A stretch of DNA of 64,000 nt. Origin: Phytoactinopolyspora halophila (GTDB taxonomy: Bacteria; Actinomycetota; Actinomycetes; Jiangellales; Jiangellaceae). Positions within the stretch are counted from its first letter, which is position 1, and each line of letters begins with the position of its first letter. The notes under the pieces are model-generated. The model worked only from the letters and a program-made list of their open reading frames with translations. It was not told where the DNA came from and searched no databases. Positions 1 to 64,000 of this stretch are shown here, piece by piece. The stretch is taken from the NCBI RefSeq assembly GCF_003287285.1, contig NZ_QMIG01000002.1, positions 124,001 to 188,000 on the forward strand, read 5' to 3'. The translations under genes were made by a program, and so were the position numbers.

Positions 1-206
1 GATCCGCTCCGATCAGCGGTACACCTCGTTTCCATAAAGTCAACGCTTGTCGGGCGTAAGCGCGGGCCCCAACCGGACACGAGATCACGATCAGGCGAAC
101 GCCCAAAGTGCATTCGTTTCCTCCGTCTTCGTGGCTGCGGTTCGGCTCGGCCAAGTCAAGGGAAGCACGACCCTGCCCCTCTGTGCAGCTTGCCGTCGGT
201 AGTGCA
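1..206. other. Window edge, no gene seen
   Basis: This stretch lies downstream of the TetR gene. I see no open frame with a credible start and ribosome binding site, no strong hairpin and no repeat. A frame that opens here on the plus strand is antisense to the TetR gene and has no protein-like composition. A gene ending outside the window cannot be excluded. Confidence 0.4.
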
Positions 207-863
207 TCAGGCGAGGTAGCCGTGGAGGAAGGCACGGACCCCGGAGGTGACGATCTCGTGGATGTCGGCCTCACGGGTGGTGCCCAGACTGTGGTGAAAC
301 GGGGCAACACCGTGGACGAGCAGCATGATGAACTGGGCGGCTGCCTGGTGGGAGTCGGGAATGTGCAGCAGCCCTCGGTCGGCGAGTTGTTGAAGGTGGC
401 CGGCGAGTACGCCGATGACGCGTTCCGGACCGGCCTGCCGCCACGCGTCGATCGTGTCCTGGGGAAGGTGCCCGCTGTCGGCGAGAAGGTGCCGGACTAG
501 TGCGACATGCTCAGCGAAGTGCTCGGCGTGGCCGGTCATCGGGGCGGCCAGGGCTTGTCCGAGCTCAATCAGGTCAGCCTCGAGGTCGGTCACCTTACGC
601 AGGTGCGCGTCGATGAGCGCCACTTGGGCGTCGGCGACTTCTGCGGTGCTTTCCGTGATGACGGCCTGGAACAGGTGCAGTTTGTCATGGAAGTGGTTGT
701 AGATCGTACGGGTGGATACCCCGGCCTCGGCAGCGATCGCTTCAACGCTCGCGCGGGTGTAGCCGCCGTCGGCGAACACCGTGCGGGCGCCGGCCAGGAT
801 CGCCCGGCGCTTGTCCGGTAATCCTCCGTGGGCCTGCGCCGTGGCGCCATCCTGTCGGGTCAT
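207..863 (-). CDS. TetR/AcrR family transcriptional regulator
   Basis: A 218-residue protein with an N-terminal TetR helix-turn-helix at about residues 20-65 (TRASVEAIAAEAGVSTRTIY, with recognition helix STRTIYNHF), followed by a variable helical ligand domain, which is the usual TetR length and layout. The ATG at 863 is chosen because GGAGG lies five bases upstream; a GTG at 875 is in frame but has no such site. It is divergent from an FMN reductase. The shared spacer carries two matched 16-bp palindromes, so it probably represses itself and the reductase. The inducer is unknown; an electrophile or quinone reduced by the neighbour is a reasonable guess. Confidence 0.9.
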   Translation of the reverse strand: MTRQDGATAQAHGGLPDKRRAILAGARTVFADGGYTRASVEAIAAEAGVSTRTIYNHFHDKLHLFQAVITESTAEVADAQVALIDAHLRKVTDLEADLIELGQALAAPMTGHAEHFAEHVALVRHLLADSGHLPQDTIDAWRQAGPERVIGVLAGHLQQLADRGLLHIPDSHQAAAQFIMLLVHGVAPFHHSLGTTREADIHEIVTSGVRAFLHGYLA

Positions 864-880
864 CCGTTCCTCCACCTCGT

Positions 881-922
881 TACAATGACCATTGTACCTA
901 TTGCCTTACAACATGTATTGTA
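881..922. promoter_or_regulatory. Paired TetR-type operators
   Basis: Two 16-bp inverted repeats of the form TACAA-N6-TTGTA lie at 881-896 (TACAATGACCATTGTA, arms of seven) and 907-922 (TACAACATGTATTGTA), with centres 26 bp apart. The left one ends 18 bases before the TetR start and the right one lies about 40 bases before the reductase start. Their shared consensus and position between divergent genes support an operator for the TetR protein. Binding is inferred. Confidence 0.7.
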
Positions 923-963
923 TCTGCGACAGGGCCTCAATCGAGAAACGTGAGGAGGAGGCC

Positions 964-1584
964 ATGACCCAGATCGCAATCATTCTGGGCAGCACCCGCC
1001 CCGGACGCCGCGTCGAGACCGTGGCCCGGTGGGTCGCCGAGGCCGCGGACCGGCACCCCGCCATCAAGGCCGGCGAGGTCAGCGTCGAACTCGTCGACAT
1101 AGCCGACTACGGGCTGCCGCTGCTGGATGAGCCCGCGCCCGCAGCCACCGGTTACTACCAAAATGCGCACACCAAGCGGTGGGCGGCCAGGATCGACAGG
1201 TTCGATGGGTACGTGTTCGTCACCCCGGAGTACAACAGCGCCGTCCCCGCCGCGCTGAAAAACGCCATCGACTACCTGTGGTCGGAATGGAATCACAAGG
1301 CAGCCGGGATTGTCAGCTACGGACTCTACGGCGGCACCCGCGCCGCCGAACAACTACGGCAGACCATGGCTGAGATCAAAGTCGCCGACGTACACGCCCA
1401 AGTCGCGATCAACCCATTCATCGATTTCGACTTCACCGAGTCCGAGGCGGGCGCCTGTGCCCCCGGCGAACGCCAAGAAGCCCTCCTGACCACCATGCTG
1501 GACGAAATCCTCGAATGGTCCCGAGCCCTCCGAGTGCTGCGGGACCCCACAGCGAGCGCCGACCCCCGGTTCGTGCCGACATGA
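964..1584 (+). CDS. NADPH-dependent FMN reductase
   Basis: A 206-residue flavodoxin-like oxidoreductase of the SsuE/YieF/azoreductase superfamily. The phosphate-binding loop for FMN is GSTRPGR at residues 9-15, and the family motif TPEYN is at 87-91, just before the NSAVPAALKNAIDYL helix. These proteins pass electrons from NADPH to FMN, quinones or azo compounds in the cytoplasm. The ATG at 964 follows GAGGAGG by six bases; upstream in-frame codons overlap the operators and are discarded. It is expressed divergently from the TetR regulator and probably induced by that regulator's ligand. The substrate is not decided by sequence. Confidence 0.88.
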   Translation: MTQIAIILGSTRPGRRVETVARWVAEAADRHPAIKAGEVSVELVDIADYGLPLLDEPAPAATGYYQNAHTKRWAARIDRFDGYVFVTPEYNSAVPAALKNAIDYLWSEWNHKAAGIVSYGLYGGTRAAEQLRQTMAEIKVADVHAQVAINPFIDFDFTESEAGACAPGERQEALLTTMLDEILEWSRALRVLRDPTASADPRFVPT

Positions 1585-1698
1585 TCCACGCGCTCGACTG
1601 CGCCGGCACCTCACGTGGGCGCTTTTCCACGCCGAGGTCATCGCGAACACCACCCGCATACGTGACACATCCGCTACCCCGCGCGAGAAGGACCTAGG

Positions 1699-2385
1699 AT
1701 GAAGGTAGAAGTATACGACGACATCGCGTGCCCATGGTGCCGTCTCGGCACGCACCAGTTCCACCGCGCCGTGGCCGCCGTCGGCGCAGAACCGGACGTC
1801 GAGCTCGTCCATCGTCCGTACCAGCTCATGCCCGACGCGCCCGAGACGCCCCGGCCGCTGATGGACACGGTGGTCGAGATGTTCGGCCCGGAACAAGCTG
1901 AGGCGATGGTCACGGAGATCATACGGGTCGGCGCCAACGAAGGGATCGAGTACCGACTCGACCGTGCGTTGGCGGTCAACACCGTGACCGCGCACCGACT
2001 ACGGTGGCTCGCCCTGCACGAACACGGCGCCGACGTGCAGGCCGCACTGGCGACCGCCCTCTTCGACGCGTACTTCCGCGATGGCGTGAACATTGCCGAT
2101 CACACACAACTCACCGAGCTGGCTGAGGGGGTCGGCTTGAATGGCGACCACGTGCGGGATTTTCTCGACTCCGAGGAAGGGGCCGCCGAGGTACGTCAGC
2201 AAGTCGCCGCAGCGCGGCGCGAGGGCGTCACCACCGTGCCGAGGTTCGTCTTCGAGAACGGCGACTCGATCGTCGGTGTCACCAGCACAGAGGCACTCGG
2301 TGTCGCCCTCCAGCAGGCCATTGCGCGTAGTTGCGCAGCCGCGACGCGAGGCCATCGGGATGCAGCGCCGCACGCAGGACGTTGA
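1699..2385 (+). CDS. DsbA family (FrnE-like) oxidoreductase
   Basis: A 228-residue thioredoxin-fold protein of the DsbA/FrnE type. The redox motif CPWC is at residues 11-14, and the cis-proline region is TTVPRFVF near residue 185, followed by the GVTSTEALGVAL helix typical of FrnE. There is no signal peptide, so it is cytoplasmic like FrnE. AAGGACC precedes the ATG. The last 20 or so residues (Arg- and Ala-rich) are unlike the family and lie antisense to the remnant of an XRE regulator, so the natural 3' end of the gene has probably been replaced by a rearrangement. The catalytic core is intact and the protein may still work. Confidence 0.85.
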   Translation: MKVEVYDDIACPWCRLGTHQFHRAVAAVGAEPDVELVHRPYQLMPDAPETPRPLMDTVVEMFGPEQAEAMVTEIIRVGANEGIEYRLDRALAVNTVTAHRLRWLALHEHGADVQAALATALFDAYFRDGVNIADHTQLTELAEGVGLNGDHVRDFLDSEEGAAEVRQQVAAARREGVTTVPRFVFENGDSIVGVTSTEALGVALQQAIARSCAAATRGHRDAAPHAGR

Positions 2386-2630
2386 CCACCATTGCGGGGT
2401 ACGGCTCGTGCGCCGCAAGGAGATCTTCCACCGCTGACCGCGCCGCACCCAGTTCTCCCAGCGGTCGCTCCTCGTGGATCGGTGCGAAGCCGGCGGCGAG
2501 ATAGAAGCGGTTCCGCTCCCGTAGCGGAACCTGGAGTTCGTCGCAGATTCGACCTATCGTCTCCCGGCTCGGCATGGAACGTCCGGTCTCGATGAAGCTC
2601 AGGTGCCGGGCCGACAACCTGGCGGCGATC
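2309..2630 (-). pseudogene. Remnant of an XRE regulator with an MmyB-like ligand domain
   Basis: The minus strand encodes fragments typical of this family: RHLSFIETGRSMPSRETI and VPLRERNRFYLAAGFAPI, then LLAAHEPYPAMVV joined directly to NVLRAALHPDGLASRLRNYAQW. In intact relatives several tens of residues (the WxLxxxN region) separate these two parts. The first HTH helix and the start are also missing upstream, where the sequence runs into the PFK gene. It is therefore a gene with 5' loss, an internal deletion and 3' loss. Its 3' part overlaps the tail of the DsbA-like gene on the other strand. Confidence 0.75.
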
Positions 2631-2646
2631 GACGCAGCGCACCAGA

Positions 2647-3771
2647 TCAGTCCGACGGCTCGCCCGGTTCGGCATCGATGAGCGGGCGCAACCACTGTTG
2701 GAACGGTTCGCACGGGTCGTCGGGCGTGGCGACCCACTCGGCGGGTAACGGTCGTTCGTGACCAGCTACCGCCTCCAGGGCGATCGTGCCTACCCGCACG
2801 TCAGAGGTGCCCGAGCCTTCGATGCGCACCATGAGGCCGCCATCACCCCTGTCGACGTGTCCGGCGGCCGCTTGCCCGAGCTCGTACGCGAGGCGGCGGT
2901 CCTGCGAGCTCGTCGCGAAGCTCGCCGCACGTTGCAGCGTTCCGAGAACCTCGCCGCGCGCGGCGATCCCGAGCTCGCTGCCGACGATTCGTGCCAGTGT
3001 CAGCGCGACACCGCCGATCAACGGCTCGTTCAGATGCTGATGGGTATCGCGGGGCACGAGGCCCTCGCTCACCACCACCAGGGCATGTCCTACCCGGCGA
3101 TAGGTCTCGTCGATCGCGGCGACGATCGACTCGGTCGGGACCGCCATCTCCGGCGTATAGATCAAGTGCGGGGCCGTGTCCGGATCATCGCGGAACAGCG
3201 CGGTGCTGCGGGCGAGCCAGCCGACATTGCGTCCCATCGTCTCCACGATGCGCACCTGCTCGAAGTTCGCCATGCTCGCCAGGTCCAGACCGATGTCGCG
3301 GACGGCAAGCGCGAGAAATCGAGCCGCGCTGGGGAATCCCGGCGTCCAATCCGTGCCTTGCAGGTCGTTGTCCACCGTCTTCGGGACGCCGACGACACGA
3401 AGCTCAGGGTACGCCTCGTGCGCGAGCCGCTGCAGTTGTGCGGCGACATACATCGTGCCGTTGCCGCCGATCAGCACCAACCGATCTGCTCGATGGGCCC
3501 GGCAGGTCTCCAGGGCGGCGCGCCAGTGCCGGTCGTCGAGACGGAACCGTCCCGATTCGAGATGCGCTGCCGGCTCCGCCCGCCACGTCGACGTGTCTTC
3601 CGGTAACAGCGGGGTGGTCCAGTCGTTGACGAGACCCCGGATCCCTTGCCGGACGCCGAGTACCGTGCCCTCGGCGGCATCGACCACACCGGCCAGGCTC
3701 GCATTGACGACGGCGGTCGGGCCGCCGCACTGGGCGACCAGCAATCTCGATCGTGGAACCCGAGTACTCAT
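2647..3771 (-). CDS. Phosphofructokinase-family sugar kinase, possible sulfofructose kinase
   Basis: A 374-residue kinase of the PfkA superfamily. Visible motifs are GGPTAVVNAS (16-25), GGNGTM in the nucleotide loop (102-107), PKTVDND with the catalytic Asp (130-136) and MGRNVGWLA (179-187). The usual LGxxQRGG hexose-binding loop reads LGTLQRAA (276-283), so substrate choice may differ from fructose 6-phosphate. The ATG at 3771 overlaps the preceding stop as ATGA, implying translational coupling. As last gene of an operon with a YihT-like aldolase, it probably phosphorylates C1 of a ketose or sulfoketose. ATP versus PPi use is not settled: the PKT motif is shared with PPi enzymes, while Gly at 105 resembles ATP enzymes. 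Confidence 0.8.
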   Translation of the reverse strand: MSTRVPRSRLLVAQCGGPTAVVNASLAGVVDAAEGTVLGVRQGIRGLVNDWTTPLLPEDTSTWRAEPAAHLESGRFRLDDRHWRAALETCRAHRADRLVLIGGNGTMYVAAQLQRLAHEAYPELRVVGVPKTVDNDLQGTDWTPGFPSAARFLALAVRDIGLDLASMANFEQVRIVETMGRNVGWLARSTALFRDDPDTAPHLIYTPEMAVPTESIVAAIDETYRRVGHALVVVSEGLVPRDTHQHLNEPLIGGVALTLARIVGSELGIAARGEVLGTLQRAASFATSSQDRRLAYELGQAAAGHVDRGDGGLMVRIEGSGTSDVRVGTIALEAVAGHERPLPAEWVATPDDPCEPFQQWLRPLIDAEPGEPSD

Positions 3772-4862
3772 GACGCGTCCTCGCCAAGCAGATCGGGGCG
3801 CACCACGATCAGCGGCTTGATAGCCGTTCCGGCACAGAACGCCTCGAACGCCTGCCCCACCCCTTCCAGCGGCCACCGGTGGTCAAGCAGCCCGCGCAGG
3901 GCGGCCCCTCGCTCGCGCATCAGCGTCCACGTGTCCTCCATCTCGGCCAGTGGGAAATAGAAGGAACGCACGTAGAACGCATCCTTACGCCGGAATTCGG
4001 GCACCGCCGGGACGACCCAATCCGCCGACCCTTCTCCGAGCAGGAGCACCGAACCTCCAGGCGCCACTGCCCGGCGGGCGAGATCTCTGCCGTCGTTGGT
4101 GCCACTCGCTTCGATGACGGCGGCCGAGCTATTGACCGCCACGTCGGACAGGGTCGTCGCACCACGGCGCCGTGCCTCGGCGAGACGCACCGGATCGGGA
4201 TCGACCGCCGCGACATCGTGATATCCGAACGCCGGCGCGGCAATTACGGCACCCAATCCGAGCGGGCCACAACCCACCACGAGGAGCCTCTCCCGAGCTG
4301 CGGTATCGGAGATACGGGAGAGCATGCGCAGACCGTGTGCCGTCGTTCCCAGTGTGTCGAGCGCCAGTACCGCGTCGTCGAGGGCGATCCCGTCCGGGAC
4401 ACTGACGGCGTTGGCGGCCGGAACGGTGAGATATTCCTGGAAGCCGCCGTCTCGCTGCCAGCCGATCAGCTTTCCGGCATTCTCGCACCGTTGGGTGAGG
4501 TTCCGGGCGCATGCGGCGCAGTGTCCGCAGAACTCCGGTATGTAGATGATGACGCGCTCACCGCGCCGGTTCACCGGCACACCGGGACCGGTCGCATCAA
4601 TGACGCCAGCGATCTCGTGCCCGCTGACGACGCTGGAGCCAGCGTGCCAGAGACGCTTGTCCGACCCACACAACGCAGTGCAGGCGACTGCGATACGGAC
4701 CTCGCCCGGTCCGGGTGGTCCGTACTCACGGGTGCTCATCTCGCTCGTTCCCTCACCGGGTAGCGTGACTACTCTCCCGAGCACCGTGCCGACGTTCTCG
4801 GCCGACGTGTCCGTCCCCGTTCCGGCCATCGCTCCAGATGCCGCGCCGTCGTCGCTGTCCAT
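3768..4862 (-). CDS. Zinc-dependent alcohol dehydrogenase (MDR family)
   Basis: A 364-residue medium-chain dehydrogenase. Catalytic-zinc ligands fit C65 (in CGSDKRLWHAG) and H82-E83 (SGHE). Structural-zinc cysteines are C112, C115, C118 and C126. The Rossmann motif VVGCGPLGLG follows. The ATG at 4862 has AAAGGACGG upstream, although the first 20 residues are low-complexity and unlike the family. It lies 21 bases after the second permease and overlaps the kinase gene. In the operon it could reduce the three-carbon aldehyde released by the aldolase (for example sulfolactaldehyde) or oxidise an incoming polyol to the ketose that the kinase acts on. Sequence alone does not decide. Confidence 0.85.
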   Translation of the reverse strand: MDSDDGAASGAMAGTGTDTSAENVGTVLGRVVTLPGEGTSEMSTREYGPPGPGEVRIAVACTALCGSDKRLWHAGSSVVSGHEIAGVIDATGPGVPVNRRGERVIIYIPEFCGHCAACARNLTQRCENAGKLIGWQRDGGFQEYLTVPAANAVSVPDGIALDDAVLALDTLGTTAHGLRMLSRISDTAARERLLVVGCGPLGLGAVIAAPAFGYHDVAAVDPDPVRLAEARRRGATTLSDVAVNSSAAVIEASGTNDGRDLARRAVAPGGSVLLLGEGSADWVVPAVPEFRRKDAFYVRSFYFPLAEMEDTWTLMRERGAALRGLLDHRWPLEGVGQAFEAFCAGTAIKPLIVVRPDLLGEDAS

Positions 4863-4883
4863 GTGTATCCGTCCTTTACCGGG

Positions 4884-5708
4884 TCAACGTCCTGCACCTG
4901 CGGTCATGCCCTGCACGATCCCGCGTTGCGCGATGATCGTCAGAATGAGTGCGGGCAAGCTGATCATGGTGGCCGCGGCCATCAGGCCACCCCAGTCTTG
5001 ACTTCCCTGGCCGATGAAGCTGAACGCGATCACCGGCAACGGCATGGTCTCGTTCTGCGACAGGGCCAGCGAGAACAGGAAGTAGTTCCACGCGAAGATG
5101 AAGCACATCAGGCAGGCGACGGCCACTCCGGAACGGGCCAATGGCAGTGCCACCTTCCGGAAAACCTGCCATTCCGTACACCCTTCCACATAGGCGGCCT
5201 CCAGCACCTCGGTCGGAATCGCTTCGAAGAACGAGATGAGCAGCCAGACGGCAAGCGGCAACGTGATGATGCAGTGGATAAAGATGAGCAGCGCATAGTT
5301 ACGTGGCGTGGTTTCCAATGCACCCAATGCCACCGCGAGGGCGAACCACGGAATGACGAACAACGTTCCCGGCGCCATTCGAGCGACCAGCATGAAGAAC
5401 CCGGTTCGGGTCAGCCCGAAACGCGCGACGGCGTAGGCGGCAGGGGTGCCCAGGACGAGCCCCAAGAGAGTGGCGCCACCAGCGATCAACAGGCTGTTGG
5501 CGATGAACCGCAGGAAGTCGAACCGCTCGAACAGCTCGACATAGTTCTGCAAGGTCGGCGCGAAGAAGATCTTCGGTGGCAGCGCGTTGATGTCGACGTT
5601 CCGTTTGAACGACGAGGTGACCATCCACAGGACCGGCCCCAGGAAGATGACCACAACGATCGCGATCTGGAGCCACGTCGCGACGAACCTTCGACGACTA
5701 AGCCGCAT
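4884..5708 (-). CDS. Carbohydrate ABC transporter permease, MalG-like
   Basis: A 274-residue CUT1 inner-membrane permease with six predicted membrane segments, starting with LQIAIVVVIFLGPVLWMV. The cytoplasmic EAA loop reads EAAYVEGCTEWQVFRKVALP, which docks the ATPase. GGAGGT precedes two in-frame ATGs; the second (5708) has correct spacing, the first (5714) abuts the site. Its 5' end overlaps the preceding permease gene, the normal MalF-MalG arrangement. With the partner permease and the lipoprotein it would import an oligosaccharide, glycoside or sulfosugar. Confidence 0.92.
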   Translation of the reverse strand: MRLSRRRFVATWLQIAIVVVIFLGPVLWMVTSSFKRNVDINALPPKIFFAPTLQNYVELFERFDFLRFIANSLLIAGGATLLGLVLGTPAAYAVARFGLTRTGFFMLVARMAPGTLFVIPWFALAVALGALETTPRNYALLIFIHCIITLPLAVWLLISFFEAIPTEVLEAAYVEGCTEWQVFRKVALPLARSGVAVACLMCFIFAWNYFLFSLALSQNETMPLPVIAFSFIGQGSQDWGGLMAAATMISLPALILTIIAQRGIVQGMTAGAGR

Positions 5709-6681
5709 CGGCATACCTCCGACGCAGGAACGTGATCAGGCCGGCGATCACGATCACGAGAAGCAACAGGGTCAGCATCAGCGTGGCCGCGTAGCTCATG
5801 TCGAAGTACTGGAAGCCACGGCGATAGGCGTAGATATTCAATGTCAGCGACGCGTCGAGCGGTCCGCCCTGGGTCAACACGTAGATGGTGTCGAAGAAGC
5901 GCAGCAGGTCGACGCTACGGATGAGGATCGCCACGAAGATGATCGGCTTGAGCAGCGGAAGCGTGACACGGAAGAAGGTCTGCCGTGGCGACGCCCCATC
6001 CATGATCGCGGCCTCGAACGGTTCTTTCGGTAACGCCCGCATGCCGGCGAACATCAGCAGCCCCATGAACGGCGACCATTGCCAGATATCGACGATCGCG
6101 ATTGACATGAGGACCGTGGAAGGATCGCCCAGCCACGGAAGGCCAGACAGTCCGACCAGGTTCAGCAGGTAGTTCGCGAGCCCGAACTGCGGGTTGTACA
6201 GCAGCAGCCAGAGCAGGCTGATGGCAACCGGCGCGATCATCGATGGCAAGAGCAAGAAGGCCTGGACGAACTGCCGCGCGCGAATCTGGCGGTCGAGTAG
6301 CTGGCCCAAATAGAGCCCGATGCAGGTCTGGCAAACCAGCAACGACACGTACAGCGTCAAGGTGATCCGCAACGAATCCCAGAATTGGGCGTCCTCGACC
6401 ATACGTTGCAGGTTGGAGAATCCGGTGAATTCACCGAATCCTTGCGCGGGCGTCCACTCGACCGTGGAGAGCACGATCGCGTAGACGACGGGGAACAGGA
6501 TGAGCGCCAGGAGCGCGATCCCGGCCGGACCCGTCATCGTGATCATGGCCATCCGCGACCGGCCAGGACCGATCGCGCGGCCGGAACGGGCCGGACGGGC
6601 TGACGCGCGCCGCCCGAGGCGGCCGCGAAGTCCCCTGCCGTTGTCCCGTTCCCCGACGCGGCTGGAGGTTGGAGACGTCAT
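5698..6681 (-). CDS. Carbohydrate ABC transporter permease, MalF-like
   Basis: A CUT1 permease of about 327 residues with a charged N-terminal tail of some 45 residues and six predicted membrane segments (first is GIALLALILFPVVYAIVL). The EAA loop is EAAIMDGASPRQTFFRVTLP. The ATG at 6681 (MTSPTSSRVG) is chosen; GGAGGAGAA is about 14 bases upstream, slightly far, but no nearer start exists. The gene sits between the binding protein and the second permease. No ATPase gene is present in the operon, so a shared MsiK/MsmX-type ATPase elsewhere is implied, as is usual for actinobacterial CUT1 systems. Confidence 0.9.
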   Translation of the reverse strand: MTSPTSSRVGERDNGRGLRGRLGRRASARPARSGRAIGPGRSRMAMITMTGPAGIALLALILFPVVYAIVLSTVEWTPAQGFGEFTGFSNLQRMVEDAQFWDSLRITLTLYVSLLVCQTCIGLYLGQLLDRQIRARQFVQAFLLLPSMIAPVAISLLWLLLYNPQFGLANYLLNLVGLSGLPWLGDPSTVLMSIAIVDIWQWSPFMGLLMFAGMRALPKEPFEAAIMDGASPRQTFFRVTLPLLKPIIFVAILIRSVDLLRFFDTIYVLTQGGPLDASLTLNIYAYRRGFQYFDMSYAATLMLTLLLLVIVIAGLITFLRRRYADAA

Positions 6682-6727
6682 GGGAGTGCTGATGAGTTCT
6701 CCTCCGACTCGGTGAAACGGGCCGGCG

Positions 6728-8059
6728 CTAGCCGAGCACCGTTTCCAGCTCGGACTGGATCTGTTGCGCCGCCTCCGCGGCGTCCATGTTGCCGGCAATG
6801 ACCTGGCCGACCCCGTCGCCGATGATCTGCCGGATCTCCGGCTGGTTCTCTCCGGGCGGTGCTACCTCCGGATGCCCGTCGGTCTGAATGACGTCAAGCG
6901 CTTCGGCCCATTCGGTCAGCGCCGGCCGGTCCAACGTTTCCTGGAACTCCTCGCTCTCCCATGTCGAGGCTCGCGGGCTCGCGATGCCGTCCATGGCGAG
7001 CTGGAGTTGCATCTCGGGGCTCGTGGCCCATTTCATGAACTCCCAGGCGGCGTCCTGGTTCTCGGAGTACGGCGACATCGAGATGCCCCACTGCAACACT
7101 GTCGGGTGTTGACCACCGGGCCCGGGCGGTGTCGGCATGACGCCGACGTCCTCGGCGACCGTGGAATCCTCCGGATCGATGACCGAGGAGATCTCGTTGG
7201 ACGATTCCACCGACATCCCCGCGTGTCCCTGGGCGAACAGCTGTGACGACTGGGTGAACGAGTAGTTGAGCACCCCCTCGGGGCCGTGGTCACGGGCAAG
7301 CGCGACGTAACGCTCGATGGCCTCGACCGCCTCGGGCTCGTCGAAGTTGGGGGCGCCGTCGTCGTCCAGCCACTCCAGTCCCGTGCCGTGGAAGAACGGG
7401 CCGAACGTGTACGGCAGCGCGGGCGCGAGTCCACGAATCGTCACGCCGGTCACCGAATCCTGGGTGGCGTCCTCGATGGCGGCGGCAGCGTCGATGAGCT
7501 CGTCTTGGCTCTTGGGGCGTTCGATGCCGTGCTCCTCGAAGAGGTCCTTGCGATAGAACACGACCGGACCTTCCACGATGATCGGCAATCCGAGCTGCTC
7601 ACCGTTGAACGCCTCGCCCTCCCACGGTGCCTGCTTGAAGTCGTCCCGATCCCAGTCGTCGGGGGTCGCCTCGGTGTCCTCGAGCCACGGGTCGAGCGGT
7701 TCGTAGAAGCCGGCGTCGGCGTACATCTGGCCCTCTCGTGATTTGAGCGACATGAAGACGTCGAAATCGGTGGAACCGGATTGCAGCTGGGTCAGGTGCC
7801 GGTCACGGGCTTGTTCTTCGGCGAACGTCTGCACCTCGACCGTGATCCCGGTTTCCTCCTCGAATTCGGGAATGTAGGGCTCGATGGCGGCGGTCCACGG
7901 GTGTTTCTGAGCCAGTAGGCTGATCGTCCCGCTCGGCTCGTACTCGCCGTCGGCTACGCCGGAGTCCGCGGCGGAATCGCCGTTGCCTCCGCAGGCGGCC
8001 AGCGTCATGCCCGCTGCGGCCACACATGCGGCTGTCTGCCACCAAGGGCGTACGGTCAT
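6728..8059 (-). CDS. Sugar ABC transporter substrate-binding lipoprotein
   Basis: A 443-residue extracellular solute-binding protein of family 1 (MalE/UgpB-like). The N-terminus has a lipoprotein signal with lipobox LAAC (Cys at about residue 23) and an acidic, Ser/Gly-rich linker, so it is anchored outside the membrane. Family features include the early AEEQARDRHLTQLQSGSTDFDV region and the C-terminal DAAWEFMKWATSPEMQ segment. AAAGGAGTCAACG precedes the ATG. The gene is second in the operon and sets the uptake specificity. The ligand is unknown; sulfoquinovose or a sulfoquinovosyl glycoside would fit the aldolase. Confidence 0.92.
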   Translation of the reverse strand: MTVRPWWQTAACVAAAGMTLAACGGNGDSAADSGVADGEYEPSGTISLLAQKHPWTAAIEPYIPEFEEETGITVEVQTFAEEQARDRHLTQLQSGSTDFDVFMSLKSREGQMYADAGFYEPLDPWLEDTEATPDDWDRDDFKQAPWEGEAFNGEQLGLPIIVEGPVVFYRKDLFEEHGIERPKSQDELIDAAAAIEDATQDSVTGVTIRGLAPALPYTFGPFFHGTGLEWLDDDGAPNFDEPEAVEAIERYVALARDHGPEGVLNYSFTQSSQLFAQGHAGMSVESSNEISSVIDPEDSTVAEDVGVMPTPPGPGGQHPTVLQWGISMSPYSENQDAAWEFMKWATSPEMQLQLAMDGIASPRASTWESEEFQETLDRPALTEWAEALDVIQTDGHPEVAPPGENQPEIRQIIGDGVGQVIAGNMDAAEAAQQIQSELETVLG

Positions 8060-8102
8060 CGTTGACTCCTTTGCCTGTCGCGGTCGGATGGTCAGTTGCG
8101 CG

Positions 8103-9005
8103 TTACGTCGGCCCAGCGGTCATGGCGGCATCGACAATCTGGGTCAGTTCCTGCAGGCGAGGGACCGACACATCGCCAAGGGCCTGATCGAGGTGGACAC
8201 TGCCGATCACCGGAGCCCAGACGGCCCGCCCGGCGAGGAACCCCGCGGCACCGGCGGAGCAGGCGATCTCCAGGGCGTGCGGGAACCGTTCGGGAGGGAC
8301 GCCCGTCGACAGCACCACCCATGGGGATGTGATCGCCTCGTCGAGCCGGCCACACCAGCGGCGCAGCTCGTCGTCGCTGCCCTCCTTGCCGAGCGGGATC
8401 TCCGCTTTGTACAGGTCGGCGCCGGCGGAACCGAGCTCCTCGGCGGCGGCGACGACCATCTCGTCGCGGTTCCAGGTGCGGCCGTCGACGGGCGGGCGAG
8501 CGACGGGTTCGAGAATGCTGATCATGTCGTGCCTGTGGCACCGCTCGAGAAACTCTCCGACGATCTCGGCACGTTCCCCGGCGCTGCCGTCGGGCCGGTA
8601 GACGATCAATTGTTTCAACGCCGTGGCCCCGCGAGCGGCCATCTCGGCCGGGTCCACGGTGTCGTCGACGACGGACCGCCCGATGTGCTCCCCGTGACCG
8701 GGCACGAAATGGTCGACCGCGGCGATGAGCCCACAGCCCGGTGCGATGGCTGCGCTGTCTACCACGGCGTCGAACCCGAGATGCTTGTCGACCAGGATGG
8801 CAGAGGCATGCGGGCTGAGTACCTGGGCGGCGCTGACCTTGAACTGCGTCAGCGTCTCGTCCCCCACCGGACGACCGCCTGAATGGCGTTCGAACATCGT
8901 GCGGAGGGCCTCGCGCTGATCGATCGCGACCATGGCGAACCCGCCGGATGGGCGCGCGAGGCTGGAGAGATCCCGCTGACCTGGTGTGATCGGGCGATAC
9001 GTCAC
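8103..9005 (-). CDS. YihT/LacD-family class I aldolase, candidate sulfofructose-phosphate aldolase
   Basis: About 300 residues. The sequence aligns closely with E. coli YihT from memory: PSGGFAMVAIDQREALRTMF, SAILVDKHLGF, ISILEPVARPP and GADLYKAEIPL all have near-identical YihT counterparts and diverge more from LacD. The lysine of GADLYKAEIPL (residue 200) corresponds to the Schiff-base lysine. YihT cleaves 6-deoxy-6-sulfofructose 1-phosphate to DHAP and sulfolactaldehyde; LacD cleaves tagatose 1,6-bisphosphate. A GTG start at 9005 has GAAGGGA six bases upstream; starts at 9011 and 9020 are in frame but badly spaced. It is first in the operon, divergent from a DeoR regulator, as YihW accompanies yih genes. 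Confidence 0.82.
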   Translation of the reverse strand: MTYRPITPGQRDLSSLARPSGGFAMVAIDQREALRTMFERHSGGRPVGDETLTQFKVSAAQVLSPHASAILVDKHLGFDAVVDSAAIAPGCGLIAAVDHFVPGHGEHIGRSVVDDTVDPAEMAARGATALKQLIVYRPDGSAGERAEIVGEFLERCHRHDMISILEPVARPPVDGRTWNRDEMVVAAAEELGSAGADLYKAEIPLGKEGSDDELRRWCGRLDEAITSPWVVLSTGVPPERFPHALEIACSAGAAGFLAGRAVWAPVIGSVHLDQALGDVSVPRLQELTQIVDAAMTAGPT

Positions 9006-9049
9006 CGGCATTCCCTTCACGTTTCAACAACAGATATGCGGACCTTAAC

Positions 9050-9100
9050 CCTTGAATGTTAATTAAGCAACATCTGATGTGATACTTTTATCGTTCAAGG
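9050..9100. promoter_or_regulatory. Candidate DeoR operator pair
   Basis: CCTTGAATG at 9050-9058 and CGTTCAAGG at 9092-9100 form an inverted repeat matching at eight of nine positions. Centres are 42 bp apart, four helical turns, in the AT-rich spacer between the aldolase operon and the DeoR gene. The right arm is close to the regulator's start. A looped or two-dimer operator is inferred. Confidence 0.5.
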
Positions 9101-9110
9101 AAAAAGGATT

Positions 9111-9929
9111 ATGGTCAGGGGTATCGACACGGATATGGAACACGACCGCCCGCTCCGCTACGACAACGCGCCGCGACGCCGCGAGCGGATCCTGGAGATC
9201 GTCCGCACGTCGGGATTCGTCTCCGTCGTCGAGCTCACGCACGAGTTGGGCGTATCGGGAATGACCGTGCGGCGCGACCTGAGAAAGCTCGAGGACTCCG
9301 GCGAGGTTCGCTCCGTCTACGGTGGCGTGACGCTGCCCAGCGACGGAAATCTGAGCGGATTCGACAGCCGGGCGATGGAGAACGCCGAGGCCAAGCACGC
9401 GATCGCGACGATGGCCATGCGCTTCGTCCAAGCCAACGACACCATCGCCATCGACGCGGGGTCCACCACGGCGTGTGTCGCTGTGAACCTCGACGGAAAC
9501 TTCGCTGGTGCCGTGGTGAGCCACTCCGTACCGGTCATCCAGCTACTCGTGGACCGGCCCGGCGTTCACGTCATCGGCCTCGGCGGAGACCTGCTGCAGT
9601 CGAGTCGTGCCTTTGTCGGGCCGATGACGGTGGATGCCGCTGGACGGCTCCAGGTGCGAACGCTCTTCCTGGGTGCAGCAGCGGTAGACGAGCGCGGGTT
9701 CTACGGTGTCACCGACATAGAACGGCCCACCAAACATGCCCTGATCGAAATAGCCGAGCGCGTCGTCCTGGTGATCGATCACACCAAATTCGCGGCATTC
9801 GCACCCGTCCGGCTGGGCCCGCTCTCCCAGCTATCCGCTGTGGTGACCGATTCCGAGCCGCCAACACCCATCGCGCAGGCGTTCGCCGAGTCCGGAGTAG
9901 AGCTGCACGTCGCACATGCGCAGGGCTGA
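9111..9929 (+). CDS. DeoR/GlpR family sugar-responsive repressor
   Basis: A 272-residue DeoR-type regulator. The winged HTH is at about residues 24-75 (RRRERILEIVRTSGFVSVVE then GVSGMTVRRDL), followed by the sugar-phosphate sensing domain related to ribose-5-phosphate isomerase, with DAGSTTACVA in the phosphate loop and GAAAVDERGFYGVTD later. AAAAGGATT abuts the ATG. Divergent orientation and the inverted repeat in the spacer suggest that it represses the aldolase-transporter-kinase operon and is released by a phosphorylated intermediate. In E. coli the equivalent sulfoglycolysis repressor YihW is also of this family. Confidence 0.92.
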   Translation: MVRGIDTDMEHDRPLRYDNAPRRRERILEIVRTSGFVSVVELTHELGVSGMTVRRDLRKLEDSGEVRSVYGGVTLPSDGNLSGFDSRAMENAEAKHAIATMAMRFVQANDTIAIDAGSTTACVAVNLDGNFAGAVVSHSVPVIQLLVDRPGVHVIGLGGDLLQSSRAFVGPMTVDAAGRLQVRTLFLGAAAVDERGFYGVTDIERPTKHALIEIAERVVLVIDHTKFAAFAPVRLGPLSQLSAVVTDSEPPTPIAQAFAESGVELHVAHAQG

Positions 9930-9967
9930 CGTCACCCGAGGTCGACGCTCAGCGTGGCACGATTCGT

Positions 9968-10459
9968 TCAGAAAGGCCACCACGGCGGCTCAGGGAACGG
10001 GATGTAGAAGATCTCACGGAAGACCACCGCCCCGACGAGGGACACGGCCACCGCCGTGAGCACCGATATGATGAGCGTTCGGCGACTACGCTCGCCGGCG
10101 AAGTAGAGCGAGGCGAGCGCCACCAGCAAGGCCGACATCGGCCAGAACCCGGCGACGTCCACGAGCAGGACGTAGCCGATGGCCAGCACCGCAAAGGCAG
10201 CCACGTCGGTTCCTCCGCCACGCAGAACGGGCGGCACGAGGGAACGCTTGTTCCCGTAACCCAGCAAGCCGCGGACCACCAGGATCACGCCGACGGCCGC
10301 GATCACGCCCAGCAGCCACTGCGGGTACACCCAGTCCAGCCAGCGGCCGCCGTCGCCGGTCCGCATGCCGAACAGTCCGGCCACGGCGAAGCACACACAT
10401 CCGGCGATGATCTCTTCACTGATCCGGAGCCGGCCCGGATTCTCCTCACGTGCTGGCAC
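9968..10459 (-). CDS. tctB: Tripartite tricarboxylate transporter small permease TctB
   Basis: A 163-residue membrane protein with four predicted segments, matching the TctB family (GLFGMRTGDGGRWLDWVYPQ region and the C-terminal REIFYIPFPEPPWWPF motif). It is the small membrane subunit that works with TctA and the periplasmic-type binder TctC to import citrate-like or other carboxylates using an ion gradient. The GTG start at 10459 lies inside the end of tctA with a 14-base overlap. Here it follows tctA, whereas tctC-tctB-tctA is the common order. Confidence 0.88.
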   Translation of the reverse strand: MPAREENPGRLRISEEIIAGCVCFAVAGLFGMRTGDGGRWLDWVYPQWLLGVIAAVGVILVVRGLLGYGNKRSLVPPVLRGGGTDVAAFAVLAIGYVLLVDVAGFWPMSALLVALASLYFAGERSRRTLIISVLTAVAVSLVGAVVFREIFYIPFPEPPWWPF

Positions 10460-11936
10460 GGCTGCGCTCCTTTTGCTTGCTCCACACCGACCACGCCACC
10501 GAGAGCAGGATCAAGACGATCAGGCCAATGCTCACCGGGCGAGTGAAGAAGACCTCCACGTACGACGAGGAGCGGGCGATTGAGATCGACTGGACGAGTG
10601 CGGGCTCCACGATCGGGCCCAGGATCACGCCGAGACCGATGGCTCCCTGATGGAAACCAAGATTCATCAGGAAGTAGACGATCAATCCCAGGCCGAGCAT
10701 CAGGTACACATCCGAGAGATTGCTGCGGATCGCGAACGCTCCCACCACCGACAGCAGGAAGACGATCGGGGCGAGCAGGTGCACCGGAATGGTCACCACG
10801 CGGGCGAGCTGCCCGGCCACCAGGCTGCCGACGACAAAGGTGAAGATCCCGGCTATCAGGATGGAGAAGGCGAATCCATGGACCAGCGTCGAGTCCCTCT
10901 CCATCAACTCCGGCCCCGGGCGCAGGCCCTGCAGCATCAAGGCACCCAGAATCACCGCGGCGGGTGCGGAACCGGGAACTCCCAGGGCAAGCATCGGCAC
11001 CATCGACGCCCCCGCGCCGCCGTTGTTGGCCGTCTCGGACGCGACCACGCCCTCGACGGCGCCCTTGCCGAACTTCTGCCGATCCTTGCTCCACCGCATC
11101 GCCTCGTTGTAAGAGACCAGCGCGGCAACGGGGCCGCCGGCACCGGGTAGCACCCCGATGCCGGCGCCCAGCAGCGAAGACCGGATCAGGTTGACCGGCT
11201 TGCGAAGTATTTCCTTGACCGTGGCCACGGCCGCCCCGGGCACGCGCTGGTACTGGCCCACGGTCGCTTCCTGGCGGCGCCGCCGCACCATGGTGAAGAC
11301 CTGCGGCATCGCGAAAATACCGATAAGGGCGACAACGAGTTCCACACCGCCATAGAGCTCCGGAAAGCCGAAGGTGTATCGGCTCGTCCCCCCGGTCGCG
11401 CTGAGGCCGATGGTTGCGATCAGCATCCCCATAGCACCGCCGGCCAGACCCTTCAAGATCGAATCTCCGGCGATACCGGCGATGATCGTCAGCGCGAAGA
11501 CACCGAGCCAGAAGAACTCGGGCGGGCCGAACTCCAATGCGGCCGTGGCCAGCGGCGGGGTGAGGAACAGGAACACCAGCGCCCCCACGATCGTGCCGAT
11601 CATGGAGCTGAACGACGCGGCGACCAGCGCCACCTGTCCCTTCCCCTGCCGCGTCAGTGGATTCCCGTCGAACGACGTGGCCAAGGCCGACGGCGTCCCC
11701 GGGGTGTTGACCAGGCACGCCGGCACGGCGTCGGCGAACATGGCCGCGACGTACAGCCCGCCCAGCATCGCCAGGCCCTGCCCGGGCGGCATGTTGAACG
11801 TGAACGGCAGCAGCAGGGCAGTGCCCATGGTGGCGGTGAGACCCGGGAGTGCACCGACCAGGATTCCCAGGACCACACCGACGAGCCCGAAAAAGAGATA
11901 CCCGGGGCCGAGCGCCGCGATCAAGCCGTCAAGCAT
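10446..11936 (-). CDS. tctA: Tripartite tricarboxylate transporter large permease TctA
   Basis: A 496-residue polytopic membrane protein of the TctA family, with about 11-12 hydrophobic segments. Family signatures seen are GALPGLTATMGTALLLPFTF near the N-terminus, PACLVNTPGTPSALATSFDG near residue 75, and the matching second-half motif LGVPGSAPAAVILGALMLQG. It forms the transport channel of a TTT system. AAAGGT lies seven bases before the ATG. It sits 85 bases downstream of tctC and overlaps tctB. The substrate is set by TctC and remains unknown. Confidence 0.93.
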   Translation of the reverse strand: MLDGLIAALGPGYLFFGLVGVVLGILVGALPGLTATMGTALLLPFTFNMPPGQGLAMLGGLYVAAMFADAVPACLVNTPGTPSALATSFDGNPLTRQGKGQVALVAASFSSMIGTIVGALVFLFLTPPLATAALEFGPPEFFWLGVFALTIIAGIAGDSILKGLAGGAMGMLIATIGLSATGGTSRYTFGFPELYGGVELVVALIGIFAMPQVFTMVRRRRQEATVGQYQRVPGAAVATVKEILRKPVNLIRSSLLGAGIGVLPGAGGPVAALVSYNEAMRWSKDRQKFGKGAVEGVVASETANNGGAGASMVPMLALGVPGSAPAAVILGALMLQGLRPGPELMERDSTLVHGFAFSILIAGIFTFVVGSLVAGQLARVVTIPVHLLAPIVFLLSVVGAFAIRSNLSDVYLMLGLGLIVYFLMNLGFHQGAIGLGVILGPIVEPALVQSISIARSSSYVEVFFTRPVSIGLIVLILLSVAWSVWSKQKERSRAST

Positions 11937-12021
11937 GAGCCGACCTTTCCCGTTCGTGAATCCGGCATCCGCCGGTCCGTGAAGCGGCGGACCACACGCA
12001 GATCATGAGGATGCGATCGGC

Positions 12022-13011
12022 TCACTCCTCGTCGAGCTGCTCGATCTCATCCGCGTGCGGAGCGGCGTCTTCGGCCGCCTCGAACAGTTCTTCTGAGAAG
12101 GCGAGCGCCTCATCGACATCTTGTTCGAGCGGGGTCAACGCCTCTTCCAGGAGGGCATCGTGCACCGCCTCGTCGTCCATGGCCGTCAAGATCGCCTCGT
12201 TCCACTCTGCGATCGCCTCGTCAGGCATGCCCGCGGGTCCGGCGATTCCCCAGGATGACGTCAGGTTGATGCCGTCGTATCCGGCTTCCTCGAACGTCGG
12301 CACGTCCTCGAGAACCGGTGACGACTCGGAACCAGTGATCGCCAATGCGCGCATTTGATCTTGATGTTGCATGACGTGCCTGGCTCCGAAGATCGCGGCA
12401 TCCACGTGACCTCCCTGAAGCTGCGGCACGATGCTGCCGACACCCCCGGAGACGGGCACGTAGGAGAGGTCGACACCGGTCCCGGCGAGGATCTCGCCGA
12501 TGGCGATCGTGTCACCCACGCCGGCGATCGTCAGGTCTCCGGGATTGGCCTCGGCTTCCTGGATGTAATCGTCGATCGTCTCGTACGGGCTGTCCTGGGC
12601 GACTGCGACGGCATTGGGCGTCGTCTCGGTCCACGCGATGTACTCGAAATCCTCCATCCCGTGGAAACCGACCTCTTCACCGAGGATGGTCAACTCCATG
12701 ATGTTGGGCGAGACGACGTTTCCAACCGTGCATCCGTCCGGCTCGGCGTCGGCGAGATTCTTCCACCCGAGGGCGCCATCCGCGCCCTCCATGTACACCG
12801 GATTGATGCTTGCCCCGAGCGACTCCTCCAGGCTTTCCTGCAGGCGCCGGAACTGCTGGTCGGACCCTCCACCAGGTGCGTAGGGGATGATGAACTCGAA
12901 AGCGCCGCAATCCAAGGCGGAATCTTCCGACCCGCTCTCGCTGCACGCTGTGACAAGCAAAGCGAAGAGCGGCATTGCCATGATCGCCCGCTTCACCGCA
13001 GACCACCTCAT
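12022..13011 (-). CDS. tctC: TctC/Bug-family carboxylate-binding lipoprotein
   Basis: About 329 residues. A lipoprotein signal ends in LVTAC (Cys about residue 22), followed by the Bug/TctC fold: FIIPYAPGGGSDQQFR for the first ligand loop, and later SWGIAGPAGMPDEAI. The ATG at 13011 has AAGGTGGA six bases upstream; an 86-residue in-frame extension toward 13269 is not protein-like. The protein is strongly acidic, and its C-terminus is Asp/Glu-rich, consistent with an extracytoplasmic protein of a salt-tolerant actinobacterium. It is first in the TTT operon and determines the substrate. Confidence 0.92.
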   Translation of the reverse strand: MRWSAVKRAIMAMPLFALLVTACSESGSEDSALDCGAFEFIIPYAPGGGSDQQFRRLQESLEESLGASINPVYMEGADGALGWKNLADAEPDGCTVGNVVSPNIMELTILGEEVGFHGMEDFEYIAWTETTPNAVAVAQDSPYETIDDYIQEAEANPGDLTIAGVGDTIAIGEILAGTGVDLSYVPVSGGVGSIVPQLQGGHVDAAIFGARHVMQHQDQMRALAITGSESSPVLEDVPTFEEAGYDGINLTSSWGIAGPAGMPDEAIAEWNEAILTAMDDEAVHDALLEEALTPLEQDVDEALAFSEELFEAAEDAAPHADEIEQLDEE

Positions 13012-13165
13012 CGTCAGTCCACCTTCCTCAGTCTCCATCCCTCGTGCACTCTCATTCGCAGCACGGGTGAGGTCGCGGCACGTGCTTACGACCAGGCCCC
13101 CGACTCCCACGCGCTGATCGCCGCTCCATTCGGCGGCTGGCAACATGTCGTAACGTGTAGATTGG

Positions 13166-13193
13166 ATCATATAATATGTAGGACTTCTGTCAA
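13166..13193 (-). promoter_or_regulatory. Promoter of the tct operon with overlapping palindrome
   Basis: On the minus strand TTGACA (13193-13188) and TATGAT (13171-13166) are separated by 16 bp, unusually close to consensus for this genome. The palindrome CATATAATATG (13168-13178) covers the -10, a position suited to a GntR- or FadR-type repressor. The rest of the 13012-13358 spacer is a leader of about 150 nt for tctC and the upstream region of the xylF-like gene. No other gene is seen in it. Confidence 0.6.
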
Positions 13194-13358
13194 GACATTC
13201 AATTCGCTGGGCGAACGCCGCAATCGCCGCGGCGACGCGACGCCCCCGGCGCGGGTCACAGTCGGGCAACGACAGCTACGTGACGGTGTACTAGGACTAA
13301 GATCGTCCGGGTATTGTCGGAAATCACGCCGAAAGTTTGCCTGTGCGAAGGAGCAGCG

Positions 13359-14468
13359 ATGAAGCGATGGGAGATAGCCGCTCTCGTCGGGGCGTTGGGT
13401 CTCGTTCTCGCCGCATGCGGGGACAACGGGGACGACGCGGACACCGACGGCTCCGGCTCTGACGACGACGTAGCCGAGGAGGCCAGCGGCACTGTCGCCT
13501 TCCTGCTACCGGAAAACGTGACACCCCGCTGGGAGGGGCCCGACCGGGAAGGCTTCGAGGAAGGCATGGCCGAATACGCTCCCGAGGCCGAGGTCCAGGT
13601 CTTCAACGCCATGAACGACGGCGCACAGCAACAACAGCAGGCCGAACAGGCCATCACCCAGGGCGCTGAGGTACTGGTGATCGCGGCCGTGGACATGACC
13701 GCCGCGTCGGTAATCGTCGAAGACGCCGAGGCGGCGGACGTGCCGGTGATCGCCTACGACCGGCTCATCGAGGACGCACCCCTGGACCACTTCGTCACGT
13801 TCGACGGTGAGCAGGTCGGCCGGGCCCAGGGCGAGTGGCTCATCGAGAACACCGAGGACGGGGACCAGCTCGTCGTCATCCACGGTTCCGAAGACGACGA
13901 CAACGCCCGCTGGTTCGCCGACGGCTACATGCCCGTCCTCGAAGAGGCCGTCGACGAGGGCACCCGCACGATCGGTTACGAGAGCTGGACACCGGGCTGG
14001 GATCCCTCGGAGGCCCAGGAGTCGATGGAGGCCGCGCTCACCCAACTCGACAACGACGTGCAGGGCGTGTTGTCCGCCAACGACGGCATGGCGGCTACCA
14101 TCATCGCCGCCCTCGAAGCCCAGGGAATGGCCGGAGAGGTCCCCGTCACCGGGCAGGACGCCACCGAGCAGGGGCTCCAGCTGATCCTCGAAGGCGACCA
14201 GGGCATGAGCGTTTTCAAGGACGTCAGCAGGCAGGCCGACGTGGCCGCCCAGATCTCCGCCTCGCTGCTCGCGGATCAGGAGGTGCCCGACGATCTCGTA
14301 CCGGACACCGTGAACAACGGCTCCGTCGACGTCTCGAGCCGGCTGCTCGAGGTCGAAGTGATCGACGACGAAGAGAGCGTCATGCTGGCCGTGGATGCCG
14401 GCCTACACGAGCTTTCCGACCTCTGCGCAGGAGTCAGCGCCGACGTCGAGCTGTGCGAGGACGCTTAG
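13359..14468 (+). CDS. Xylose/fructose-type ABC transporter substrate-binding lipoprotein
   Basis: A 369-residue type 1 periplasmic-binding-fold protein similar to XylF. The signal peptide ends in LAAC, followed by an Asp/Gly/Ser linker. XylF-like features are RWEGPDREGFEEG early, NDGAQQQQQAEQAITQGAEV, the SANDGMAATIIAALEAQGM hinge strand and VTGQDATEQGLQLILEGDQG. GAAGGAG lies seven bases before the ATG at 13359. The ATPase and permease genes follow within a few bases. D-xylose is the best guess for the ligand. No xylA or xylB is present in the window. Confidence 0.9.
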   Translation: MKRWEIAALVGALGLVLAACGDNGDDADTDGSGSDDDVAEEASGTVAFLLPENVTPRWEGPDREGFEEGMAEYAPEAEVQVFNAMNDGAQQQQQAEQAITQGAEVLVIAAVDMTAASVIVEDAEAADVPVIAYDRLIEDAPLDHFVTFDGEQVGRAQGEWLIENTEDGDQLVVIHGSEDDDNARWFADGYMPVLEEAVDEGTRTIGYESWTPGWDPSEAQESMEAALTQLDNDVQGVLSANDGMAATIIAALEAQGMAGEVPVTGQDATEQGLQLILEGDQGMSVFKDVSRQADVAAQISASLLADQEVPDDLVPDTVNNGSVDVSSRLLEVEVIDDEESVMLAVDAGLHELSDLCAGVSADVELCEDA

Positions 14469-14472
14469 GCAC

Positions 14473-15273
14473 ATGACCACCGAAAATGCCGTCGAGCCTG
14501 CCCCCACTTCGGACGATGGGGGCAGGCCGCTGCTGGAGCTGAGCGGAATCTCGAAAGCGTTCGGTGCCGTACAGGCGCTGGCCGATGTCGATTTCGAGGT
14601 ATACCCGCATGAAGTCCTGGCCCTCGTTGGCGACAACGGAGCGGGCAAGTCCACTCTGGTGAAAACCATCGCCGGTATTCACACACCCGATCAGGGCACC
14701 GTCCATTTCGATGGCGAACAAGTCCACATTCGCGGCCCTCGTGACGCCGTGGATCTCGGTATCGAGACCGTCTACCAGGACCTCGCCTTGTGCAACAATC
14801 TCGACGTCGTCGGCAACATGTTCCTGGGCCGGGAACGGCTCAACGCGGTGCGCGGCATGGACGAGATCAGCATGGAACAGCGTGCCTGGGAGGTCCTGCG
14901 CTCCCTGGACGTGATGACCATCAGCAACGTCCGGCTGCCGGTCGCGTCGATGTCCGGCGGACAGCGCCAGTCCGTGGCCGTCGCCCGGGCGGTCATGTGG
15001 GACGCCAAGGTGGTCCTCCTCGACGAGCCGACCGCGGCTCTGGGCGTGGCCCAGACCCAACAGGTTCTGAACCTGATCCGGAGGCTACGAGAGCACGGGC
15101 TCGGCGTCGTCGTGATCAGTCACAACTTGGCCGACGTCTTCGACGTCGCCGACCGCATCGTCGTCCTCCGCCTCGGACGACGAGTGTCCACGCTGCGCGC
15201 CTCCGAGACCGATCCCGACGAGGTCGTAGCAGAGATCACCGGAGCCCGGACGGAACGTGAGGTCGGCCAGTGA
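14473..15273 (+). CDS. Sugar ABC transporter ATP-binding protein, single domain
   Basis: A 266-residue ABC ATPase with Walker A GDNGAGKST (53-61), Q-loop near YQDLALCNNL, signature SGGQRQ (161-166) and Walker B VVLLDEP (180-186). Most CUT2 ATPases such as XylG and RbsA are duplicated and about 500 residues; this is the half-size FrcA-like form and must dimerise. It begins five bases after the binding-protein stop, and its own stop overlaps the permease start as GTGA. Confidence 0.92.
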   Translation: MTTENAVEPAPTSDDGGRPLLELSGISKAFGAVQALADVDFEVYPHEVLALVGDNGAGKSTLVKTIAGIHTPDQGTVHFDGEQVHIRGPRDAVDLGIETVYQDLALCNNLDVVGNMFLGRERLNAVRGMDEISMEQRAWEVLRSLDVMTISNVRLPVASMSGGQRQSVAVARAVMWDAKVVLLDEPTAALGVAQTQQVLNLIRRLREHGLGVVVISHNLADVFDVADRIVVLRLGRRVSTLRASETDPDEVVAEITGARTEREVGQ

Positions 15274-16508
15274 CACTCGCACAGACTCCACAACAACCAA
15301 CAGGAAACGGCGAGTCCTCGAAGACGACCGCGTCCGGCGGATGGCGCGACGTCGTCGCCCGCCTGCGGCACGGGGATCTGTCCGTGCTTCCCGTAGCGGT
15401 CACGCTCGCCATCATCTGGATCGTCTTCTACGCGCTCGACTCGGTTTTCATCAGTCCACGGAACCTGTCGTTCCTGTTCCTTCAGATCGCCGTCATCGGC
15501 ACCATCGCACTCGGCGTGACCTTCGTCCTGCTGATCGGCGAGATCGATCTGTCGGTGGCGGTCACGTCCGGGGTGAGCGCGGCCGCCGTCGGAGTTCTCG
15601 TCACCAGGCAGGGATGGGACCCCATCCCGGCGATCCTGCTGGCCCTCGCGATCGGCGCCGCCGTGGGCGTCGTTCAGGGCTTCTTCGTCGCCGTCGTCGG
15701 CGTACCATCGTTCGTCGTCACGCTGGCCGGACTGCTGGGACTGCAAGGAGTCATGCTGCTGATCCTCGGCCGCGGTGGATCAGTCAACGTGGGGAACGAG
15801 CTCATCCGCAGCATCGCCACGACGTACCTGGCTCCCGGCATCGCGTGGGTCCTGGCCGCCGGCGTCGTCGTGGTCTTCGTGGCAACGCAGATACACCGCC
15901 GGGCCAAGCGGCTCGCGGCACAACTCTCGGCACCAAGCCTGACCGGGCTAGCCGTACGCGTGGTGCTCATCGCCGCGCTCGTCGGTGTGGCCGTCAGCAT
16001 CCTGAACGAGTACCGGGGCGTCCCGCTCGCCTCCGCCATCCTCGTCGGCTTCGTCGCACTGTTCGGCTACGTGACCCGCCGGATGCAGTTCGGCCGCTAC
16101 CTCTATGCGATCGGGGGAAACGCCGAAGCCAGCCGCCGCGCCGGAATCGACGTCGCCAAGGTACGCATCGCGGCGTTCACGCTGTCCTCGCTACTGTGTG
16201 CCGTCGCCGGTGTCATCGGCGCGGCGCGGTTCGCCTCGGTCTCGTATACGGCGTTCGCCGGCGGTCCGCTGCTCCTCGAATCGATCGCCGCCGCTGTGAT
16301 CGGAGGTGCGACGATCTTCGGAGGTCGTGGCAGCCCCTGGGGCGCGCTCCTCGGTGCTCTCGTCATGGGCAGCTTGTCCAACGGCCTGGACCTGATGCAG
16401 GCCAGCACCGGCACCAAGCTCGCGATCTCCGGTGTGATCCTCCTGATCGCCGTCACCGCCGACGCCCTCAGCCAGCGCGGCCGGGGCGACATCGGCGTCA
16501 AGGGGTAG
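15270..16508 (+). CDS. Sugar ABC transporter permease, XylH-like
   Basis: A 412-residue CUT2 permease. It has about 10-12 hydrophobic segments and the branched-chain/ribose permease signatures GEIDLSVAVTSGVSAAAVG and NAEASRRAGIDVAKVRI (cytoplasmic coupling region), ending with GGRGSPWGALLGALVMGSLSNGLDL split by the usual glycine-rich turn. The longer-than-RbsC size and the central insert RRAKRLAAQLSA are typical of XylH. The GTG start at 15270 is coupled to the ATPase stop. It is the last gene of the transporter operon and converges on the sigma-factor gene. Confidence 0.92.
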   Translation: MTLAQTPQQPTGNGESSKTTASGGWRDVVARLRHGDLSVLPVAVTLAIIWIVFYALDSVFISPRNLSFLFLQIAVIGTIALGVTFVLLIGEIDLSVAVTSGVSAAAVGVLVTRQGWDPIPAILLALAIGAAVGVVQGFFVAVVGVPSFVVTLAGLLGLQGVMLLILGRGGSVNVGNELIRSIATTYLAPGIAWVLAAGVVVVFVATQIHRRAKRLAAQLSAPSLTGLAVRVVLIAALVGVAVSILNEYRGVPLASAILVGFVALFGYVTRRMQFGRYLYAIGGNAEASRRAGIDVAKVRIAAFTLSSLLCAVAGVIGAARFASVSYTAFAGGPLLLESIAAAVIGGATIFGGRGSPWGALLGALVMGSLSNGLDLMQASTGTKLAISGVILLIAVTADALSQRGRGDIGVKG

Positions 16509-16555
16509 GCGATGCGCCAGACGATGGCTAGGCACTGGACTCCCCTGCGTCAGCA

Positions 16556-17806
16556 CTACGCCAGTCGTGCCGCTTGCAGAGTGAGGTATTGCTGCTCGGG
16601 AAGGCTCGCGGTCATTCTCGCGGCGTGCCGGTAGGCTTCGCGGGCCGCCTCCACATCGCCTGCCAGCTCGAGCAGGTGGGCCCGGACGGCTTCCAGGCGA
16701 TGCGTGTGCGCCATCCGCTCGTCCCCGTCGAGCGTTCCCAGCACGGCCAGGCCCGCGCGTGCTCCGCGGACCATGGCCAGCGCGATCGCACGGTTGAGGG
16801 TGACCATCGGTCCCGGCGATACCTGCTCGAGGACCTCATACAGGGCGAGGATCTGGGGCCAGTCCGTCTCGTCGGCGCTGCGAGCCTCGTCGTGGACGGC
16901 GGCGATAGCTGCCTGCAATTGATACGGTCCGACCGATCCCGACCCCAGCGTACGGGCGAGCAGTCCGGTGCCTTCCGCGATCTGCTCGGTGTCCCAGAGC
17001 TCGCGCCGCTGTTCTGCCAGCGGCACGAGCAAGCCGTCGTCGTCGGTGCGTGCCGCCCGGCGCGCATCGGTGAGCAACATCAGGGAGAGCAGCCCGGCCA
17101 CCTCGCCTTCCTGTGGCACCATCCGGTGCAACATCCTGCTCAGCCGGATCGCCTCACCGGTCAGGTCGGCGCGCTGCAATGCCGGTCCCGAACTCGTCGT
17201 GTAGCCCTCGTTGAAGATCAAATACAGCACGTGCAGCACGGACCGCAGCCGCTCTGGCCATTCCTCGTCGGACGGTGATCGCAGCGGCACATCCGACGAC
17301 GCGATTCGTTGCTTGGCGCGGCTGATCCGCTGCGCCATCGTCGGCTCCGGAACCAGGAAGGCACGCGCGATCTCACCCGTGCTCAGACCGCCCACCGCGC
17401 GCAAGGTGAGAGCGATCGCCGACGCCGGTGTCAGGATCGGATGACAGCACAGGAACAGGAGCGTCAGGGTATCGTCCTCGGCCGTCACATCGTCGTGGTC
17501 GGCAGCCGGCGCCAACAAGGAATCGGCCGGGGATCGTACGGCGACCAGCTCTTCCCGGTGCCGCCTGGCCACTTCGCTTCGCACGCTGTCGATCCGGCGC
17601 CGCGCGGCGACGCGGAACAGCCAACTGAGAGGCTGATCCGGCACGCCATGCTCCGGCCACTGCGTGGCGGCCGCAAACAGCGCTTCCTGCACCGCGTCCT
17701 CGGAGAGGTCAAAATCCTCGAACCGGCGCACCATCGCTCCGAGGACCCGCGGCGCGAGTTCGCGCAGCACGTCCTCGATGCTGGTGCCGGGCGTCATGTG
17801 TGTCAC
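16556..17806 (-). CDS. ECF42-type RNA polymerase sigma factor
   Basis: A 416-residue sigma-70 family protein. Sigma region 2 spans about residues 10-80 (FEDFDLSEDAVQEALFAAAT, then WLFRVAARRRIDSVRSE) and region 4 about 110-175 (LSTGEIARAFLVPEPTMAQR). A long C-terminal TPR-like extension follows (ALYEVLEQVSPGPMVTLNRA). This extension, found in ECF42 factors, replaces a conventional anti-sigma factor in control. The GTG start at 17806 overlaps the DGPF gene as GTGA; an ATG at 17797 is also possible. It is co-transcribed with a DGPF protein, the diagnostic partner. Confidence 0.9.
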   Translation of the reverse strand: MTHMTPGTSIEDVLRELAPRVLGAMVRRFEDFDLSEDAVQEALFAAATQWPEHGVPDQPLSWLFRVAARRRIDSVRSEVARRHREELVAVRSPADSLLAPAADHDDVTAEDDTLTLLFLCCHPILTPASAIALTLRAVGGLSTGEIARAFLVPEPTMAQRISRAKQRIASSDVPLRSPSDEEWPERLRSVLHVLYLIFNEGYTTSSGPALQRADLTGEAIRLSRMLHRMVPQEGEVAGLLSLMLLTDARRAARTDDDGLLVPLAEQRRELWDTEQIAEGTGLLARTLGSGSVGPYQLQAAIAAVHDEARSADETDWPQILALYEVLEQVSPGPMVTLNRAIALAMVRGARAGLAVLGTLDGDERMAHTHRLEAVRAHLLELAGDVEAAREAYRHAARMTASLPEQQYLTLQAARLA

Positions 17807-18213
17807 ACGTCCGCGTCCGGAGCCTCACCCACCTGGCGCACCTCGACCGGGATGCCGAGCGCGACGCCGTCCCGGCCGGGAGCGGCGGATACCCGGGCCG
17901 CGATCTCGACGGCGCGCTCCCTGCTGTCGACGTCGACGACCCAGTAACCGGCGAGGAACTCCTTCGACTCGGGGAACGGGCCGTCACTCACCACGGGTGC
18001 CCCCTGCCCGTGCGCCCGGACGATCACTGCGTGGTCCGGCCCCAGCAGACCCTGGGCGTCCACCAACTCACCGGCATCGGTGAGTTCCTGATTGAACTCT
18101 CCCATGAACCGGAAATGGGCCTTGATGTCGTCCTGGGACCAGGTACTCATCTCACCGTGTTTCTGGTCGATGTCTTCGGGCACGCTATGGCTCATCATCA
18201 GCATGTACTTCAT
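17803..18213 (-). CDS. DGPF/YCII-related protein paired with ECF42
   Basis: A 136-residue ferredoxin-like-fold protein with the hallmark DGPFPESKEFLAGYWVVDVD, preceded by GPDHAVIVRAHGQG. The ATG at 18213 has AAGGAG at good spacing. Genes of this family lie next to ECF42 sigma factors across actinobacteria. They may be the sigma factor's regulon as well as its neighbour, though their biochemical role is not established. The start of this gene is probably where the ECF42-dependent promoter lies. Confidence 0.9.
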   Translation of the reverse strand: MKYMLMMSHSVPEDIDQKHGEMSTWSQDDIKAHFRFMGEFNQELTDAGELVDAQGLLGPDHAVIVRAHGQGAPVVSDGPFPESKEFLAGYWVVDVDSRERAVEIAARVSAAPGRDGVALGIPVEVRQVGEAPDADV

Positions 18214-18519
18214 GTCCGCACTCCTTAAGGTCTTTCGCGCCCCGGTGGCGCCTTCATAGGGGAGTCGGAGCCGATGGCAGCTTCTCGACATCGCCGAGCA
18301 ATATCACCGCCCGCAGCTACTACCGACCATGATGACAGCGCAACATCCCGTTCCCGCAGGTTTGCGGGCGCCTGCCGATCCGGACTCTCGTCGTCGACTC
18401 TCACGATCGGCCGTGCCACAATCGAGCATCAACAAAAATCGCATTTTTCAGACTGTCAAGGAGCAGGCACGGGCACGACAACACCCGCCGGACGACACGA
18501 GACGGGAAACGAGCGGAAC
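18214..18519. other. Divergent regulatory spacer
   Basis: This 306-bp spacer lies between the DGPF operon and the FadR-type regulator. It contains a perfect inverted repeat AAAAAT-CGC-ATTTTT at 18434-18448, striking against the high GC background and placed as an operator or promoter element for the regulator. An AAGGAG at 18458-18463 has no usable start codon at correct spacing. An in-frame upstream extension of the regulator through this spacer is not protein-like. Confidence 0.5.
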
Positions 18520-19212
18520 GTGACCGCGCTGCACAGCGCCGTCCTCGACACCATCGGCCGGCAGATCGTCGATGGTCATTTCGGCGAAGGTGACGTGCTG
18601 ACCTTGGACTGGATCCAGGAACACTTCGGCGTCTCGCGCACCGTCGCTCGGGAGACCATGCGCATCCTCGAATGGACCGGCTTGGTGACATCGCGCCGGC
18701 GAGTCGGGATCATCGTCCAGCCGCAAACGTCGTGGAACGTGTTCGACCCGCGCGTGATCTGGTGGCGCCTCTCCGGTCACGGACGCAACGCGCAGCTGCG
18801 CACCCTGACCGAGCTTCGAACCTCGATCGAGCCAGTCGCGGTCAACGCCGCGGCCCGCAACGCCTCGGCCGAGCAGCGCGAGCGCATCCACACCCTGGCG
18901 ACGGCGATGCGCGAGCAGGGGGAAGCTGGAAATCTGGACGAGTTCCTCGAGCTCGACATCGCCTTTCACACGCTCCTCCTCAACGCGAGCGACAACGAGA
19001 TGTTCAGTGCCCTCGGCGACGTTGTCACGGTGGTGCTACGTGGCCGCGTCCAGCTGGGATTCATGCCACAACACCCCGTACCGCTCTCCCTCGAACTGCA
19101 CGAACGTGTCGCCCAGGCGGTCTCCTCCGGTCACGGGGAGGCCGCCGAAGCTGCGATGCGCGAGATCCTCGTCGAGGTCCGCAGCGCGATGGCCGCACTC
19201 TTCGACAACTAG
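18520..19212 (+). CDS. FadR/GntR family transcriptional regulator
   Basis: A 230-residue regulator. The GntR winged helix is at residues 1-70 (HSAVLDTIGRQIVDGHFGEG, then FGVSRTVARETMRILEWTGL) and an FCD-type helical ligand domain follows, with the metal-binding pattern DIAFHTLLLNASDN and ELHERVAQAVSSGHGE. The length is normal for the FadR subfamily when the GTG at 18520 is used; the Shine-Dalgarno site is weak. These proteins sense sugar acids or carboxylates. The neighbours do not show its target; the sugar systems in the window are candidates. Confidence 0.85.
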   Translation: MTALHSAVLDTIGRQIVDGHFGEGDVLTLDWIQEHFGVSRTVARETMRILEWTGLVTSRRRVGIIVQPQTSWNVFDPRVIWWRLSGHGRNAQLRTLTELRTSIEPVAVNAAARNASAEQRERIHTLATAMREQGEAGNLDEFLELDIAFHTLLLNASDNEMFSALGDVVTVVLRGRVQLGFMPQHPVPLSLELHERVAQAVSSGHGEAAEAAMREILVEVRSAMAALFDN

Positions 19213-19305
19213 GCAGGCAGCCAGGGGCACGCACCGGCACGCCGAGCACGAGCTGCACCGCACAGCACGGGAAGCCAGGGACGGCTGGCGCCGATTCCGG
19301 CCCGA

Positions 19306-22300
19306 TCAGATCAGCGTGAGCTGGCGCGAGCGTGGTGTACGGCGGTTGTCCTCCGCTCCGACACGTTCGGACACCGAACTGTCGAGCGCCTGGAGAAACG
19401 ACGACGGCTTGCAGTCGCGCTGCTGCCCCTGCCATGTACGCTCCCGCGCACCAGTCACGAAGAGCAGCCGTTGCGCCCTGGTCATGCCCACGAAGAACAG
19501 CCGGCGTTCCTCGGCGAGTTCGGCATCGTCGAGTTCGGTGCCTGGCCAGCGCAACGGCAGCAATCCCTCCTCACACCCGGCGAGGAAGACGACGGGAAAC
19601 TCCAGACCCTTGGCTGCGTGCAGGGTGAGCAAGGAAATCCGCTCCGCGCGCGGGTCGAGCGCGTCCACCTCGGCGCCGAGCAGCAGCTCGTGCCGGAACC
19701 GCTCGACGTTGCTCCCGCACTCGACGGCCAGGGGAGTCAGCAACTCCACGGCGGAATAGAGCTCTGCGGCGCGTCCCTCCTGGCCCGCGTGCGGTGCGCG
19801 GTTGAGCACGATCTCGGCCGCTCGTTGCAGCCCGGCTCGCACGTCCGGAGCCTTGCTTGCCGGGGAGGCGTAGCCGAACTCGTCGAGAATCTCGCGCACC
19901 CCGGCCCGGTCGATCAGCCGATCATGCGAGTGCCGCTGGAACGGGTAGTCCGCCCTGGTCAGCGCATCGACGATCGGGCGGGCCTGCGCCGATGTGCGGT
20001 ACAGGACGGCGATGTCGGAGAAGCCGATCCCCTCCGTCGCCTCGGCACTCGCGCGTTCGGTGTCCAGCGAATGGAAAGAGGAGCCGCCGAGCAACTGATC
20101 GATGGTCCGGGTGATGAATCCCGCCTCGGCATGCTCGTTCGACGCCTCGTGAACGCCGATCTTCACCGCCTCGGCTCTCCGGTCGGCCGGGACCAGAACC
20201 CGATCGGCGACGAGTGTCGTGGGCTCCACCGCCCGCATGGCCGCCGTCAGGATGTGCGCGCCCGAGCGGTAGTTGCGGGTCAGGTGGACCACCCTGGCTG
20301 ACGGGTAGTCGGCATGAAAGCGCAGGAAGAACCCGACGTCCGAACCCCGGAAGCGATAGATCGCCTGATCCGGATCGCCGATGACCGTCAGGTTCGCCTC
20401 CGGCGGCGCCAACATCCGCAGGAGGCGATACTGCACGGCATCGATGTCCTGGTATTCGTCCACCGAGATCCAGCGGTACCGGTCGCGGTACACGGCCGCG
20501 AGCTCCGGGTCGGATTCCAGGGCCGCGACAGGCAACGCGACGAGATCGTCGAAATCGGCGAGATCGGCCTCGCGCAACCGTCGCAGGTAACTTTCCATCG
20601 CCTTCGCGACCTCGGCATCGTCGGCCTCTCCATCCCGGCGTGCCCGGGAGATGTCGGGCAGCATGCGGCGCGCGGCCCGCCCGTCACCGAGCGCCTCGGC
20701 GAGTATCTCCAGCTGCCGCTCGGCGTCGGCGACGCCGAAGTCGGCGCTCAGACCGAACCGCCAGTGCTGCTCCCGCACGATGCTCAGACCGAACGAGTGA
20801 AACGTCGTGACGGTGAGCGCGGCGGACTCGCGGCCGACGAGGCCGTGCAGCCGGTCGGTCATCTCCTTGGCAGCGCGGCGCGTGAAGGTGATCGCCAGGC
20901 ACTGCCGGGCCGGTACGCCCTGCTCGGTCAGCAGGTGTGCGATCCGGTGCGTGAGCGTGCGGGTCTTGCCGGTGCCGGGTCCCGCGATGATCAGCAACGG
21001 TCCCCCGCCCGCAGCAGCGGCCTCGCGTTGTGCCGGATCCAGCCCGGCGAGCAACGTCGAACCGGTGCTCTCCTCGTCCAGCAGCTCGTCCGCCGCGCTC
21101 ACGTCGGCGGGCGCCACGAGCGCGGCCTCGGTTTCCGGTCCGGTCCGGGTCGTCGAGCGGGCCCGCACGTCCTTCTCACGAGCCCGTTCGGCGCGTGGCG
21201 AGGGTCGCGCTGCGACGGCATCGCCCGCACCGAGGCCGTCGTCGAACAGTGCCGGGGCCTGGGTAGCCCGCAGGCGATCCAGCTCGCCCGGCTGGAACAG
21301 CCGGATCGTGCCGTACTCGCCGTCGTATCCCGCCTCGCGGATGACCTCTCCTCGACGCAGCCGTCCAACCGCCTCGCCCAGGTGCGGCACCACCTGTTCG
21401 AGATCGTCGGTCGGGGTTTCGTCCAGGATCGTGAGCTCCGGGCCATATGCCGCCGTCAGCGAGGCGATCTCACCCGAGACCTTCTTGCTCTTCGGCCCCA
21501 CGCCGAGGATCTCGCCCATGATCTCGGGAAGGGGGATCAGGTTCTGGAATCCGGCCGCGCCCTCGGGGCGAGCACCCTCGGTTCGGTCGGACAGCTCGTG
21601 AACCCGATGCAAGACGCCGAGGGTGAGCGGCTTGCCACACTCCGGGCACCGGCTGTCGAGCGCCCGCGAGTCGGCCGGATCGAGACGCACCTGGCACTTG
21701 CGGTGACCATCGAGGTGATACTTGCCCTCCTCGGGGAAGAACTCGACCGAGCCGCGATAGCCCTCACCGGTCTGCAGCGCCCGCCGCACGGCGTAGTAAT
21801 CGAGATCGGTATCGAACCGGCTGGCCTCGCGCCCGAGCATGGGCGGCGAGTGCGCATCCGAGTAACTGACCAGGCGGTACCGATCTAGCGCCGAGACCCG
21901 CCAGATCATCTCCGGGTCGGCGGAGAGCCCGGTTTCCAGGGCGAAGATGTGATCGGCGAGATCGAGGTAGCAGTCCTCCACGGCATCGAAACCGGCCTTG
22001 GAACCGAGCACGGAGAACCACGGCGTCCAGATGTGCGCCGGCACGAGATACGCGTCCGGGCTGCATTCCAGCGCGATCTCCAGGAGGTCGCGGGAGTCCA
22101 ATCCCAGGATGGGGCGCCCGTCGGAGCCGATGTTGCCGATGGCGCCAAGCCGGCGGTTGAACGCCTCTGCCGCCTCGAAGTCCGGAAGGTAGATCAGGTG
22201 GTGGATCTTGCGGGTGCGCTCGTCCCGCTTGTAGATGGTGGAGATCTCGACCGAGAGCATGAACCGGGCGTCGGTGGCACAGCTCGGTGGCAAACTGCGG

Positions 22301-22524
22301 TCGATGTCGCGTTCCAGGTCGGGACGGAGACGGAAGAGTCCCGGCTCGGCGGGCACCAGGTTCTCCTGGAGATGAGCGAACCAGGCGGGGTGCGTGACGT
22401 CGCCGGTGCCCACCAGGCTGATGCCCTTGCGTTTCGCCCACCAGGTCAGATGTTCGAGATCGCAGTTCTTGCTGCACGCGCGGGAGTACTTCGAGTGGAT
22501 GTGCAAGTCGGCGTAGAAGCGCAC
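19306..22524 (-). CDS. Fusion of an endonuclease Q-like PHP nuclease and a UvrD/Rep helicase
   Basis: A 1072-residue protein. Residues 1-420 match endonuclease Q: the PHP metal motif DLHIHSKYS with H8 and H10, GDVTH (D42, H45), E93, SYSDAHSPP (D223, H225), and a zinc-finger-like C277...C293-PEC296. EndoQ cuts DNA 5' to deaminated bases. Residues 425-490 are a charged linker. Residues 491-1072 are a UvrD-type helicase: Walker A GPGTGKT (515-521), motif II VDEYQD (688-693), LTRNYRS (748-754), LTLHAAKGLEFPVVF and EERRLFFVGMTRAQRL. The helicase half is about 580 residues, shorter than UvrD (about 720), so accessory subdomains are reduced. All key motifs appear intact. It probably incises and unwinds at hypoxanthine or uracil lesions in one polypeptide. 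Confidence 0.88.
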   Translation of the reverse strand: MRFYADLHIHSKYSRACSKNCDLEHLTWWAKRKGISLVGTGDVTHPAWFAHLQENLVPAEPGLFRLRPDLERDIDRSLPPSCATDARFMLSVEISTIYKRDERTRKIHHLIYLPDFEAAEAFNRRLGAIGNIGSDGRPILGLDSRDLLEIALECSPDAYLVPAHIWTPWFSVLGSKAGFDAVEDCYLDLADHIFALETGLSADPEMIWRVSALDRYRLVSYSDAHSPPMLGREASRFDTDLDYYAVRRALQTGEGYRGSVEFFPEEGKYHLDGHRKCQVRLDPADSRALDSRCPECGKPLTLGVLHRVHELSDRTEGARPEGAAGFQNLIPLPEIMGEILGVGPKSKKVSGEIASLTAAYGPELTILDETPTDDLEQVVPHLGEAVGRLRRGEVIREAGYDGEYGTIRLFQPGELDRLRATQAPALFDDGLGAGDAVAARPSPRAERAREKDVRARSTTRTGPETEAALVAPADVSAADELLDEESTGSTLLAGLDPAQREAAAAGGGPLLIIAGPGTGKTRTLTHRIAHLLTEQGVPARQCLAITFTRRAAKEMTDRLHGLVGRESAALTVTTFHSFGLSIVREQHWRFGLSADFGVADAERQLEILAEALGDGRAARRMLPDISRARRDGEADDAEVAKAMESYLRRLREADLADFDDLVALPVAALESDPELAAVYRDRYRWISVDEYQDIDAVQYRLLRMLAPPEANLTVIGDPDQAIYRFRGSDVGFFLRFHADYPSARVVHLTRNYRSGAHILTAAMRAVEPTTLVADRVLVPADRRAEAVKIGVHEASNEHAEAGFITRTIDQLLGGSSFHSLDTERASAEATEGIGFSDIAVLYRTSAQARPIVDALTRADYPFQRHSHDRLIDRAGVREILDEFGYASPASKAPDVRAGLQRAAEIVLNRAPHAGQEGRAAELYSAVELLTPLAVECGSNVERFRHELLLGAEVDALDPRAERISLLTLHAAKGLEFPVVFLAGCEEGLLPLRWPGTELDDAELAEERRLFFVGMTRAQRLLFVTGARERTWQGQQRDCKPSSFLQALDSSVSERVGAEDNRRTPRSRQLTLI

Positions 22525-22647
22525 CCGGGCATCATGTCACGGTGCCGCTCGCGTGGTGCAAGGGACTGTGATCATCGCCGCGGAGTTTCGCCGCTCGAAG
22601 GCCCTGGTACTGCGAGGACAAAACCAGCAGGCGAGGATGGATGACCG

Positions 22648-23088
22648 ATGGAGGATGACACCGCGGCCTGGCGCCGGCAACGCAGCGACGCGCTCGCGGC
22701 GCGCGCTGCTGCCCTCGACCGCAAGCGGGAAGCCGAAACCGCGCAGGCGCGCAAGCTCCTGGCGGAGTTCGTCGACGAGCTGGTCCGGCTGGGTATCCCG
22801 CCGAGCCGGCTGCGAGCGCGCGTGCCCGAACGCCGTGTCACCTATCGCACCGGTATCTCGGGCTGGTACCTGCGGCGCAATCGCTCGCTCGGCGTGGACG
22901 TCCACGGAGCCTTCTACGTTCTGGACACGCCGTGGAGCCTGCGTTCCCGCCTGTTCGGTGCCGACGTATCGCCGTCGGATCCACCCTTGACGGTCGGCGC
23001 AGGTGCGCGCGACGGCGAGTCGATGCCGCTCGCACGGCTGCTTCAGCTGCGGCTGGAAGAGATCCGCGACGAGCAACGAAACACTTGA
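22648..23088 (+). CDS. Conserved hypothetical protein
   Basis: A 146-residue basic-acidic protein. Residues 8-55 form an Ala/Arg/Glu-rich helix suited to a coiled coil; the remainder has RRVTYRTGISGWYLRRNRSL and GVDVHGAFYVLD, which look like a small beta domain, and a C-terminal helix. It has no signal peptide or membrane segment. It starts 123 bases from the EndoQ-UvrD gene on the opposite strand. I do not recognise a function. Confidence 0.7.
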   Translation: MEDDTAAWRRQRSDALAARAAALDRKREAETAQARKLLAEFVDELVRLGIPPSRLRARVPERRVTYRTGISGWYLRRNRSLGVDVHGAFYVLDTPWSLRSRLFGADVSPSDPPLTVGAGARDGESMPLARLLQLRLEEIRDEQRNT

Positions 23089-23106
23089 CCTCAACTTTGG
23101 TTGAGG
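23089..23106. promoter_or_regulatory. SoxR/MerR-like inverted repeat
   Basis: CCTCAAC-TTTG-GTTGAGG is an 18-bp perfect dyad that resembles the SoxR-box pattern (CCTCAAGnnnnCTTGAGG), and TTGACC immediately overlaps its left edge as a possible -35. It sits directly after the preceding stop and 17-20 bases before the transketolase start. Its right arm also overlaps the likely ribosome binding site, so an RNA hairpin effect is the alternative. No MerR gene is in the window. Confidence 0.45.
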
Positions 23107-23122
23107 CAGGACCGTGGTCGGC

Positions 23123-23830
23123 ATGGTCCTCACAACAGCTCCCACGACACCGCACACACCCACCTACAACGACCTCCCGGTCCTGCTGTCCCGCATGACC
23201 GGTGACGAGAAACACGAGCCGAGCGCGACGTCGACACTCGATGTCCTCTGGGTGTTGTACCAGCGCGTACTCAACGTGGACCCCCGGAATCCCGAGGCGG
23301 CCGACCGGGACCGCTTCCTGCTCTCCAAGGGACACGGCCCCATGGCCTACTACGCCGTACTGGCCGCACACGGATTCTTCCCGGTGGAGTGGCTCGACGA
23401 GTTCGGACAGCCGGGATCACCACTCGGCCACCATCCGGACGGTGCGCTCATTCCGGGCGTCGAGATCGCCAGTGGCTCGCTCGGGCATGGGCTCCCCCTC
23501 GGCGTGGGGCTTGCACTCGGGCTACGCGCGAACGGCAACGACGCCCGGACCATCGTGCTCGTCGGTGATGCCGAACTGGATGAAGGCAGCAATCACGAGG
23601 CGATCGTGGTCGGTGCCGCTTACGGGCTCGACGCCCTCACCGTCGTCGTCATCGACAACGACTCGTCGTCGCTGGGCTGGCCCGGCGGCATCGCTCGACG
23701 GTTTGCCACCGAGGGCTGGGCCACCGTCGACGTCAACGGTCGCGATCACGACGCCCTCACTCGGGCACTCACCACACACCATTCCGGTCGACCAACCGCC
23801 GTGGTCGCCGCCGTCGAACCAAGGAAATGA
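23123..23830 (+). CDS. Transketolase N-terminal subunit
   Basis: About 235 residues forming the pyrophosphate-binding half of a split transketolase. Visible are LLSKGHGPMAYYAVLAAHGF, GSLGHGLPLGVGLALGLR, and the ThDP motif GDAELDEGSNHEA. Thiamine diphosphate-dependent transfer of two-carbon units would need the partner encoded next. ATG at 23123 is preferred; a GTG at 23114 is in frame but too close to the GGCAGGA site. Split transketolases often work in pentose or specialised ketose pathways rather than as the main enzyme. Confidence 0.88.
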   Translation: MVLTTAPTTPHTPTYNDLPVLLSRMTGDEKHEPSATSTLDVLWVLYQRVLNVDPRNPEAADRDRFLLSKGHGPMAYYAVLAAHGFFPVEWLDEFGQPGSPLGHHPDGALIPGVEIASGSLGHGLPLGVGLALGLRANGNDARTIVLVGDAELDEGSNHEAIVVGAAYGLDALTVVVIDNDSSSLGWPGGIARRFATEGWATVDVNGRDHDALTRALTTHHSGRPTAVVAAVEPRK

Positions 23831-23832
23831 TC

Positions 23833-24750
23833 ATGCGTGACCGCTTCGCCACCGTCACCAGCGAGCTGCTCGACAACGACCCGCGCGTATCGCTCGTGCT
23901 CGCCGACATCTCGGCCGACCGGTTCGCCGAGTCGCAACACCAGCATCCCGACCGCGTCATCAACGTCGGCATCCGCGAACAGGCGCTCATCGGCACCGCC
24001 GCGGGCATGGCACACTCTGGGCTGCGACCGTACGCGCACTCGTACGCGCCATTCCTCGTCGAGCGCCCGTTCGAACAGCTCAAGCTCGACCTCGGGCACC
24101 AGGATCTCGGCGCCGTCCTGGTCAGCATCGGCGCCTCCTACGACGCATCGGATGTCGGATACACCCACCACGCGCCGGGCGATATCGCGCTGCTCGACAC
24201 GCTTCCGGAGTGGACCGTGCACGTGCCGGGCCATCCCGACGAGGTCGAAGCGTTCCTGCGTGCGGCATCGCAGACGGACGAACGGGTGTACGTCCGGCTC
24301 TCTGAGAACGCCAACGCCACCGCCCATCACCGGCCCGACGGCGGGTTCCAGGTGCTCCGGCAGGGAACGGGGCCTACCGTCGTCGCCGTGGGCCCGATGC
24401 TCGACCGCGTCCTGGCCGCCACCGCAGGTCTCGACGTGACCGTGCTCTACGCGTCGACGGTGCGCCCGTTCGACGGTGAAACGCTGAGATTCGTCCTGGC
24501 CGAGCCGGCCGTCGTGCTGGTCGAACCGTACCTTCGCGGGACGTCGGCACCGGAGGTGGCGCGGGCTCTAACCGACATCCCGCACCGCCAGCTCGCCCTC
24601 GGCGTTCCGCCACACACCGCACGGTTTTACGGCCGACCGCGCGACCACGACGCCGCGTACGGGCTCGATGTCGCGGGCATCCGAGCGCGCATCACCGCGT
24701 TCTCACCCACCGATGATCATGAACGCTATGCGACCCATGTGACGGGCTAG
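23833..24750 (+). CDS. Transketolase C-terminal subunit
   Basis: About 305 residues: the pyrimidine-binding domain (VINVGIREQALIGTAAGMAH, with the catalytic Glu of the IREQ motif) and the C-terminal domain. The ATG at 23833 is chosen because AAGGAA is then nine bases away; the ATG at 23827 overlaps the previous stop and has poor spacing. It forms a heteromer with the upstream product. The 3' end forms the left arm of a palindromic hairpin. Confidence 0.88.
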   Translation: MRDRFATVTSELLDNDPRVSLVLADISADRFAESQHQHPDRVINVGIREQALIGTAAGMAHSGLRPYAHSYAPFLVERPFEQLKLDLGHQDLGAVLVSIGASYDASDVGYTHHAPGDIALLDTLPEWTVHVPGHPDEVEAFLRAASQTDERVYVRLSENANATAHHRPDGGFQVLRQGTGPTVVAVGPMLDRVLAATAGLDVTVLYASTVRPFDGETLRFVLAEPAVVLVEPYLRGTSAPEVARALTDIPHRQLALGVPPHTARFYGRPRDHDAAYGLDVAGIRARITAFSPTDDHERYATHVTG

Positions 24751-24762
24751 TGTTCATGATCA
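24714..24762. terminator. TGATCATGAAC palindromic hairpin, copy 1
   Basis: Perfect 11-bp arms TGATCATGAAC (24714-24724) and GTTCATGATCA (24752-24762) flank a 27-nt loop. The left arm is coding and the right arm follows the transketolase stop codon. It ends seven bases before the methyltransferase start. The arm sequence recurs at 63065-63113 and, with changes, at 25712-25765. Confidence 0.6.
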
Positions 24763-24768
24763 CAGCCT

Positions 24769-25722
24769 ATGGGGAACGATGGGGGCGTGGATCCTTGGGC
24801 TCGCTGGTTGTTGCACGGCCGGAGCGGTGGTGATGAAGCCGCCGAGCAGCAAACGCTGAACTTCTTGACACCCATCCGGGACCGCGTACTGAATGGCGCC
24901 GATATCCAGCCAGGCGACGTGGTGTTGGATGTCGGCTGCGGTGACGGGCTGCTCGGGTTCGGCTCGCTCTCGCGGGTCGGCCATGACGGCACCGTCGTGT
25001 TCACCGACGTATCCCCCGATCTCTTGAACGAGTGCCGGGAGATCGCCGAACGTGCACGCGTCAGCCATCGGTGCATGTTCGTGCGGACCCCCGCCGAGAC
25101 CCTCGAAGGGATCGAGGATTCCTCGGTCGACGTCGTCACCACCAGATCAGTATTGATCTACGTCGACGACAAGCCGGCTGCCTTCGACGCATTCCGGCGG
25201 GTGTTGCGACCCGGTGGCCGGATGTCACTCTTCGAACCAATCAATCGACGCCACCTGGAGCTGAACCGCGATACGCTCTTCGGCTACGATGTGACACCCG
25301 TCATGGAACTCGCTGCCAAGGTGCGCGCGGTGTTCGAGGCGGTGGCAGATCCCGACGGGCCGATGCTCGGGTTCGACGAGACGGACCTGCTGCACGTCGC
25401 AGAGGTATCAGGGCTCACCGACATCACCGTGAGCCTGGAGCTCACCAGCACCGAGCGGCCATACTTCAGGGATCTGAGCTGGGAAACGTTCCTTCAGATG
25501 AGTCCGAACCCCCACGCGCCGACCTTCGGTGACGCGATCAAGAAAGCGTTGAACGACAACGAGTCGGCCGTCTTCGAATCCCATCTGCGGCCCAAGGTCG
25601 AGACGTCGATGGGTGCACGCGTCCGCAACGCCCACGCCTATGTCACGGCCCGTGAACCCGAGGCCGCGCCCGAACACACACCGGCGTCCGAGTCACCGCC
25701 ACACCCTTCTCCATGGTCATAA
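24769..25722 (+). CDS. Class I SAM-dependent methyltransferase
   Basis: A 317-residue protein with the SAM-binding motif VVLDVGCGDGLLG at residues 51-63, an acidic second strand (VVFTDVSPDLL), a DVVTTRSVLIYVDD motif and the post-III RRVLRPGGRMSLFEP. The fold is that of UbiE/arsenite-type methyltransferases. The substrate is not apparent. The C-terminal tail is Pro/Glu-rich. Its stop codon lies in the left arm of the bidirectional hairpin shared with the convergent redoxin gene. Confidence 0.85.
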   Translation: MGNDGGVDPWARWLLHGRSGGDEAAEQQTLNFLTPIRDRVLNGADIQPGDVVLDVGCGDGLLGFGSLSRVGHDGTVVFTDVSPDLLNECREIAERARVSHRCMFVRTPAETLEGIEDSSVDVVTTRSVLIYVDDKPAAFDAFRRVLRPGGRMSLFEPINRRHLELNRDTLFGYDVTPVMELAAKVRAVFEAVADPDGPMLGFDETDLLHVAEVSGLTDITVSLELTSTERPYFRDLSWETFLQMSPNPHAPTFGDAIKKALNDNESAVFESHLRPKVETSMGARVRNAHAYVTAREPEAAPEHTPASESPPHPSPWS

Positions 25723-25765
25723 ACACTCGTGAACCTCAGGAGCCAGGTAAGTGTTCATGACCATG
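25712..25765. terminator. Bidirectional palindromic hairpin, copy 2
   Basis: CATGGTCATAAACACT (25712-25727) and AGTGTTCATGACCATG (25750-25765) pair with one mismatch over 16 bases, with a 22-nt loop. The methyltransferase stop lies in the left arm and the redoxin stop in the right arm, so one palindrome closes both convergent genes. It shares the GTTCATGA-CA core with the copies at 24.7 and 63.1 kb. Confidence 0.65.
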
Positions 25766-26330
25766 ATTGAGCCTCGATGTCTGCGCGCCACTTGATCGAA
25801 CAGCCCACACTGGGCCGGTGCGGCGTCGGCACGGCTTCTCCCGCCAGGATCTGATCCAGCGCGGCACGCAACAGCTCGCCCGTCACCGGTTTGTTGTTGC
25901 CGGGCGTGCTCTCATCGAAGGCGCCGTGATATGCGAGCTTGCGCTCGGCGTCGAACACGAACAAGTCCGGCGTGCACGCGGCACCGTACGCCAGGCCCAC
26001 CGTCTGATCCTCGTCGACGAGGTACGGGAACTCCCACCCCGCTCGCTCGGCCTGCTCTCGTAGATAGCTCGGGCCGTCGTCGGGATAGGCGTCGGCATCG
26101 TTGGTGCAGATCGCCACCGTCGCCACACCCTTCTTGGCGTATTCGGAGGTCAACTCGCCGAATACGGATTCGATGTGCTTCACGTACGGGCAGTGGTTGC
26201 AGACGAAAGCCACCAGAAGTGCTTGCGCGTCTGCGAACGATCTCAAGGAGTACTCCTTGCCGTCCGCGGATTTCAGAACGAAATCCGGCGCAGGCGTGCC
26301 GATGGTGATCTCGCGGGATTCGACGGCCAC
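25755..26330 (-). CDS. Thioredoxin-like peroxiredoxin-family protein
   Basis: A 191-residue AhpC/TSA-fold protein with the motif FVCNHCPYVKHIESVF, Cys44 and Cys47 forming the CxxC pair. Similar redoxins with CNHCPYV occur widely next to oxidative-stress genes. The conserved GAACTPDLFVFD region and CSIKW near the C-terminus are also typical. The GTG at 26330 has GAGGAGG about six bases upstream. It is cytoplasmic, with no signal peptide. It probably reduces thiols or peroxides; the precise substrate is not known. Confidence 0.88.
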   Translation of the reverse strand: MAVESREITIGTPAPDFVLKSADGKEYSLRSFADAQALLVAFVCNHCPYVKHIESVFGELTSEYAKKGVATVAICTNDADAYPDDGPSYLREQAERAGWEFPYLVDEDQTVGLAYGAACTPDLFVFDAERKLAYHGAFDESTPGNNKPVTGELLRAALDQILAGEAVPTPHRPSVGCSIKWRADIEAQSWS

Positions 26331-26515
26331 AGGTGCCTCCTCAGCTATTCTTCATTGTCGCGACTTCACCCATTCTGCCCTGACGTCACCATGATGATCG
26401 TCACACCGCGAGTCCCGCACGCGTAGCACCAGCCACCCGCATCGTCAGCCGGCGTTCTCGGTCGACAGAACGAGCGGTCAGCATGGGGTGTGTCACCACT
26501 CGAGGAGCAGATGCG

Positions 26516-27376
26516 TCAGATCTCCAGAACGCGGCGCATGGTGTCCGCAAGCTCGGTCTTCACGTACCGTGTCCGGTCACCTTTCGGCTGCAAGAGACCG
26601 TGCTCCTCGGCGTCGTGCAGCTCGGCGAGGATCTCCGCGAAGCCGGGTGGTACGCCCCCGGCCGCCATTGCGCCCACCCACTCGTCACGCGGAACGTTCA
26701 CCACGTCGACGGGCTTATCCAGCACCCTAGCCAGCGTCTCGGCAACCTGCCGCTCCGTGTACCACGGCCCCTCGACGTCGATGATCTCGCTCCGCACGGG
26801 AGGTGACAGCAACGTCTCGGCCACCAGGTCACCGATGTCGCGCGTGGCCACCATCGGCTTGGCGACGTCGGCGGACGCGCCGAAGTTCGGGTAGATCCCG
26901 GCTTCGCGCACCGACCCGAGTACCGTCTCGACCTTCTCGTGAAAGTGATACGAACGCAGCACGGACAGCACGGCGCCGGTTTTGCGAAGACGGTTCTCGA
27001 AGTGATGCAGCGCCACCAAGGGCCCGGTTCCCTCGCTGAGGTCCGCCCCGATCGACGACAACACGGTGACATGCGGCACGGCACTGTCCCCGATCCCGTC
27101 TGCGATGGCGTCAGCGAGCTGGCGCTGCTCGGCGTGGAAGTCGGACACAGGTGGCGTCGCCGGCAGCAGGACGAACACGCCGCGCGCACCACGCACGGCT
27201 TCCGCAAACGCGGACCGGTTCGACAGATCGACCAATGCGACGTCCGCCCCGCACGCCGACCACGCCTCTCCGTTCTCCGCGCTGCGCACGAGAACCCGCA
27301 CCGGCTCTCCCCGATCGAGCAGCGTCCTGGCCGCCTGCCCGCCGACGTGTCCGGTCGCACCTGCGATGACGTACAT
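26516..27376 (-). CDS. NmrA-like NAD(P)-binding oxidoreductase
   Basis: A 286-residue atypical SDR. GATGHVGGQAAR at residues 6-17 is the NAD(P)-binding glycine motif; LRSYHFHEKV and the C-terminal ADTMRRVLEI fit the NmrA/QOR2-type NAD(P)H:quinone reductase or redox-sensor subfamily. The usual YxxxK catalytic pair is not evident, as is common in NmrA proteins. It is divergent from an AraC regulator with an inverted repeat between them, which suggests direct regulation. A ribosome binding site (AAGGAGTCATCGCC) precedes the ATG. Confidence 0.85.
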   Translation of the reverse strand: MYVIAGATGHVGGQAARTLLDRGEPVRVLVRSAENGEAWSACGADVALVDLSNRSAFAEAVRGARGVFVLLPATPPVSDFHAEQRQLADAIADGIGDSAVPHVTVLSSIGADLSEGTGPLVALHHFENRLRKTGAVLSVLRSYHFHEKVETVLGSVREAGIYPNFGASADVAKPMVATRDIGDLVAETLLSPPVRSEIIDVEGPWYTERQVAETLARVLDKPVDVVNVPRDEWVGAMAAGGVPPGFAEILAELHDAEEHGLLQPKGDRTRYVKTELADTMRRVLEI

Positions 27377-27451
27377 GGCGATGACTCCTTGTCGTCGTGA
27401 GCAGCGTCACTGCTCGCCGTTGCTGGTGTACGTCTCCACTCCAGCGCGGAA

Positions 27452-27505
27452 AGGTGAGACGATCCATGTCCACGAGCATCGAGTAGATTTCCGTTCGTCT
27501 CACCT
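27452..27505. promoter_or_regulatory. AraC-type operator, 11-bp inverted repeat
   Basis: AGGTGAGACGA (27452-27462) and TCGTCTCACCT (27495-27505) are perfect inverted copies with centres 43 bp apart, four helical turns, in the divergent spacer of the NmrA-like and AraC genes. It is a probable binding-site pair for the AraC regulator. Confidence 0.6.
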
Positions 27506-27534
27506 CGCGGCCGAATGGGACTAGGCTCGCGTTC

Positions 27535-28530
27535 ATGGATGCGCTCACCGGCCTCGTCGACGGCACGCGCGCTCGCGGGGCACTACTCCACCGGACCGTG
27601 CTGGAGCCGCCCTGGTCGCTGCGGATCGACGACGGCGCTCCCCTGTCCCTCGCGGTCCCCCTCAGCGGCAACGCCTGGATCGTTCCGGACGACGGCGTGC
27701 CCACCCGCACCGACACGGGCGATGTCGCGATCGTGTGCGGGCCGCGGCCCTACGTCGTCGCGGACGACCCCGCGACCCCACCCGAACTGGTCATCCGCAG
27801 CGGCAACCGCGCCACCACGGTCGACGGCGTGGACGTCAGCGATCAGCTCAGCTCGGGTACACGCACCTGCGGGCTCGACCCGGACGGCTCCGTCGTCATC
27901 GTGAGCGTCACCTACCCGTCACGCGGGGATGTGAGCGCCCGGTTGTTGGCCGCACTCCCGCACGTGCTGATCGTTCCCGGCGACGACCTCGAACCCGGCC
28001 TGATGGGGATGATCCTCGCCGAGCTCGAGAAGGACGGACCCGGGCAGCAGGCGGTGCTCGATCGGCTGCTCGACCTGCTGCTCATCACGAGCTTGCGCGC
28101 CTGGCTCGCCCGCTCCGAGGCTCGGGCTCCGGCCTGGCACCGGGCACCGAGCGATCCCGTGGTCGGCACCGCGTTGCGCCTCATCCACGACGAGCCAGCA
28201 CGGCCCTGGACGGTGGAAAGGCTGGCCGAGGCGGCCGGCATCTCCCGCGCCGCGCTCGCCCGGCGTTTCACCGGCATGGTCGGCGAGCCACCGATGGCCT
28301 ACCTGACGAGCTGGCGCGTTGCCCTGGCCGCGGACCTGCTCCGCGAGTCGGACGCGACCGTGGAGTCGATCGCCCACCAGGTGGGCTATGCCAACGCCTT
28401 TGCACTGAGCGTCGCGTTCAAGCGCATCCGCGGAATCAATCCCACCGAACACCGCAAGCACGCCGAGCCGACGACGGGCGATCATCCCCGGTGGCGAGCC
28501 CGTCGCGTTTCGCCGGGCCGTCAGCCGTGA
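27535..28530 (+). CDS. AraC family regulator with cupin N-terminus
   Basis: A 331-residue regulator. Residues 1-190 form a cupin-like sensing domain of the type seen in regulators of NmrA/SDR genes (VPLSGNAWIVPDD, GDVAIVCGPRPYVVAD). Residues 220-315 carry two HTH motifs (WTVERLAEAAGISRAALARR and AHQVGYANAFALSVAFKRIR). It is divergent from the NmrA-like reductase and likely activates it. Its last ten bases overlap the convergent XRE-cupin gene. Confidence 0.92.
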   Translation: MDALTGLVDGTRARGALLHRTVLEPPWSLRIDDGAPLSLAVPLSGNAWIVPDDGVPTRTDTGDVAIVCGPRPYVVADDPATPPELVIRSGNRATTVDGVDVSDQLSSGTRTCGLDPDGSVVIVSVTYPSRGDVSARLLAALPHVLIVPGDDLEPGLMGMILAELEKDGPGQQAVLDRLLDLLLITSLRAWLARSEARAPAWHRAPSDPVVGTALRLIHDEPARPWTVERLAEAAGISRAALARRFTGMVGEPPMAYLTSWRVALAADLLRESDATVESIAHQVGYANAFALSVAFKRIRGINPTEHRKHAEPTTGDHPRWRARRVSPGRQP

Positions 28531-29084
28531 CGTTTGGCCAGGGCGACGAGGTAGCGACACGGGTCATCGTCCGGATTGATGAACGCGCAGGCAGCCGGTG
28601 CGCCGAACTGGAGACAGTCGCCCACCTCCAACTCGTGCTCGGTCTCTCCTTCGCGCAGCCGGAGGCGTCCGTCCAGCATCCAGATCTGCTGGTGGATGAA
28701 GGCGTTGGCGTCAGCGGAGTAGGAGACCTCGGCCCTGGGAGGCAACTCGACCTCGACGAGCTCGAGCGGCCCGCCGGCGACGGGCGAGACCGCACGGCGG
28801 CGGTAACCGGTACCCGGGTCGACCCACGTGGGTTGGTCCGCCGCGCGCACGAGTCTCCGGCCGTCGGTCTCGGCCCTCGCCACCAGTTCGGAGAGCGTCA
28901 TCTGGAGAGCTGCCGACAGGCGAGCGAGAAGCGCGGCCGTCGGCTGCGCCGCACCCCGTTCGATCTTGCCGATCATGGCGCGGGACACGCCGGAGCGCTC
29001 GGACAGAGCGCTGACCGAAAGGTCGCGTGCAAGGCGGGCCTCGTGTACCGCCACGGCGAGCGAGGTGGAGAGCGGATCCGACAT
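28521..29084 (-). CDS. XRE family regulator with cupin domain
   Basis: A 187-residue protein with an N-terminal HTH (ARDLSVSALSERSGVSRAMI, then GKIERGAAQPT) and a C-terminal cupin (QIWMLDGRLRLREGETEHEL). This layout is that of PuuR-like regulators, often adjacent to an acetyltransferase whose gene they control. The ATG at 29084 is seven to eight bases downstream of a TATAAT on the minus strand, so translation is probably leaderless; an ATG at 29093 is in frame but lies inside the -10. Confidence 0.88.
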   Translation of the reverse strand: MSDPLSTSLAVAVHEARLARDLSVSALSERSGVSRAMIGKIERGAAQPTAALLARLSAALQMTLSELVARAETDGRRLVRAADQPTWVDPGTGYRRRAVSPVAGGPLELVEVELPPRAEVSYSADANAFIHQQIWMLDGRLRLREGETEHELEVGDCLQFGAPAACAFINPDDDPCRYLVALAKRHG

Positions 29085-29091
29085 AGTTGTC

Positions 29092-29117
29092 ATTATAGTA
29101 TTCATTAACGTTACTAT
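29092..29117. promoter_or_regulatory. Back-to-back leaderless promoters in an inverted repeat
   Basis: ATAGTA (29095-29100) and TACTAT (29112-29117) form an inverted repeat. TATAAT on the minus strand (29097-29092) is eight bases from the XRE start, and TACTAT on the plus strand ends six bases before the acetyltransferase ATG at 29124. Each -10 is therefore placed to start transcription at or beside its ATG, and one repressor dimer on the repeat would cover both. Confidence 0.6.
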
Positions 29118-29123
29118 CGTCCC

Positions 29124-29645
29124 ATGCATAGCAACGCACCGACCGTCAGGGACGCGACGGAACGCGACGCCGAGGCATGTGCGGCGATCTACGCTCCCTA
29201 CGTCACCGACACCGTCATCACATTCGAGTACGAACCGCCGTCGGCGGCTGAGATGGCCGAGCGCATCGCATCGGCCCAGCACGAGCACGCCTGGCTGGTG
29301 CTCGAAGACCAGGGCCGCGTCGTCGGATACGCATACGGGGGCCAGTTCAAGGCTCGCGCCGCCTACAGCTGGTCATGCGAGGTCAGCGTCTACCTCGAAC
29401 CCGGCCGGCGGCGCACCGGCGCGGGCCGCATGCTCTACGACGCGCTCTTCACCCGGCTGGCCGAGCTGGGATTTCGCACAGCGGTCGCCGGCATGACGCT
29501 GCCGAACGAGGGAAGCGTCGGCCTGCATCGGGCCATGGGGTTCGAACCCGTGGGAACCTACCGGAACATCGGCTGGAAGCACGGCGCGTGGCATGATGTC
29601 GCCTGGACGCAACGATCGCTCGTCGACTACCGGGAAGATCCATGA
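29124..29645 (+). CDS. GNAT acetyltransferase, phosphinothricin acetyltransferase-like
   Basis: A 173-residue GNAT protein of the PAT/Bar type: VRDATERDAEACAAIYAPYV at the start, TFEYEPPS, the acetyl-CoA loop RRRTGAGRMLYDAL and the C-terminal HRAMGFEPVGTYRNIGWKHG. The family acetylates phosphinothricin, methionine sulfoximine or related amines in the cytoplasm. The ATG at 29124 has no Shine-Dalgarno site and fits a leaderless transcript. It is divergent from the XRE-cupin regulator, which likely controls it. Confidence 0.9.
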   Translation: MHSNAPTVRDATERDAEACAAIYAPYVTDTVITFEYEPPSAAEMAERIASAQHEHAWLVLEDQGRVVGYAYGGQFKARAAYSWSCEVSVYLEPGRRRTGAGRMLYDALFTRLAELGFRTAVAGMTLPNEGSVGLHRAMGFEPVGTYRNIGWKHGAWHDVAWTQRSLVDYREDP

Positions 29646-29756
29646 CCGCACCCGGGTTGACCCTCGCACTCGACGCCTGCCGGTAAGATCGCTGGTAGCA
29701 CACGGACGCACACCACACGGAGACGACGTGGACCGACGATCTGGCACGATCATTTC

Positions 29757-30137
29757 ATGAACTTCGACATCTTCCTCCAGCGTTTCACTGGAGGCGATGT
29801 AGCCCCCACCGGCCGAGTCGCCACCGTGACCGTCCTGGAACGTTACCTGGCCGATCCGCCGGCCGGCGGGTACACGGAGATCATCACGCGTGACGGGCGG
29901 GCTGACGTGTACGGGCTCGACGGCGATGGTTTGATGATCAACCATGCCGAGGGCCGGGACGTCTTCGAGCTCATGTTCCAGGTGAGCAAGGCCGCGGGAT
30001 ATGTGATCATGCCCGTCGGTTCCCCGACATGCGTCCTCGATGAATCCATGATCCCGCACCTGCCGGAGGTACTCCGGCACGATGCCGTCGTGGTGTCTTC
30101 CGGCGATGACCTTCTCCGCGTCATCCTGACGACCTGA
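29757..30137 (+). CDS. Conserved hypothetical protein
   Basis: A 126-residue small soluble protein. It begins MNFDIFLQRFTGGD, and contains GYTEIITRDGRADVYGLDGD and VIMPVGSPTCVLDE. The pattern suggests a compact alpha/beta domain without signal peptide. Codon use and composition agree with neighbouring real genes. I do not recognise a family; similar short proteins occur as immunity-like or stand-alone actinobacterial proteins, but nothing here supports a toxin partner. Confidence 0.7.
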   Translation: MNFDIFLQRFTGGDVAPTGRVATVTVLERYLADPPAGGYTEIITRDGRADVYGLDGDGLMINHAEGRDVFELMFQVSKAAGYVIMPVGSPTCVLDESMIPHLPEVLRHDAVVVSSGDDLLRVILTT

Positions 30138-30261
30138 CCCGAGTCCACGCCATCCGCCCCAGCCACGCCATCCAGACCAGCCAGACCAGCGTGACGGCCC
30201 GACCCGAGCGCCGTGCACGGTGAATCCATCCCAGCAAGCGTTTTCCGCGCTCGATCGACGT

Positions 30262-30303
30262 GTACTCACCGTGCACGGCCGGGTACTCAACGTGCACGGC
30301 CGC
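30262..30303. repeat. Two tandem 21-bp units in a 291-bp spacer
   Basis: Units 30262-30282 and 30283-30303 agree at 19 of 21 bases; each begins GTACTCA and contains GTGCACGGCC. The spacer (30138-30428) before the AgaR-like gene also holds short CCAGACCAG repeats but no gene. The units could be a direct-repeat operator or simple slippage. Confidence 0.5.
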
Positions 30304-30428
30304 TGCGATGCGCCGACGCCGGTGTCACACTCGTTCGTGCCGCAGTGGGCATACATCGGTCACGAAGATGATTGAATATGAGCGATGCACGAAGCCGGCA
30401 ATCGCCACCCTGACGCGCTGGAGAGCTG

Positions 30429-31214
30429 ATGGATCGTCACGAGAGGCTCACGGCCATTCTCGACATGCTGTCCGATCAGGGATCCATTACCGTCCACCAA
30501 GCGGTCAACAGTCTCGACGCCTCGGCTGCGACGATCCGTCGGGATCTCGAACACCTGGCGAGTCAGCAGCTTCTCACCCGCACCCGTGGCGGGGCCGTGG
30601 CCTCGACGGTGTCATATGACCTCCCCCTGCGCTACAAGGCGGGCCGGCAAGCTCCCGAGAAGGAGCGCATCGCCCGCGCTGTCATCAAGCACATCCGCCC
30701 GGGCGCGATCGTCGGGCTCAATGGCGGCACCACGACGACCAACGTCGCGCGGGCCATCGCCACCCGCGACGAGTTCCACGACAACAAGTCCGGGCCGGGC
30801 ATTACCGTCGTGACGAATGCGCTGAACATTGCCAGCGAGCTCGCTGTCCGGCCCCATATCAAGGTCGTCGTCGTGGGCGGGGTGGTGCGCCAGCATTCGT
30901 ACGAGATCATTGGCCCGCTCGCCGAACGGCTCCTCGATGTCGTTGCCGTGGACGTGGCGGTACTGGGTGTGGACTCGGTGGATCCCGAGCACGGTGCCAT
31001 GGCCTACGACGACAGCGAGGCAGCCATCAACGCCCTGCTGGCTCGCCATGCCGACACGGTGATCGTCGCTGCCGACAGCAGCAAGCTCGGCAAGCGCGCG
31101 TTCGCGCACATCCTGCCGGCCGCGAACATCGACATCCTGATCACCGACACCTCCGCCGACGACGCCGAGATGGCCCGGCTCCGCGATGCCGGTATCCAGG
31201 TCGTCCAGGCCTGA
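30429..31214 (+). CDS. DeoR family regulator, AgaR-like
   Basis: A 261-residue DeoR-type repressor: HTH at residues 5-60 (TVHQAVNSLDASAATIRRDL), then the phosphosugar-sensing domain with GLNGGTTTTNVARAI, VVTNALNIASELAV, GVVRQHSYEIIG and VIVAADSSKLG. GGAG lies seven bases before the ATG (CTGGAGAGCTG). It precedes an isomerase-kinase-kinase-aldolase operon on the same strand with a 411-bp gap, and is its likely regulator; AgaR controls amino-sugar genes in E. coli. Confidence 0.9.
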   Translation: MDRHERLTAILDMLSDQGSITVHQAVNSLDASAATIRRDLEHLASQQLLTRTRGGAVASTVSYDLPLRYKAGRQAPEKERIARAVIKHIRPGAIVGLNGGTTTTNVARAIATRDEFHDNKSGPGITVVTNALNIASELAVRPHIKVVVVGGVVRQHSYEIIGPLAERLLDVVAVDVAVLGVDSVDPEHGAMAYDDSEAAINALLARHADTVIVAADSSKLGKRAFAHILPAANIDILITDTSADDAEMARLRDAGIQVVQA

Positions 31215-31625
31215 CGGATCCGCACCGGCCAGCCGGATGCCCGGAACGGTTGCGCGACGAACGGCGGATGGATCAGGCGCTCGAATATGACCGAAGAATC
31301 TTGTTTCACTTGAAAGTAATCATCGACATGCCAGCCGCTATCGCGACGCGGCGGACAGTCCGGCTCGATCACAACGGCTCCCGTTTCATATCTGGCTGTT
31401 CACAGGCTCCATCCGCCCGCAATTATCGGGAAATGTCCACTGAGCGTTTTGCGACCGCTAATGATTGTTCATGAGCTAAACACGGCGAAGTCGCTTGACA
31501 TTGTGCACACTTCGGGCAGAACATGATTACTGGTGCCACCGGGCGCCCGGCCCCCATCCAGACTCGTCGGTCCCGGCCGCGACGGCCTGGCGGTGCCGTG
31601 ACGAGTCGACGCACTGGAGAATCTC
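31215..31625 (+). promoter_or_regulatory. Upstream region of the amino-sugar operon
   Basis: This 411-bp spacer is AT-richer than its surroundings. It has a TTGACA at 31495-31500 without a clear -10 at 17-18 bp, a 12-bp palindrome TTTCACTTGAAA at 31304-31315 (TTTC/GAAA elements are typical of DeoR/AgaR sites), and GTGCAC at 31503-31508. No gene is seen. These are candidate promoter and operator parts only. Confidence 0.4.
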
Positions 31626-32528
31626 TTGTCGAGTACGACACACGTGCAAGCCGAGATCGAGAGCCAGCCCGCGTGCTGGCGGCGCGCGGCCGAGCTGACC
31701 CCGTCAGTCGCCACGGCGCTTCCCGGTACGGGCGAGCAGGTGGCGGTCATCGGTTGCGGCACGTCGTGGTTCATGGCCCAGGCGTACGCGGCACGGCGGG
31801 AGTATCGTGGACTCGGCCGCACCGACGCCTTCGCGGCCTCGGAGTTTCCCGTCCAGCGGCGATACGACCGGCTCGTCGCGATCACCCGTTCGGGAACCAC
31901 CAGCGAGGTTCTGGACGTGCTCCAGGAGCTCCACACGCACACGCCCACGGTCGTCATCACCGCAGACCCGTCGGCGCCGGTCGCGCACGCGACCGACGAG
32001 CTCGTCGTGCTCGATTTCGCCGACGAGAAGTCCGTGGTCCAGACCCGATTCGCCACGGCCGCCCTGGCCCTGCTCCGTACCCATATCGGGGACGAGCTCG
32101 ACACCGCGCGTGCCCAGGCCGAGGCGATACTCGCCACACCCATGGACCACACGCTCACCGAGTACCGGCAGTACGTCTTCCTCGGGCAGGGCTGGACGGT
32201 CGGGCTCGCTCACGAAGCGGCACTCAAGATGCGCGAGGCGTCCCTTTCCTGGGCAGAGTCGTATCCTGCCATGGACTACCGGCACGGGCCGATCAGCCTG
32301 GCCGACCCGGACAGCATGGTGTGGTTCATGGGTGGTGCCGCTCCGGACGGACTGATCGGTGAAGTCCGAGCTACCGGCGCCCGGGCTATCGCGGACGAGC
32401 TCGATCCGATGGCCGATCTGATCCGCACTCAGCGCCTCGCGGTCGCGGCCGGTCTCGCCAGGGGACTCGATCCGGACCGGCCACGCAACCTCAACCGCTC
32501 TGTCGTGTTGAAGGCAGATCGGCTGTGA
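31626..32528 (+). CDS. SIS-domain sugar isomerase, AgaS/GlmS-type
   Basis: A 300-residue protein with two SIS folds. QVAVIGCGTSWFMAQAYAAR and AITRSGTTSEVLDVL mark the first; YVFLGQGWTVGLAHEAALKM and EASLSWAESYPAMDYRHGPI the second, the latter typical of GlmS/AgaS deaminase-isomerases. AgaS converts galactosamine 6-phosphate to tagatose 6-phosphate plus ammonia. The start is TTG at 31626, with GGAG eight bases upstream. It is followed with a four-base overlap by the ROK kinase. Confidence 0.85.
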   Translation: MSSTTHVQAEIESQPACWRRAAELTPSVATALPGTGEQVAVIGCGTSWFMAQAYAARREYRGLGRTDAFAASEFPVQRRYDRLVAITRSGTTSEVLDVLQELHTHTPTVVITADPSAPVAHATDELVVLDFADEKSVVQTRFATAALALLRTHIGDELDTARAQAEAILATPMDHTLTEYRQYVFLGQGWTVGLAHEAALKMREASLSWAESYPAMDYRHGPISLADPDSMVWFMGGAAPDGLIGEVRATGARAIADELDPMADLIRTQRLAVAAGLARGLDPDRPRNLNRSVVLKADRL

Positions 32529-33499
32529 CCACGCCTCCCACGACGGCGCCTGCCGACGTTCCACCGCCCGACGCCGCTCCCGCCGACACGGTCATCGCGC
32601 TCGACGTCGGCGGGTCACGCCTCAAGGGTGCCGTCGTCGATGCCGGAGGCACGGCGGCAGCCACTGTCGAGTGGAGGCTCACACCCGAGGACGGAGCCGA
32701 CGCCGTCGTCACATCGGTGCTGTCGGCCCTCGTCAACCTGCGACATCACCCGGCCGCCGCGCACGCTCGTGCCGCCGGCCTGGCCGTTCCGGGACTCGTC
32801 GACACCACCTCCGGCCGTGCCATCTGGTCGGAAAACCTGCGCTGGAACGACGTCCCCATACGCGCGCTGGCCGAAGAGCGCACCGGACTTCCCGTGGCGC
32901 TGGGTCACGACGTCCGTGCGGGCGGCCTCGCCGAGGTTCGAGCCGGTGCGGCGCGCGGTGCCGATCACGCGCTCGTCGTGCCCGTCGGCACGGGAATCGC
33001 CGCCGCCATCGTCGTCGACGGGATGGTGATCGACGGCCGAGGGCTCGCCGGCGAGCTCGGGCACGTCGACGTCGGGTACGACGAGCCCTGCGCGTGCGGT
33101 GCCCGGGGCTGCACCGAAGCCGTGGCTTCGGCGGCCGCCATCGCCCGTCGATACACCCGCCGGTGCGGTCTCGCCGTTGACGGCGCTGCGGACGTGCTCG
33201 AACGCAAACATGCCGGCGATCCGGACGCCGAGGCCGTGTGGGCGGAGGCCATCGACGCGCTCTCCCGCGCCTTGGCGACCGCATGTTCCCTGTTGGCGCC
33301 CGAAGTCGTCGTCATCGGAGGCGGGCTGGCCAAGGCTGGCGCCGAGCTCTTCGACCCGCTGTCGGACCGCCTGGCCGGGCGCCTGACGTTCCAGGACCTC
33401 CCGCGAATCGTTCCCGCCGCACTGGGAGATCGAGCCGGCTGCATCGGAGCGGCGATGATGGCACGCGACCTGGTGGAAAGGGGCGGGACACACTCATGA
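32525..33499 (+). CDS. ROK family sugar kinase
   Basis: A 324-residue ROK kinase: VIALDVGGSRLKGAVVD for phosphate binding, VPVGTGIAAAIV, GELGHVDVGYDEPCACGARG and CTEAVAS for the zinc-binding signature CxCGxxGCxE, and VVIGGGLAKAGAELF. It probably phosphorylates an amino sugar (galactosamine or N-acetylgalactosamine) at C6. The GTG start overlaps the preceding stop (GTGA) and its stop overlaps the PfkB start (ATGA). The N-terminal 20 residues are Pro/Ala-rich and probably disordered. Confidence 0.9.
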   Translation: MTTPPTTAPADVPPPDAAPADTVIALDVGGSRLKGAVVDAGGTAAATVEWRLTPEDGADAVVTSVLSALVNLRHHPAAAHARAAGLAVPGLVDTTSGRAIWSENLRWNDVPIRALAEERTGLPVALGHDVRAGGLAEVRAGAARGADHALVVPVGTGIAAAIVVDGMVIDGRGLAGELGHVDVGYDEPCACGARGCTEAVASAAAIARRYTRRCGLAVDGAADVLERKHAGDPDAEAVWAEAIDALSRALATACSLLAPEVVVIGGGLAKAGAELFDPLSDRLAGRLTFQDLPRIVPAALGDRAGCIGAAMMARDLVERGGTHS

Positions 33500-34425
33500 C
33501 GGTCGTGACCGTGACGCCCAATCCTGCCCTCGATATCACCTACACCGTCGACGAGCTGCATCCCGGCCAGACGCACCGCGTACGTACCACGGCCAGCCGC
33601 CCGGGAGGCAAGGGGCTCAACGTGGCCCGGGTCCTCGATGCGCTTGGCGTGTCCGTGGCCGTGACCGGCATCGCCGGCGGGGCCGAGGGCGCGGCACTTC
33701 GCGAGCGGGCCGGTGCGCACGGATTGCGCGACACCTTCATCACCGCCGAGCTGGACACGCGCCGCACCGTGACGGTGGTAGACGACGCGACGGGCACGGC
33801 GACATCGTTCAACGAGCCCGGCCCCGCCGTGGACGCATCGACGTGGCGGCTTCTCCATGACCGGGTCGTGACACTGTGCGCCGACGCCGATGTCGTCACC
33901 GTCTCGGGAAGCCTTCCGCCCGGAGTGCCAGCCGCGGCCCTCGCCAGCCTCGTCGAGGCCGTGTCCGGCGCTGGCGTGCCCATTGTCGTCGACACGTCCG
34001 GCCCCGCGCTCCTCGCCGCCGCTCGCGCCCGGCCGTCGGCACTCAAACCGAACGCGGACGAGCTGCGCGAAGCGACCGGTATCGAGGATCTCCACCGGGC
34101 CGCCACCTGGCTGCGCCGGGAGTCCGGCGCCGCGGTCGTCGTCTCACTGGGTGCTGCCGGACTGCTCGCGGTCACCGGCGACGGCACCTGGACGGCACGG
34201 CTGCCGTCACCGGTCACGGGCAATGCGACCGGCGCCGGCGATTCTGTCGTCGCGGCGCTCGCCCGGGGCATGCAGGCGGGTTGGCGGTGGCCCGACACGC
34301 TCCGGCAGGCATGTGCGCTCTCCGCCGCCACCGTGCGCTCGCCCGTCGCCGGCGAGTTCGACGCCGCCAGCTGGCGCGCACTGGCGCCCACCATCGACGT
34401 CGAGGAGATAGAGGTCGTGGAATGA
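33496..34425 (+). CDS. PfkB-family 1-phosphofructokinase/tagatose-6-phosphate kinase
   Basis: A 309-residue LacC/FruK-type kinase. It starts TVTPNPALDITYTVDEL, has RPGGKGLNVARVL for sugar binding, and ends with the catalytic NATGAGDSVVAALARG including the Asp base. Members phosphorylate fructose 1-phosphate or tagatose 6-phosphate. In this operon tagatose 6-phosphate is the logical substrate. ATG at 33496, coupled by ATGA overlaps at both ends. Confidence 0.92.
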   Translation: MTVVTVTPNPALDITYTVDELHPGQTHRVRTTASRPGGKGLNVARVLDALGVSVAVTGIAGGAEGAALRERAGAHGLRDTFITAELDTRRTVTVVDDATGTATSFNEPGPAVDASTWRLLHDRVVTLCADADVVTVSGSLPPGVPAAALASLVEAVSGAGVPIVVDTSGPALLAAARARPSALKPNADELREATGIEDLHRAATWLRRESGAAVVVSLGAAGLLAVTGDGTWTARLPSPVTGNATGAGDSVVAALARGMQAGWRWPDTLRQACALSAATVRSPVAGEFDAASWRALAPTIDVEEIEVVE

Positions 34426-35267
34426 GCCTGACGACTACCGGCGAGATCGTGCGTCCCGCCAGCGCCGGCCGGCGCGGTGTGGGAGCGTTCAACGTCATCC
34501 TGCTCGAACACGCCGAAGCGCTCATCGCCGCAGCGGACGATGCCGGGCTTGCGGTCATCCTCCAGATCAGCGAGAACTGTGTCCGGTACCACGGCGCCCT
34601 CGCGCCTCTCGGCACGGCCACCCTCGACCTCGCTCGCCGCGCGCGCGTCCCCGTCGCGGTGCATCTCGACCACGCCACGAGCGTCGAGCTCGTGCACGAG
34701 GCCGTCGAGCTCGGCTTCAGCAGCGTCATGTACGACGGCGCGGCACTGGACTACGCGGCGAACGTGGCCCGCACCGCCGAGGTCGTGGCGCACTGCCACG
34801 AGCGCGGCGTCTCCGTCGAAGCCGAGCTGGGGGAGGTCGGCGGTAAGGACGGCGCCCACGCGCCGGGGGTGCGCACCGATCCGGGCGAGGCTCGGGCCTT
34901 CGCGCTGGATACCGGCGTGGACGCGCTGGCCGTCGCCGTCGGGAGTTCGCACGCCATGACCACACGGGAGGCCGTCCTGGACGAGAGCCTCATCCAGACG
35001 CTACACGAGTCCGTCGACGTGCCGCTCGTCCTGCACGGATCCAGTGGAGTTCCGGACGACGGGCTGGCCCGGGCCGTGCGCGCGGGAATCGCCAAGGTCA
35101 ACATCGCCACGCATCTCAACGCCGCGTTCACCCGGGCCGTTCGCGAACGACTGGCCCGGGACGAGGTCGTCGACCCCCGGACCTACATCGCCGCTGGCCG
35201 GGACGCCGTCACCACCGAGGCTGCCCGGATGATGCGGCTCCTGCACGCCGGCGCGGTTCCAGGGTGA
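34422..35267 (+). CDS. Class II ketose-bisphosphate aldolase, GatY/KbaY-like
   Basis: A 281-residue zinc-dependent aldolase. GVGAFNVILLEHAEALIAAA, VAVHLDHATS (catalytic Asp and zinc His), EAELGEVGG (Glu ligand), AVGSSHA and LVLHGSSGVPDDG (zinc histidines), and KVNIATHLNAAF are all present. It would split tagatose 1,6-bisphosphate to DHAP and glyceraldehyde 3-phosphate. It ends the operon and abuts the convergent SorC gene with no gap. Confidence 0.93.
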   Translation: MSLTTTGEIVRPASAGRRGVGAFNVILLEHAEALIAAADDAGLAVILQISENCVRYHGALAPLGTATLDLARRARVPVAVHLDHATSVELVHEAVELGFSSVMYDGAALDYAANVARTAEVVAHCHERGVSVEAELGEVGGKDGAHAPGVRTDPGEARAFALDTGVDALAVAVGSSHAMTTREAVLDESLIQTLHESVDVPLVLHGSSGVPDDGLARAVRAGIAKVNIATHLNAAFTRAVRERLARDEVVDPRTYIAAGRDAVTTEAARMMRLLHAGAVPG

Positions 35268-36194
35268 TCAATCTGGTCGATCGCCGAGCAGCCGCGCCGC
35301 GAGAAACGTGTCGGTCACGATCGAGTTCACCATTCCCGACTTCAGCACCGCGTCCACGGCCCTCGTCTTGCCCCGGCCTCCCGCCAAGGCGATGACGTCC
35401 GGAATCTTCTTCAAGGCGGTGTCGGACACCCCGATGCGCCGCTCATCCACGGCGTCGATCCGCTGACCGTCGGCCCCGACGGTCAGCGCACACGTCTCGG
35501 CCACCACGCCCCGCTGCGCCAATCGCTGCGCGTCCGCGCTGTTCAGCAGCGGATACATCTGGGAGAGCTCCGGTGTCCACGCGCCGATCGCCACGCAAGC
35601 CTTGGTGATCTTCGGGTAGTAGTTCATGGCCGACCGGATGGCCGGGTGATTGCGCAGCGTCTGCGCGGTGTGCACGTCGGGCACGATGTACGGCGCGTAG
35701 ATCGGAAAGACCCGGCCACCGTTGACCTCGCTGATCACCCGGGTGATGTCCGTGGCCGTCTGGCCGATGACGCCTGCCATGCCGGTGAGCTGCACGACAT
35801 CGCACCGTTCCAGGCTGTGTAGTTGCCTGGCCATCGAGGCGAGGGTACGGCCACAGTCGACACCGAGGACATCGTCGCGGGTGACGATCTCGCTGAGCAA
35901 CGCGCTCGCCACCTGGCCGATGCCGTGGTGTACGTGCACCTCGTCCGGGGTCTCCGCGGCGAGGGCGCGGCGCAGGCCGTACTTCACCCGCAGGGCTTCG
36001 GACAGCTCGTAGTCGATGCCGCCGCGCGCCTGGATCTCGATCCGGACGATGCCCTCGTCCAGCGCGGTCTGCAGGAGCCGTCCCACCTTGTACCGGGAGA
36101 TGCCGCGTTCCTTCGCGATGTCCACCTTCGACACGCCGTCGAGATAGTGCCGGCGCGCGATCGACACGAGCATGGCGTGCTGCTCCGGACCCAT
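35268..36194 (-). CDS. SorC family sugar-sensing transcriptional regulator
   Basis: A 308-residue SorC/DeoR-type protein. HTH at residues 14-45 (YLDGVSKVDIAKERGISRYK, then VGRLLQTALDEGIVRI). The sugar-phosphate-binding domain has DDVLGVDCGRTLASMARQL, VVQLTGMAGV, ACVAIGAWTPELSQMYPLL and the C-terminal VIALAGGRGKTRAVDAVLKS. It is divergent from the dehydrogenase operon and is its likely regulator; effectors of this family are phosphorylated sugars or polyols. Confidence 0.92.
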   Translation of the reverse strand: MGPEQHAMLVSIARRHYLDGVSKVDIAKERGISRYKVGRLLQTALDEGIVRIEIQARGGIDYELSEALRVKYGLRRALAAETPDEVHVHHGIGQVASALLSEIVTRDDVLGVDCGRTLASMARQLHSLERCDVVQLTGMAGVIGQTATDITRVISEVNGGRVFPIYAPYIVPDVHTAQTLRNHPAIRSAMNYYPKITKACVAIGAWTPELSQMYPLLNSADAQRLAQRGVVAETCALTVGADGQRIDAVDERRIGVSDTALKKIPDVIALAGGRGKTRAVDAVLKSGMVNSIVTDTFLAARLLGDRPD

Positions 36195-36248
36195 GACACC
36201 CTCCTCGGCTCACTCGACCCTCCGGCTCTGCACATATGAGCACACCGC

Positions 36249-36278
36249 TTGACGTTTGTGCAAACCGATGTCGATACT
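36249..36278 (+). promoter_or_regulatory. Promoter and SorC-type palindrome
   Basis: TTGACG (36249-36254) and GATACT (36273-36278) are 18 bp apart on the plus strand, and the palindrome GTTTGTGCAAAC (36254-36265) lies between them. The start codon of the dehydrogenase gene is at 36345. The arrangement fits a promoter controlled by the divergently encoded SorC protein. Confidence 0.5.
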
Positions 36279-36344
36279 CGCCGTCGCATTGCCACCGAAA
36301 CGGGCGAAGCCGCGTTGACACGGCATCGACGAGAGGAGCGCCAC

Positions 36345-37400
36345 ATGGACGAGCCCGCACCCGCCCGTGCACTTCCGGAGCGCATGCGTGCGAGCGTGCT
36401 GACGGGGAGGCTCGAACTCGGCGTCGAGGAACGGCCCGTCCCGGCGCCGTCGCCCGGCGACGTCCTCATCAACGTCGAGGCCGTGGGAGTGTGCGGCTCG
36501 GACGTGCACTATTACCGGGAGGGCCGGCTCGGCGACTTCGTCGTGGAGGCTCCCCTGATCCTCGGGCACGAGGCTTCCGGCCGGATCGCGGGCGTGGGTC
36601 CAGGCGTCGACGCCTCCCGCATCGGGCAGCGCGTGGCCATCGAACCGCAACGCCCCTGTCACACGTGCTGGCAGTGCCTCTCCGGGCGATACAACCTCTG
36701 CCCCCGCATGGAGTTCTACGCGACGCCGCCCATCGACGGCGCCTTCGCCGAATACGTCACCGCACCCGCCCTCTTCGCGCACGCCGTTCCGGACGGGATC
36801 ACTGCCGAGGCCGCAGCCCTTCTCGAACCGCTGTCCGTCGCCATCGCCAGCGCGCGCAAGGCAGGCGTCACACCCGGCGCGCGAGTGCTGATCGCCGGCG
36901 CGGGGCCGATCGGCGTCATCACTGCCCAGACCGCCCGCGCATTCGGCGCCCGCGAAGTGATCATCACCGATCCCGTGGCGCCGCGCCGGGACCGCGCGAA
37001 GCGTTACGGCGCCACCACCGCCATCGACCCGACGGCCGAGGACATTACCGGCCTTGGCCTCGCTGTCGACGCCTTCATCGAGGCCAGCGGCGCGCCATCG
37101 GCGGTCATGTCGGGGATACGCTGCGTGCGCCCGGCCGGCACGGCGGTACTCGTCGGCCTCGGCGAGGCCGAACTCGTCCTTCCGGTTTCCACCATCCAGG
37201 ATCGCGAGATCACCGTCACCGGCGTCTTCCGCTACACCGACACCTGGCCGCTGGCCGCGCACCTCGTCGCCTCCGGGCAGGTGGAGCTCGACTCGATGGT
37301 GACCGGCCGCTACGACCTCGACCACGTCGCCGACGCGCTCGACAGCGACGCCGATCCGCAGAGCCTGAAATCCATCGTGTATCCCGGAAAGGAGTCCTGA
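36345..37400 (+). CDS. Zinc-dependent polyol dehydrogenase, sorbitol/L-iditol dehydrogenase-like
   Basis: A 351-residue MDR protein: GVCGSDVHYYREG with zinc ligand C50, GHE at 74-76, the four-Cys structural-zinc loop PCHTCWQCLSGRYNLCPRME, and Rossmann motif IAGAGPIGVITAQ. VHYY is characteristic of sorbitol/xylitol dehydrogenases, which oxidise a polyol to a ketose with NAD. GAGAGGAG precedes the ATG at 36345. It is the first gene of the SorC-divergent operon, with a one-base overlap to the next SDR. Confidence 0.88.
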   Translation: MDEPAPARALPERMRASVLTGRLELGVEERPVPAPSPGDVLINVEAVGVCGSDVHYYREGRLGDFVVEAPLILGHEASGRIAGVGPGVDASRIGQRVAIEPQRPCHTCWQCLSGRYNLCPRMEFYATPPIDGAFAEYVTAPALFAHAVPDGITAEAAALLEPLSVAIASARKAGVTPGARVLIAGAGPIGVITAQTARAFGAREVIITDPVAPRRDRAKRYGATTAIDPTAEDITGLGLAVDAFIEASGAPSAVMSGIRCVRPAGTAVLVGLGEAELVLPVSTIQDREITVTGVFRYTDTWPLAAHLVASGQVELDSMVTGRYDLDHVADALDSDADPQSLKSIVYPGKES

Positions 37401-38164
37401 TGCCCTATCACGCCTTCGACCTGACCGGGCGCAGGGCACTCGTCACGGGCGGCAACCAGGGTCTGGGCAAGGCCATCGCCGTCGCGCTCGCGCAATCCGG
37501 CGCCCGGGTAGCCGTGGCTGCCCGCAATGCCCAGCGCACCGCCGAGTTCGTCACCGAGGCACGCGCCGGAGGTCTGGACGTCACCGGCATCGAAGCCGAC
37601 CTCACCGACGACGCTGCGATCGAGCGGATGACCGGCGAGGCGATCGCGACTCTGGGTGCCCTGGACATCCTGGTGAACAACGCCGGCATCTGCTTTCACG
37701 CCGAGTCCTGGGACGTCACCGACGAGGAATGGAACGCCGTCTTCGACCTCAACGTGCGCGCCCTGTGGAAAGCTACCGTGGCGGCCGGCCGCCACATGCG
37801 CACGGCGGGTCACGGTTCGATCGTGAACATCGGCTCCATTTCCGGGCTGATCGTGAACCGCCCGCAGATGCAGCCCGCCTACAACTCGTCCAAGGCAGCC
37901 GTGCACCAGCTGACCAAGTCGCTGGCCGCCGAGTGGGCACCGCACAACATCCGCGTCAACGCGGTCGCTCCCGGATACATCAAGACGGACATGGCGCCGG
38001 TGGACGATCCCCGGTTCACGCCCTACTGGATCGACGACGCGCCGATGCAACGCTGCGCGCTGCCCGAAGAGATCGCTCCCAGCGTCGTCTTTCTCGCCAG
38101 CGAGGCCGCGAGCTTCATTACCGGTTCGGTTCTCGTCGCCGATGGGGGGTACACGCTGTGGTGA
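37400..38164 (+). CDS. Short-chain dehydrogenase/reductase
   Basis: A 254-residue classical SDR. TGGNQGLGKAIAVAL is the cofactor motif, NNAG is present, the catalytic S-Y-K are in SISGLI and AYNSSKAAVHQ, and VLVADGGYTLW closes the protein. Similar enzymes act on gluconate, mannitol or other sugar alcohols. AAGGAG precedes the ATG, which shares one base with the previous stop. Its place beside a sorbitol-type dehydrogenase suggests successive oxidations in one pathway. Confidence 0.88.
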   Translation: MPYHAFDLTGRRALVTGGNQGLGKAIAVALAQSGARVAVAARNAQRTAEFVTEARAGGLDVTGIEADLTDDAAIERMTGEAIATLGALDILVNNAGICFHAESWDVTDEEWNAVFDLNVRALWKATVAAGRHMRTAGHGSIVNIGSISGLIVNRPQMQPAYNSSKAAVHQLTKSLAAEWAPHNIRVNAVAPGYIKTDMAPVDDPRFTPYWIDDAPMQRCALPEEIAPSVVFLASEAASFITGSVLVADGGYTLW

Positions 38165-38192
38165 CCATGACGAACGTCGTGGCGGTGAGGCC

Positions 38193-39752
38193 ATGAGCCC
38201 GCCGATTCTGGAATGCCGCGACATCGAGAAATTCTTCAGCGGAATCCCCGTCCTCAGCGGCGTGTCCCTGCAGCTCGAACTCGGCACCGTCACCGCGCTG
38301 GCCGGCGAGAACGGTGCCGGCAAATCAACGCTCATGAAGATCGCAAGCGGGCAGTACCACGCCGACGCCGGCAGCATCCACGTCCGGGGTGAACAGCTTC
38401 CCGATGGGGACATCCGCGCCGCGCAACGAAGCGGCGTGGCGATCGTGCCGCAGGAGCTGGCAGCGATCGAACACATGACGGTATACGAGAACCTCTTCGT
38501 CGGGCGCGAGATCAAGACGAAGCTGGGGCTTCTCGATCGCCGGGCGATGGCACGCGAAGCGGCCGAGATGCTGTCCGTCTTCGGTGTCGACATCGATCCG
38601 GGACAGCGCATGGGCACGCTGCCGGTCGGCATGCAGCAGATCGTCGAGATCGTCAAGAACTCCAGCCGAGGCGCACGCGTCCTCCTGCTGGACGAGCCAA
38701 GCTCCGCCATCGCCGATCGGGAGATCGAGGGGCTCTACCGCGTCGTCCGGCGGTTGCGCGACCAGGGCGTGGCAATGGTGTTCACCACCCACAAGATGGG
38801 TGAGATCCGCTCCCTCGCGGACCGGATCGTCGTCCTTCGCGACGGTCGGATGATCATGGATTCCCCCATCCGGGAGACCACCGACGACGACATCGTCACC
38901 GCGATGATCGGGCGCGAGCTCGACGATCTCTTCCCTCCGATGCAACCCACCGGCGAGGAGACCGTGCTCCAGGTCGACGATCTGCACGTCGAGGGGGCGC
39001 CAGAACCGGTGTCGCTCTCCGTGCAGCGGGGCGAGATTCTCGGCCTCGCCGGGCTCGTCGGCGCGGGCCGGACCGAGCTGATCGAGGCAATCTTCGGTGT
39101 CCGGCCCACCGAATCGGGCACGATCCGGGTCGCGGGCAAGCGCGTGCGCCGCGGCCGTCCGACCGAGTCTATCGCGTCCGGCATGGCGCTGGTGCCGGAG
39201 GACCGCAAGGCAAGCGGGGCCATCCTGAGCATGAACGTCCTGGACAACGGGACACTTCCACGCGTCGGGCAGTTCAACGTCGCGGGCTGGCTACGCCAGC
39301 GGGCACGGCGGCGCGACGTCGAGAGGGCGATGGAATCGGTGCACCTGCGCAGCCGCGGGCTCTCCCAGGACGTCGGGACGCTGTCGGGAGGAAACCAGCA
39401 GAAGGTTGTCCTGGCACGCTGGCTCACCGGCCACGTCGACGTCCTGCTGCTCGACGAGCCGACCCGCGGCGTCGACATCGGCGCCCGCTCCGAGATCTAC
39501 CGCATCATTTCCACCCTCGCCGCCGAAGGCATGGCCGTGATCATGGCCTCGTCCGACATGGTCGAGGTGCTCGGCATGTCACATCGGGCGCTGGTGATGC
39601 GCGAGGGCGGCATCGCCGGGGAACTGGACCGTACCCAGCTTGACCGCGACGACGTGCAAGACGTCATCTTCCGGCTCGCATCGGGCCTCGACGGCCCCGA
39701 CGGCGACGACGGTTCGACCCCTGTGACAGCGGTACAGGAGGAGACACTGTGA
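38193..39752 (+). CDS. Sugar ABC transporter ATP-binding protein, two ABC domains
   Basis: A 519-residue RbsA/AraG-type ATPase with two cassettes. The first has AGENGAGKSTLMKI and VLLLDEPSSAIADRE; its signature region TLPVGMQQIVEI is degenerate. The second starts after residue 255 with GLAGLVGAGRTELIEAIF, has the normal signature LSGGNQQK and VLLLDEPTRGVD. Such asymmetry is normal for CUT2 ATPases. ATG at 38193 with GGTGAGG upstream. It powers the permease and binding protein that follow. Confidence 0.93.
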   Translation: MSPPILECRDIEKFFSGIPVLSGVSLQLELGTVTALAGENGAGKSTLMKIASGQYHADAGSIHVRGEQLPDGDIRAAQRSGVAIVPQELAAIEHMTVYENLFVGREIKTKLGLLDRRAMAREAAEMLSVFGVDIDPGQRMGTLPVGMQQIVEIVKNSSRGARVLLLDEPSSAIADREIEGLYRVVRRLRDQGVAMVFTTHKMGEIRSLADRIVVLRDGRMIMDSPIRETTDDDIVTAMIGRELDDLFPPMQPTGEETVLQVDDLHVEGAPEPVSLSVQRGEILGLAGLVGAGRTELIEAIFGVRPTESGTIRVAGKRVRRGRPTESIASGMALVPEDRKASGAILSMNVLDNGTLPRVGQFNVAGWLRQRARRRDVERAMESVHLRSRGLSQDVGTLSGGNQQKVVLARWLTGHVDVLLLDEPTRGVDIGARSEIYRIISTLAAEGMAVIMASSDMVEVLGMSHRALVMREGGIAGELDRTQLDRDDVQDVIFRLASGLDGPDGDDGSTPVTAVQEETL

Positions 39753-40756
39753 CTCTCACCAACCAGGACCAGCCACCCACGTCGTCGCCGGGCCGTCTCG
39801 ATGAATGGCTGAACGGGACGCGGATCCGCGCGCTGCTGATCCGGCGCGCCATGTTGCTCGTCATGCTGCTGGTCATCGCGTACTTCAGTTACCGCAGCGC
39901 CCGTTTCGCCACGCTGGACAACGTCCAATCCATCCTCGTGGCGGCCGCACCGTTCGCCCTGATCGCGCTGGGTCAGACGCTGGTGATCCTCACCGGGGGC
40001 ATCGATCTGTCCGTCGGCAGTGTCATCGCGGTCGCGGCGATGACGTCCGCGAGCGTGGCCATGGCCAATCCCGGACAGGTCTGGCTGACCGTGCTCTCCG
40101 CCATGGCCGTGGGCGCGCTGGCGGGTTCGATCAACGGCCTCCTCGTGTCCAGGCTAGACGTGCCGCCGTTCATCGCTACCCTCGGGATGCTGACCGCCGG
40201 ATCGGGAGTCGCCTACGCGATCGGCGGCGGCGCACCGATCAACGGGTTGCCGTCCGAGTTCGGTGACATCGCCAACACCAGGATCTTCGGCCTCCAGATA
40301 CCGGTGATCCTCATGATCGTCGGGATTCTCGGGCTGGGCGTGATGATGCGCAACACCTCGTACGGGATGCGCGTCTACGCCGTCGGCGGCAACCGCTCGG
40401 CGGCGGAGATCGCCGGAGTCGACACCCGCAACATCCTGTTCAGCGTGTACGCGATCAGCGGCCTGCTCGCAGGGCTGTCCGGGGTGATGCTCGCATCACG
40501 GGTCATCTCGGGCCCGCCGTCCCTGGGGGTCGGTTACGAGCTGGACGCCATCGCTGCCGTGGTGATCGGTGGGGCCAGTCTCATGGGCGGTCGCGGCAGC
40601 ATCTGGGGAACCGCGCTCGGGCTGTTCCTCATCCAGACCCTGAACAACGGGCTCGACCTGCTCCTCGTGCCCGCGTACTGGCAAGACGTCATCAAGGGGG
40701 CGCTCATCGTCGCGGCTGTCGCCGTGGATGTGTGGTCGGTCAAACGACGAACCTGA
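39749..40756 (+). CDS. Sugar ABC transporter permease, RbsC-like
   Basis: A 335-residue CUT2 permease with 9-10 membrane segments. LTGGIDLSVGSVIAVAAMTS, YAVGGNRSAAEIAGVDTRNI and GGRGSIWGTALGLFLIQTLN are family signatures. The GTG start at 39749 overlaps the ATPase stop as GTGA. It would import the substrate of this operon, probably a pentitol, hexitol or pentose. Confidence 0.93.
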   Translation: MTLTNQDQPPTSSPGRLDEWLNGTRIRALLIRRAMLLVMLLVIAYFSYRSARFATLDNVQSILVAAAPFALIALGQTLVILTGGIDLSVGSVIAVAAMTSASVAMANPGQVWLTVLSAMAVGALAGSINGLLVSRLDVPPFIATLGMLTAGSGVAYAIGGGAPINGLPSEFGDIANTRIFGLQIPVILMIVGILGLGVMMRNTSYGMRVYAVGGNRSAAEIAGVDTRNILFSVYAISGLLAGLSGVMLASRVISGPPSLGVGYELDAIAAVVIGGASLMGGRGSIWGTALGLFLIQTLNNGLDLLLVPAYWQDVIKGALIVAAVAVDVWSVKRRT

Positions 40757-40868
40757 CGCCGCCAGAAGACGTCGGCGGAAGACGTCACCGGAAGGCATCG
40801 CCCGGACCTGGCCCCTTCCGCCGTGATTCACCCCTACCAAACCGGTCCCAACTGCAAAGGAGTTCACC

Positions 40869-41927
40869 GTGTCTCGTCTCACTCATGTCGCGGTCGGCAC
40901 CGCCTTCCTCTCACTCGCCCTCGCCGGCTGCGGTGCCGGCGACCCCAACGCCGACACCGCGTCCACCGGCGACGATGAGCAAGAACAGATTCGCGTCGGC
41001 GTCACCGTGTACAACATGTCGTCCTTCATCACCGAAGGACAGGAGGGCATGGAGACCTACGCCGAAGCGAACAACATCGAACTGCTGTGGAACAGCGCCG
41101 ACGACGACGTCAGCATCCAGGCGGACCACGTCGATCAGTACGTCAATGCAGGGGTCGACGCCATCATCGTCGTACCGGTTCAGGCCGATTCTCTCCAGCC
41201 CCAGATCAATGCGGCGAACGAGGCCGACATCCCGATACTCGCCGTCAACGCCCAGCTCGATAGCGACGACCTGGCCGCCAGCGTCCAGCCCGACGACGTC
41301 CACGCCGGCGCCCAGCAGATGGAGATGATGGCCGAGGAGCTCGACGGGGAAGGCAACATCGTGATCCTGCAGGGTCCCCTCGGCGGATCCGGCGAGATGA
41401 ACCGCACCAAGGGCAACGACCAGGTGTTGGAGGAATACCCCGACATCGAGGTGCTGGCCCGCGAGACCGCCAACTGGAGCCGCAACGAAGCGGTCAACCG
41501 CATGAACAACTGGATCTCGGCGTTCGGTGACGACATCGACGGCGTCGTCGCGCAGAACGACGACATGGGCCTCGGCGCCCTGCAGGCCCTGCGCGAGGCC
41601 GGAATGGACGACATCCCGATCGTCGGCATCGACGGTATCGAGGACGGGCTCGCCGCTGTGAAGGACGGCGACATGATCGGCACATCACTGCAGAATGGCG
41701 CCGTCGAGCTCGCCGCGGGCCTGGCCGTCGCGGAGCGGATCGTCCGCGGTGAGGACGTCGACCGGGAGCCGGTCTACGTCATGCCGGCCATCACCCAGGA
41801 GAACGTCGACGTGGCGATGGAACACGTCGTCACCGAGCGGGAGGCCTTCCTCGAGGACCTGCCCGAGCTCACCGACCAGAACCTCGAAACGGGCGACATC
41901 GCCTACGAAGATCTCCCCGGCCAGTGA
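40869..41927 (+). CDS. Sugar ABC transporter substrate-binding lipoprotein, RbsB-like
   Basis: A 352-residue lipoprotein with lipobox LAGC (Cys about residue 18) and a type 1 binding-protein fold: [59 protein letters not shown] and [30 protein letters not shown] precedes the GTG start. It gives specificity to the upstream ATPase and permease. The substrate is not apparent. Confidence 0.93.
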
Positions 41928-41947
41928 ACGACACGAGGACTCGTGGG

Positions 41948-42682
41948 ATGAACACTCGAAACAACAGGGTCACGGTCGTCACTGGCGGAGCATCCGGCAT
42001 CGGTGCCGCCATCGTCGAGGCGATGGCGGCACCGGGCTCGCCCGTCGTCGTGCTGGATCGGGACGTCAGCGACGCTCCCCAGCCAGCCGATGCGGCCGGC
42101 CCACATGCCGTGCGCTGCGATATCACCGATCCAGACGCGGTATCCGCCGCAGTCCAGCAGGTGAACGAGGGGTGGGGACCTGTAGGCGTACTCGTCAACT
42201 GCGCAGGTGTCGCCTCGATCGCACCCGCGCTCGATCTCGAGCTCGCCGGATGGGAACAGACGCTGCGCGTGAACCTCACCGGCACGTTCCTGATGTCGCA
42301 GGCCGTCGCGCCCCAGATGATCGAGCAGGGGTCCGGGCGCATCATCAACATCGCCTCGCAAGCGGCCACCGTCGCGCTGCACGATCACGCGGCGTATGCG
42401 GCGTCGAAGGCGGGAGTCGTCGGGCTCACCAAGGTCCTGGCTCTGGAGTGGGGCGGCTCGGGTATCACCGTCAACGCCGTGTCGCCGACCGTCGTTCTCA
42501 CCGAGCTGAGCAAGCCGATCTGGGAGAACCCCGGCGGCGACGCGCTCAAGGCCCAGATCCCGGCGGGGCGGTTCGCGCAACCGCACGAGATCGCCGCGAC
42601 CGTGGCCTTCCTGGCCTCCGACGAAGCGGCGATGATCAACGGAGTGGATCTCCTGGTCGACGGTGGATACACCATCCGCTGA
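41948..42682 (+). CDS. Short-chain dehydrogenase/reductase
   Basis: A 244-residue classical SDR: TGGASGIGAAIVEAM, NCAGVAS, catalytic Ser in IASQAATV, AYAASKAGVVGLTKV with Tyr and Lys, and VDLLVDGGYTIR. It resembles polyol or D-threitol/galactitol dehydrogenases as well as many others. ATG at 41948 with GAGGAC seven bases away. Last gene of the SorC-linked operon; its product may take the imported polyol to a ketose. Confidence 0.88.
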   Translation: MNTRNNRVTVVTGGASGIGAAIVEAMAAPGSPVVVLDRDVSDAPQPADAAGPHAVRCDITDPDAVSAAVQQVNEGWGPVGVLVNCAGVASIAPALDLELAGWEQTLRVNLTGTFLMSQAVAPQMIEQGSGRIINIASQAATVALHDHAAYAASKAGVVGLTKVLALEWGGSGITVNAVSPTVVLTELSKPIWENPGGDALKAQIPAGRFAQPHEIAATVAFLASDEAAMINGVDLLVDGGYTIR

Positions 42683-42716
42683 GCCGTACTCGCCGCCACT
42701 GTCCCAGCCGTACTGG

Positions 42717-42766
42717 GTTTTCTCGGGCCGTACCACGTCTACAGCCGTGTTACGGCCGGAGAAAAC
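42717..42766. terminator. Bidirectional terminator hairpin
   Basis: GTTTTCTCGGGCCGTA (42717-42732) pairs with TACGGCCGGAGAAAAC (42751-42766) with one mismatch. The T-rich and A-rich outer ends give short U-runs on both strands. It separates the polyol operon from the convergent serpin gene. Confidence 0.7.
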
Positions 42767-42794
42767 GTACCAAACATGATCATTCGGAAGGTGG

Positions 42795-44033
42795 TCATGC
42801 GGAGGGGTCGGTGACGGTGCCGAGGAAGAGGATCGTGCCGGTCTCCTGATCGGAGATGGTGAAGATGAACGGCCGGTCCACGCGGAATTCGAGCGCGTCC
42901 GTCGGGGCCGATTCCGCCATGACGCCCCCGGTCACGGCCGCGGCCTCGGTGCCCTCCTCGTCGACCTTGATGTAGGTCTTGTGCACCACCGTGTCGAGGA
43001 AGGGATTGACCGGTGACATCGGCCGGAAGTCCGCGCTCCCGTCGAAGGCCGAATCCATACCCAGGTGGCGCAGCGGGTCGTCCAGCGACATACCCCATTC
43101 CAGTTCGAAGCTCGGCAGGGCGAGCTCCTGGACGGTCGCGCTGCTCAACGAGTCCACGGCGTCGGCCCATTCCCGCGCGTCGAGCCGGGTCGTCAACTCG
43201 GTGACATCCGAGCTCTCGTCCGGCAGCAGTATCTCCATGCCATACCGCTCGTCCTCGCCGTACGGCAGCCGCAGCATCTCGTAACCATCACGTTCGACGT
43301 AGTCGAAGTCTTCCTGCCGCAGGTGCATCGTCGGCACGTCGTCGGCGCTGCCGTCGAGCATCGTGAACGGCTCGTCACGGGTGTCGTCCGGATCGAACGG
43401 CGTGGTCCATTCGCCGAGGAAGTACACCGCATTCAGCAGCACCAGCACGGCGTTTCCCGACGGCAGTCCCAGATCTTCGGCGATCTCATCGATCTTGCCC
43501 TCGGTCCGGTCCGCGGCCCATCCGTCGATCTCGTCGACGATCTCCCCGGCGCTCAGATCGGCTTCCTCGACCGTGGCGCCGAAGGTGTCTTCCACGAAGC
43601 TGAGATAGTCGTCTTCGAATTCCGTACCTTGCCGGGCCCACAACGCGTTGGCGACCGACAAGACGACGTCGTCGGTGTCCGCGAGCCTTCCCAGCAGCGC
43701 GCCGACACGCACGTCACGGGGCTCATCCAGGTGCAGCACCTCGCTCATCTGCTCGGCGGTGTCGCCGCCGGCACCGGCGAGCACCATGGCCAGCAGCACG
43801 GAAACCGAGACCGGCGACGTCACGACGTTCTCGTCACCCTCGCCGAGTTCGCCCAGCAGGTCGAACCCGAACTGGTTCACCGATTCGCCAACGGCCCGCG
43901 CATCGTCGTTGCCGAGATCCGCCACCAGGTCGGCGTCGATCGCACCGGCGTCACCGGGCGGGCGGTCGTCCCCGCAGCCCGCGAGCATCACCACGCCCGC
44001 CAGGACGGCTGCGACCGTTCGAGCCACGGACAT
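42795..44033 (-). CDS. Serpin family lipoprotein
   Basis: A 412-residue bacterial serpin. A signal peptide with lipobox LAGC anchors it outside the cell. Serpin signatures seen: NVVTSPVSVSVLLAMVLAGA, NALWARQ, LNAVYFLGEWTTPFD, VHKTYIKVDEEGTEAAA and FRVDRPFIFTI. The hinge GTEAAAVTGG has the small residues needed for loop insertion, so it should be inhibitory. The scissile region is about AESAPT, which would suit an elastase- or subtilisin-like protease, but P1 cannot be fixed. GGGGAG precedes the ATG at 44033. Confidence 0.92.
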   Translation of the reverse strand: MSVARTVAAVLAGVVMLAGCGDDRPPGDAGAIDADLVADLGNDDARAVGESVNQFGFDLLGELGEGDENVVTSPVSVSVLLAMVLAGAGGDTAEQMSEVLHLDEPRDVRVGALLGRLADTDDVVLSVANALWARQGTEFEDDYLSFVEDTFGATVEEADLSAGEIVDEIDGWAADRTEGKIDEIAEDLGLPSGNAVLVLLNAVYFLGEWTTPFDPDDTRDEPFTMLDGSADDVPTMHLRQEDFDYVERDGYEMLRLPYGEDERYGMEILLPDESSDVTELTTRLDAREWADAVDSLSSATVQELALPSFELEWGMSLDDPLRHLGMDSAFDGSADFRPMSPVNPFLDTVVHKTYIKVDEEGTEAAAVTGGVMAESAPTDALEFRVDRPFIFTISDQETGTILFLGTVTDPSA

Positions 44034-44181
44034 GTGCTCCCCCTTCGCTGGCCCGCATCGGCGCGTCGGATTCATCGTTCACAGCTTCGACGCGCCGTGG
44101 GGAAGACCGGTTCCGCGCCGTCGCGTCGCGAGTCGCGGGCGTGCCGTGCCGCACCTTCCGGGATCATCGATCTCTCGTGAA

Positions 44182-44221
44182 GACCGGCATCGTCGAGATC
44201 ACCGCCTCGACGATGCCGGTC
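44182..44221 (-). terminator. Hairpin downstream of tRNA-Ser
   Basis: A perfect 16-bp stem (GACCGGCATCGTCGAG with its complement at 44206-44221) encloses an 8-nt loop, 45 bases after the tRNA 3' end. There is no long U-run. A GC-rich actinobacterial terminator is the simplest reading. Confidence 0.65.
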
Positions 44222-44265
44222 TCCAGGGAATGTGTTCCCTTCGAGGCACCTCATGTTTCCACCCG

Positions 44266-44358
44266 CGGAGGGCATGGGATTCGAACCCATGAGGACGGAG
44301 AGGGCCCCGCCCTAGAACTTTTCAAGAGTTCCCCGTTCGGCCACTCCGGCAGCCCTCC
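44266..44358 (-). tRNA. tRNA-Ser (anticodon UGA)
   Basis: A 93-nt class II tRNA. The acceptor stem is GGAGGGC with GCCCTCC; the anticodon arm is GAACT-CTTGAAA-AGTTC, giving anticodon TGA for UCA codons; a long variable arm follows; the T arm is ATGGG-TTCGAAT-CCCAT. The discriminator is G, standard for serine tRNAs. CCA is not encoded. The cognate seryl-tRNA synthetase gene is 11 kb away. Confidence 0.95.
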
Positions 44359-44424
44359 CGGCCATAGCAAGTGTGCCACGAAGGCCCACCCGCCATCGAG
44401 CGCCCCGCGGCCACATCCAGGACG

Positions 44425-45264
44425 TCACCCAGGTTGTTCACCGCTGGCTACAGGGCGTTGCGGATCCGCCGACCATTGCGACCACGATCCGGGATACAGC
44501 GCGGCGTCGATGCCCGCGACCGCGAGCGCCGCGACCTGATGTGCGGCGTTGACCCCCGAACCGCAGTAGACGCCCACCCGGCGATCGCCGGTGACGCCCA
44601 GCGCGGCGAAACGCTCGCGCAACTCCGCGTGGGGCCGGAAATGCCCGGCCGCATCGAGGTTGTCCGCCGTTGGCGCGCTCCGCGCACCCGGGATGTGCCC
44701 GGCACGCGGATCGACGGGTTCGGTCTCACCTCGATACCGCTCTCCGGCTCGAGCGTCGAGGAGCACGCCGTCGGACGGCAACCGGGCGGCATCATCGATG
44801 TCGATCACCGGCATGGCCCCGGCGTCCAGCGTGATATCGCCCGGGACTGGCGTGACCTCGCCGGTCTCCAGGGGGTGACCTGCCCGGCGCCACGCAGCCA
44901 GCCCGCCGTCGAGCAGCCGGACATCCGGCACACCAGCCCAGCGCAGCAGCCACCACGCCCGCGCGGCGGAGGTGCCAGCCACGTCGTCGTAGGCGACGAC
45001 GACGCCGTCGGAGCGCACACCCCAGCGGCGAGCGGAACGCTCCAGGTCCGCGACATCGGGCAACGGGTGCCGGCCGCGCTCGGACGACGGGGCGGCAGCC
45101 AGCTCGGTATCGAGGTCGACGTAAACAGAACCGGGAAGGTGGCCATCGAGATAGTGCCGATATCCCTGCGGATCACCGAGCTTCCAACGGACATCGAGCA
45201 AGGTCACAGGGGTATTCGTGGCGCGCAGGCGGGCCAGCTCGGCGACATCGATCAGTACGTCCAC
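44425..45264 (-). CDS. Thiosulfate/3-mercaptopyruvate sulfurtransferase
   Basis: A 279-residue protein with two rhodanese domains. The first is non-catalytic (YRHYLDGHLPGSVYVDLDTE); the second has the active-site loop YCGSGVNAAH, whose Cys carries the persulfide, and GHIPGARSAP. CGSGV is the mercaptopyruvate/thiosulfate sulfurtransferase type. It transfers sulfane sulfur to cyanide or thiols in the cytoplasm. The GTG start at 45264 has GGAG upstream. It is divergent from the polyphosphate glucokinase. Confidence 0.92.
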   Translation of the reverse strand: MDVLIDVAELARLRATNTPVTLLDVRWKLGDPQGYRHYLDGHLPGSVYVDLDTELAAAPSSERGRHPLPDVADLERSARRWGVRSDGVVVAYDDVAGTSAARAWWLLRWAGVPDVRLLDGGLAAWRRAGHPLETGEVTPVPGDITLDAGAMPVIDIDDAARLPSDGVLLDARAGERYRGETEPVDPRAGHIPGARSAPTADNLDAAGHFRPHAELRERFAALGVTGDRRVGVYCGSGVNAAHQVAALAVAGIDAALYPGSWSQWSADPQRPVASGEQPG

Positions 45265-45312
45265 GTGCTCCGTCTCCCGGATTCATCGGCCAACGATTCA
45301 CACTCATCGCTG

Positions 45313-46122
45313 ATGACACGCTACCGTCGTGGCGTGACGACCCCTGCTGGCCACGGTCCACGCACGCTGACCGTCGACTGCGGCGGAACCGGCCTCAAGG
45401 CCACCGTACTCGACGCGGCGGGCGAACCCGTGCACGAACGCGTTCGGCTGCGGACACCGTATCCGTGCCCTCCGGATGTCCTCGTCAACACCGTGGTTTC
45501 CCTGGCCAGGAACACGGGCGAGGATTTCGACCGCGTGTCCGTCGGCTTTCCCGGGATGGTCCGTCTCGGCGTCGTCTACGCCACCCCGCACTACGTCACC
45601 GAGGCCGGACCGTTCACGCGACCCCGCCCCGACCTCGTCCGGCAGTGGTCCGGCTATGACATCCAGGCGGCGCTCGAGGGAGCGCTCGGCCGGCCGACGC
45701 GGGTACTCAACGACGCGGAGATCGCCGGGCTGGCGGTGATCGAGAGCAAGGGCTTCGAGGTCGTATTGACGCTCGGGACGGGACTCGGCTGCGCGTTGTT
45801 CGACGACGGCCGGCTACTCCCCAAGGTCGAGCTCTCCCAGGCGCCATTTCGCAAGGGCCAGACCTACGACCAGCAGCTCGGCCACCACTCCCGCAAGAAG
45901 CTCGGCAACCGGCGCTGGAGCCGCCGCGTCACGCGCGCGATCAACGGGCTACGCCCGGTCCTGTACTGGGATCAGCTCTACGTCGGCGGCGGAGGTGCCA
46001 AGCATCTACACGGGGACCTCGGTCCGGACGTCACCATCGTCGGCAACAAGTACGGTCTGCTCGGCGGTATCCGGCTGTGGAACGATGCCGGATCGCGCGG
46101 GCGGCGCATCGAAGAGATCTGA
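45313..46122 (+). CDS. ppgK: Polyphosphate glucokinase, ROK family
   Basis: A 269-residue protein of the actinobacterial PPGK subfamily: VDCGGTGLKATVLDAAGE, SVGFPGMVRLGVVYATPHY, RVLNDAEIAGLAVI, VLTLGTGLGCALFDDGRLL, and LYVGGGGAKHL. It phosphorylates glucose with polyphosphate or ATP. Unlike classical ROK sugar kinases, it lacks the zinc motif, as expected for PPGK-like proteins. The ATG at 45313 and GTG at 45334 are both possible; neither has a clear Shine-Dalgarno site, so a leaderless transcript is likely. Confidence 0.85.
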   Translation: MTRYRRGVTTPAGHGPRTLTVDCGGTGLKATVLDAAGEPVHERVRLRTPYPCPPDVLVNTVVSLARNTGEDFDRVSVGFPGMVRLGVVYATPHYVTEAGPFTRPRPDLVRQWSGYDIQAALEGALGRPTRVLNDAEIAGLAVIESKGFEVVLTLGTGLGCALFDDGRLLPKVELSQAPFRKGQTYDQQLGHHSRKKLGNRRWSRRVTRAINGLRPVLYWDQLYVGGGGAKHLHGDLGPDVTIVGNKYGLLGGIRLWNDAGSRGRRIEEI

Positions 46123-46174
46123 TCGTCGCACGCGTGGCGACCGCCATCGCGAATCGCGTGCCGGTACGGACCGA

Positions 46175-46729
46175 TCAGTGACGCGTCCAGGTCTCATGCG
46201 TGGCGATGAACGCCGTCGACGTCGGTTTCTCGCCGTCCTCGCTGACCACCGCCCGTCCCAGCACGCGCGCGTCATCGATCTCCAGCGTGGCGTCGGTGCA
46301 GAACGTCAGCAGGTTCGTGAGCGTCCACAGTGAATCGCCCAGCTGCCAATCGGTGACCACCACGGGACGGCTGGCGAACGGCTGGGCAATGGTGACGCCG
46401 ACCCGCGAGCCGTCTTCACCGGTCACCCTGGCACGTACGTGCTCGTTGGTGATCCGCCACTCGCGAATCTCGCATTCGACCGGCTCGCCGACCTCGGGAA
46501 GGTCGGCCAGCTCCGGGAAATGACGGCTGAACGTGTCGGCAAGCCACGCTCCGAGCGCGAACTCCGGCGTCAGCAAGCGCACCGACGTATCACCCTCGAC
46601 CCACGCCAGCACGGCGACGCCGGGACCGCGCACGCTCCATTCGGCCTCCCACAGCGACACGAATCCCGCCTTGGCCTGACCGCGGAACAGGGTCACGTTG
46701 GGGTTGGCCCCGATGAACTCGATCGGCAC
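46175..46729 (-). CDS. Conserved hypothetical protein
   Basis: A 184-residue soluble protein beginning MPIEFIGANPNVTLFRG. It has alternating beta-type segments (GPGVAVLAWVEGD, REWRITNEHVRARVTGEDG, GVTIAQPFASRPVVVTDWQL) and no cofactor motif or signal peptide. I do not recognise a family. It converges on ppgK and is divergent from the ammonium transporter. Confidence 0.75.
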   Translation of the reverse strand: MPIEFIGANPNVTLFRGQAKAGFVSLWEAEWSVRGPGVAVLAWVEGDTSVRLLTPEFALGAWLADTFSRHFPELADLPEVGEPVECEIREWRITNEHVRARVTGEDGSRVGVTIAQPFASRPVVVTDWQLGDSLWTLTNLLTFCTDATLEIDDARVLGRAVVSEDGEKPTSTAFIATHETWTRH

Positions 46730-46749
46730 CGGACCAGCGTTACACGAAA

Positions 46750-46910
46750 GTCACACGAGCTGAACGCCGACACGCGAATGTAACGAGCGCGCACGCATTC
46801 GTGAAATCTGTAGCCATCACTCTCGTTGTGTCCGGTTGCCGCAACGTCGCGGCTCGAACTGGCTGGATCGGGCGCACCCGCCGGACCATTCGAACGCGCC
46901 CGATCCAGCC
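46750..46910 (+). promoter_or_regulatory. amtB upstream region: GlnR-like half-site and perfect hairpin
   Basis: GTCAC-N6-TGAAC at 46750-46765 resembles one half of the actinobacterial GlnR box (GTnAC-N6-GAAAC). A perfect 15-bp inverted repeat, GGCTGGATCGGGCGC (46861-46875) with its complement at 46896-46910, encloses a 20-nt loop and ends 22 bases before the amtB start, just ahead of its GGAGGGA. An mRNA leader structure is suggested; the GlnR assignment is weak. Confidence 0.4.
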
Positions 46911-46932
46911 GCCTGCGTTGGAGGGACGGCAC

Positions 46933-48312
46933 ATGGATACGGGCGATACCGCGTGGATTCTCATATCCACGGCACTGGTCATGCTCATGACCCCGGGGCT
47001 TGCACTGTTCTATGGCGGCATGGTGCGCGCCAAGAGCGTCATCAACATGATGATGATGTGTTTCGGCGCCTTGGGCGTCGTCAGCATTCTGTGGATCATC
47101 TACGGGTACTCGATCGCCTACGGCGACAGCCAGGGTGGACTCCTCGGCAACCCGGGCGACTTCTTCGGCATGTCCGGGATGATGAACGACATCGGCGGCA
47201 CCATCCCCGTCCTGGTCGACGTCGGATTCCAGGGCATGTTCGCGGTCATTACCGTGGCACTCATCGCCGGTTCGATCGCCGACCGGGCGAACTTCTGGAC
47301 CTGGCTCGTGTTCGCGGCGATCTGGATGACGGTCGTCTACGCACCCGTCGCGCACTGGGTGTGGGGTGACGGCGGCTGGATTATCGACGGGCTGGAGGCC
47401 ATCGACTTCGCCGGTGGTACCGCAGTCCATATCAACGCCGGTGCCGCGGGCTTGGCGCTCGCGCTGGTTCTCGGGCGCCGCCGCGACTGGGGCAAGGGCT
47501 CGCACCGCCCGCACAACCTTCCGCTGGTAATGATCGGCGCGGGTCTCCTCTGGTTCGGCTGGTTCGGCTTCAATGGTGGTTCCGCCTATGCGGCGGACGC
47601 GGCCGCCGGTGTCGCGATCCTCAACACCATCGGCGCCACGGCCGCGGCACTGCTGTTCTGGATCATCGTCGAGAAGATCCGGGATGGCCTCGCGACGTCT
47701 CTCGGTGCGGCGTCGGGCGTCGTGGCCGGCCTCGTGGCGATCACCCCTGCCGCCGGTGCGGTCAATCCGGTGGGTGCCATCCTCATCGGTGCCGCGGCCG
47801 GAGTGCTGTGCTCGCTGACGGTCAGCCTGAAGTTCCGGCTGCGCTACGACGACTCGCTCGACGTCGTGGCGGTGCACCTCGTCGGCGGACTGGTCGGCAC
47901 CGTCGCCATAGGCTTCTTCGCCACGGCCGACGCGCCGGATGGCGTCAACGGCCTGTTCTTCGGTGGCGGCGTCGAGCTGCTCGGGCGACAGGTCGTCAGC
48001 GTCGCAGCCGTGGTCGCCTTCTCGTTCGTCGTCACCTACATCATTGGCATGATCTTGCAGAAGACGATCGGATTCCGGGTTGACGACGACCACGAGATCG
48101 TCGGTGTCGACAAGGTGCATCACGGCGAATCGAGCTACGAGATCACGTCAGACGACATCCCGTCCGACGTGCTGGCGCGTGTCGAGAACGACTCGACGGC
48201 GCAGGCCGCCGCGACGACGAAGCCGTCAACAGCCTCGTCGCCAGCTTCGTCATCGCCAGCAGGGCGGCGCATCGATCACGGGGACGGTGAGGCGAACCCC
48301 GCAACGACCTGA
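46933..48312 (+). CDS. amtB: Ammonium transporter
   Basis: A 459-residue Amt protein with about 11 membrane segments. TPGLALFYGGMVRAKSVINM is the first signature, VAHWVWGDGGW and AVHINAGAAGLALALVLG carry the first pore histidine, and VVAVHLVGGLVGTVAIG the second. There is no N-terminal signal sequence. The C-terminal 75 residues after the VDDDHEIVGVDKVHHGESSY region are Thr/Ser/Ala-rich and probably disordered. ATG at 46933 with GGAGGGA. No glnK or glnD follows, unlike the common amtB-glnK-glnD operon. Confidence 0.95.
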   Translation: MDTGDTAWILISTALVMLMTPGLALFYGGMVRAKSVINMMMMCFGALGVVSILWIIYGYSIAYGDSQGGLLGNPGDFFGMSGMMNDIGGTIPVLVDVGFQGMFAVITVALIAGSIADRANFWTWLVFAAIWMTVVYAPVAHWVWGDGGWIIDGLEAIDFAGGTAVHINAGAAGLALALVLGRRRDWGKGSHRPHNLPLVMIGAGLLWFGWFGFNGGSAYAADAAAGVAILNTIGATAAALLFWIIVEKIRDGLATSLGAASGVVAGLVAITPAAGAVNPVGAILIGAAAGVLCSLTVSLKFRLRYDDSLDVVAVHLVGGLVGTVAIGFFATADAPDGVNGLFFGGGVELLGRQVVSVAAVVAFSFVVTYIIGMILQKTIGFRVDDDHEIVGVDKVHHGESSYEITSDDIPSDVLARVENDSTAQAAATTKPSTASSPASSSPAGRRIDHGDGEANPATT

Positions 48313-48365
48313 CGGTCCGATCGACGGTGCGGTCACCGTGACCGCCACCGGTGAACCCACGATCA

Positions 48366-48400
48366 GTTGCGCCCCGGGAGTGCCCGCCCCGGGGCGCAAC
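48366..48400. terminator. Bidirectional terminator after amtB
   Basis: GTTGCGCCCCGGG (48366-48378) and its exact complement (48388-48400) form a 13-bp stem with a 9-nt loop between the convergent amtB and O-methyltransferase genes. No marked U-run; typical for high-GC terminators. Confidence 0.7.
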
Positions 48401-48426
48401 GTCCGTTCGGACCGTTTCAGGATTGC

Positions 48427-49095
48427 TCAGGCAGTGACAACGGCCAGCGCGAAGCCGTCGTACCCCTTGCTGCCGACGGTCTGGACGGCCGTGGCATCCA
48501 ACGCTGGCTCGTCCGCCATCACGCGCAGCGCGCGCTGGATGCCCTGCACCCGCGGATCGCTGGACGACTCGTCGGCGATCTCGCCCCGCCGGACGACGTT
48601 GTCGACCACGATGACGCTACCGGCGCAGGCCAGCTTCAATCCCCACCGCACGTACTCCGGGGTGTTCTCCTTGTCCGCGTCGATGAAGACGACGTCGAAG
48701 GGCCCGGCGCCCTCGGTGGCGAGCGCTTCCAGCGTCTCAAGCGCCGCACCGATACGGACGTCCACCAGATCGGCAAAGCCTGCCCGGGCAATGTTGGCGC
48801 GGGCCACCTCGGCGTGGTGTGGCTCGGACTCCAGTGTCACCAGGTGCCCGTCCGGCGGAAGCGCTCGCGCGAGCCAGATCGTGCTGTACCCGCCGAGGGT
48901 GCCGACTTCCAGGATGGAGCGCGCACCGCGAAGCTGGGCCAGCAGCTGCAGCATCTTGCCCTGGTTGGGTGCGACGTGAATGGCTGGCAGCCCCGCGTCG
49001 GCGCTCGCTTTCAAGGCGGCGTCGAGCACGTCGTCGCTCGGGACGAGATGCTCACACAGATACGCGTCGACGTCGTCCCACGGTGTCTGGCTCAT
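48427..49095 (-). CDS. SAM-dependent O-methyltransferase, catechol/caffeoyl-CoA type
   Basis: A 222-residue class I methyltransferase of family 3. The SAM motif is ILEVGTLGGYSTIWLARAL, DVVFIDADKENTPEYV includes the metal-binding Asp, and VVDNVVRRGEIADE the second metal region. CAPNQGK-like HVAPNQGKMLQLLAQL precedes. Members use a divalent metal to methylate catechol-like hydroxyls. The ATG at 49095 has CCGGAG; an upstream in-frame GTG is less likely. No partner biosynthetic genes adjoin it. Confidence 0.9.
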   Translation of the reverse strand: MSQTPWDDVDAYLCEHLVPSDDVLDAALKASADAGLPAIHVAPNQGKMLQLLAQLRGARSILEVGTLGGYSTIWLARALPPDGHLVTLESEPHHAEVARANIARAGFADLVDVRIGAALETLEALATEGAGPFDVVFIDADKENTPEYVRWGLKLACAGSVIVVDNVVRRGEIADESSSDPRVQGIQRALRVMADEPALDATAVQTVGSKGYDGFALAVVTA

Positions 49096-49173
49096 CGCTA
49101 TGCTCCGGAATGAGTGGCCCGATATTTCCGTGATCGACACTATCCCGGAGGTTCGAACGATCGAGCCCGGACG

Positions 49174-50115
49174 TCAACGCCAGCCGTCCGGAAGAGCCGC
49201 GCGGACGATCAACATCTCGGCGTCATCTCGATAAGAAGAGCTACGGTCACGGGTCTCACCGACCGCATATAGCGTGCCGTCGTCTAGCGCGACCTTGCTG
49301 ACGTGGGCCATGGCTGTTGCCGCCATGCCGTCGTGCATGACGACGGCGACCTGCCCGTACCGTGTCCTCTCGCTGTCGAGATCGAACGAGCCATCCGCCC
49401 CGGACGGCCGCCGAATGATCTTCTCGGCTACACGTTGCGCGCGATCACCGAAGTCACCCGACCACTCGAAGGCGTTCACGTCCACGGTGTCGTTCTCGAA
49501 CGTCGAATCCAACACAACCAGGACGCCTCCGGACACATCCATACTCGAGAACGTCCAGGGGCCGCCGAATTCCGAGGCGTCGCGCTCGTCGTCAAACGGC
49601 TCTTCCGGAGCTTCCCTGTTGCCGGGGCGGACGGCGACACTCATCGTCCCGTCCGCGTCCACCGCCAGAATCGATGGTCGGGTACCGATGTAGACGGTGC
49701 CGTCTTCACCAGCCGCCAGAGCACCACCGGCACCGGCGTCCCGCAACGGCAGATCCACCGCCGCCAGATCGCGAGGGGGCGAGGCTTGTGTCTCGAACAG
49801 CTCGTCACCGGTCATGTCGAGCGTCGATGCACCCGCGACATGCTCGATCTCGCCGTCTTCCACACGCCGAGCGCGCGCCATGACGAGATCCTCCCCGTCT
49901 GAGTTCGCGCCGAAGAAGCTTTCCGTCCACACCACACGGCCCGCTCCATCGACAGCAAGGCTCTCGATCGAGCCCAACCCAGTCACCACGTCGCCCGATC
50001 CCCCTGAATAGTCCTCGGTGACGACCACCGGCTCAAGATCATCTTCGATCACGTGGTGAATTGCTTCGTCCTCGGCGACATAAATCTCGCCTCCTGGGCC
50101 GACAGGAGCTCCCTG
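49174..50115 (-). pseudogene. N-terminally truncated beta-propeller (NHL-like) protein gene
   Basis: The longest start-to-stop frame is 292 residues from a GTG at 50052, but protein-like sequence continues upstream in the same frame (APVGPGGEIYVAEDEAIHHV) to a TAA at 50118-50116. The propeller blades VVWTESFFGA, VYIGTRPSILAVDADG and LYAVGETRDRS lack any signal peptide or first blades, although such acidic propellers are usually exported. The 5' part is thus missing and the remnant abuts the divergent amidase gene. The stop at 49174 is natural-looking. Confidence 0.65.
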
Positions 50116-50173
50116 TTAGACCGCCGATCAGCACTGGTCGGCGCCCACGTCTGGCATGGCGGAGAATGGGGTC

Positions 50174-50986
50174 ATGCGCGTCGCACTCGTCCAGATGGCC
50201 GCCAGCACGGACCCAAATGCCAACCTGACGACGATCGAGAAACTCACGTCCGGCATCGAGGCCGACCTCGTCGTCCTTCCCGAAGCCGTCATGCACGATT
50301 TCGGCAATCCCGACACGCCCCTCGGTCCAGCAGCGCAGCCGCTCGATGGGCCGTTCGTATCCGCGATCGCCGGTCTCGCTCGCCAGCTCGACGCGACGGT
50401 GATCGCCGGAATGTTCGAGGTTTCCGGCGATCCGGACCGGCCCCACAACACGCTGGTCGCCCTCGCCCCGGACGGCACGCTGGCCGGCACCTATCGCAAG
50501 GCCCACCTGTACGATTCGTTCGGCTACCGCGAATCCGATCGGCTGCTGCGCGGCCCGGCCGAACCCGCGGTCCTGACCGTGAACGGCCACTCCCTGGGCC
50601 TGCTCACCTGCTACGATCTTCGATTCCCCGAACACGCCCGGGCACTCGTGGACGCCGGAGCCGACAACCTCGTCGTCCCCGCAGCCTGGGTGCGCGGCCC
50701 GCTCAAGGAAGACCACTGGGAGACGCTCGTACGGGCACGAGCCATCGAGAACACCGTCTACGTCGCCGCTGCCGCGCAGTGCGGGCGTGCCTACTGCGGG
50801 CGCAGCATGCTCGTCGACCCGCTCGGTGTCGCCGTCTCTGCCGCAGGAGAGGCCGAGGGCGTGATCGGCGGTGAGATCGACCTCCACCGCCTGGCTTCGG
50901 TTCGCGAACGCAACCCCGCACTACAGCACCGGCGCGCCTGGCCGACGTCGACGACGCACCACGAGCATGCCCAGCAGGATGGCTGA
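50174..50986 (+). CDS. Carbon-nitrogen hydrolase (nitrilase superfamily)
   Basis: A 270-residue amidase with the full catalytic triad: E37 (VLPEAV), K109 (YRKAHLYDSFGYRESD) and C146 (LLTCYDLRFPEHARAL). The sequence is closest in pattern to the Nit1/omega-amidase and deaminated-glutathione amidase branch. It hydrolyses an amide to the acid and ammonia in the cytoplasm. ATG at 50174 with GGAG nine bases away. Its stop overlaps the following MobA-like gene. Confidence 0.9.
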   Translation: MRVALVQMAASTDPNANLTTIEKLTSGIEADLVVLPEAVMHDFGNPDTPLGPAAQPLDGPFVSAIAGLARQLDATVIAGMFEVSGDPDRPHNTLVALAPDGTLAGTYRKAHLYDSFGYRESDRLLRGPAEPAVLTVNGHSLGLLTCYDLRFPEHARALVDAGADNLVVPAAWVRGPLKEDHWETLVRARAIENTVYVAAAAQCGRAYCGRSMLVDPLGVAVSAAGEAEGVIGGEIDLHRLASVRERNPALQHRRAWPTSTTHHEHAQQDG

Positions 50987-51923
50987 CCACCGCAGCTCCA
51001 CCGAACCCGGCGCATCCAGCACACGTGCGGATCGCGGAGCGGTGATCGTCGCCGGCGGGTCCGGAGCGCGGATGGGCGGCACCGACAAGCCCGGACTCGT
51101 TGCCGGTGGGCACACGCTTCTCGACATCGCTCTCCACGCGTGCGCGTCCTGCGCGGAGATCGTCGTCGTCGGCCCGCACCGGCCGACGACACGGCAGGTG
51201 ACCTGGACTCGGGAAGAGCCGGCAGGAAGCGGTCCACTCGCCGCCGTCGACGCGGGGATGCGGCTCCTGTCCGAGCACATCACCACCGTGACGATCCTCG
51301 CCGCCGACCTTCCCTTCATCTCCGGCCGCGCCGTCGACCGCCTTCACGACGCCCTCAACTCCACCGGGGCCGACGGTGCCGTGCTCGTCGACGAGAACGG
51401 ACGCCGCCAGTTCCTGACCACCGTCGTCGACCGCGGCGCGCTCGCCACCGCCCTCCACGCGCTCGGCGACGTGCACGATCGGCCACTGCGCCACCTCTTC
51501 GACCGCCTGCGCCTCGTGGATCTGCCCGACACGCGCACCGCCAAGGATGTGGACGTGCCCGCTGACCTGGCACTGTTGACCGCAAAGCCGCACGGAGGGA
51601 CATCGATGACCATGGACACGTTTATCGCCGAGCTGTGCGAGAGACTCGGCGTTCCCGTCGACGACGTCGACGTCAATGCCATCCTGGATCTGGCCAAGGA
51701 CGTGGCTCGCGGCGTCGAGCGGCCTGCCGCGCCGGTCGCCACGTTCGTCGCCGGATACGCCGCCGCCATCAAGGGTGGTGGGACCGAAGCTCTCGAGGAG
51801 GCCGTCGACACGATCGCGGCTCTCGCCGGGGAATGGGCCGACGCGACCGGCGAACCGCCACCCGAGCAGGCCCCACCGCTGCACGACGCGGCCGACGCCG
51901 AGACCCGGAACGCGGGGGCCTGA
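50979..51923 (+). CDS. MobA-like nucleotidyltransferase fused to a DUF6457-like domain
   Basis: A 314-residue protein. Residues 10-205 are a MobA-like fold: VAGGSGARMGGTDKPGLVAG for nucleotide binding, SGPLAAVDAGMRL, and ILAADLPFISG for metal binding. This family attaches GMP or CMP to molybdopterin. Residues 210-300 (MDTFIAELCERLGV, LDLAKDVARGVERPAAPVAT) match a small helical domain normally encoded as a separate gene beside molybdenum-cofactor genes. ATG at 50979 is used; an ATG at 50967 is possible. Translationally coupled to both neighbours. Confidence 0.82.
   Translation: MADHRSSTEPGASSTRADRGAVIVAGGSGARMGGTDKPGLVAGGHTLLDIALHACASCAEIVVVGPHRPTTRQVTWTREEPAGSGPLAAVDAGMRLLSEHITTVTILAADLPFISGRAVDRLHDALNSTGADGAVLVDENGRRQFLTTVVDRGALATALHALGDVHDRPLRHLFDRLRLVDLPDTRTAKDVDVPADLALLTAKPHGGTSMTMDTFIAELCERLGVPVDDVDVNAILDLAKDVARGVERPAAPVATFVAGYAAAIKGGGTEALEEAVDTIAALAGEWADATGEPPPEQAPPLHDAADAETRNAGA
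51606..51923 (+). CDS. Possible separately initiated DUF6457-like protein
   Basis: Inside the fusion gene, GGAGGGA at 51594-51600 precedes ATG codons at 51606 and 51612, in the same frame. The site is stronger than that of the gene itself and stands at exactly the join between the two domains. A 105- or 103-residue DUF6457 protein could therefore be made independently as well as fused. Expression is inferred. Confidence 0.5.
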   Translation: MTMDTFIAELCERLGVPVDDVDVNAILDLAKDVARGVERPAAPVATFVAGYAAAIKGGGTEALEEAVDTIAALAGEWADATGEPPPEQAPPLHDAADAETRNAGA

Positions 51924-52900
51924 TGCACGCCGTCGTCATCACCGAACCAGGAGAACCCGGCGTCCTGGCCTGGCACGAGGTTCCCGAGCCCGAATGTGGC
52001 TCCGACGAGGTCATCCTCGACGTCGCGGCGTCGGCGGTCAATCGGGCGGACCTCCTCCAGCGGCAAGGGTTCTACCCGCCGCCTCCCGGAACGCCGGAGT
52101 GGCCGGGTCTGGAGTGCAGCGGCACGATCAGCGCGGTCGGTCGTGACGTGACTGGCTGGTCGGTCGGCGATCGCGCCTGTGCCCTTCTCGCCGGGGGTGG
52201 GTACGCCGAACGGGTCGCCGTACCAGCGGGCCAGCTACTTCCCGTTCCGGCAGGAGTCGACCTCGTCACCGCGGCGGCGCTGCCGGAGGTCATGTGCACC
52301 GTGTGGTCGAACGTCGTCATGACGGCCGGCCTGTCGGCAGGCGACGTGCTGCTCGTCCACGGGGGCAGCAGCGGCATCGGCACCACGGCCATCCAGGTCG
52401 GGGTGGCGCTGGGTGCCACGGTCGCCGTCACCGCGGGAACGGCGAGCAAGCTGGAGCGCTGCGCCCAGCTCGGAGCATCCGTCCTGGTCAACTATCGTGA
52501 ACAGGATTTCGTCCAGACAGTGCGCGAGGCGACCGGCGGACACGGCGCCGACATCGTCCTCGACATCATCGGTGCCAAGTATCTCGATTCGAACCTCGAC
52601 GTCCTGGCCACCGGTGGCCGTATCGTCGTCATCGGCCTCCAGGGAGGTCGCAAGGCCGAGATAGATCTGCGCGCCCTGATGGGCAAGCGCGCTTCGCTCA
52701 TCGGGAGCACGTTGCGAGCCAGGCCGAGCCGGGAGAAGGCCGCCATCATCGACGAGGTCCGGCACCATCTGTGGCCACTGATCGAGCGTGGTGCGGTGGT
52801 ACCGGTCATCGACTCCACCGTGCCGATGCACGACGCCGCCACGGCTCATCAGCGAGTCCAGGACAGCGCCCATATCGGCAAGGTTCTGCTGACGCTCTGA
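51923..52900 (+). CDS. NAD(P)H quinone oxidoreductase, zeta-crystallin-like
   Basis: A 325-residue MDR protein without zinc ligands. AVNRADLLQRQGFYPPPPGT is the TP53I3/PIG3-type quinone reductase signature, and VHGGSSGIGTTAIQVGVALG the NADPH-binding motif. It reduces quinones with NADPH. The ATG overlaps the preceding TGA (TGATG), so it is in the amidase-MobA operon. GGTGGGTACGCE-like glycine-rich LLAGGGYAERVAVPAGQLLP is intact. Confidence 0.92.
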   Translation: MHAVVITEPGEPGVLAWHEVPEPECGSDEVILDVAASAVNRADLLQRQGFYPPPPGTPEWPGLECSGTISAVGRDVTGWSVGDRACALLAGGGYAERVAVPAGQLLPVPAGVDLVTAAALPEVMCTVWSNVVMTAGLSAGDVLLVHGGSSGIGTTAIQVGVALGATVAVTAGTASKLERCAQLGASVLVNYREQDFVQTVREATGGHGADIVLDIIGAKYLDSNLDVLATGGRIVVIGLQGGRKAEIDLRALMGKRASLIGSTLRARPSREKAAIIDEVRHHLWPLIERGAVVPVIDSTVPMHDAATAHQRVQDSAHIGKVLLTL

Positions 52901-52942
52901 TCGGCTCCCTGCGGACGATCACGCCCGGCGTGTCCGGGCATT

Positions 52943-52979
52943 CCAACATGATCATTCTGAACCGGAGTGTCAATGTTGG
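52943..52979. repeat. Inverted repeat before bpa
   Basis: CCAACAT (52943-52949) and ATGTTGG (52973-52979) form a 7-bp stem. The segment AACATGATCATTCTGAA (52945-52961) matches 42773-42789 at 16 of 17 bases, also at a gene end. It may serve as terminator of the quinone reductase operon or as a control element of bpa. Confidence 0.4.
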
Positions 52980-53003
52980 CTGTGTCTGCGTCAAGATGGA
53001 CGT

Positions 53004-53591
53004 ATGACGGAGTCGAATGAAAACGCCGGGCAGTCGGACGAGCAGCAGTCCGGCGACAAGCCGCGAGTGCTCGTAGTTGGACCTGAGGGCATGGCCATGG
53101 GTTCTCCCGACGAAGGCAACGAAAACGAACAGAGCGAATTGACCGATCTCGTCGAACAGCCAGCGAAGGTCATGCGAATCGGCAGCATGATCAAGCAGTT
53201 GCTCGACGAGGTGAAAGCCGCGCCGCTCGACGAAGCGAGCCGACGCCGGCTGGGCGAGATCCACCGGAGGTCGATCGAGGAGCTCGAAGACGGTCTCGCG
53301 CCGGAACTCGTGTCCGAGCTCGAGCGCCTGGCCCTCCCGTTCGACCAAGACGCCGTGCCCAGCGAGTCCGAGCTGCGGGTCGCCAAGGCTCAACTGGTCG
53401 GCTGGCTCGAGGGATTGTTCCACGGCATCCAGACGACCCTGTTCGCTCAGCAGATGGCGGCCCGTGCCCAGCTCGAACAGATGCGCAAGGCGTTGCCGCC
53501 CGGTGTCCAGCTAGGCGGCCAGGGCGGCGCCCCCGGTGGCCAGCAGCAACAGCCCGGCGAGGGAGATCAGCGCAGCGGCATGTATCTCTAA
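53004..53591 (+). CDS. bpa: Bacterial proteasome activator
   Basis: A 195-residue Bpa/PafE homologue. The central four-helix region carries the conserved LTDLVEQPAKVMRIGSMIKQ, APLDEASRRRLGEIHRRSIE, ELEDGLAPELVSELERL and VGWLEGLFHGIQTTLFAQQM. The C-terminus GMYL corresponds to the GQYL proteasome-docking motif. Bpa forms a ring that opens the 20S core without ATP and feeds it unfolded proteins. A Gln/Gly-rich linker precedes the tail. The gene implies that this organism has a 20S proteasome. Confidence 0.93.
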   Translation: MTESNENAGQSDEQQSGDKPRVLVVGPEGMAMGSPDEGNENEQSELTDLVEQPAKVMRIGSMIKQLLDEVKAAPLDEASRRRLGEIHRRSIEELEDGLAPELVSELERLALPFDQDAVPSESELRVAKAQLVGWLEGLFHGIQTTLFAQQMAARAQLEQMRKALPPGVQLGGQGGAPGGQQQQPGEGDQRSGMYL

Positions 53592-53690
53592 GCCGAGCGG
53601 GACCGGGCCCGCCATCGGCGGAGCACCGGTCCCGCAGGTCGCTCACCAGCGAGGCGACATCCGAGATGCTTGCTGTCCCGTGCTCCGGGC

Positions 53691-54152
53691 TCAGCCAGAC
53701 TGCACGGCCGACATGTGCCGTTCGATGAGGTCGCCCAGCCTGGGCAGGGCATCCTCGACATGCTTCTTGGCCTGCGGCCGTAGCCTCGCGTATGCCTTCT
53801 TGACGCTCTCCCGGCGCGAGTTCTCGGCGCGGTCGTCCGTCACGCCCAGCAGGGCATCGGCTACGTCCGACGAGTTGGCCACGAGATGGTCGGCAAACGA
53901 GCCCTCCCCCGAAGCTTGATGCTGAGCGTAGAACGGTTCGACACTGTCGACGAAGCGATCGAGCATGCTGTCCACGGCCTCAGAAACGAACGTCGAGTTC
54001 ATCTTCTTGACGACCGCGTAGCCGCTCTTCACGGCCATACCGCCGACACCGTTCTTCTCTGCCACCTCGGCGTCGATGAGTTGCTCGATGTCCTTGATGA
54101 CCGTTGCCCGCCGATCGGGAGCGAGCAAGGCTTCCTTCAGCACTTCTGTCAT
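53691..54152 (-). CDS. Conserved actinobacterial helical protein (DUF6918-like)
   Basis: A 153-residue all-helical protein: TEVLKEALLAPDRRATVIKD, AEVAEKNGVGGMAVKSGYAV and FVDSVEPFYAQHQASGEGSF. It matches, from memory, a family of small actinobacterial proteins without known role. The ATG at 54152 has GAAGGACG upstream; longer in-frame extension is not protein-like. It has no membrane segment. It converges on bpa. Confidence 0.8.
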   Translation of the reverse strand: MTEVLKEALLAPDRRATVIKDIEQLIDAEVAEKNGVGGMAVKSGYAVVKKMNSTFVSEAVDSMLDRFVDSVEPFYAQHQASGEGSFADHLVANSSDVADALLGVTDDRAENSRRESVKKAYARLRPQAKKHVEDALPRLGDLIERHMSAVQSG

Positions 54153-54318
54153 GTGTTGACGTCCTTCGCGTGTGGAGAATGACCTCGTTGCCCCCGTTCG
54201 TGGCAACTTTAAAGCACGCGCCTGAGCGACCATCGCCCGGGGAGGAACGTACGTGCGCGGTGCTGACCTCGAACAGGGCGGCCACGACAGCAGGCGGGGA
54301 CGCGCTCGGACCGGAAAC

Positions 54319-55131
54319 CTACCGATCGCCGAAAATGCCGTTGAGCAGCAGCGCCAGCCCGTCGTCGTCGACGCTTGCACACACGGCGTCGGCTATCGCC
54401 TTCACGTCATCGGGTGCCTGCCCCATCGAGACGCCCACGCCGGCCCACTGCAACATCTCCATGTCGTTGTAGCCGTCACCGATGGCCAGCGTGTCCGATG
54501 CGGGGCATCCGAGCCGTTCCGCGACCGTCACCAGGCCGGTCGCCTTGGAGATTCCCAGGGGCATGATGTCGAGCCACGCGGTGTAGCCGATCGCATAGTC
54601 GACACTGGGCAGCCCCGACGCGTGCGCCAGCTCGCGCAGCCGCGCGCGGTCACCGTTCGGCCACCGGACGACGACGCGCGTCACCGGGCCATCCAGCAGC
54701 GCGTCGTGGTCGACCACCGTCACCTCGCCGTCGAGCTCGCCCGCCGGGAAATCACCGGTGACCCGGAAGCCCACGCCGAGCTCCTCCACGGCGAGAAGGG
54801 CGTCGGGAATCGCTTCCGTGAAATACCGCACCGGGTCGCTGGCGTCGAATGTCACGACGTCGATGGGAGCCCGGATCGACATGTCCGCCACGACCGCCCC
54901 GTTCGAGCAGATGGCATACCCGTCGTGCAGGTCCAGCCAGTCCACCACACGCGTCGTGGAGTGCCACGAGCGTCCGGTCGCCACCACGATGTTCGCTCCC
55001 GCGGCGTGCGCGCGGCGCACCGCTTCCACGACGGCCGGCCGGGGCGGGACGTCGACACCCTCGTACGTCACCAACGTGCCGTCAACATCGAGCGCGATCG
55101 TGGACGGACGCCAGCCGTTCAGCCCGTGCAC
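54319..55131 (-). CDS. HAD superfamily hydrolase, Cof type
   Basis: A 270-residue HAD phosphatase. ALDVDGTLV is motif I, VVATGRSW motif II, and AIGDGYNDMEMLQWAGVGVS motif IV, with SKATGLVTVAERLG before it (motif III lysine). The large C2B cap is typical of sugar-phosphate or FMN/PLP phosphatases such as YbjI and Cof. The GTG at 55131 lies three bases after the serS stop, so the genes are co-transcribed. Confidence 0.92.
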   Translation of the reverse strand: MHGLNGWRPSTIALDVDGTLVTYEGVDVPPRPAVVEAVRRAHAAGANIVVATGRSWHSTTRVVDWLDLHDGYAICSNGAVVADMSIRAPIDVVTFDASDPVRYFTEAIPDALLAVEELGVGFRVTGDFPAGELDGEVTVVDHDALLDGPVTRVVVRWPNGDRARLRELAHASGLPSVDYAIGYTAWLDIMPLGISKATGLVTVAERLGCPASDTLAIGDGYNDMEMLQWAGVGVSMGQAPDDVKAIADAVCASVDDDGLALLLNGIFGDR

Positions 55132-55134
55132 CTC

Positions 55135-56403
55135 CTACACCTCACGGCTCCGGGGTTCGAGCAGCTCCCGACCGCCGAGGTACGGACGCAACGCGGTAGG
55201 CACCGCCACCGTGCCGTCGGCACGCTGATGGTTCTCCAGGATCGCCACGATCCACCGCGTCGTGGCCAGGGTGCCGTTGAGCGTGGCAACGGGACGCGTC
55301 CCTCGCTCCGTGCGCTCACGTACACCGAGACGCCGCGCCTGGAACGTCGTGCAGTTCGACGTCGACGTGACCTCCATCCAGCGCGACTGCGACGGCAGCC
55401 ACGCTTCGCAGTCGAACTTGCGGGCCGCGCTGGAGCCGAGATCACCGGCGGCGACGTCGATCACCCGGTAGGGAAGCTCCACCGCGGCGAGCATCTGCTC
55501 TTCCCACGCCAGCAGGCGCTCGTGCTCGGCTTCGGACTCCTCCACCGAACAGTAGGAAAACATCTCCACCTTGTGGAACTGGTGGACGCGGATGATGCCG
55601 CGCGTGTCCTTCCCGTGCGAGCCGGCTTCCCGGCGGTAGCAGGCCGACCAGCCGGCATAGCGCAACGGCCCGGCCGACACGTCGACGATCTCGTCCGAGT
55701 GGTAGCCAGCCAGCGAGACCTCGCTCGTGCCCACCAGGTAGAGGTCGTCGCGTTCGAGCCGGTACACCTCGTCGGCATGCGCCCCGAGAAAACCCGTGCC
55801 CGACATCACCTCCGGGCGGACGAGTGTCGGTGTGATCATGGGCACGAACCCGGCCTCGATGGCGGTGTTCATGGCCAGGTTGAGCAGGCCGAGCTCCAGT
55901 TGCGCCCCGGGTCCGGTGAGAAAGTAGAAACGCGACCCGGACACCTTCGCCCCGCGCGCGCTGTCGATCGCGCCCAGCGACTCGCCGAGGTCGAGATGGT
56001 CCCGAACCTGATCGAGTTGCGGCCGATCCCCCACCTCGCGGAAGACGACGTAGTCGTCCTCGCCACCGGCCGGCACGCCGTCGATGACGATGTTGGACGG
56101 CACCATCGCGAGCTCGTCGAGCCGGGCCTGGGCCTCGTCCGCAGCAGCCTCGGCCGACTTGACCTCGGCCGCCAGCTCCTTCGCCTTGTCCAGAAGGGCC
56201 TGCTTATCGTCGCCGGATGCCTGGGCGATCTCCTTGCTCAGGTTCTTCTGCTCGGCACGCAACCGCTCGAACTCGGCCAGGGCACCACGGCGCGCCTCGT
56301 CGGCGGCCAGAAGGTCGTCGACGACGTCCGGGCTCTCTCCGCGCGCTCGCTGGGAGGCACGCAGACGGTCAGGGTCCTCACGGATCGCACGAATGTCAAG
56401 CAC
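55135..56403 (-). CDS. serS: Seryl-tRNA synthetase
   Basis: A 422-residue class II synthetase. The N-terminal long antiparallel coiled coil (about residues 30-105) binds the variable arm of tRNA-Ser. Motif 2 [20 protein letters not shown] and motif 3 [20 protein letters not shown] are intact; the serine-binding TSEVSLAG is present. The GTG at 56403 gives [16 protein letters not shown], the usual SerRS N-terminus; a TTG at 56409 is in frame. No Shine-Dalgarno is seen. It charges the tRNA-Ser at 44.3 kb among others. Confidence 0.96.
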
Positions 56404-56494
56404 GCACAAGAGCGTATCCGGCCACGAACCCCCGCCGACAACCGATTACCGGATCACCCGGTGTGCCGAACGGGCGATCGTCCCGAATGCCGTA

Positions 56495-57445
56495 CTAGCT
56501 GCCGTTCCGCAGCGACTCCAGCCATTCCGCCGCGTGGCGGAAATCGTCGTTCGTCATGCCCCGTCCGATGGGCGGACGGACGCCGTCGGCACGCGGATAC
56601 GAGCCCAGGTATCGCACCTCGGCACATACCCGGCGCAGGCCCATCAGCGCCTCACCGACGCGCGCATCGTTCACGTGTCCTTCGAAGTCGACGACGAAAC
56701 AGTATCGGCCCATACCGTTGCCCGTCGGGCGAGACTCGATCCGGGTCAGGTTGACACCGCGAGTGGCGAACTGCTCCAGGATCTCCAGGAGCGCTCCGGG
56801 GTGATCGTCACGGATGTATGCGACCGTGCTCGTCTTATCCGATCCCGTCGCCCGTGGCGGTCGGCCGGCCTGGGTGAGCAGGACGAAACGGGTCATTGCC
56901 TCGTGATCGTCACCGATGTCGTCCGCCAGCGCCACCAGGCCATAGTGCTCGGCGGCAATCGGAGCTGCGATCGCGGCGTCGTACGGCGTGCCGTCGAGAC
57001 TCGCTGACTGCGTGGCCACGGCCTCGGCGGCAGCCGACGTCGAGGAGCCGAGGCTTACCGGGACGTCCGGGAGGTTCTTGCTGAGCCACGTCCGGCACTG
57101 GGCCTCGGCCACCGGATGGGTGATCACGTGCCGCACCGCAGCGAGCTCGGTGCCCGGCCGGCTCATGAGCGTAAACGTCACGGGCAACAACAGCTCGGCC
57201 GAAATCAGTACCGGCTCGCCGCGAATCAGCTCGTCGAGCGTGGTATTGACCGATCCCTCGACCGAGTTCTCCAACGGCACCACCGCGCCGGCCACGTCAC
57301 CCGAACGCACCGCGTCGATCGCCGCGTGCACGGTGCTGTGCGGTTCCAGCTCGGCATTCACCAGGCTGGGCAGGCGGCGGGCCGCCGCCTCGGCGAAACT
57401 TCCCTGGGGGCCGAGATACGCATAACGGTCGCTGCTAACAGGCAC
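56495..57445 (-). CDS. pheA: Prephenate dehydratase
   Basis: A 316-residue monofunctional PheA. The dehydratase domain (1-185) has YLGPQGSFAEAAA, VVPLENSVEGSVN and the TRF motif in DHEAMTRFVLL. The ACT domain (200-280) has GALLEILEQFATRGVNLTRI and ESRP for phenylalanine feedback binding. It makes phenylpyruvate for phenylalanine synthesis. It lies upstream of serS on the same strand with about 90 bases between them. Confidence 0.95.
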   Translation of the reverse strand: MPVSSDRYAYLGPQGSFAEAAARRLPSLVNAELEPHSTVHAAIDAVRSGDVAGAVVPLENSVEGSVNTTLDELIRGEPVLISAELLLPVTFTLMSRPGTELAAVRHVITHPVAEAQCRTWLSKNLPDVPVSLGSSTSAAAEAVATQSASLDGTPYDAAIAAPIAAEHYGLVALADDIGDDHEAMTRFVLLTQAGRPPRATGSDKTSTVAYIRDDHPGALLEILEQFATRGVNLTRIESRPTGNGMGRYCFVVDFEGHVNDARVGEALMGLRRVCAEVRYLGSYPRADGVRPPIGRGMTNDDFRHAAEWLESLRNGS

Positions 57446-57520
57446 TCCAATACCCTATCGCTCCGTGCCCGGTCCCGCCCGGCAATCTCGCACCGCCCGG
57501 CACCACGCCCGATCCGCCAC

Positions 57521-59578
57521 TCAGCGCAGCAACGATGGCGTCTCCCAGTCCTTGCCCAGAACGTGATGTTCGAGAAACGCCAGGATGGTCTCGTACCAGA
57601 TCTTGGCGTGCTGCGGGGTGAGGATCCAGTGGTTCTCGTCCGGGAAGTACAGGAACTTGTGCGGCAGCGAATCGTCCTCGAACTGGTACGCCAGCTCGAA
57701 CCACAACCGCAATGCCTGCCCGACGGGCACGCGATAGTCCTTGTCACCGTGGATCACCAGCATCGGTGTTTCGATCGCGCTGACGTGATGATGCGGCGAA
57801 TTCGCCTCCGCCATCTGCGGTGTCATCTCGCGCACCCAGTACCAGGCGGCGTCCGTCGTCGGACCGAAGTCGTCCAGTGCCCAGAGGCTGGCATGGGTCA
57901 CGATGGCGTCGAACCGGTCGGTCTGGCCAGCCACCCAGTTGGCCATGTAGCCACCGAACGAGCCGCCCATCGCCGCCGTGCGGTTGTCGTCGATGTCGCG
58001 GCGCGCCACCGTCGCATCCGTGATCGCCATGAGGTCGGTGAACGGCGCCTGACCCCAGGCGCCCCAGCCGCGCCGGATGAAGTCCAGCCCGTACCCGGTG
58101 GACAGCGCGGGATCGGGCAGGAGGACGGCATAGCCATGGGCGACCATGATCCACGGATTCCACCGCCACGACCACGCGTTCCACGAGTTCATCGGGCCAC
58201 CGTGGATCCACAGCAGCATCGGCGCCGGAGCCTCGGGAGATGTGCCCTCCGGCAACGCGAGCCACGCCCGGATCCGCGTGCCGTCGTCGGCCGCCGTTTC
58301 GATCTCTTCCAGAGTGCCCGGCAGTTCCGGTACCGGCGCCGGTCCCCGCAGCGATTCGGAGTTCTGATCAGCCACATCCACCGCCAGCCGCACCGGGGCC
58401 ATCGGCTCCACGTACGACGTGCGCAACGCGTAGACCCACTGCCCATCCGGTGCGACACAGACGTCGCTGTACGTGTAGTCGTCGGCGGTGAGGCGAGTCA
58501 CCTGCTCGGTAGCCACATCGAGACGGAACACCGGTCCACGCCCGTTCTGATCCGCGGTGACGATCAGCGCGGTCCCGTCCGGTGTCCACTGCGGAGCGCT
58601 TCCTGGCCACAGGTCCCACGCCGCGGTCAGCTCGCGCACCGAGCCGTCGGCAACCGAGACCACGGCGATGTTACGATCACCCGGATCGTCAGAGGTACTG
58701 GACCGCTGCCGGATGACGGCCACGGTGGTCCCGTCCGGGCTGATCTGCGGTTCGCCGTACTCATAGTCGGCCTCGTCGGCGAGCATCCGCCGCTCGCCGG
58801 TCGTGGCGTCGAACGCCACGAGGGCCTGCCGGTAGCCGCCTCGTCGCGGCACGTTCCACGTCGAGACGATCAGCGTACCGTCGGCGCTGATGTCATAGCT
58901 GGCACGTTCGAATGCCCGTCCGGCATCCGGCGTGAGATCGCGCAGCTCGACCGCCCGCTCGTCGGCCGCGTCGTTGCCCGGTTCGAGCTGGCCAGCCAAC
59001 AGCCGGGGGCGATCCGGGCCGAGATCGTGATCCCAGTACCGCACCGGATAACTCTCGTGCAGCACGGCCGAGACCTTCTTCTCCTTGCGCTCCTTGCGCT
59101 TCGCCTCATCGGACTCCGCATCCGTGGCCGAGGGGAACGTGTCCGAGGAGACCACGACCGTACCGGCCTCGCGAGCCACGGCGACGCCGCCTACGCCGCC
59201 CGGCCGCTTGGCCACGACACGCGCCTCGCCCCCGTCGGCCGGAAGGAGCCACAACATCGGCACTTCGTCATCGTCGGAGGACTCCGGATCGGGCCGAGCC
59301 GAACAGAAGAGGAGCGACCCGTCGGGCAGGTAGGCGGCGCCGCTCTCTCCTTTGGCACTACGGGTGAGCCTGCGCGCGGGTCGCTCACCGGCCGGGTCGA
59401 CCTCCCACAGGGAGGTGACGTACCTGGTCTCCTCCGGGTTCAACGTCGCCACACCGGTGACGAGCCGGCGGCCGTCTGGTGACAGCGTGAGGCCACTCAC
59501 GCGGGGCATGGCGACGTACGCATCGAGGTCGTGAAACGGCGTTGGGGGCGGCGAGGTCTCCGCGTCATTGTCGGTCAT
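57521..59578 (-). CDS. S9 family prolyl oligopeptidase/acylaminoacyl peptidase
   Basis: A 685-residue serine peptidase. Residues 30-400 form a WD40-like beta-propeller gate; residues 430-685 are the alpha/beta hydrolase domain. Catalytic residues by motif are Ser540 (GGSFGGYM), Asp614 (HGDKDYRVP) and His650 (ENHW). HGGPMNSWNAWSWRWNPW provides the oxyanion hole region. No signal peptide, so it acts in the cytoplasm on short peptides, like DPP/AAP enzymes of actinobacteria. Confidence 0.93.
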   Translation of the reverse strand: MTDNDAETSPPPTPFHDLDAYVAMPRVSGLTLSPDGRRLVTGVATLNPEETRYVTSLWEVDPAGERPARRLTRSAKGESGAAYLPDGSLLFCSARPDPESSDDDEVPMLWLLPADGGEARVVAKRPGGVGGVAVAREAGTVVVSSDTFPSATDAESDEAKRKERKEKKVSAVLHESYPVRYWDHDLGPDRPRLLAGQLEPGNDAADERAVELRDLTPDAGRAFERASYDISADGTLIVSTWNVPRRGGYRQALVAFDATTGERRMLADEADYEYGEPQISPDGTTVAVIRQRSSTSDDPGDRNIAVVSVADGSVRELTAAWDLWPGSAPQWTPDGTALIVTADQNGRGPVFRLDVATEQVTRLTADDYTYSDVCVAPDGQWVYALRTSYVEPMAPVRLAVDVADQNSESLRGPAPVPELPGTLEEIETAADDGTRIRAWLALPEGTSPEAPAPMLLWIHGGPMNSWNAWSWRWNPWIMVAHGYAVLLPDPALSTGYGLDFIRRGWGAWGQAPFTDLMAITDATVARRDIDDNRTAAMGGSFGGYMANWVAGQTDRFDAIVTHASLWALDDFGPTTDAAWYWVREMTPQMAEANSPHHHVSAIETPMLVIHGDKDYRVPVGQALRLWFELAYQFEDDSLPHKFLYFPDENHWILTPQHAKIWYETILAFLEHHVLGKDWETPSLLR

Positions 59579-59780
59579 CTTCCTTGCTTATCACGACCAG
59601 CGGCCCGGCCCTCCGCCAGAACCACGCGAACACGGGCCAGACGGCTTGATGATCACCCCACGGGTCGACGTGCTCGAACCGTGGGGTCGAATCGATCGAG
59701 GGGATGTGCGCATATGGAGAGTGCCCCGGCGGGTAGGGACACGTCGGGGCCGTATGAACACTACGCCGAACATCCGGGGG

Positions 59781-59810
59781 TTAGCACTCACGGCAAGAGA
59801 GTGCTAATAT
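59781..59810 (+). promoter_or_regulatory. CIRCE operator over the hsp20 promoter
   Basis: TTAGCACTC-N9-GAGTGCTAA at 59781-59807 is a perfect CIRCE element, the HrcA operator. TTAGCA (59781-59786) and TAATAT (59805-59810), 18 bp apart, would be the -35 and -10, so HrcA binding would block the promoter. The remaining spacer from the S9 gene (59579) has no other gene. Leader to the hsp20 start is about 105 nt. Confidence 0.92.
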
Positions 59811-59920
59811 GTGAGTAGCAACCACTGGTCGCCAGGACGACACCGCAGGCGACGGTGGCATCCACACCCAAGGTGGTTCCGCACAAGGCGTGGAACGAAA
59901 GATGTCAGGAGGTGGTTGGT

Positions 59921-60373
59921 GTGGTGACGCGCTTCGACCCGTTCCGCGAGATGGACCGTCTCGCCGAACAACTTCTCGGCTCCGCCCGCAACGTGGCGAC
60001 GATGCCGATGGACCTCTACCGTGAGCAGGACCGGTACGTCATGCATTTCGACCTGCCGGGAGTGGACCCCGGCTCGATCGACGTCAACATCGAGGGCCGG
60101 TCACTGACCGTCAAGGCTCACCGGACGGGACGTTCGGAGGAGAACGTGCAGTGGCTCGCCCGGGAACGCCCCGTCGGAACCTACGCACGGCAGCTCAACC
60201 TCGGCGACGGACTCTCCCCGGATCAGATCGATGCTACGTACGCCGACGGCGTGTTGACGCTGACCATTCCGGTCGCGGAGGAAGCCAAGCCCCGCCGCAT
60301 CGATGTCACGCGGGTCGATTCGACCCAGTCGGTGGGTAGTGGCAGTTCCGAACGTCAGGAGATCCAAACCTGA
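59921..60373 (+). CDS. Hsp20/alpha-crystallin small heat-shock protein
   Basis: A 150-residue chaperone. It begins TRFDPFREMDRLAEQLLGSA, has the alpha-crystallin domain (about residues 28-125; MPMDLYREQDRYVMHFDLPG, ADGVLTLTIPVAEEAKPRRI) and a short polar tail. It holds unfolding proteins as an oligomer. The GTG at 59921 is chosen because AGGAGGT is seven bases upstream; an in-frame ATG at 59855 is rejected since it lies in the leader. CIRCE control implies induction by heat through HrcA. Confidence 0.92.
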   Translation: MVTRFDPFREMDRLAEQLLGSARNVATMPMDLYREQDRYVMHFDLPGVDPGSIDVNIEGRSLTVKAHRTGRSEENVQWLARERPVGTYARQLNLGDGLSPDQIDATYADGVLTLTIPVAEEAKPRRIDVTRVDSTQSVGSGSSERQEIQT

Positions 60374-60410
60374 GACGGCGAAGCCGCTCAGTCAACGAGT
60401 CGAGTGCCGG

Positions 60411-60443
60411 CGGTGCGGATCCGGACATCGCGGGTCCGCACCG
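60411..60443 (+). terminator. Terminator after hsp20
   Basis: CGGTGCGGATCCG (60411-60423) pairs at 12 of 13 positions with CGGGTCCGCACCG (60431-60443), with a 7-nt loop, and is followed by TCGTCTTTT. This fits an intrinsic terminator for the hsp20 transcript. Confidence 0.75.
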
Positions 60444-60449
60444 TCGTCT

Positions 60450-60895
60450 TTTCACCCCCTCCGTCGAGAGCTTCGAGCCGTCGGGGCAGGTCGATGTGCG
60501 CGAGCTCGCCTGCCGGCGACGGCGTTCGCGCGCGAAGACGCCTGGGAGACAACTGATGCTCGGACGGCCGAGCACTTGTGTGCTCACGTCATCCGAACCG
60601 GCTCGATGTTGTCGAGCTCGACGACGCTTCTGCGGCCCACTTCACGGCAGGCTGGGAACCAGGTTGCCGCTGTGTCGACGTCAGCAGCCCATGCGGTAAG
60701 CCAAACCGTGATGCCGTGGGTATTCACACGATCCCCCCGGACACGGGTACCGTGTGCGTAGCAGCATCGTGACAGACGTCACGGACGACACCGCCGGAGC
60801 GCCGGGGCCCCACCCCACGCCCCGTTGATCCGACGGTGACAACACGGCCAGGCTGGCGCGGCAATCCCGCGGAGCCGATGACGTGAAGGAGAGAC
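60450..60895. other. Spacer before the 2-oxoacid dehydrogenase operon
   Basis: About 450 bp without a convincing gene. Short frames on both strands have arginine-rich or low-quality composition and no ribosome binding sites. It must hold the promoter of the E1-alpha gene, whose GAAGGAGAG lies just before 60896, but I cannot identify a confident -35/-10 pair. Confidence 0.5.
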
Positions 60896-62047
60896 ATGAC
60901 TGTCGACACGGCGGTTACCTCGGCGAGCGGAACAGCAGCCGACACCGAACTCGTCCAGCTGCTCACCCCCGAGGGCGAGCGAGTTCCCCACGAGCACTAC
61001 GACACGCTGATCGACGACATCACGGCGGACGAGATCCGGGATCTGTATCGCGATCTCACCATGTCCCGGCGGATCGACAGCGAAGCCATCGCACTCCAAC
61101 GTCAGGGCGAACTCGGCTTGTGGGCCAGCTTGCTCGGGCAGGAAGCAGCGCAAGTGGGCTCCGCCCGCGCCTTGCGGCCACAAGACCACGTCTTCCCCAC
61201 CTATCGCGAACACGGTGTCGCCTGGTGCCGGGGTGTCGATCCGGCCCAGTTGCTCGGGCTGTTCCGGGGTGTGGATCAGGGGAGCTGGGATCCGAAGGAG
61301 AACAACTTCCATCTCTACACGATCGTGATCGGCGCCCAGACGCTGCACGCCACCGGATACGCGATGGGCGTACAGCGAGACGGCGCCATCGGCACCGGCG
61401 ATCCCGAGCGCGACGCTGCCGTACTCGCTTACTTCGGCGACGGCGCCACCAGCCAGGGCGACGTCAACGAGGCGTTCATCTGGGCCGGCGTCAACAACGC
61501 CCCGGTGGTGTTCTTCTGCCAGAACAACCAGTGGGCCATCTCCGAACCACTGGAGCGCCAGACGCGGGTGCCGCTGTATCGGCGCGCGCACGGGTTCGGA
61601 TTCCCCGGGCTACGCGTCGACGGCAACGACGTGCTCGCCTGCCTGGCAGTCAGCCGGGAGGCACTCCAGCGTGCCCGTGACGGCGAAGGACCGTCGTTGA
61701 TCGAGGCTTTCACGTACCGGATGGGGGCCCATACCACCAGCGACGACGCGTCACGTTACCGGCTCGATTCGGAGCTGGAGAGCTGGCGCCTGAAGGATCC
61801 CGTCGAACGCGTCAAGGCTTACATGACGCGGGAGAAGATGGCCGACCAGGCGTTCTTCGACGGCGTGGAGGCCGAAGCGGAGCAGCTGGCCGAGCATTTG
61901 CGCACTACCTGCCGCTCCATGCCGGATCCACATCCCACCACGATCTTCGATCACGTCTACGTGGACACTCCTCCCACCCTGCGCGCACAGCAGGAGGAGA
62001 TGGCCCGCTACCTGGACTCCTTCGTCGACGAGAAGGAGGCGCAATGA
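60896..62047 (+). CDS. 2-oxoacid dehydrogenase E1 component, alpha subunit
   Basis: A 383-residue ThDP enzyme subunit of the pyruvate/branched-chain type. MSRRIDSEAIALQRQGELGL, GQEAAQVGSA, and the ThDP motif GDGATSQGDVNEA...NN (FCQNNQWAIS) are present; YRMGAHTTSDDASRY is the phosphorylation-loop region. With E1-beta it decarboxylates the 2-oxo acid and transfers the acyl to lipoyl-E2. AAGGAGAG precedes the ATG. Pyruvate versus branched-chain oxo acids cannot be decided here. Confidence 0.93.
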   Translation: MTVDTAVTSASGTAADTELVQLLTPEGERVPHEHYDTLIDDITADEIRDLYRDLTMSRRIDSEAIALQRQGELGLWASLLGQEAAQVGSARALRPQDHVFPTYREHGVAWCRGVDPAQLLGLFRGVDQGSWDPKENNFHLYTIVIGAQTLHATGYAMGVQRDGAIGTGDPERDAAVLAYFGDGATSQGDVNEAFIWAGVNNAPVVFFCQNNQWAISEPLERQTRVPLYRRAHGFGFPGLRVDGNDVLACLAVSREALQRARDGEGPSLIEAFTYRMGAHTTSDDASRYRLDSELESWRLKDPVERVKAYMTREKMADQAFFDGVEAEAEQLAEHLRTTCRSMPDPHPTTIFDHVYVDTPPTLRAQQEEMARYLDSFVDEKEAQ

Positions 62048-63021
62048 CTGCGCTCACCATCGCCAAGTCCATCAACGCCGGCCTGCGTCGTGCCATGGAC
62101 GCCGACGCCAAGGTGCTGGTCATGGGCGAAGACGTGGGCCGTCTCGGTGGAGTTTTCCGCGTCACGGACGGGCTGCAAAAAGACTTCGGAGAAGACCGGG
62201 TCTTCGACACGCCACTCGCCGAGGCCGGCATCATCGGCACCGCTATCGGGCTTGCCCTGCGGGGGTACCGCCCGGTCTGCGAGATCCAGTTCGACGGGTT
62301 CGTGTTTCCCGGCTATGACCAGATCGTCAGCCAGGTCGCGAAGATGCACTTCCGTTCGGGCGGGCGGCTGCGGCTGCCCATCACCATACGGATTCCCTAC
62401 GGCGGTGGCATCGGCGCCGTCGAGCACCACAGCGAGAGCCCGGAAGGATACTTCGCCCACACCCCAGGGTTGAAGGTCGTCTCCTGCGCCAGCCCGGCGG
62501 ATGCCTACTGGATGATCCAGCAGGCGATCGCGAGCGACGACCCCATCATCTTCTTCGAGCCGAAGCGCCGTTACTACGAGAAGGCCGAGTTCGATCTCGA
62601 TCAGGAGCCCGATCTCCCGCTGAACGCTTCCCGCGTCGTCGCCGAAGGATCCGATGCCACGCTCGCGGCGTACGGGCCGATGGTGAAGACCTGCCTCGAG
62701 GCAGCCACGGCCGCGACCGACGACGGCCGCTCGCTCGAGGTCATCGACTTGCGCACGCTCTCCCCGCTGGATCTCGAGCCGGTCTACGCCTCGGTGCGGC
62801 GCACCGGAAGGCTCGTCGTCGTACACGAGGCCCAGCGCACACTCGGCGTGGGCACCGAGGTCGCCGCCCGGGTCACCGAAGAATGCTTCTACTCGCTCGA
62901 AGCGCCCGTCGTCCGGGTCACCGGCTACGACACGCCCTATCCACCGGCTCGGGTCGAGGAGGACTACCTCCCCGACCTCGACCGGGTGCTCGACGGCGTC
63001 GAGCGCGCCCTGAGCTACTGA
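62044..63021 (+). CDS. 2-oxoacid dehydrogenase E1 component, beta subunit
   Basis: A 325-residue transketolase-like beta subunit: VMGEDVGRLGGVFRVTDGLQ, FDTPLAEAGIIGTAIGLALR, IPYGGGIGAVEHHSESPEGY, DPIIFFEPKRRYYEKAEFD and LRTLSPLDLEPVYASVRRTG. Its ATG overlaps the E1-alpha stop (ATGA), giving equal synthesis of the two subunits of the heterotetramer. It is separated from the E2 gene by 113 bp containing a perfect 22-bp hairpin. Confidence 0.94.
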   Translation: MTALTIAKSINAGLRRAMDADAKVLVMGEDVGRLGGVFRVTDGLQKDFGEDRVFDTPLAEAGIIGTAIGLALRGYRPVCEIQFDGFVFPGYDQIVSQVAKMHFRSGGRLRLPITIRIPYGGGIGAVEHHSESPEGYFAHTPGLKVVSCASPADAYWMIQQAIASDDPIIFFEPKRRYYEKAEFDLDQEPDLPLNASRVVAEGSDATLAAYGPMVKTCLEAATAATDDGRSLEVIDLRTLSPLDLEPVYASVRRTGRLVVVHEAQRTLGVGTEVAARVTEECFYSLEAPVVRVTGYDTPYPPARVEEDYLPDLDRVLDGVERALSY

Positions 63022-63064
63022 AGGAGCGACGAGGTGACGAGCAGCAACGACAACGACGACCCCA

Positions 63065-63113
63065 TGATCATGAACATTTATCGCCCTCATGGGGCGATAA
63101 ATGTTCATGATCA
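63065..63113. repeat. TGATCATGAAC palindromic hairpin, copy 3 (22-bp perfect stem)
   Basis: Arms 63065-63086 and 63092-63113 are exact inverted copies of 22 bp with a 5-nt loop. The outer part starts TGATCATGAACA, shared with the hairpins at 24.7 and 25.7 kb; the inner part reads TTTATCGCCC. It lies inside an operon, between E1-beta and E2, with no U-run, so it may attenuate, process or stabilise the transcript, or be a mobile palindromic repeat. Confidence 0.8.
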
Positions 63114-63134
63114 GCGGATAGGGAGGGTGCAGGC

Positions 63135-64000
63135 GTGAGCGTGTCGCAGTTCAATCTGCCCGATGTAGGCGAGGGCCTCACCGAGGCCGAGATCGTTTCG
63201 TGGAAGGTCAAGCCGGGCGACGCGGTGAAGGTCAACGACATCATCGTGGAGATCGAGACGGCCAAGTCCGCCGTCGAACTCCCCAGCCCGTATGCCGGTG
63301 TCGTCGACAGCCTGCTCGTCGAGGAGGGCCAGACGGTGCCGGTCGGGACACCGATCATCGCCGTGAACACCGGCACCGAAACTCCCGTGTCCGACGTCGC
63401 CACCCCCGGCGCGGATCTCGGGGCCGAATCGAGCGGCAGTGACGCTGCCGCTCCCACCGGCACCGGCGCTGACGAGAAGGGCGCCACGGACACCGGCGCG
63501 GACACGCCAGCAGCCGAGGACGAACGCCAGCCCGTCCTCGTCGGCTACGGTCCCCGCTCCAGCTCACCCGGCCGGCGCCAGCGCAAACGGCCCGCGGCTG
63601 CCAGCGAGCCACCGCCGGATCAGCAGCGAGCCCAGCAGAGCGCGCATGCCGGGTCGGCGCAGGCTCCGGCGAGCGGCGACGGGCGGGCACGCGTCCTGGC
63701 CAAGCCGCCGGTGCGCAAGCTGGCCAAGGATCTCGGCATCGATATCTCCACGGTGACACCCACCGGACCCAATGGCACGGTCACCCGCGAGGACGTCCAG
63801 GCCGCCGCGGCTCCAGTGGCGGACACGGCCGACGAGGCGGTGCGCGAGCCGGCCGGCGTTTCCAGCGAGCTGGGCTGGAACGGCCAGCCTCGCACCGAGC
63901 GGATTCCCGTCCGGTCGGTGCGGCGCAAGACCGCGCAGGCCATGGTCGAGTCGGCATTTACAGCCCCACATGTCACGGAGTTCATCACCGTCGATGTGTC
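63135..64000 (+). CDS. 2-oxoacid dehydrogenase E2 component (dihydrolipoamide acyltransferase), partial
   Basis: The gene runs past the window end; 288 residues are seen. Residues 1-80 are a lipoyl domain with lipoyl-lysine K44 in ETAKSAVE. Residues 85-185 are an Ala/Pro/Gly-rich flexible linker. Residues 190-225 are the peripheral subunit-binding domain (KPPVRKLAKDLGIDISTVTP, GTVTREDVQ). The catalytic CAT domain begins near 255 (RIPVRSVRRKTAQAMVESAF). GTG at 63135 with GGAGGG eight bases upstream. It completes the E1-E2 operon. Confidence 0.93.
   Translation, partial: MSVSQFNLPDVGEGLTEAEIVSWKVKPGDAVKVNDIIVEIETAKSAVELPSPYAGVVDSLLVEEGQTVPVGTPIIAVNTGTETPVSDVATPGADLGAESSGSDAAAPTGTGADEKGATDTGADTPAAEDERQPVLVGYGPRSSSPGRRQRKRPAAASEPPPDQQRAQQSAHAGSAQAPASGDGRARVLAKPPVRKLAKDLGIDISTVTPTGPNGTVTREDVQAAAAPVADTADEAVREPAGVSSELGWNGQPRTERIPVRSVRRKTAQAMVESAFTAPHVTEFITVDV

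Follow-up and report, generated by a model that had tools for sequence, protein, structure and literature searches.

A conserved actinobacterial operon pairing a SqiK-type kinase with a YihT-type aldolase: a candidate hybrid sulfo-EMP route with an unusual entry step

Introduction

Sulfosugars, the sulfur-bearing sugars of plants, account for much of the organic sulfur in the living world. To our knowledge, the known routes for their use begin from sulfoquinovose (SQ) or sulfofucose. Several such routes resemble the system described here. The sulfo-EMP cluster of Arthrobacter encodes YihS, YihV and YihT and a GabD/SlaB dehydrogenase (PMC8873060). The kinase of the sulfo-EMP2 pathway, SqiK, belongs to PF00365 (PMC9594981), and hybrid clusters that mix sulfo-EMP and sulfo-EMP2 enzymes are known from Actinobacteria, Firmicutes and Proteobacteria (PMC10599462, PMC9594981). 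Here we analyse an operon of Phytoactinopolyspora halophila that shares features with each of these systems.

Results

Organization of the operon and comparison with described systems

The window, i.e. the whole stretch of 64,000 nucleotides analysed, harbours a seven-gene unit at positions 2647-9929 (Table 1). Six minus-strand genes, from 9020 down to 2647, form a single tight run with short gaps or overlaps throughout, including an ATGA overlap between the PFK gene (start at 3771) and the dehydrogenase gene; the seventh, coding for a DeoR-family regulator, is divergent. A preliminary description of positions 2647-9005 had grouped an aldolase, a CUT1 transporter, a PFK, a zinc dehydrogenase and a DeoR regulator; all these genes were found, that of DeoR just beyond those coordinates. 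The full-length homologies, together with the recurrence of the whole block in four other genomes, rule out a chance arrangement. Reading the predicted genes of the window by eye, we noticed neither an SQ isomerase nor a sulfoquinovosidase, as had been described, and the operon itself has no sulfonate-specific gene and no phosphotransferase importer.

Table 1. Features of the operon and its divergent promoter (positions in the window)
Feature	Position	Strand	Remarks
PFK-family (PF00365) kinase, SqiK-like	2647..3771	-	catalytic D127, D129, R171, R72 kept; G104/K124/R164
Zinc-dependent medium-chain dehydrogenase	3768..4862	-	
CUT1 ABC permease 2	4884..5714	-	
CUT1 ABC permease 1	5698..6681	-	start inferred
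Lipoprotein solute-binding protein, CUT1	6728..8059	-	best solved relatives sorbitol-binding 4rya and 5iai; SmoF lower
YihT-type class I (DeoC/LacD superfamily) aldolase	8103..9020	-	Schiff-base lysine conserved
Candidate operator TGTTAATTAAGCAACA, divergent promoter	9057..9072	.	weak match to the SQ-cluster DeoR site
DeoR-family regulator, divergent	9111..9929	+	

Two other regions of the window were read from the sequence only. Genes for a TctB-TctA-TctC-like tripartite transporter lie directly behind the DeoR gene (9968-13170), outside the conserved operon set. A second sugar cluster (30429-41927) comprises a ribose-type ABC importer and DeoR, SIS-domain, ROK-like, PfkB-like, class II aldolase-like and dehydrogenase genes.

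Like the hybrid sulfo-EMP clusters, the operon combines a SqiK-type (PF00365) kinase, a YihT-type class I aldolase and an ABC importer. Unlike them, it lacks an SQ isomerase, a sulfoquinovosidase and SlaB, and it has a dedicated zinc dehydrogenase and a polyol-type transporter. It shares the kinase clade with the sulfo-EMP2 system of Bacillus urumqiensis, to which a locus of Paenibacillus ginsengihumi (L068) is similar, and the G104/R164 signature is as seen in L068. However, sulfo-EMP2 uses the class II aldolase SqiA and the isomerase SqvD, whereas the operon has a class I aldolase and no isomerase. The YihT-type aldolase is common to the sulfo-EMP (yih) clusters of Arthrobacter and Escherichia coli, and a DeoR-type regulator is found in the latter, but the PfkB kinase YihV and the isomerase YihS are replaced or absent, and there is no YihU or GabD. 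A cluster on a Cereibacter sphaeroides plasmid (L029) also encodes DeoR, a CUT1 transporter (37-45% identical), a zinc dehydrogenase and an aldolase (51% identical to that of the window), with no isomerase. It differs in its non-PFK-type sugar kinase, its additional SSADH and tartrate dehydrogenase and an ATP-binding protein encoded in the cluster.

The aldolase and the kinase belong to sulfosugar-type clades

Among solved structures, the aldolase matches YihT of Salmonella and E. coli over the whole protein, with E-values of about 1e-79 to 1e-82, versus about 1e-9 to 1e-12 for LacD. It is a class I enzyme of the DeoC/LacD superfamily, not a class II enzyme like SqiA, and its 46-48% identity to YihT genes leaves its fold clear. 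In a maximum-likelihood tree, it falls inside a 13-member clade (97/89) with the E. coli and Citrobacter YihT proteins, aldolases encoded in actinobacterial SQ clusters and their counterparts from the related operons. LacD lies apart from the YihT-type aldolases (100/99), so the possibility that the aldolase branches within LacD was not borne out. Column comparison showed that it keeps the YihT-class residues S13, A26, P58, A62, P112, V142, P165, D190, E195 and V255, all of which differ in a third group of paralogues, for which we use our own label 'Jiangella-type'. Structure matches, tree and residues thus uphold the earlier identification of a YihT-like, not LacD-like, protein, and its prediction as a YihT-type class I SFP aldolase of the sulfosugar kind is well supported. 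Its branch is long (1.12), which could mean an altered substrate. A single-sequence search of the genome contigs with the aldolase as the query gave no match. We rejected the notion that all neighbourhoods of YihT-like aldolases are sulfosugar loci: the neighbours in the Jiangella-type clade are four-carbon-acid-kinase-like and beta-glycosidase-like proteins (sequences read by eye).

The kinase is a PF00365 protein whose best-matching structures are PPi-PFKs. Its nearest relatives are encoded in the L178 (48% identity), L179 (45%) and L068 (41%) loci. Those of L178 and L179 adjoin YihQ-like, SftI/SqvD-like and SuyB genes, and that of L068 adjoins genes for YihQ (55%), SqvD, a class II aldolase and SlaB. 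The SQ isomerase of L068 (769.6 vs 700 bits) and the sulfoquinovosidase YihQ of L178 (832 vs 553) score above their curated cut-offs. In the kinase tree, a 100/99 branch separates 36 other kinases from a side that holds the window kinase, the four related operon kinases, those of L178, L179 and L068 and the E. coli PfkA outgroup; this support covers the side of the branch on which the window kinase lies, its placement within that side not being fixed.

The G104 and R164 pair is found in the window kinase and in seven of 97 homologous loci (L178, L179, L068 and the four related operons) and in none of the 81 homologues with D104. D104 is the residue of PPi-dependent enzymes; the presence of G104 therefore makes ATP the likelier phosphate donor, and the window kinase probably uses ATP and not PPi. 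The C1-transfer residues are intact, as are R243 and R252, which in E. coli PfkA bind the C6 anion, and this cationic site (R164, R243 and R252) is kept in all the operon kinases. R162, H249 and D104 are missing. We considered whether the absence of R162 and H249 points to a substrate other than a phosphate, and rejected this, as a PFK encoded next to fba also lacks both. The branch of the kinase is long as well (0.92), so an altered substrate could be envisaged here too. On the basis of its clade and genomic context, its prediction as a SqiK-type kinase of the sulfosugar kind is well supported. The PFK had been proposed to fit a sulfosugar route, and its type agrees with this, but the reason is a different one, namely its likeness to SqiK of sulfo-EMP2. 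Together, the kinase and the aldolase appear from their sequences to form a hybrid sulfo-EMP core, with enzymes from two sets.

Other kinases with G104 came to light in these comparisons. A distant member belongs to a sulfosugar-like cluster of Chlorohelix. A plasmid locus of Candidatus Chlorohelix (L064, 8628-29167) encodes a SqiK-like kinase, an SftI-like isomerase, a SlaB-like ALDH, sulfite reductase, siroheme proteins and TauE, and is likely a sulfosugar cluster in a phototroph. In Pelagibius (L082, 8949-11167), a zinc dehydrogenase (31% identical to that of the window) and a G104 PFK form a pair that adjoins TRAP transporter-like genes and a gene for a 480-residue protein.

The operon is conserved with its dehydrogenase and without an isomerase

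The same gene set is present in four further genomes presumed to be of the same family (loci L038, L039, L040 and L054). In all five genomes, the operon has a single dehydrogenase and a polyol-type transporter, and in none does it contain an isomerase. Furthermore, the SftI isomerase is absent from three of the five genomes (G010, G012 and G014). Genes of the AGE family whose products are 35-42% identical to YihS occur in G008, G067 and G010, so some relatives may have an isomerase. G008 harbours a complete SQ cluster (L037) alongside the operon (L038). Since no operon contains an isomerase and G010, G012 and G014 lack SftI, the window operon differs from an ordinary SQ cluster, and oxidation to a ketose is the most economical role for its dehydrogenase. 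We infer from these gene sets that it would act on the substrate in this direction. Thus, while hybrid sulfo-EMP clusters are already known, the constant presence of a dehydrogenase, the constant absence of an isomerase from the operon and the polyol-type transporter are distinctive here.

Some of the related operons carry extra genes, coding for an enolase-superfamily protein, an SSADH-like ALDH, a DUF2090-like aldolase or TauE. The TauE gene adjoins the aldolase gene in L040, and a SlaB-like ALDH is encoded in L038 and L040. The enolase-superfamily protein, of the mandelate racemase group, is encoded in L038 (7384-8574), L040 (7431-8630) and L054 (10977-12179); one may speculate that it is a dehydratase or, judging by mechanism, an enzyme eliminating sulfite from sulfolactate. 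In G012, the YihT-like aldolase is divided between two reading frames (L054, 9080-9984), by a frameshift or an assembly error.

Across 394 genomes of the class, the dehydrogenase had matches (E <= 1e-75) in five, which are precisely the operon carriers; as the profile was built from those genomes, the informative part is its absence elsewhere. The nearest relatives of the protein are threonine, sorbitol and galactitol-phosphate dehydrogenases. Nothing positive was found for its proposed substitution for YihU, a homologue of which is encoded elsewhere in the genome, on contig C26.

The solved relatives of the binding protein rank as in Table 1, 4rya being the nearest, then 5iai, and SmoF, an SQ-glycerol binder, lower. 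The sister protein of L040 gives the same top ranking, and the binding protein of the SQ cluster on contig C16 (see below) does not match those structures. Permease 2 is 46% identical to the permease of a Neorhizobium LacD cluster, and the window permeases and those encoded in the SQ clusters of the family are no more than 25-29% alike. We also considered whether the DeoR operator establishes a common sulfosugar regulon. The sequence TGTTGACTTTCCAACA recurs in the SQ clusters, but the idea was rejected: the window site reaches only 11.1 of 31.5 and is outscored elsewhere in the window, and the scores of Jiangella-type clusters are similar. The site is retained as no more than a candidate operator.

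Sulfosugar-type loci elsewhere in the same genome

A cluster on contig C16 (L035, 4213-17753) encodes an SftI-type isomerase (E = 3.6e-82, under the curated cut-off), a YihT-type aldolase, an importer, GH31 and GH116 proteins, DeoR and a PF03601 membrane protein, but no kinase. No homologue of the PfkB SF kinase was found in the genome at E <= 1e-15, and a PfkB kinase gene adjoins the aldolase gene in G008, G004 and G067; the C16 cluster thus appears to have lost its PfkB kinase. PF07221 (YihS) is absent from the genome, which holds only one other PF00365 gene, on contig C11.

A module on contig C39 (L208, 8907-16785) groups SuyA, SuyB (79%) and SlaB (57%) with two hydroxyacid dehydrogenases, one of them L-sulfolactate dehydrogenase-like, an SDR, an ABC importer, a galactonate-dehydratase-type enzyme and a DHDPS-like aldolase. 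It resembles the sulfofucolytic and sulfolyase set of PMC12421959 and is likely a sulfosugar Entner-Doudoroff and sulfolactate sulfolyase module in an actinobacterium. Through its SlaB-SuyAB part, the organism is equipped to use sulfolactaldehyde. A sulfofucose-like Entner-Doudoroff set (SDR, DgoD, DHDPS-like and SMP-30) is also found on a plasmid of Arthrobacter sp. YA7-1 (L030, 2529-15143), joined with PfkB, a YihT-type aldolase, a SlaB-like ALDH and TauE.

Discussion

The operon likely encodes a hybrid sulfo-EMP core with an unusual entry, as judged from the family, clade and residue pattern of its kinase and aldolase, the conserved gene set and the other loci. We give an even chance to a route of this type in which oxidation replaces isomerisation at the entry. 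An open-chain or reduced sulfosugar would be imported by the CUT1 transporter and oxidised by the zinc dehydrogenase to a 6-deoxy-6-sulfo-ketose. The SqiK-type kinase would phosphorylate C1, probably from ATP, and the aldolase would cleave the product into DHAP and sulfolactaldehyde, which would then pass to the SlaB-SuyAB module on C39. The kinase could also serve the SQ cluster on C16. All the substrates, the direction of the dehydrogenase and the cross-talk between loci are predictions in this scheme. The narrower proposal, in which one actinobacterial family would break down a reduced or open-chain sulfosugar, for instance a sulfo-alditol, by sulfoglycolysis with dehydrogenase entry, is tentative and somewhat doubtful. 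A reduced sulfosugar would reconcile the sulfosugar-type enzymes with the polyol-type transporter; no natural sulfohexitol or other reduced sulfosugar was found in the literature searched. The sulfo-EMP variant of the preliminary description stands with respect to the type of kinase and aldolase, but not to a match with the Arthrobacter gene set, which it had raised as a question (YihS, YihV and YihT with GabD/SlaB; PMC8873060) or the substitution of YihU.

The transporter, with its nearest solved relative 4rya and its permease 2 resembling that of Neorhizobium, rather suggests an unsulfonated hexitol, oxidised to a ketose by the dehydrogenase; enzymes co-opted from sulfosugar families would then phosphorylate the ketose at C1 and cleave it into DHAP and glyceraldehyde. 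The Neorhizobium LacD-dehydrogenase-kinase cluster shows the same architecture with LacD-type aldolases, and the long branches of the aldolase and kinase would fit such a recruitment. We consider this a serious alternative but the less likely one, since both enzymes lie in sulfosugar clades and retain the residue signatures, all the operon kinases keep the cationic C6 site, and TauE (L040) and SlaB-like ALDHs (L038 and L040) accompany related operons. The polyol pathway of oxidation, ketose phosphorylation and cleavage, previously put forward as the alternative, is supported by the transporter and may fit the entry step even with a sulfonated substrate.

It is improbable that the operon belongs to the SQ pathway proper, supplying the C16 cluster with an SF kinase, a second aldolase and an importer while its dehydrogenase replaces YihU in reducing sulfolactaldehyde to DHPS. 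The C16 cluster does have an isomerase and an aldolase but lacks the kinase whose gene neighbours that of the aldolase in G008, G004 and G067. However, G008 keeps the operon despite its complete SQ cluster, G010, G012 and G014 have it without SftI, and the SQ-cluster permeases of the family are poorly alike. Finally, a LacD-type tagatose or fructose bisphosphate pathway with an ordinary 6-phosphofructokinase, suggested by annotation models in which the family of the aldolase bears the name tagatose 1,6-diphosphate aldolase and that of the kinase the name PPi-PFK, is very improbable given the position of the aldolase outside LacD (100/99), the lack of R162, H249 and D104 in the kinase, the second PF00365 gene on C11 and the lack of a phosphotransferase importer in the operon.

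The hybrid sulfo-EMP route with oxidative entry would give a concrete case of a sulfoglycolytic pathway distributed across several loci, in which one kinase family possibly replaces the lost kinase of another. A conserved operon with a kinase and an aldolase of sulfosugar type, but with a dehydrogenase where the isomerase would be expected, suggests that another natural substrate exists.
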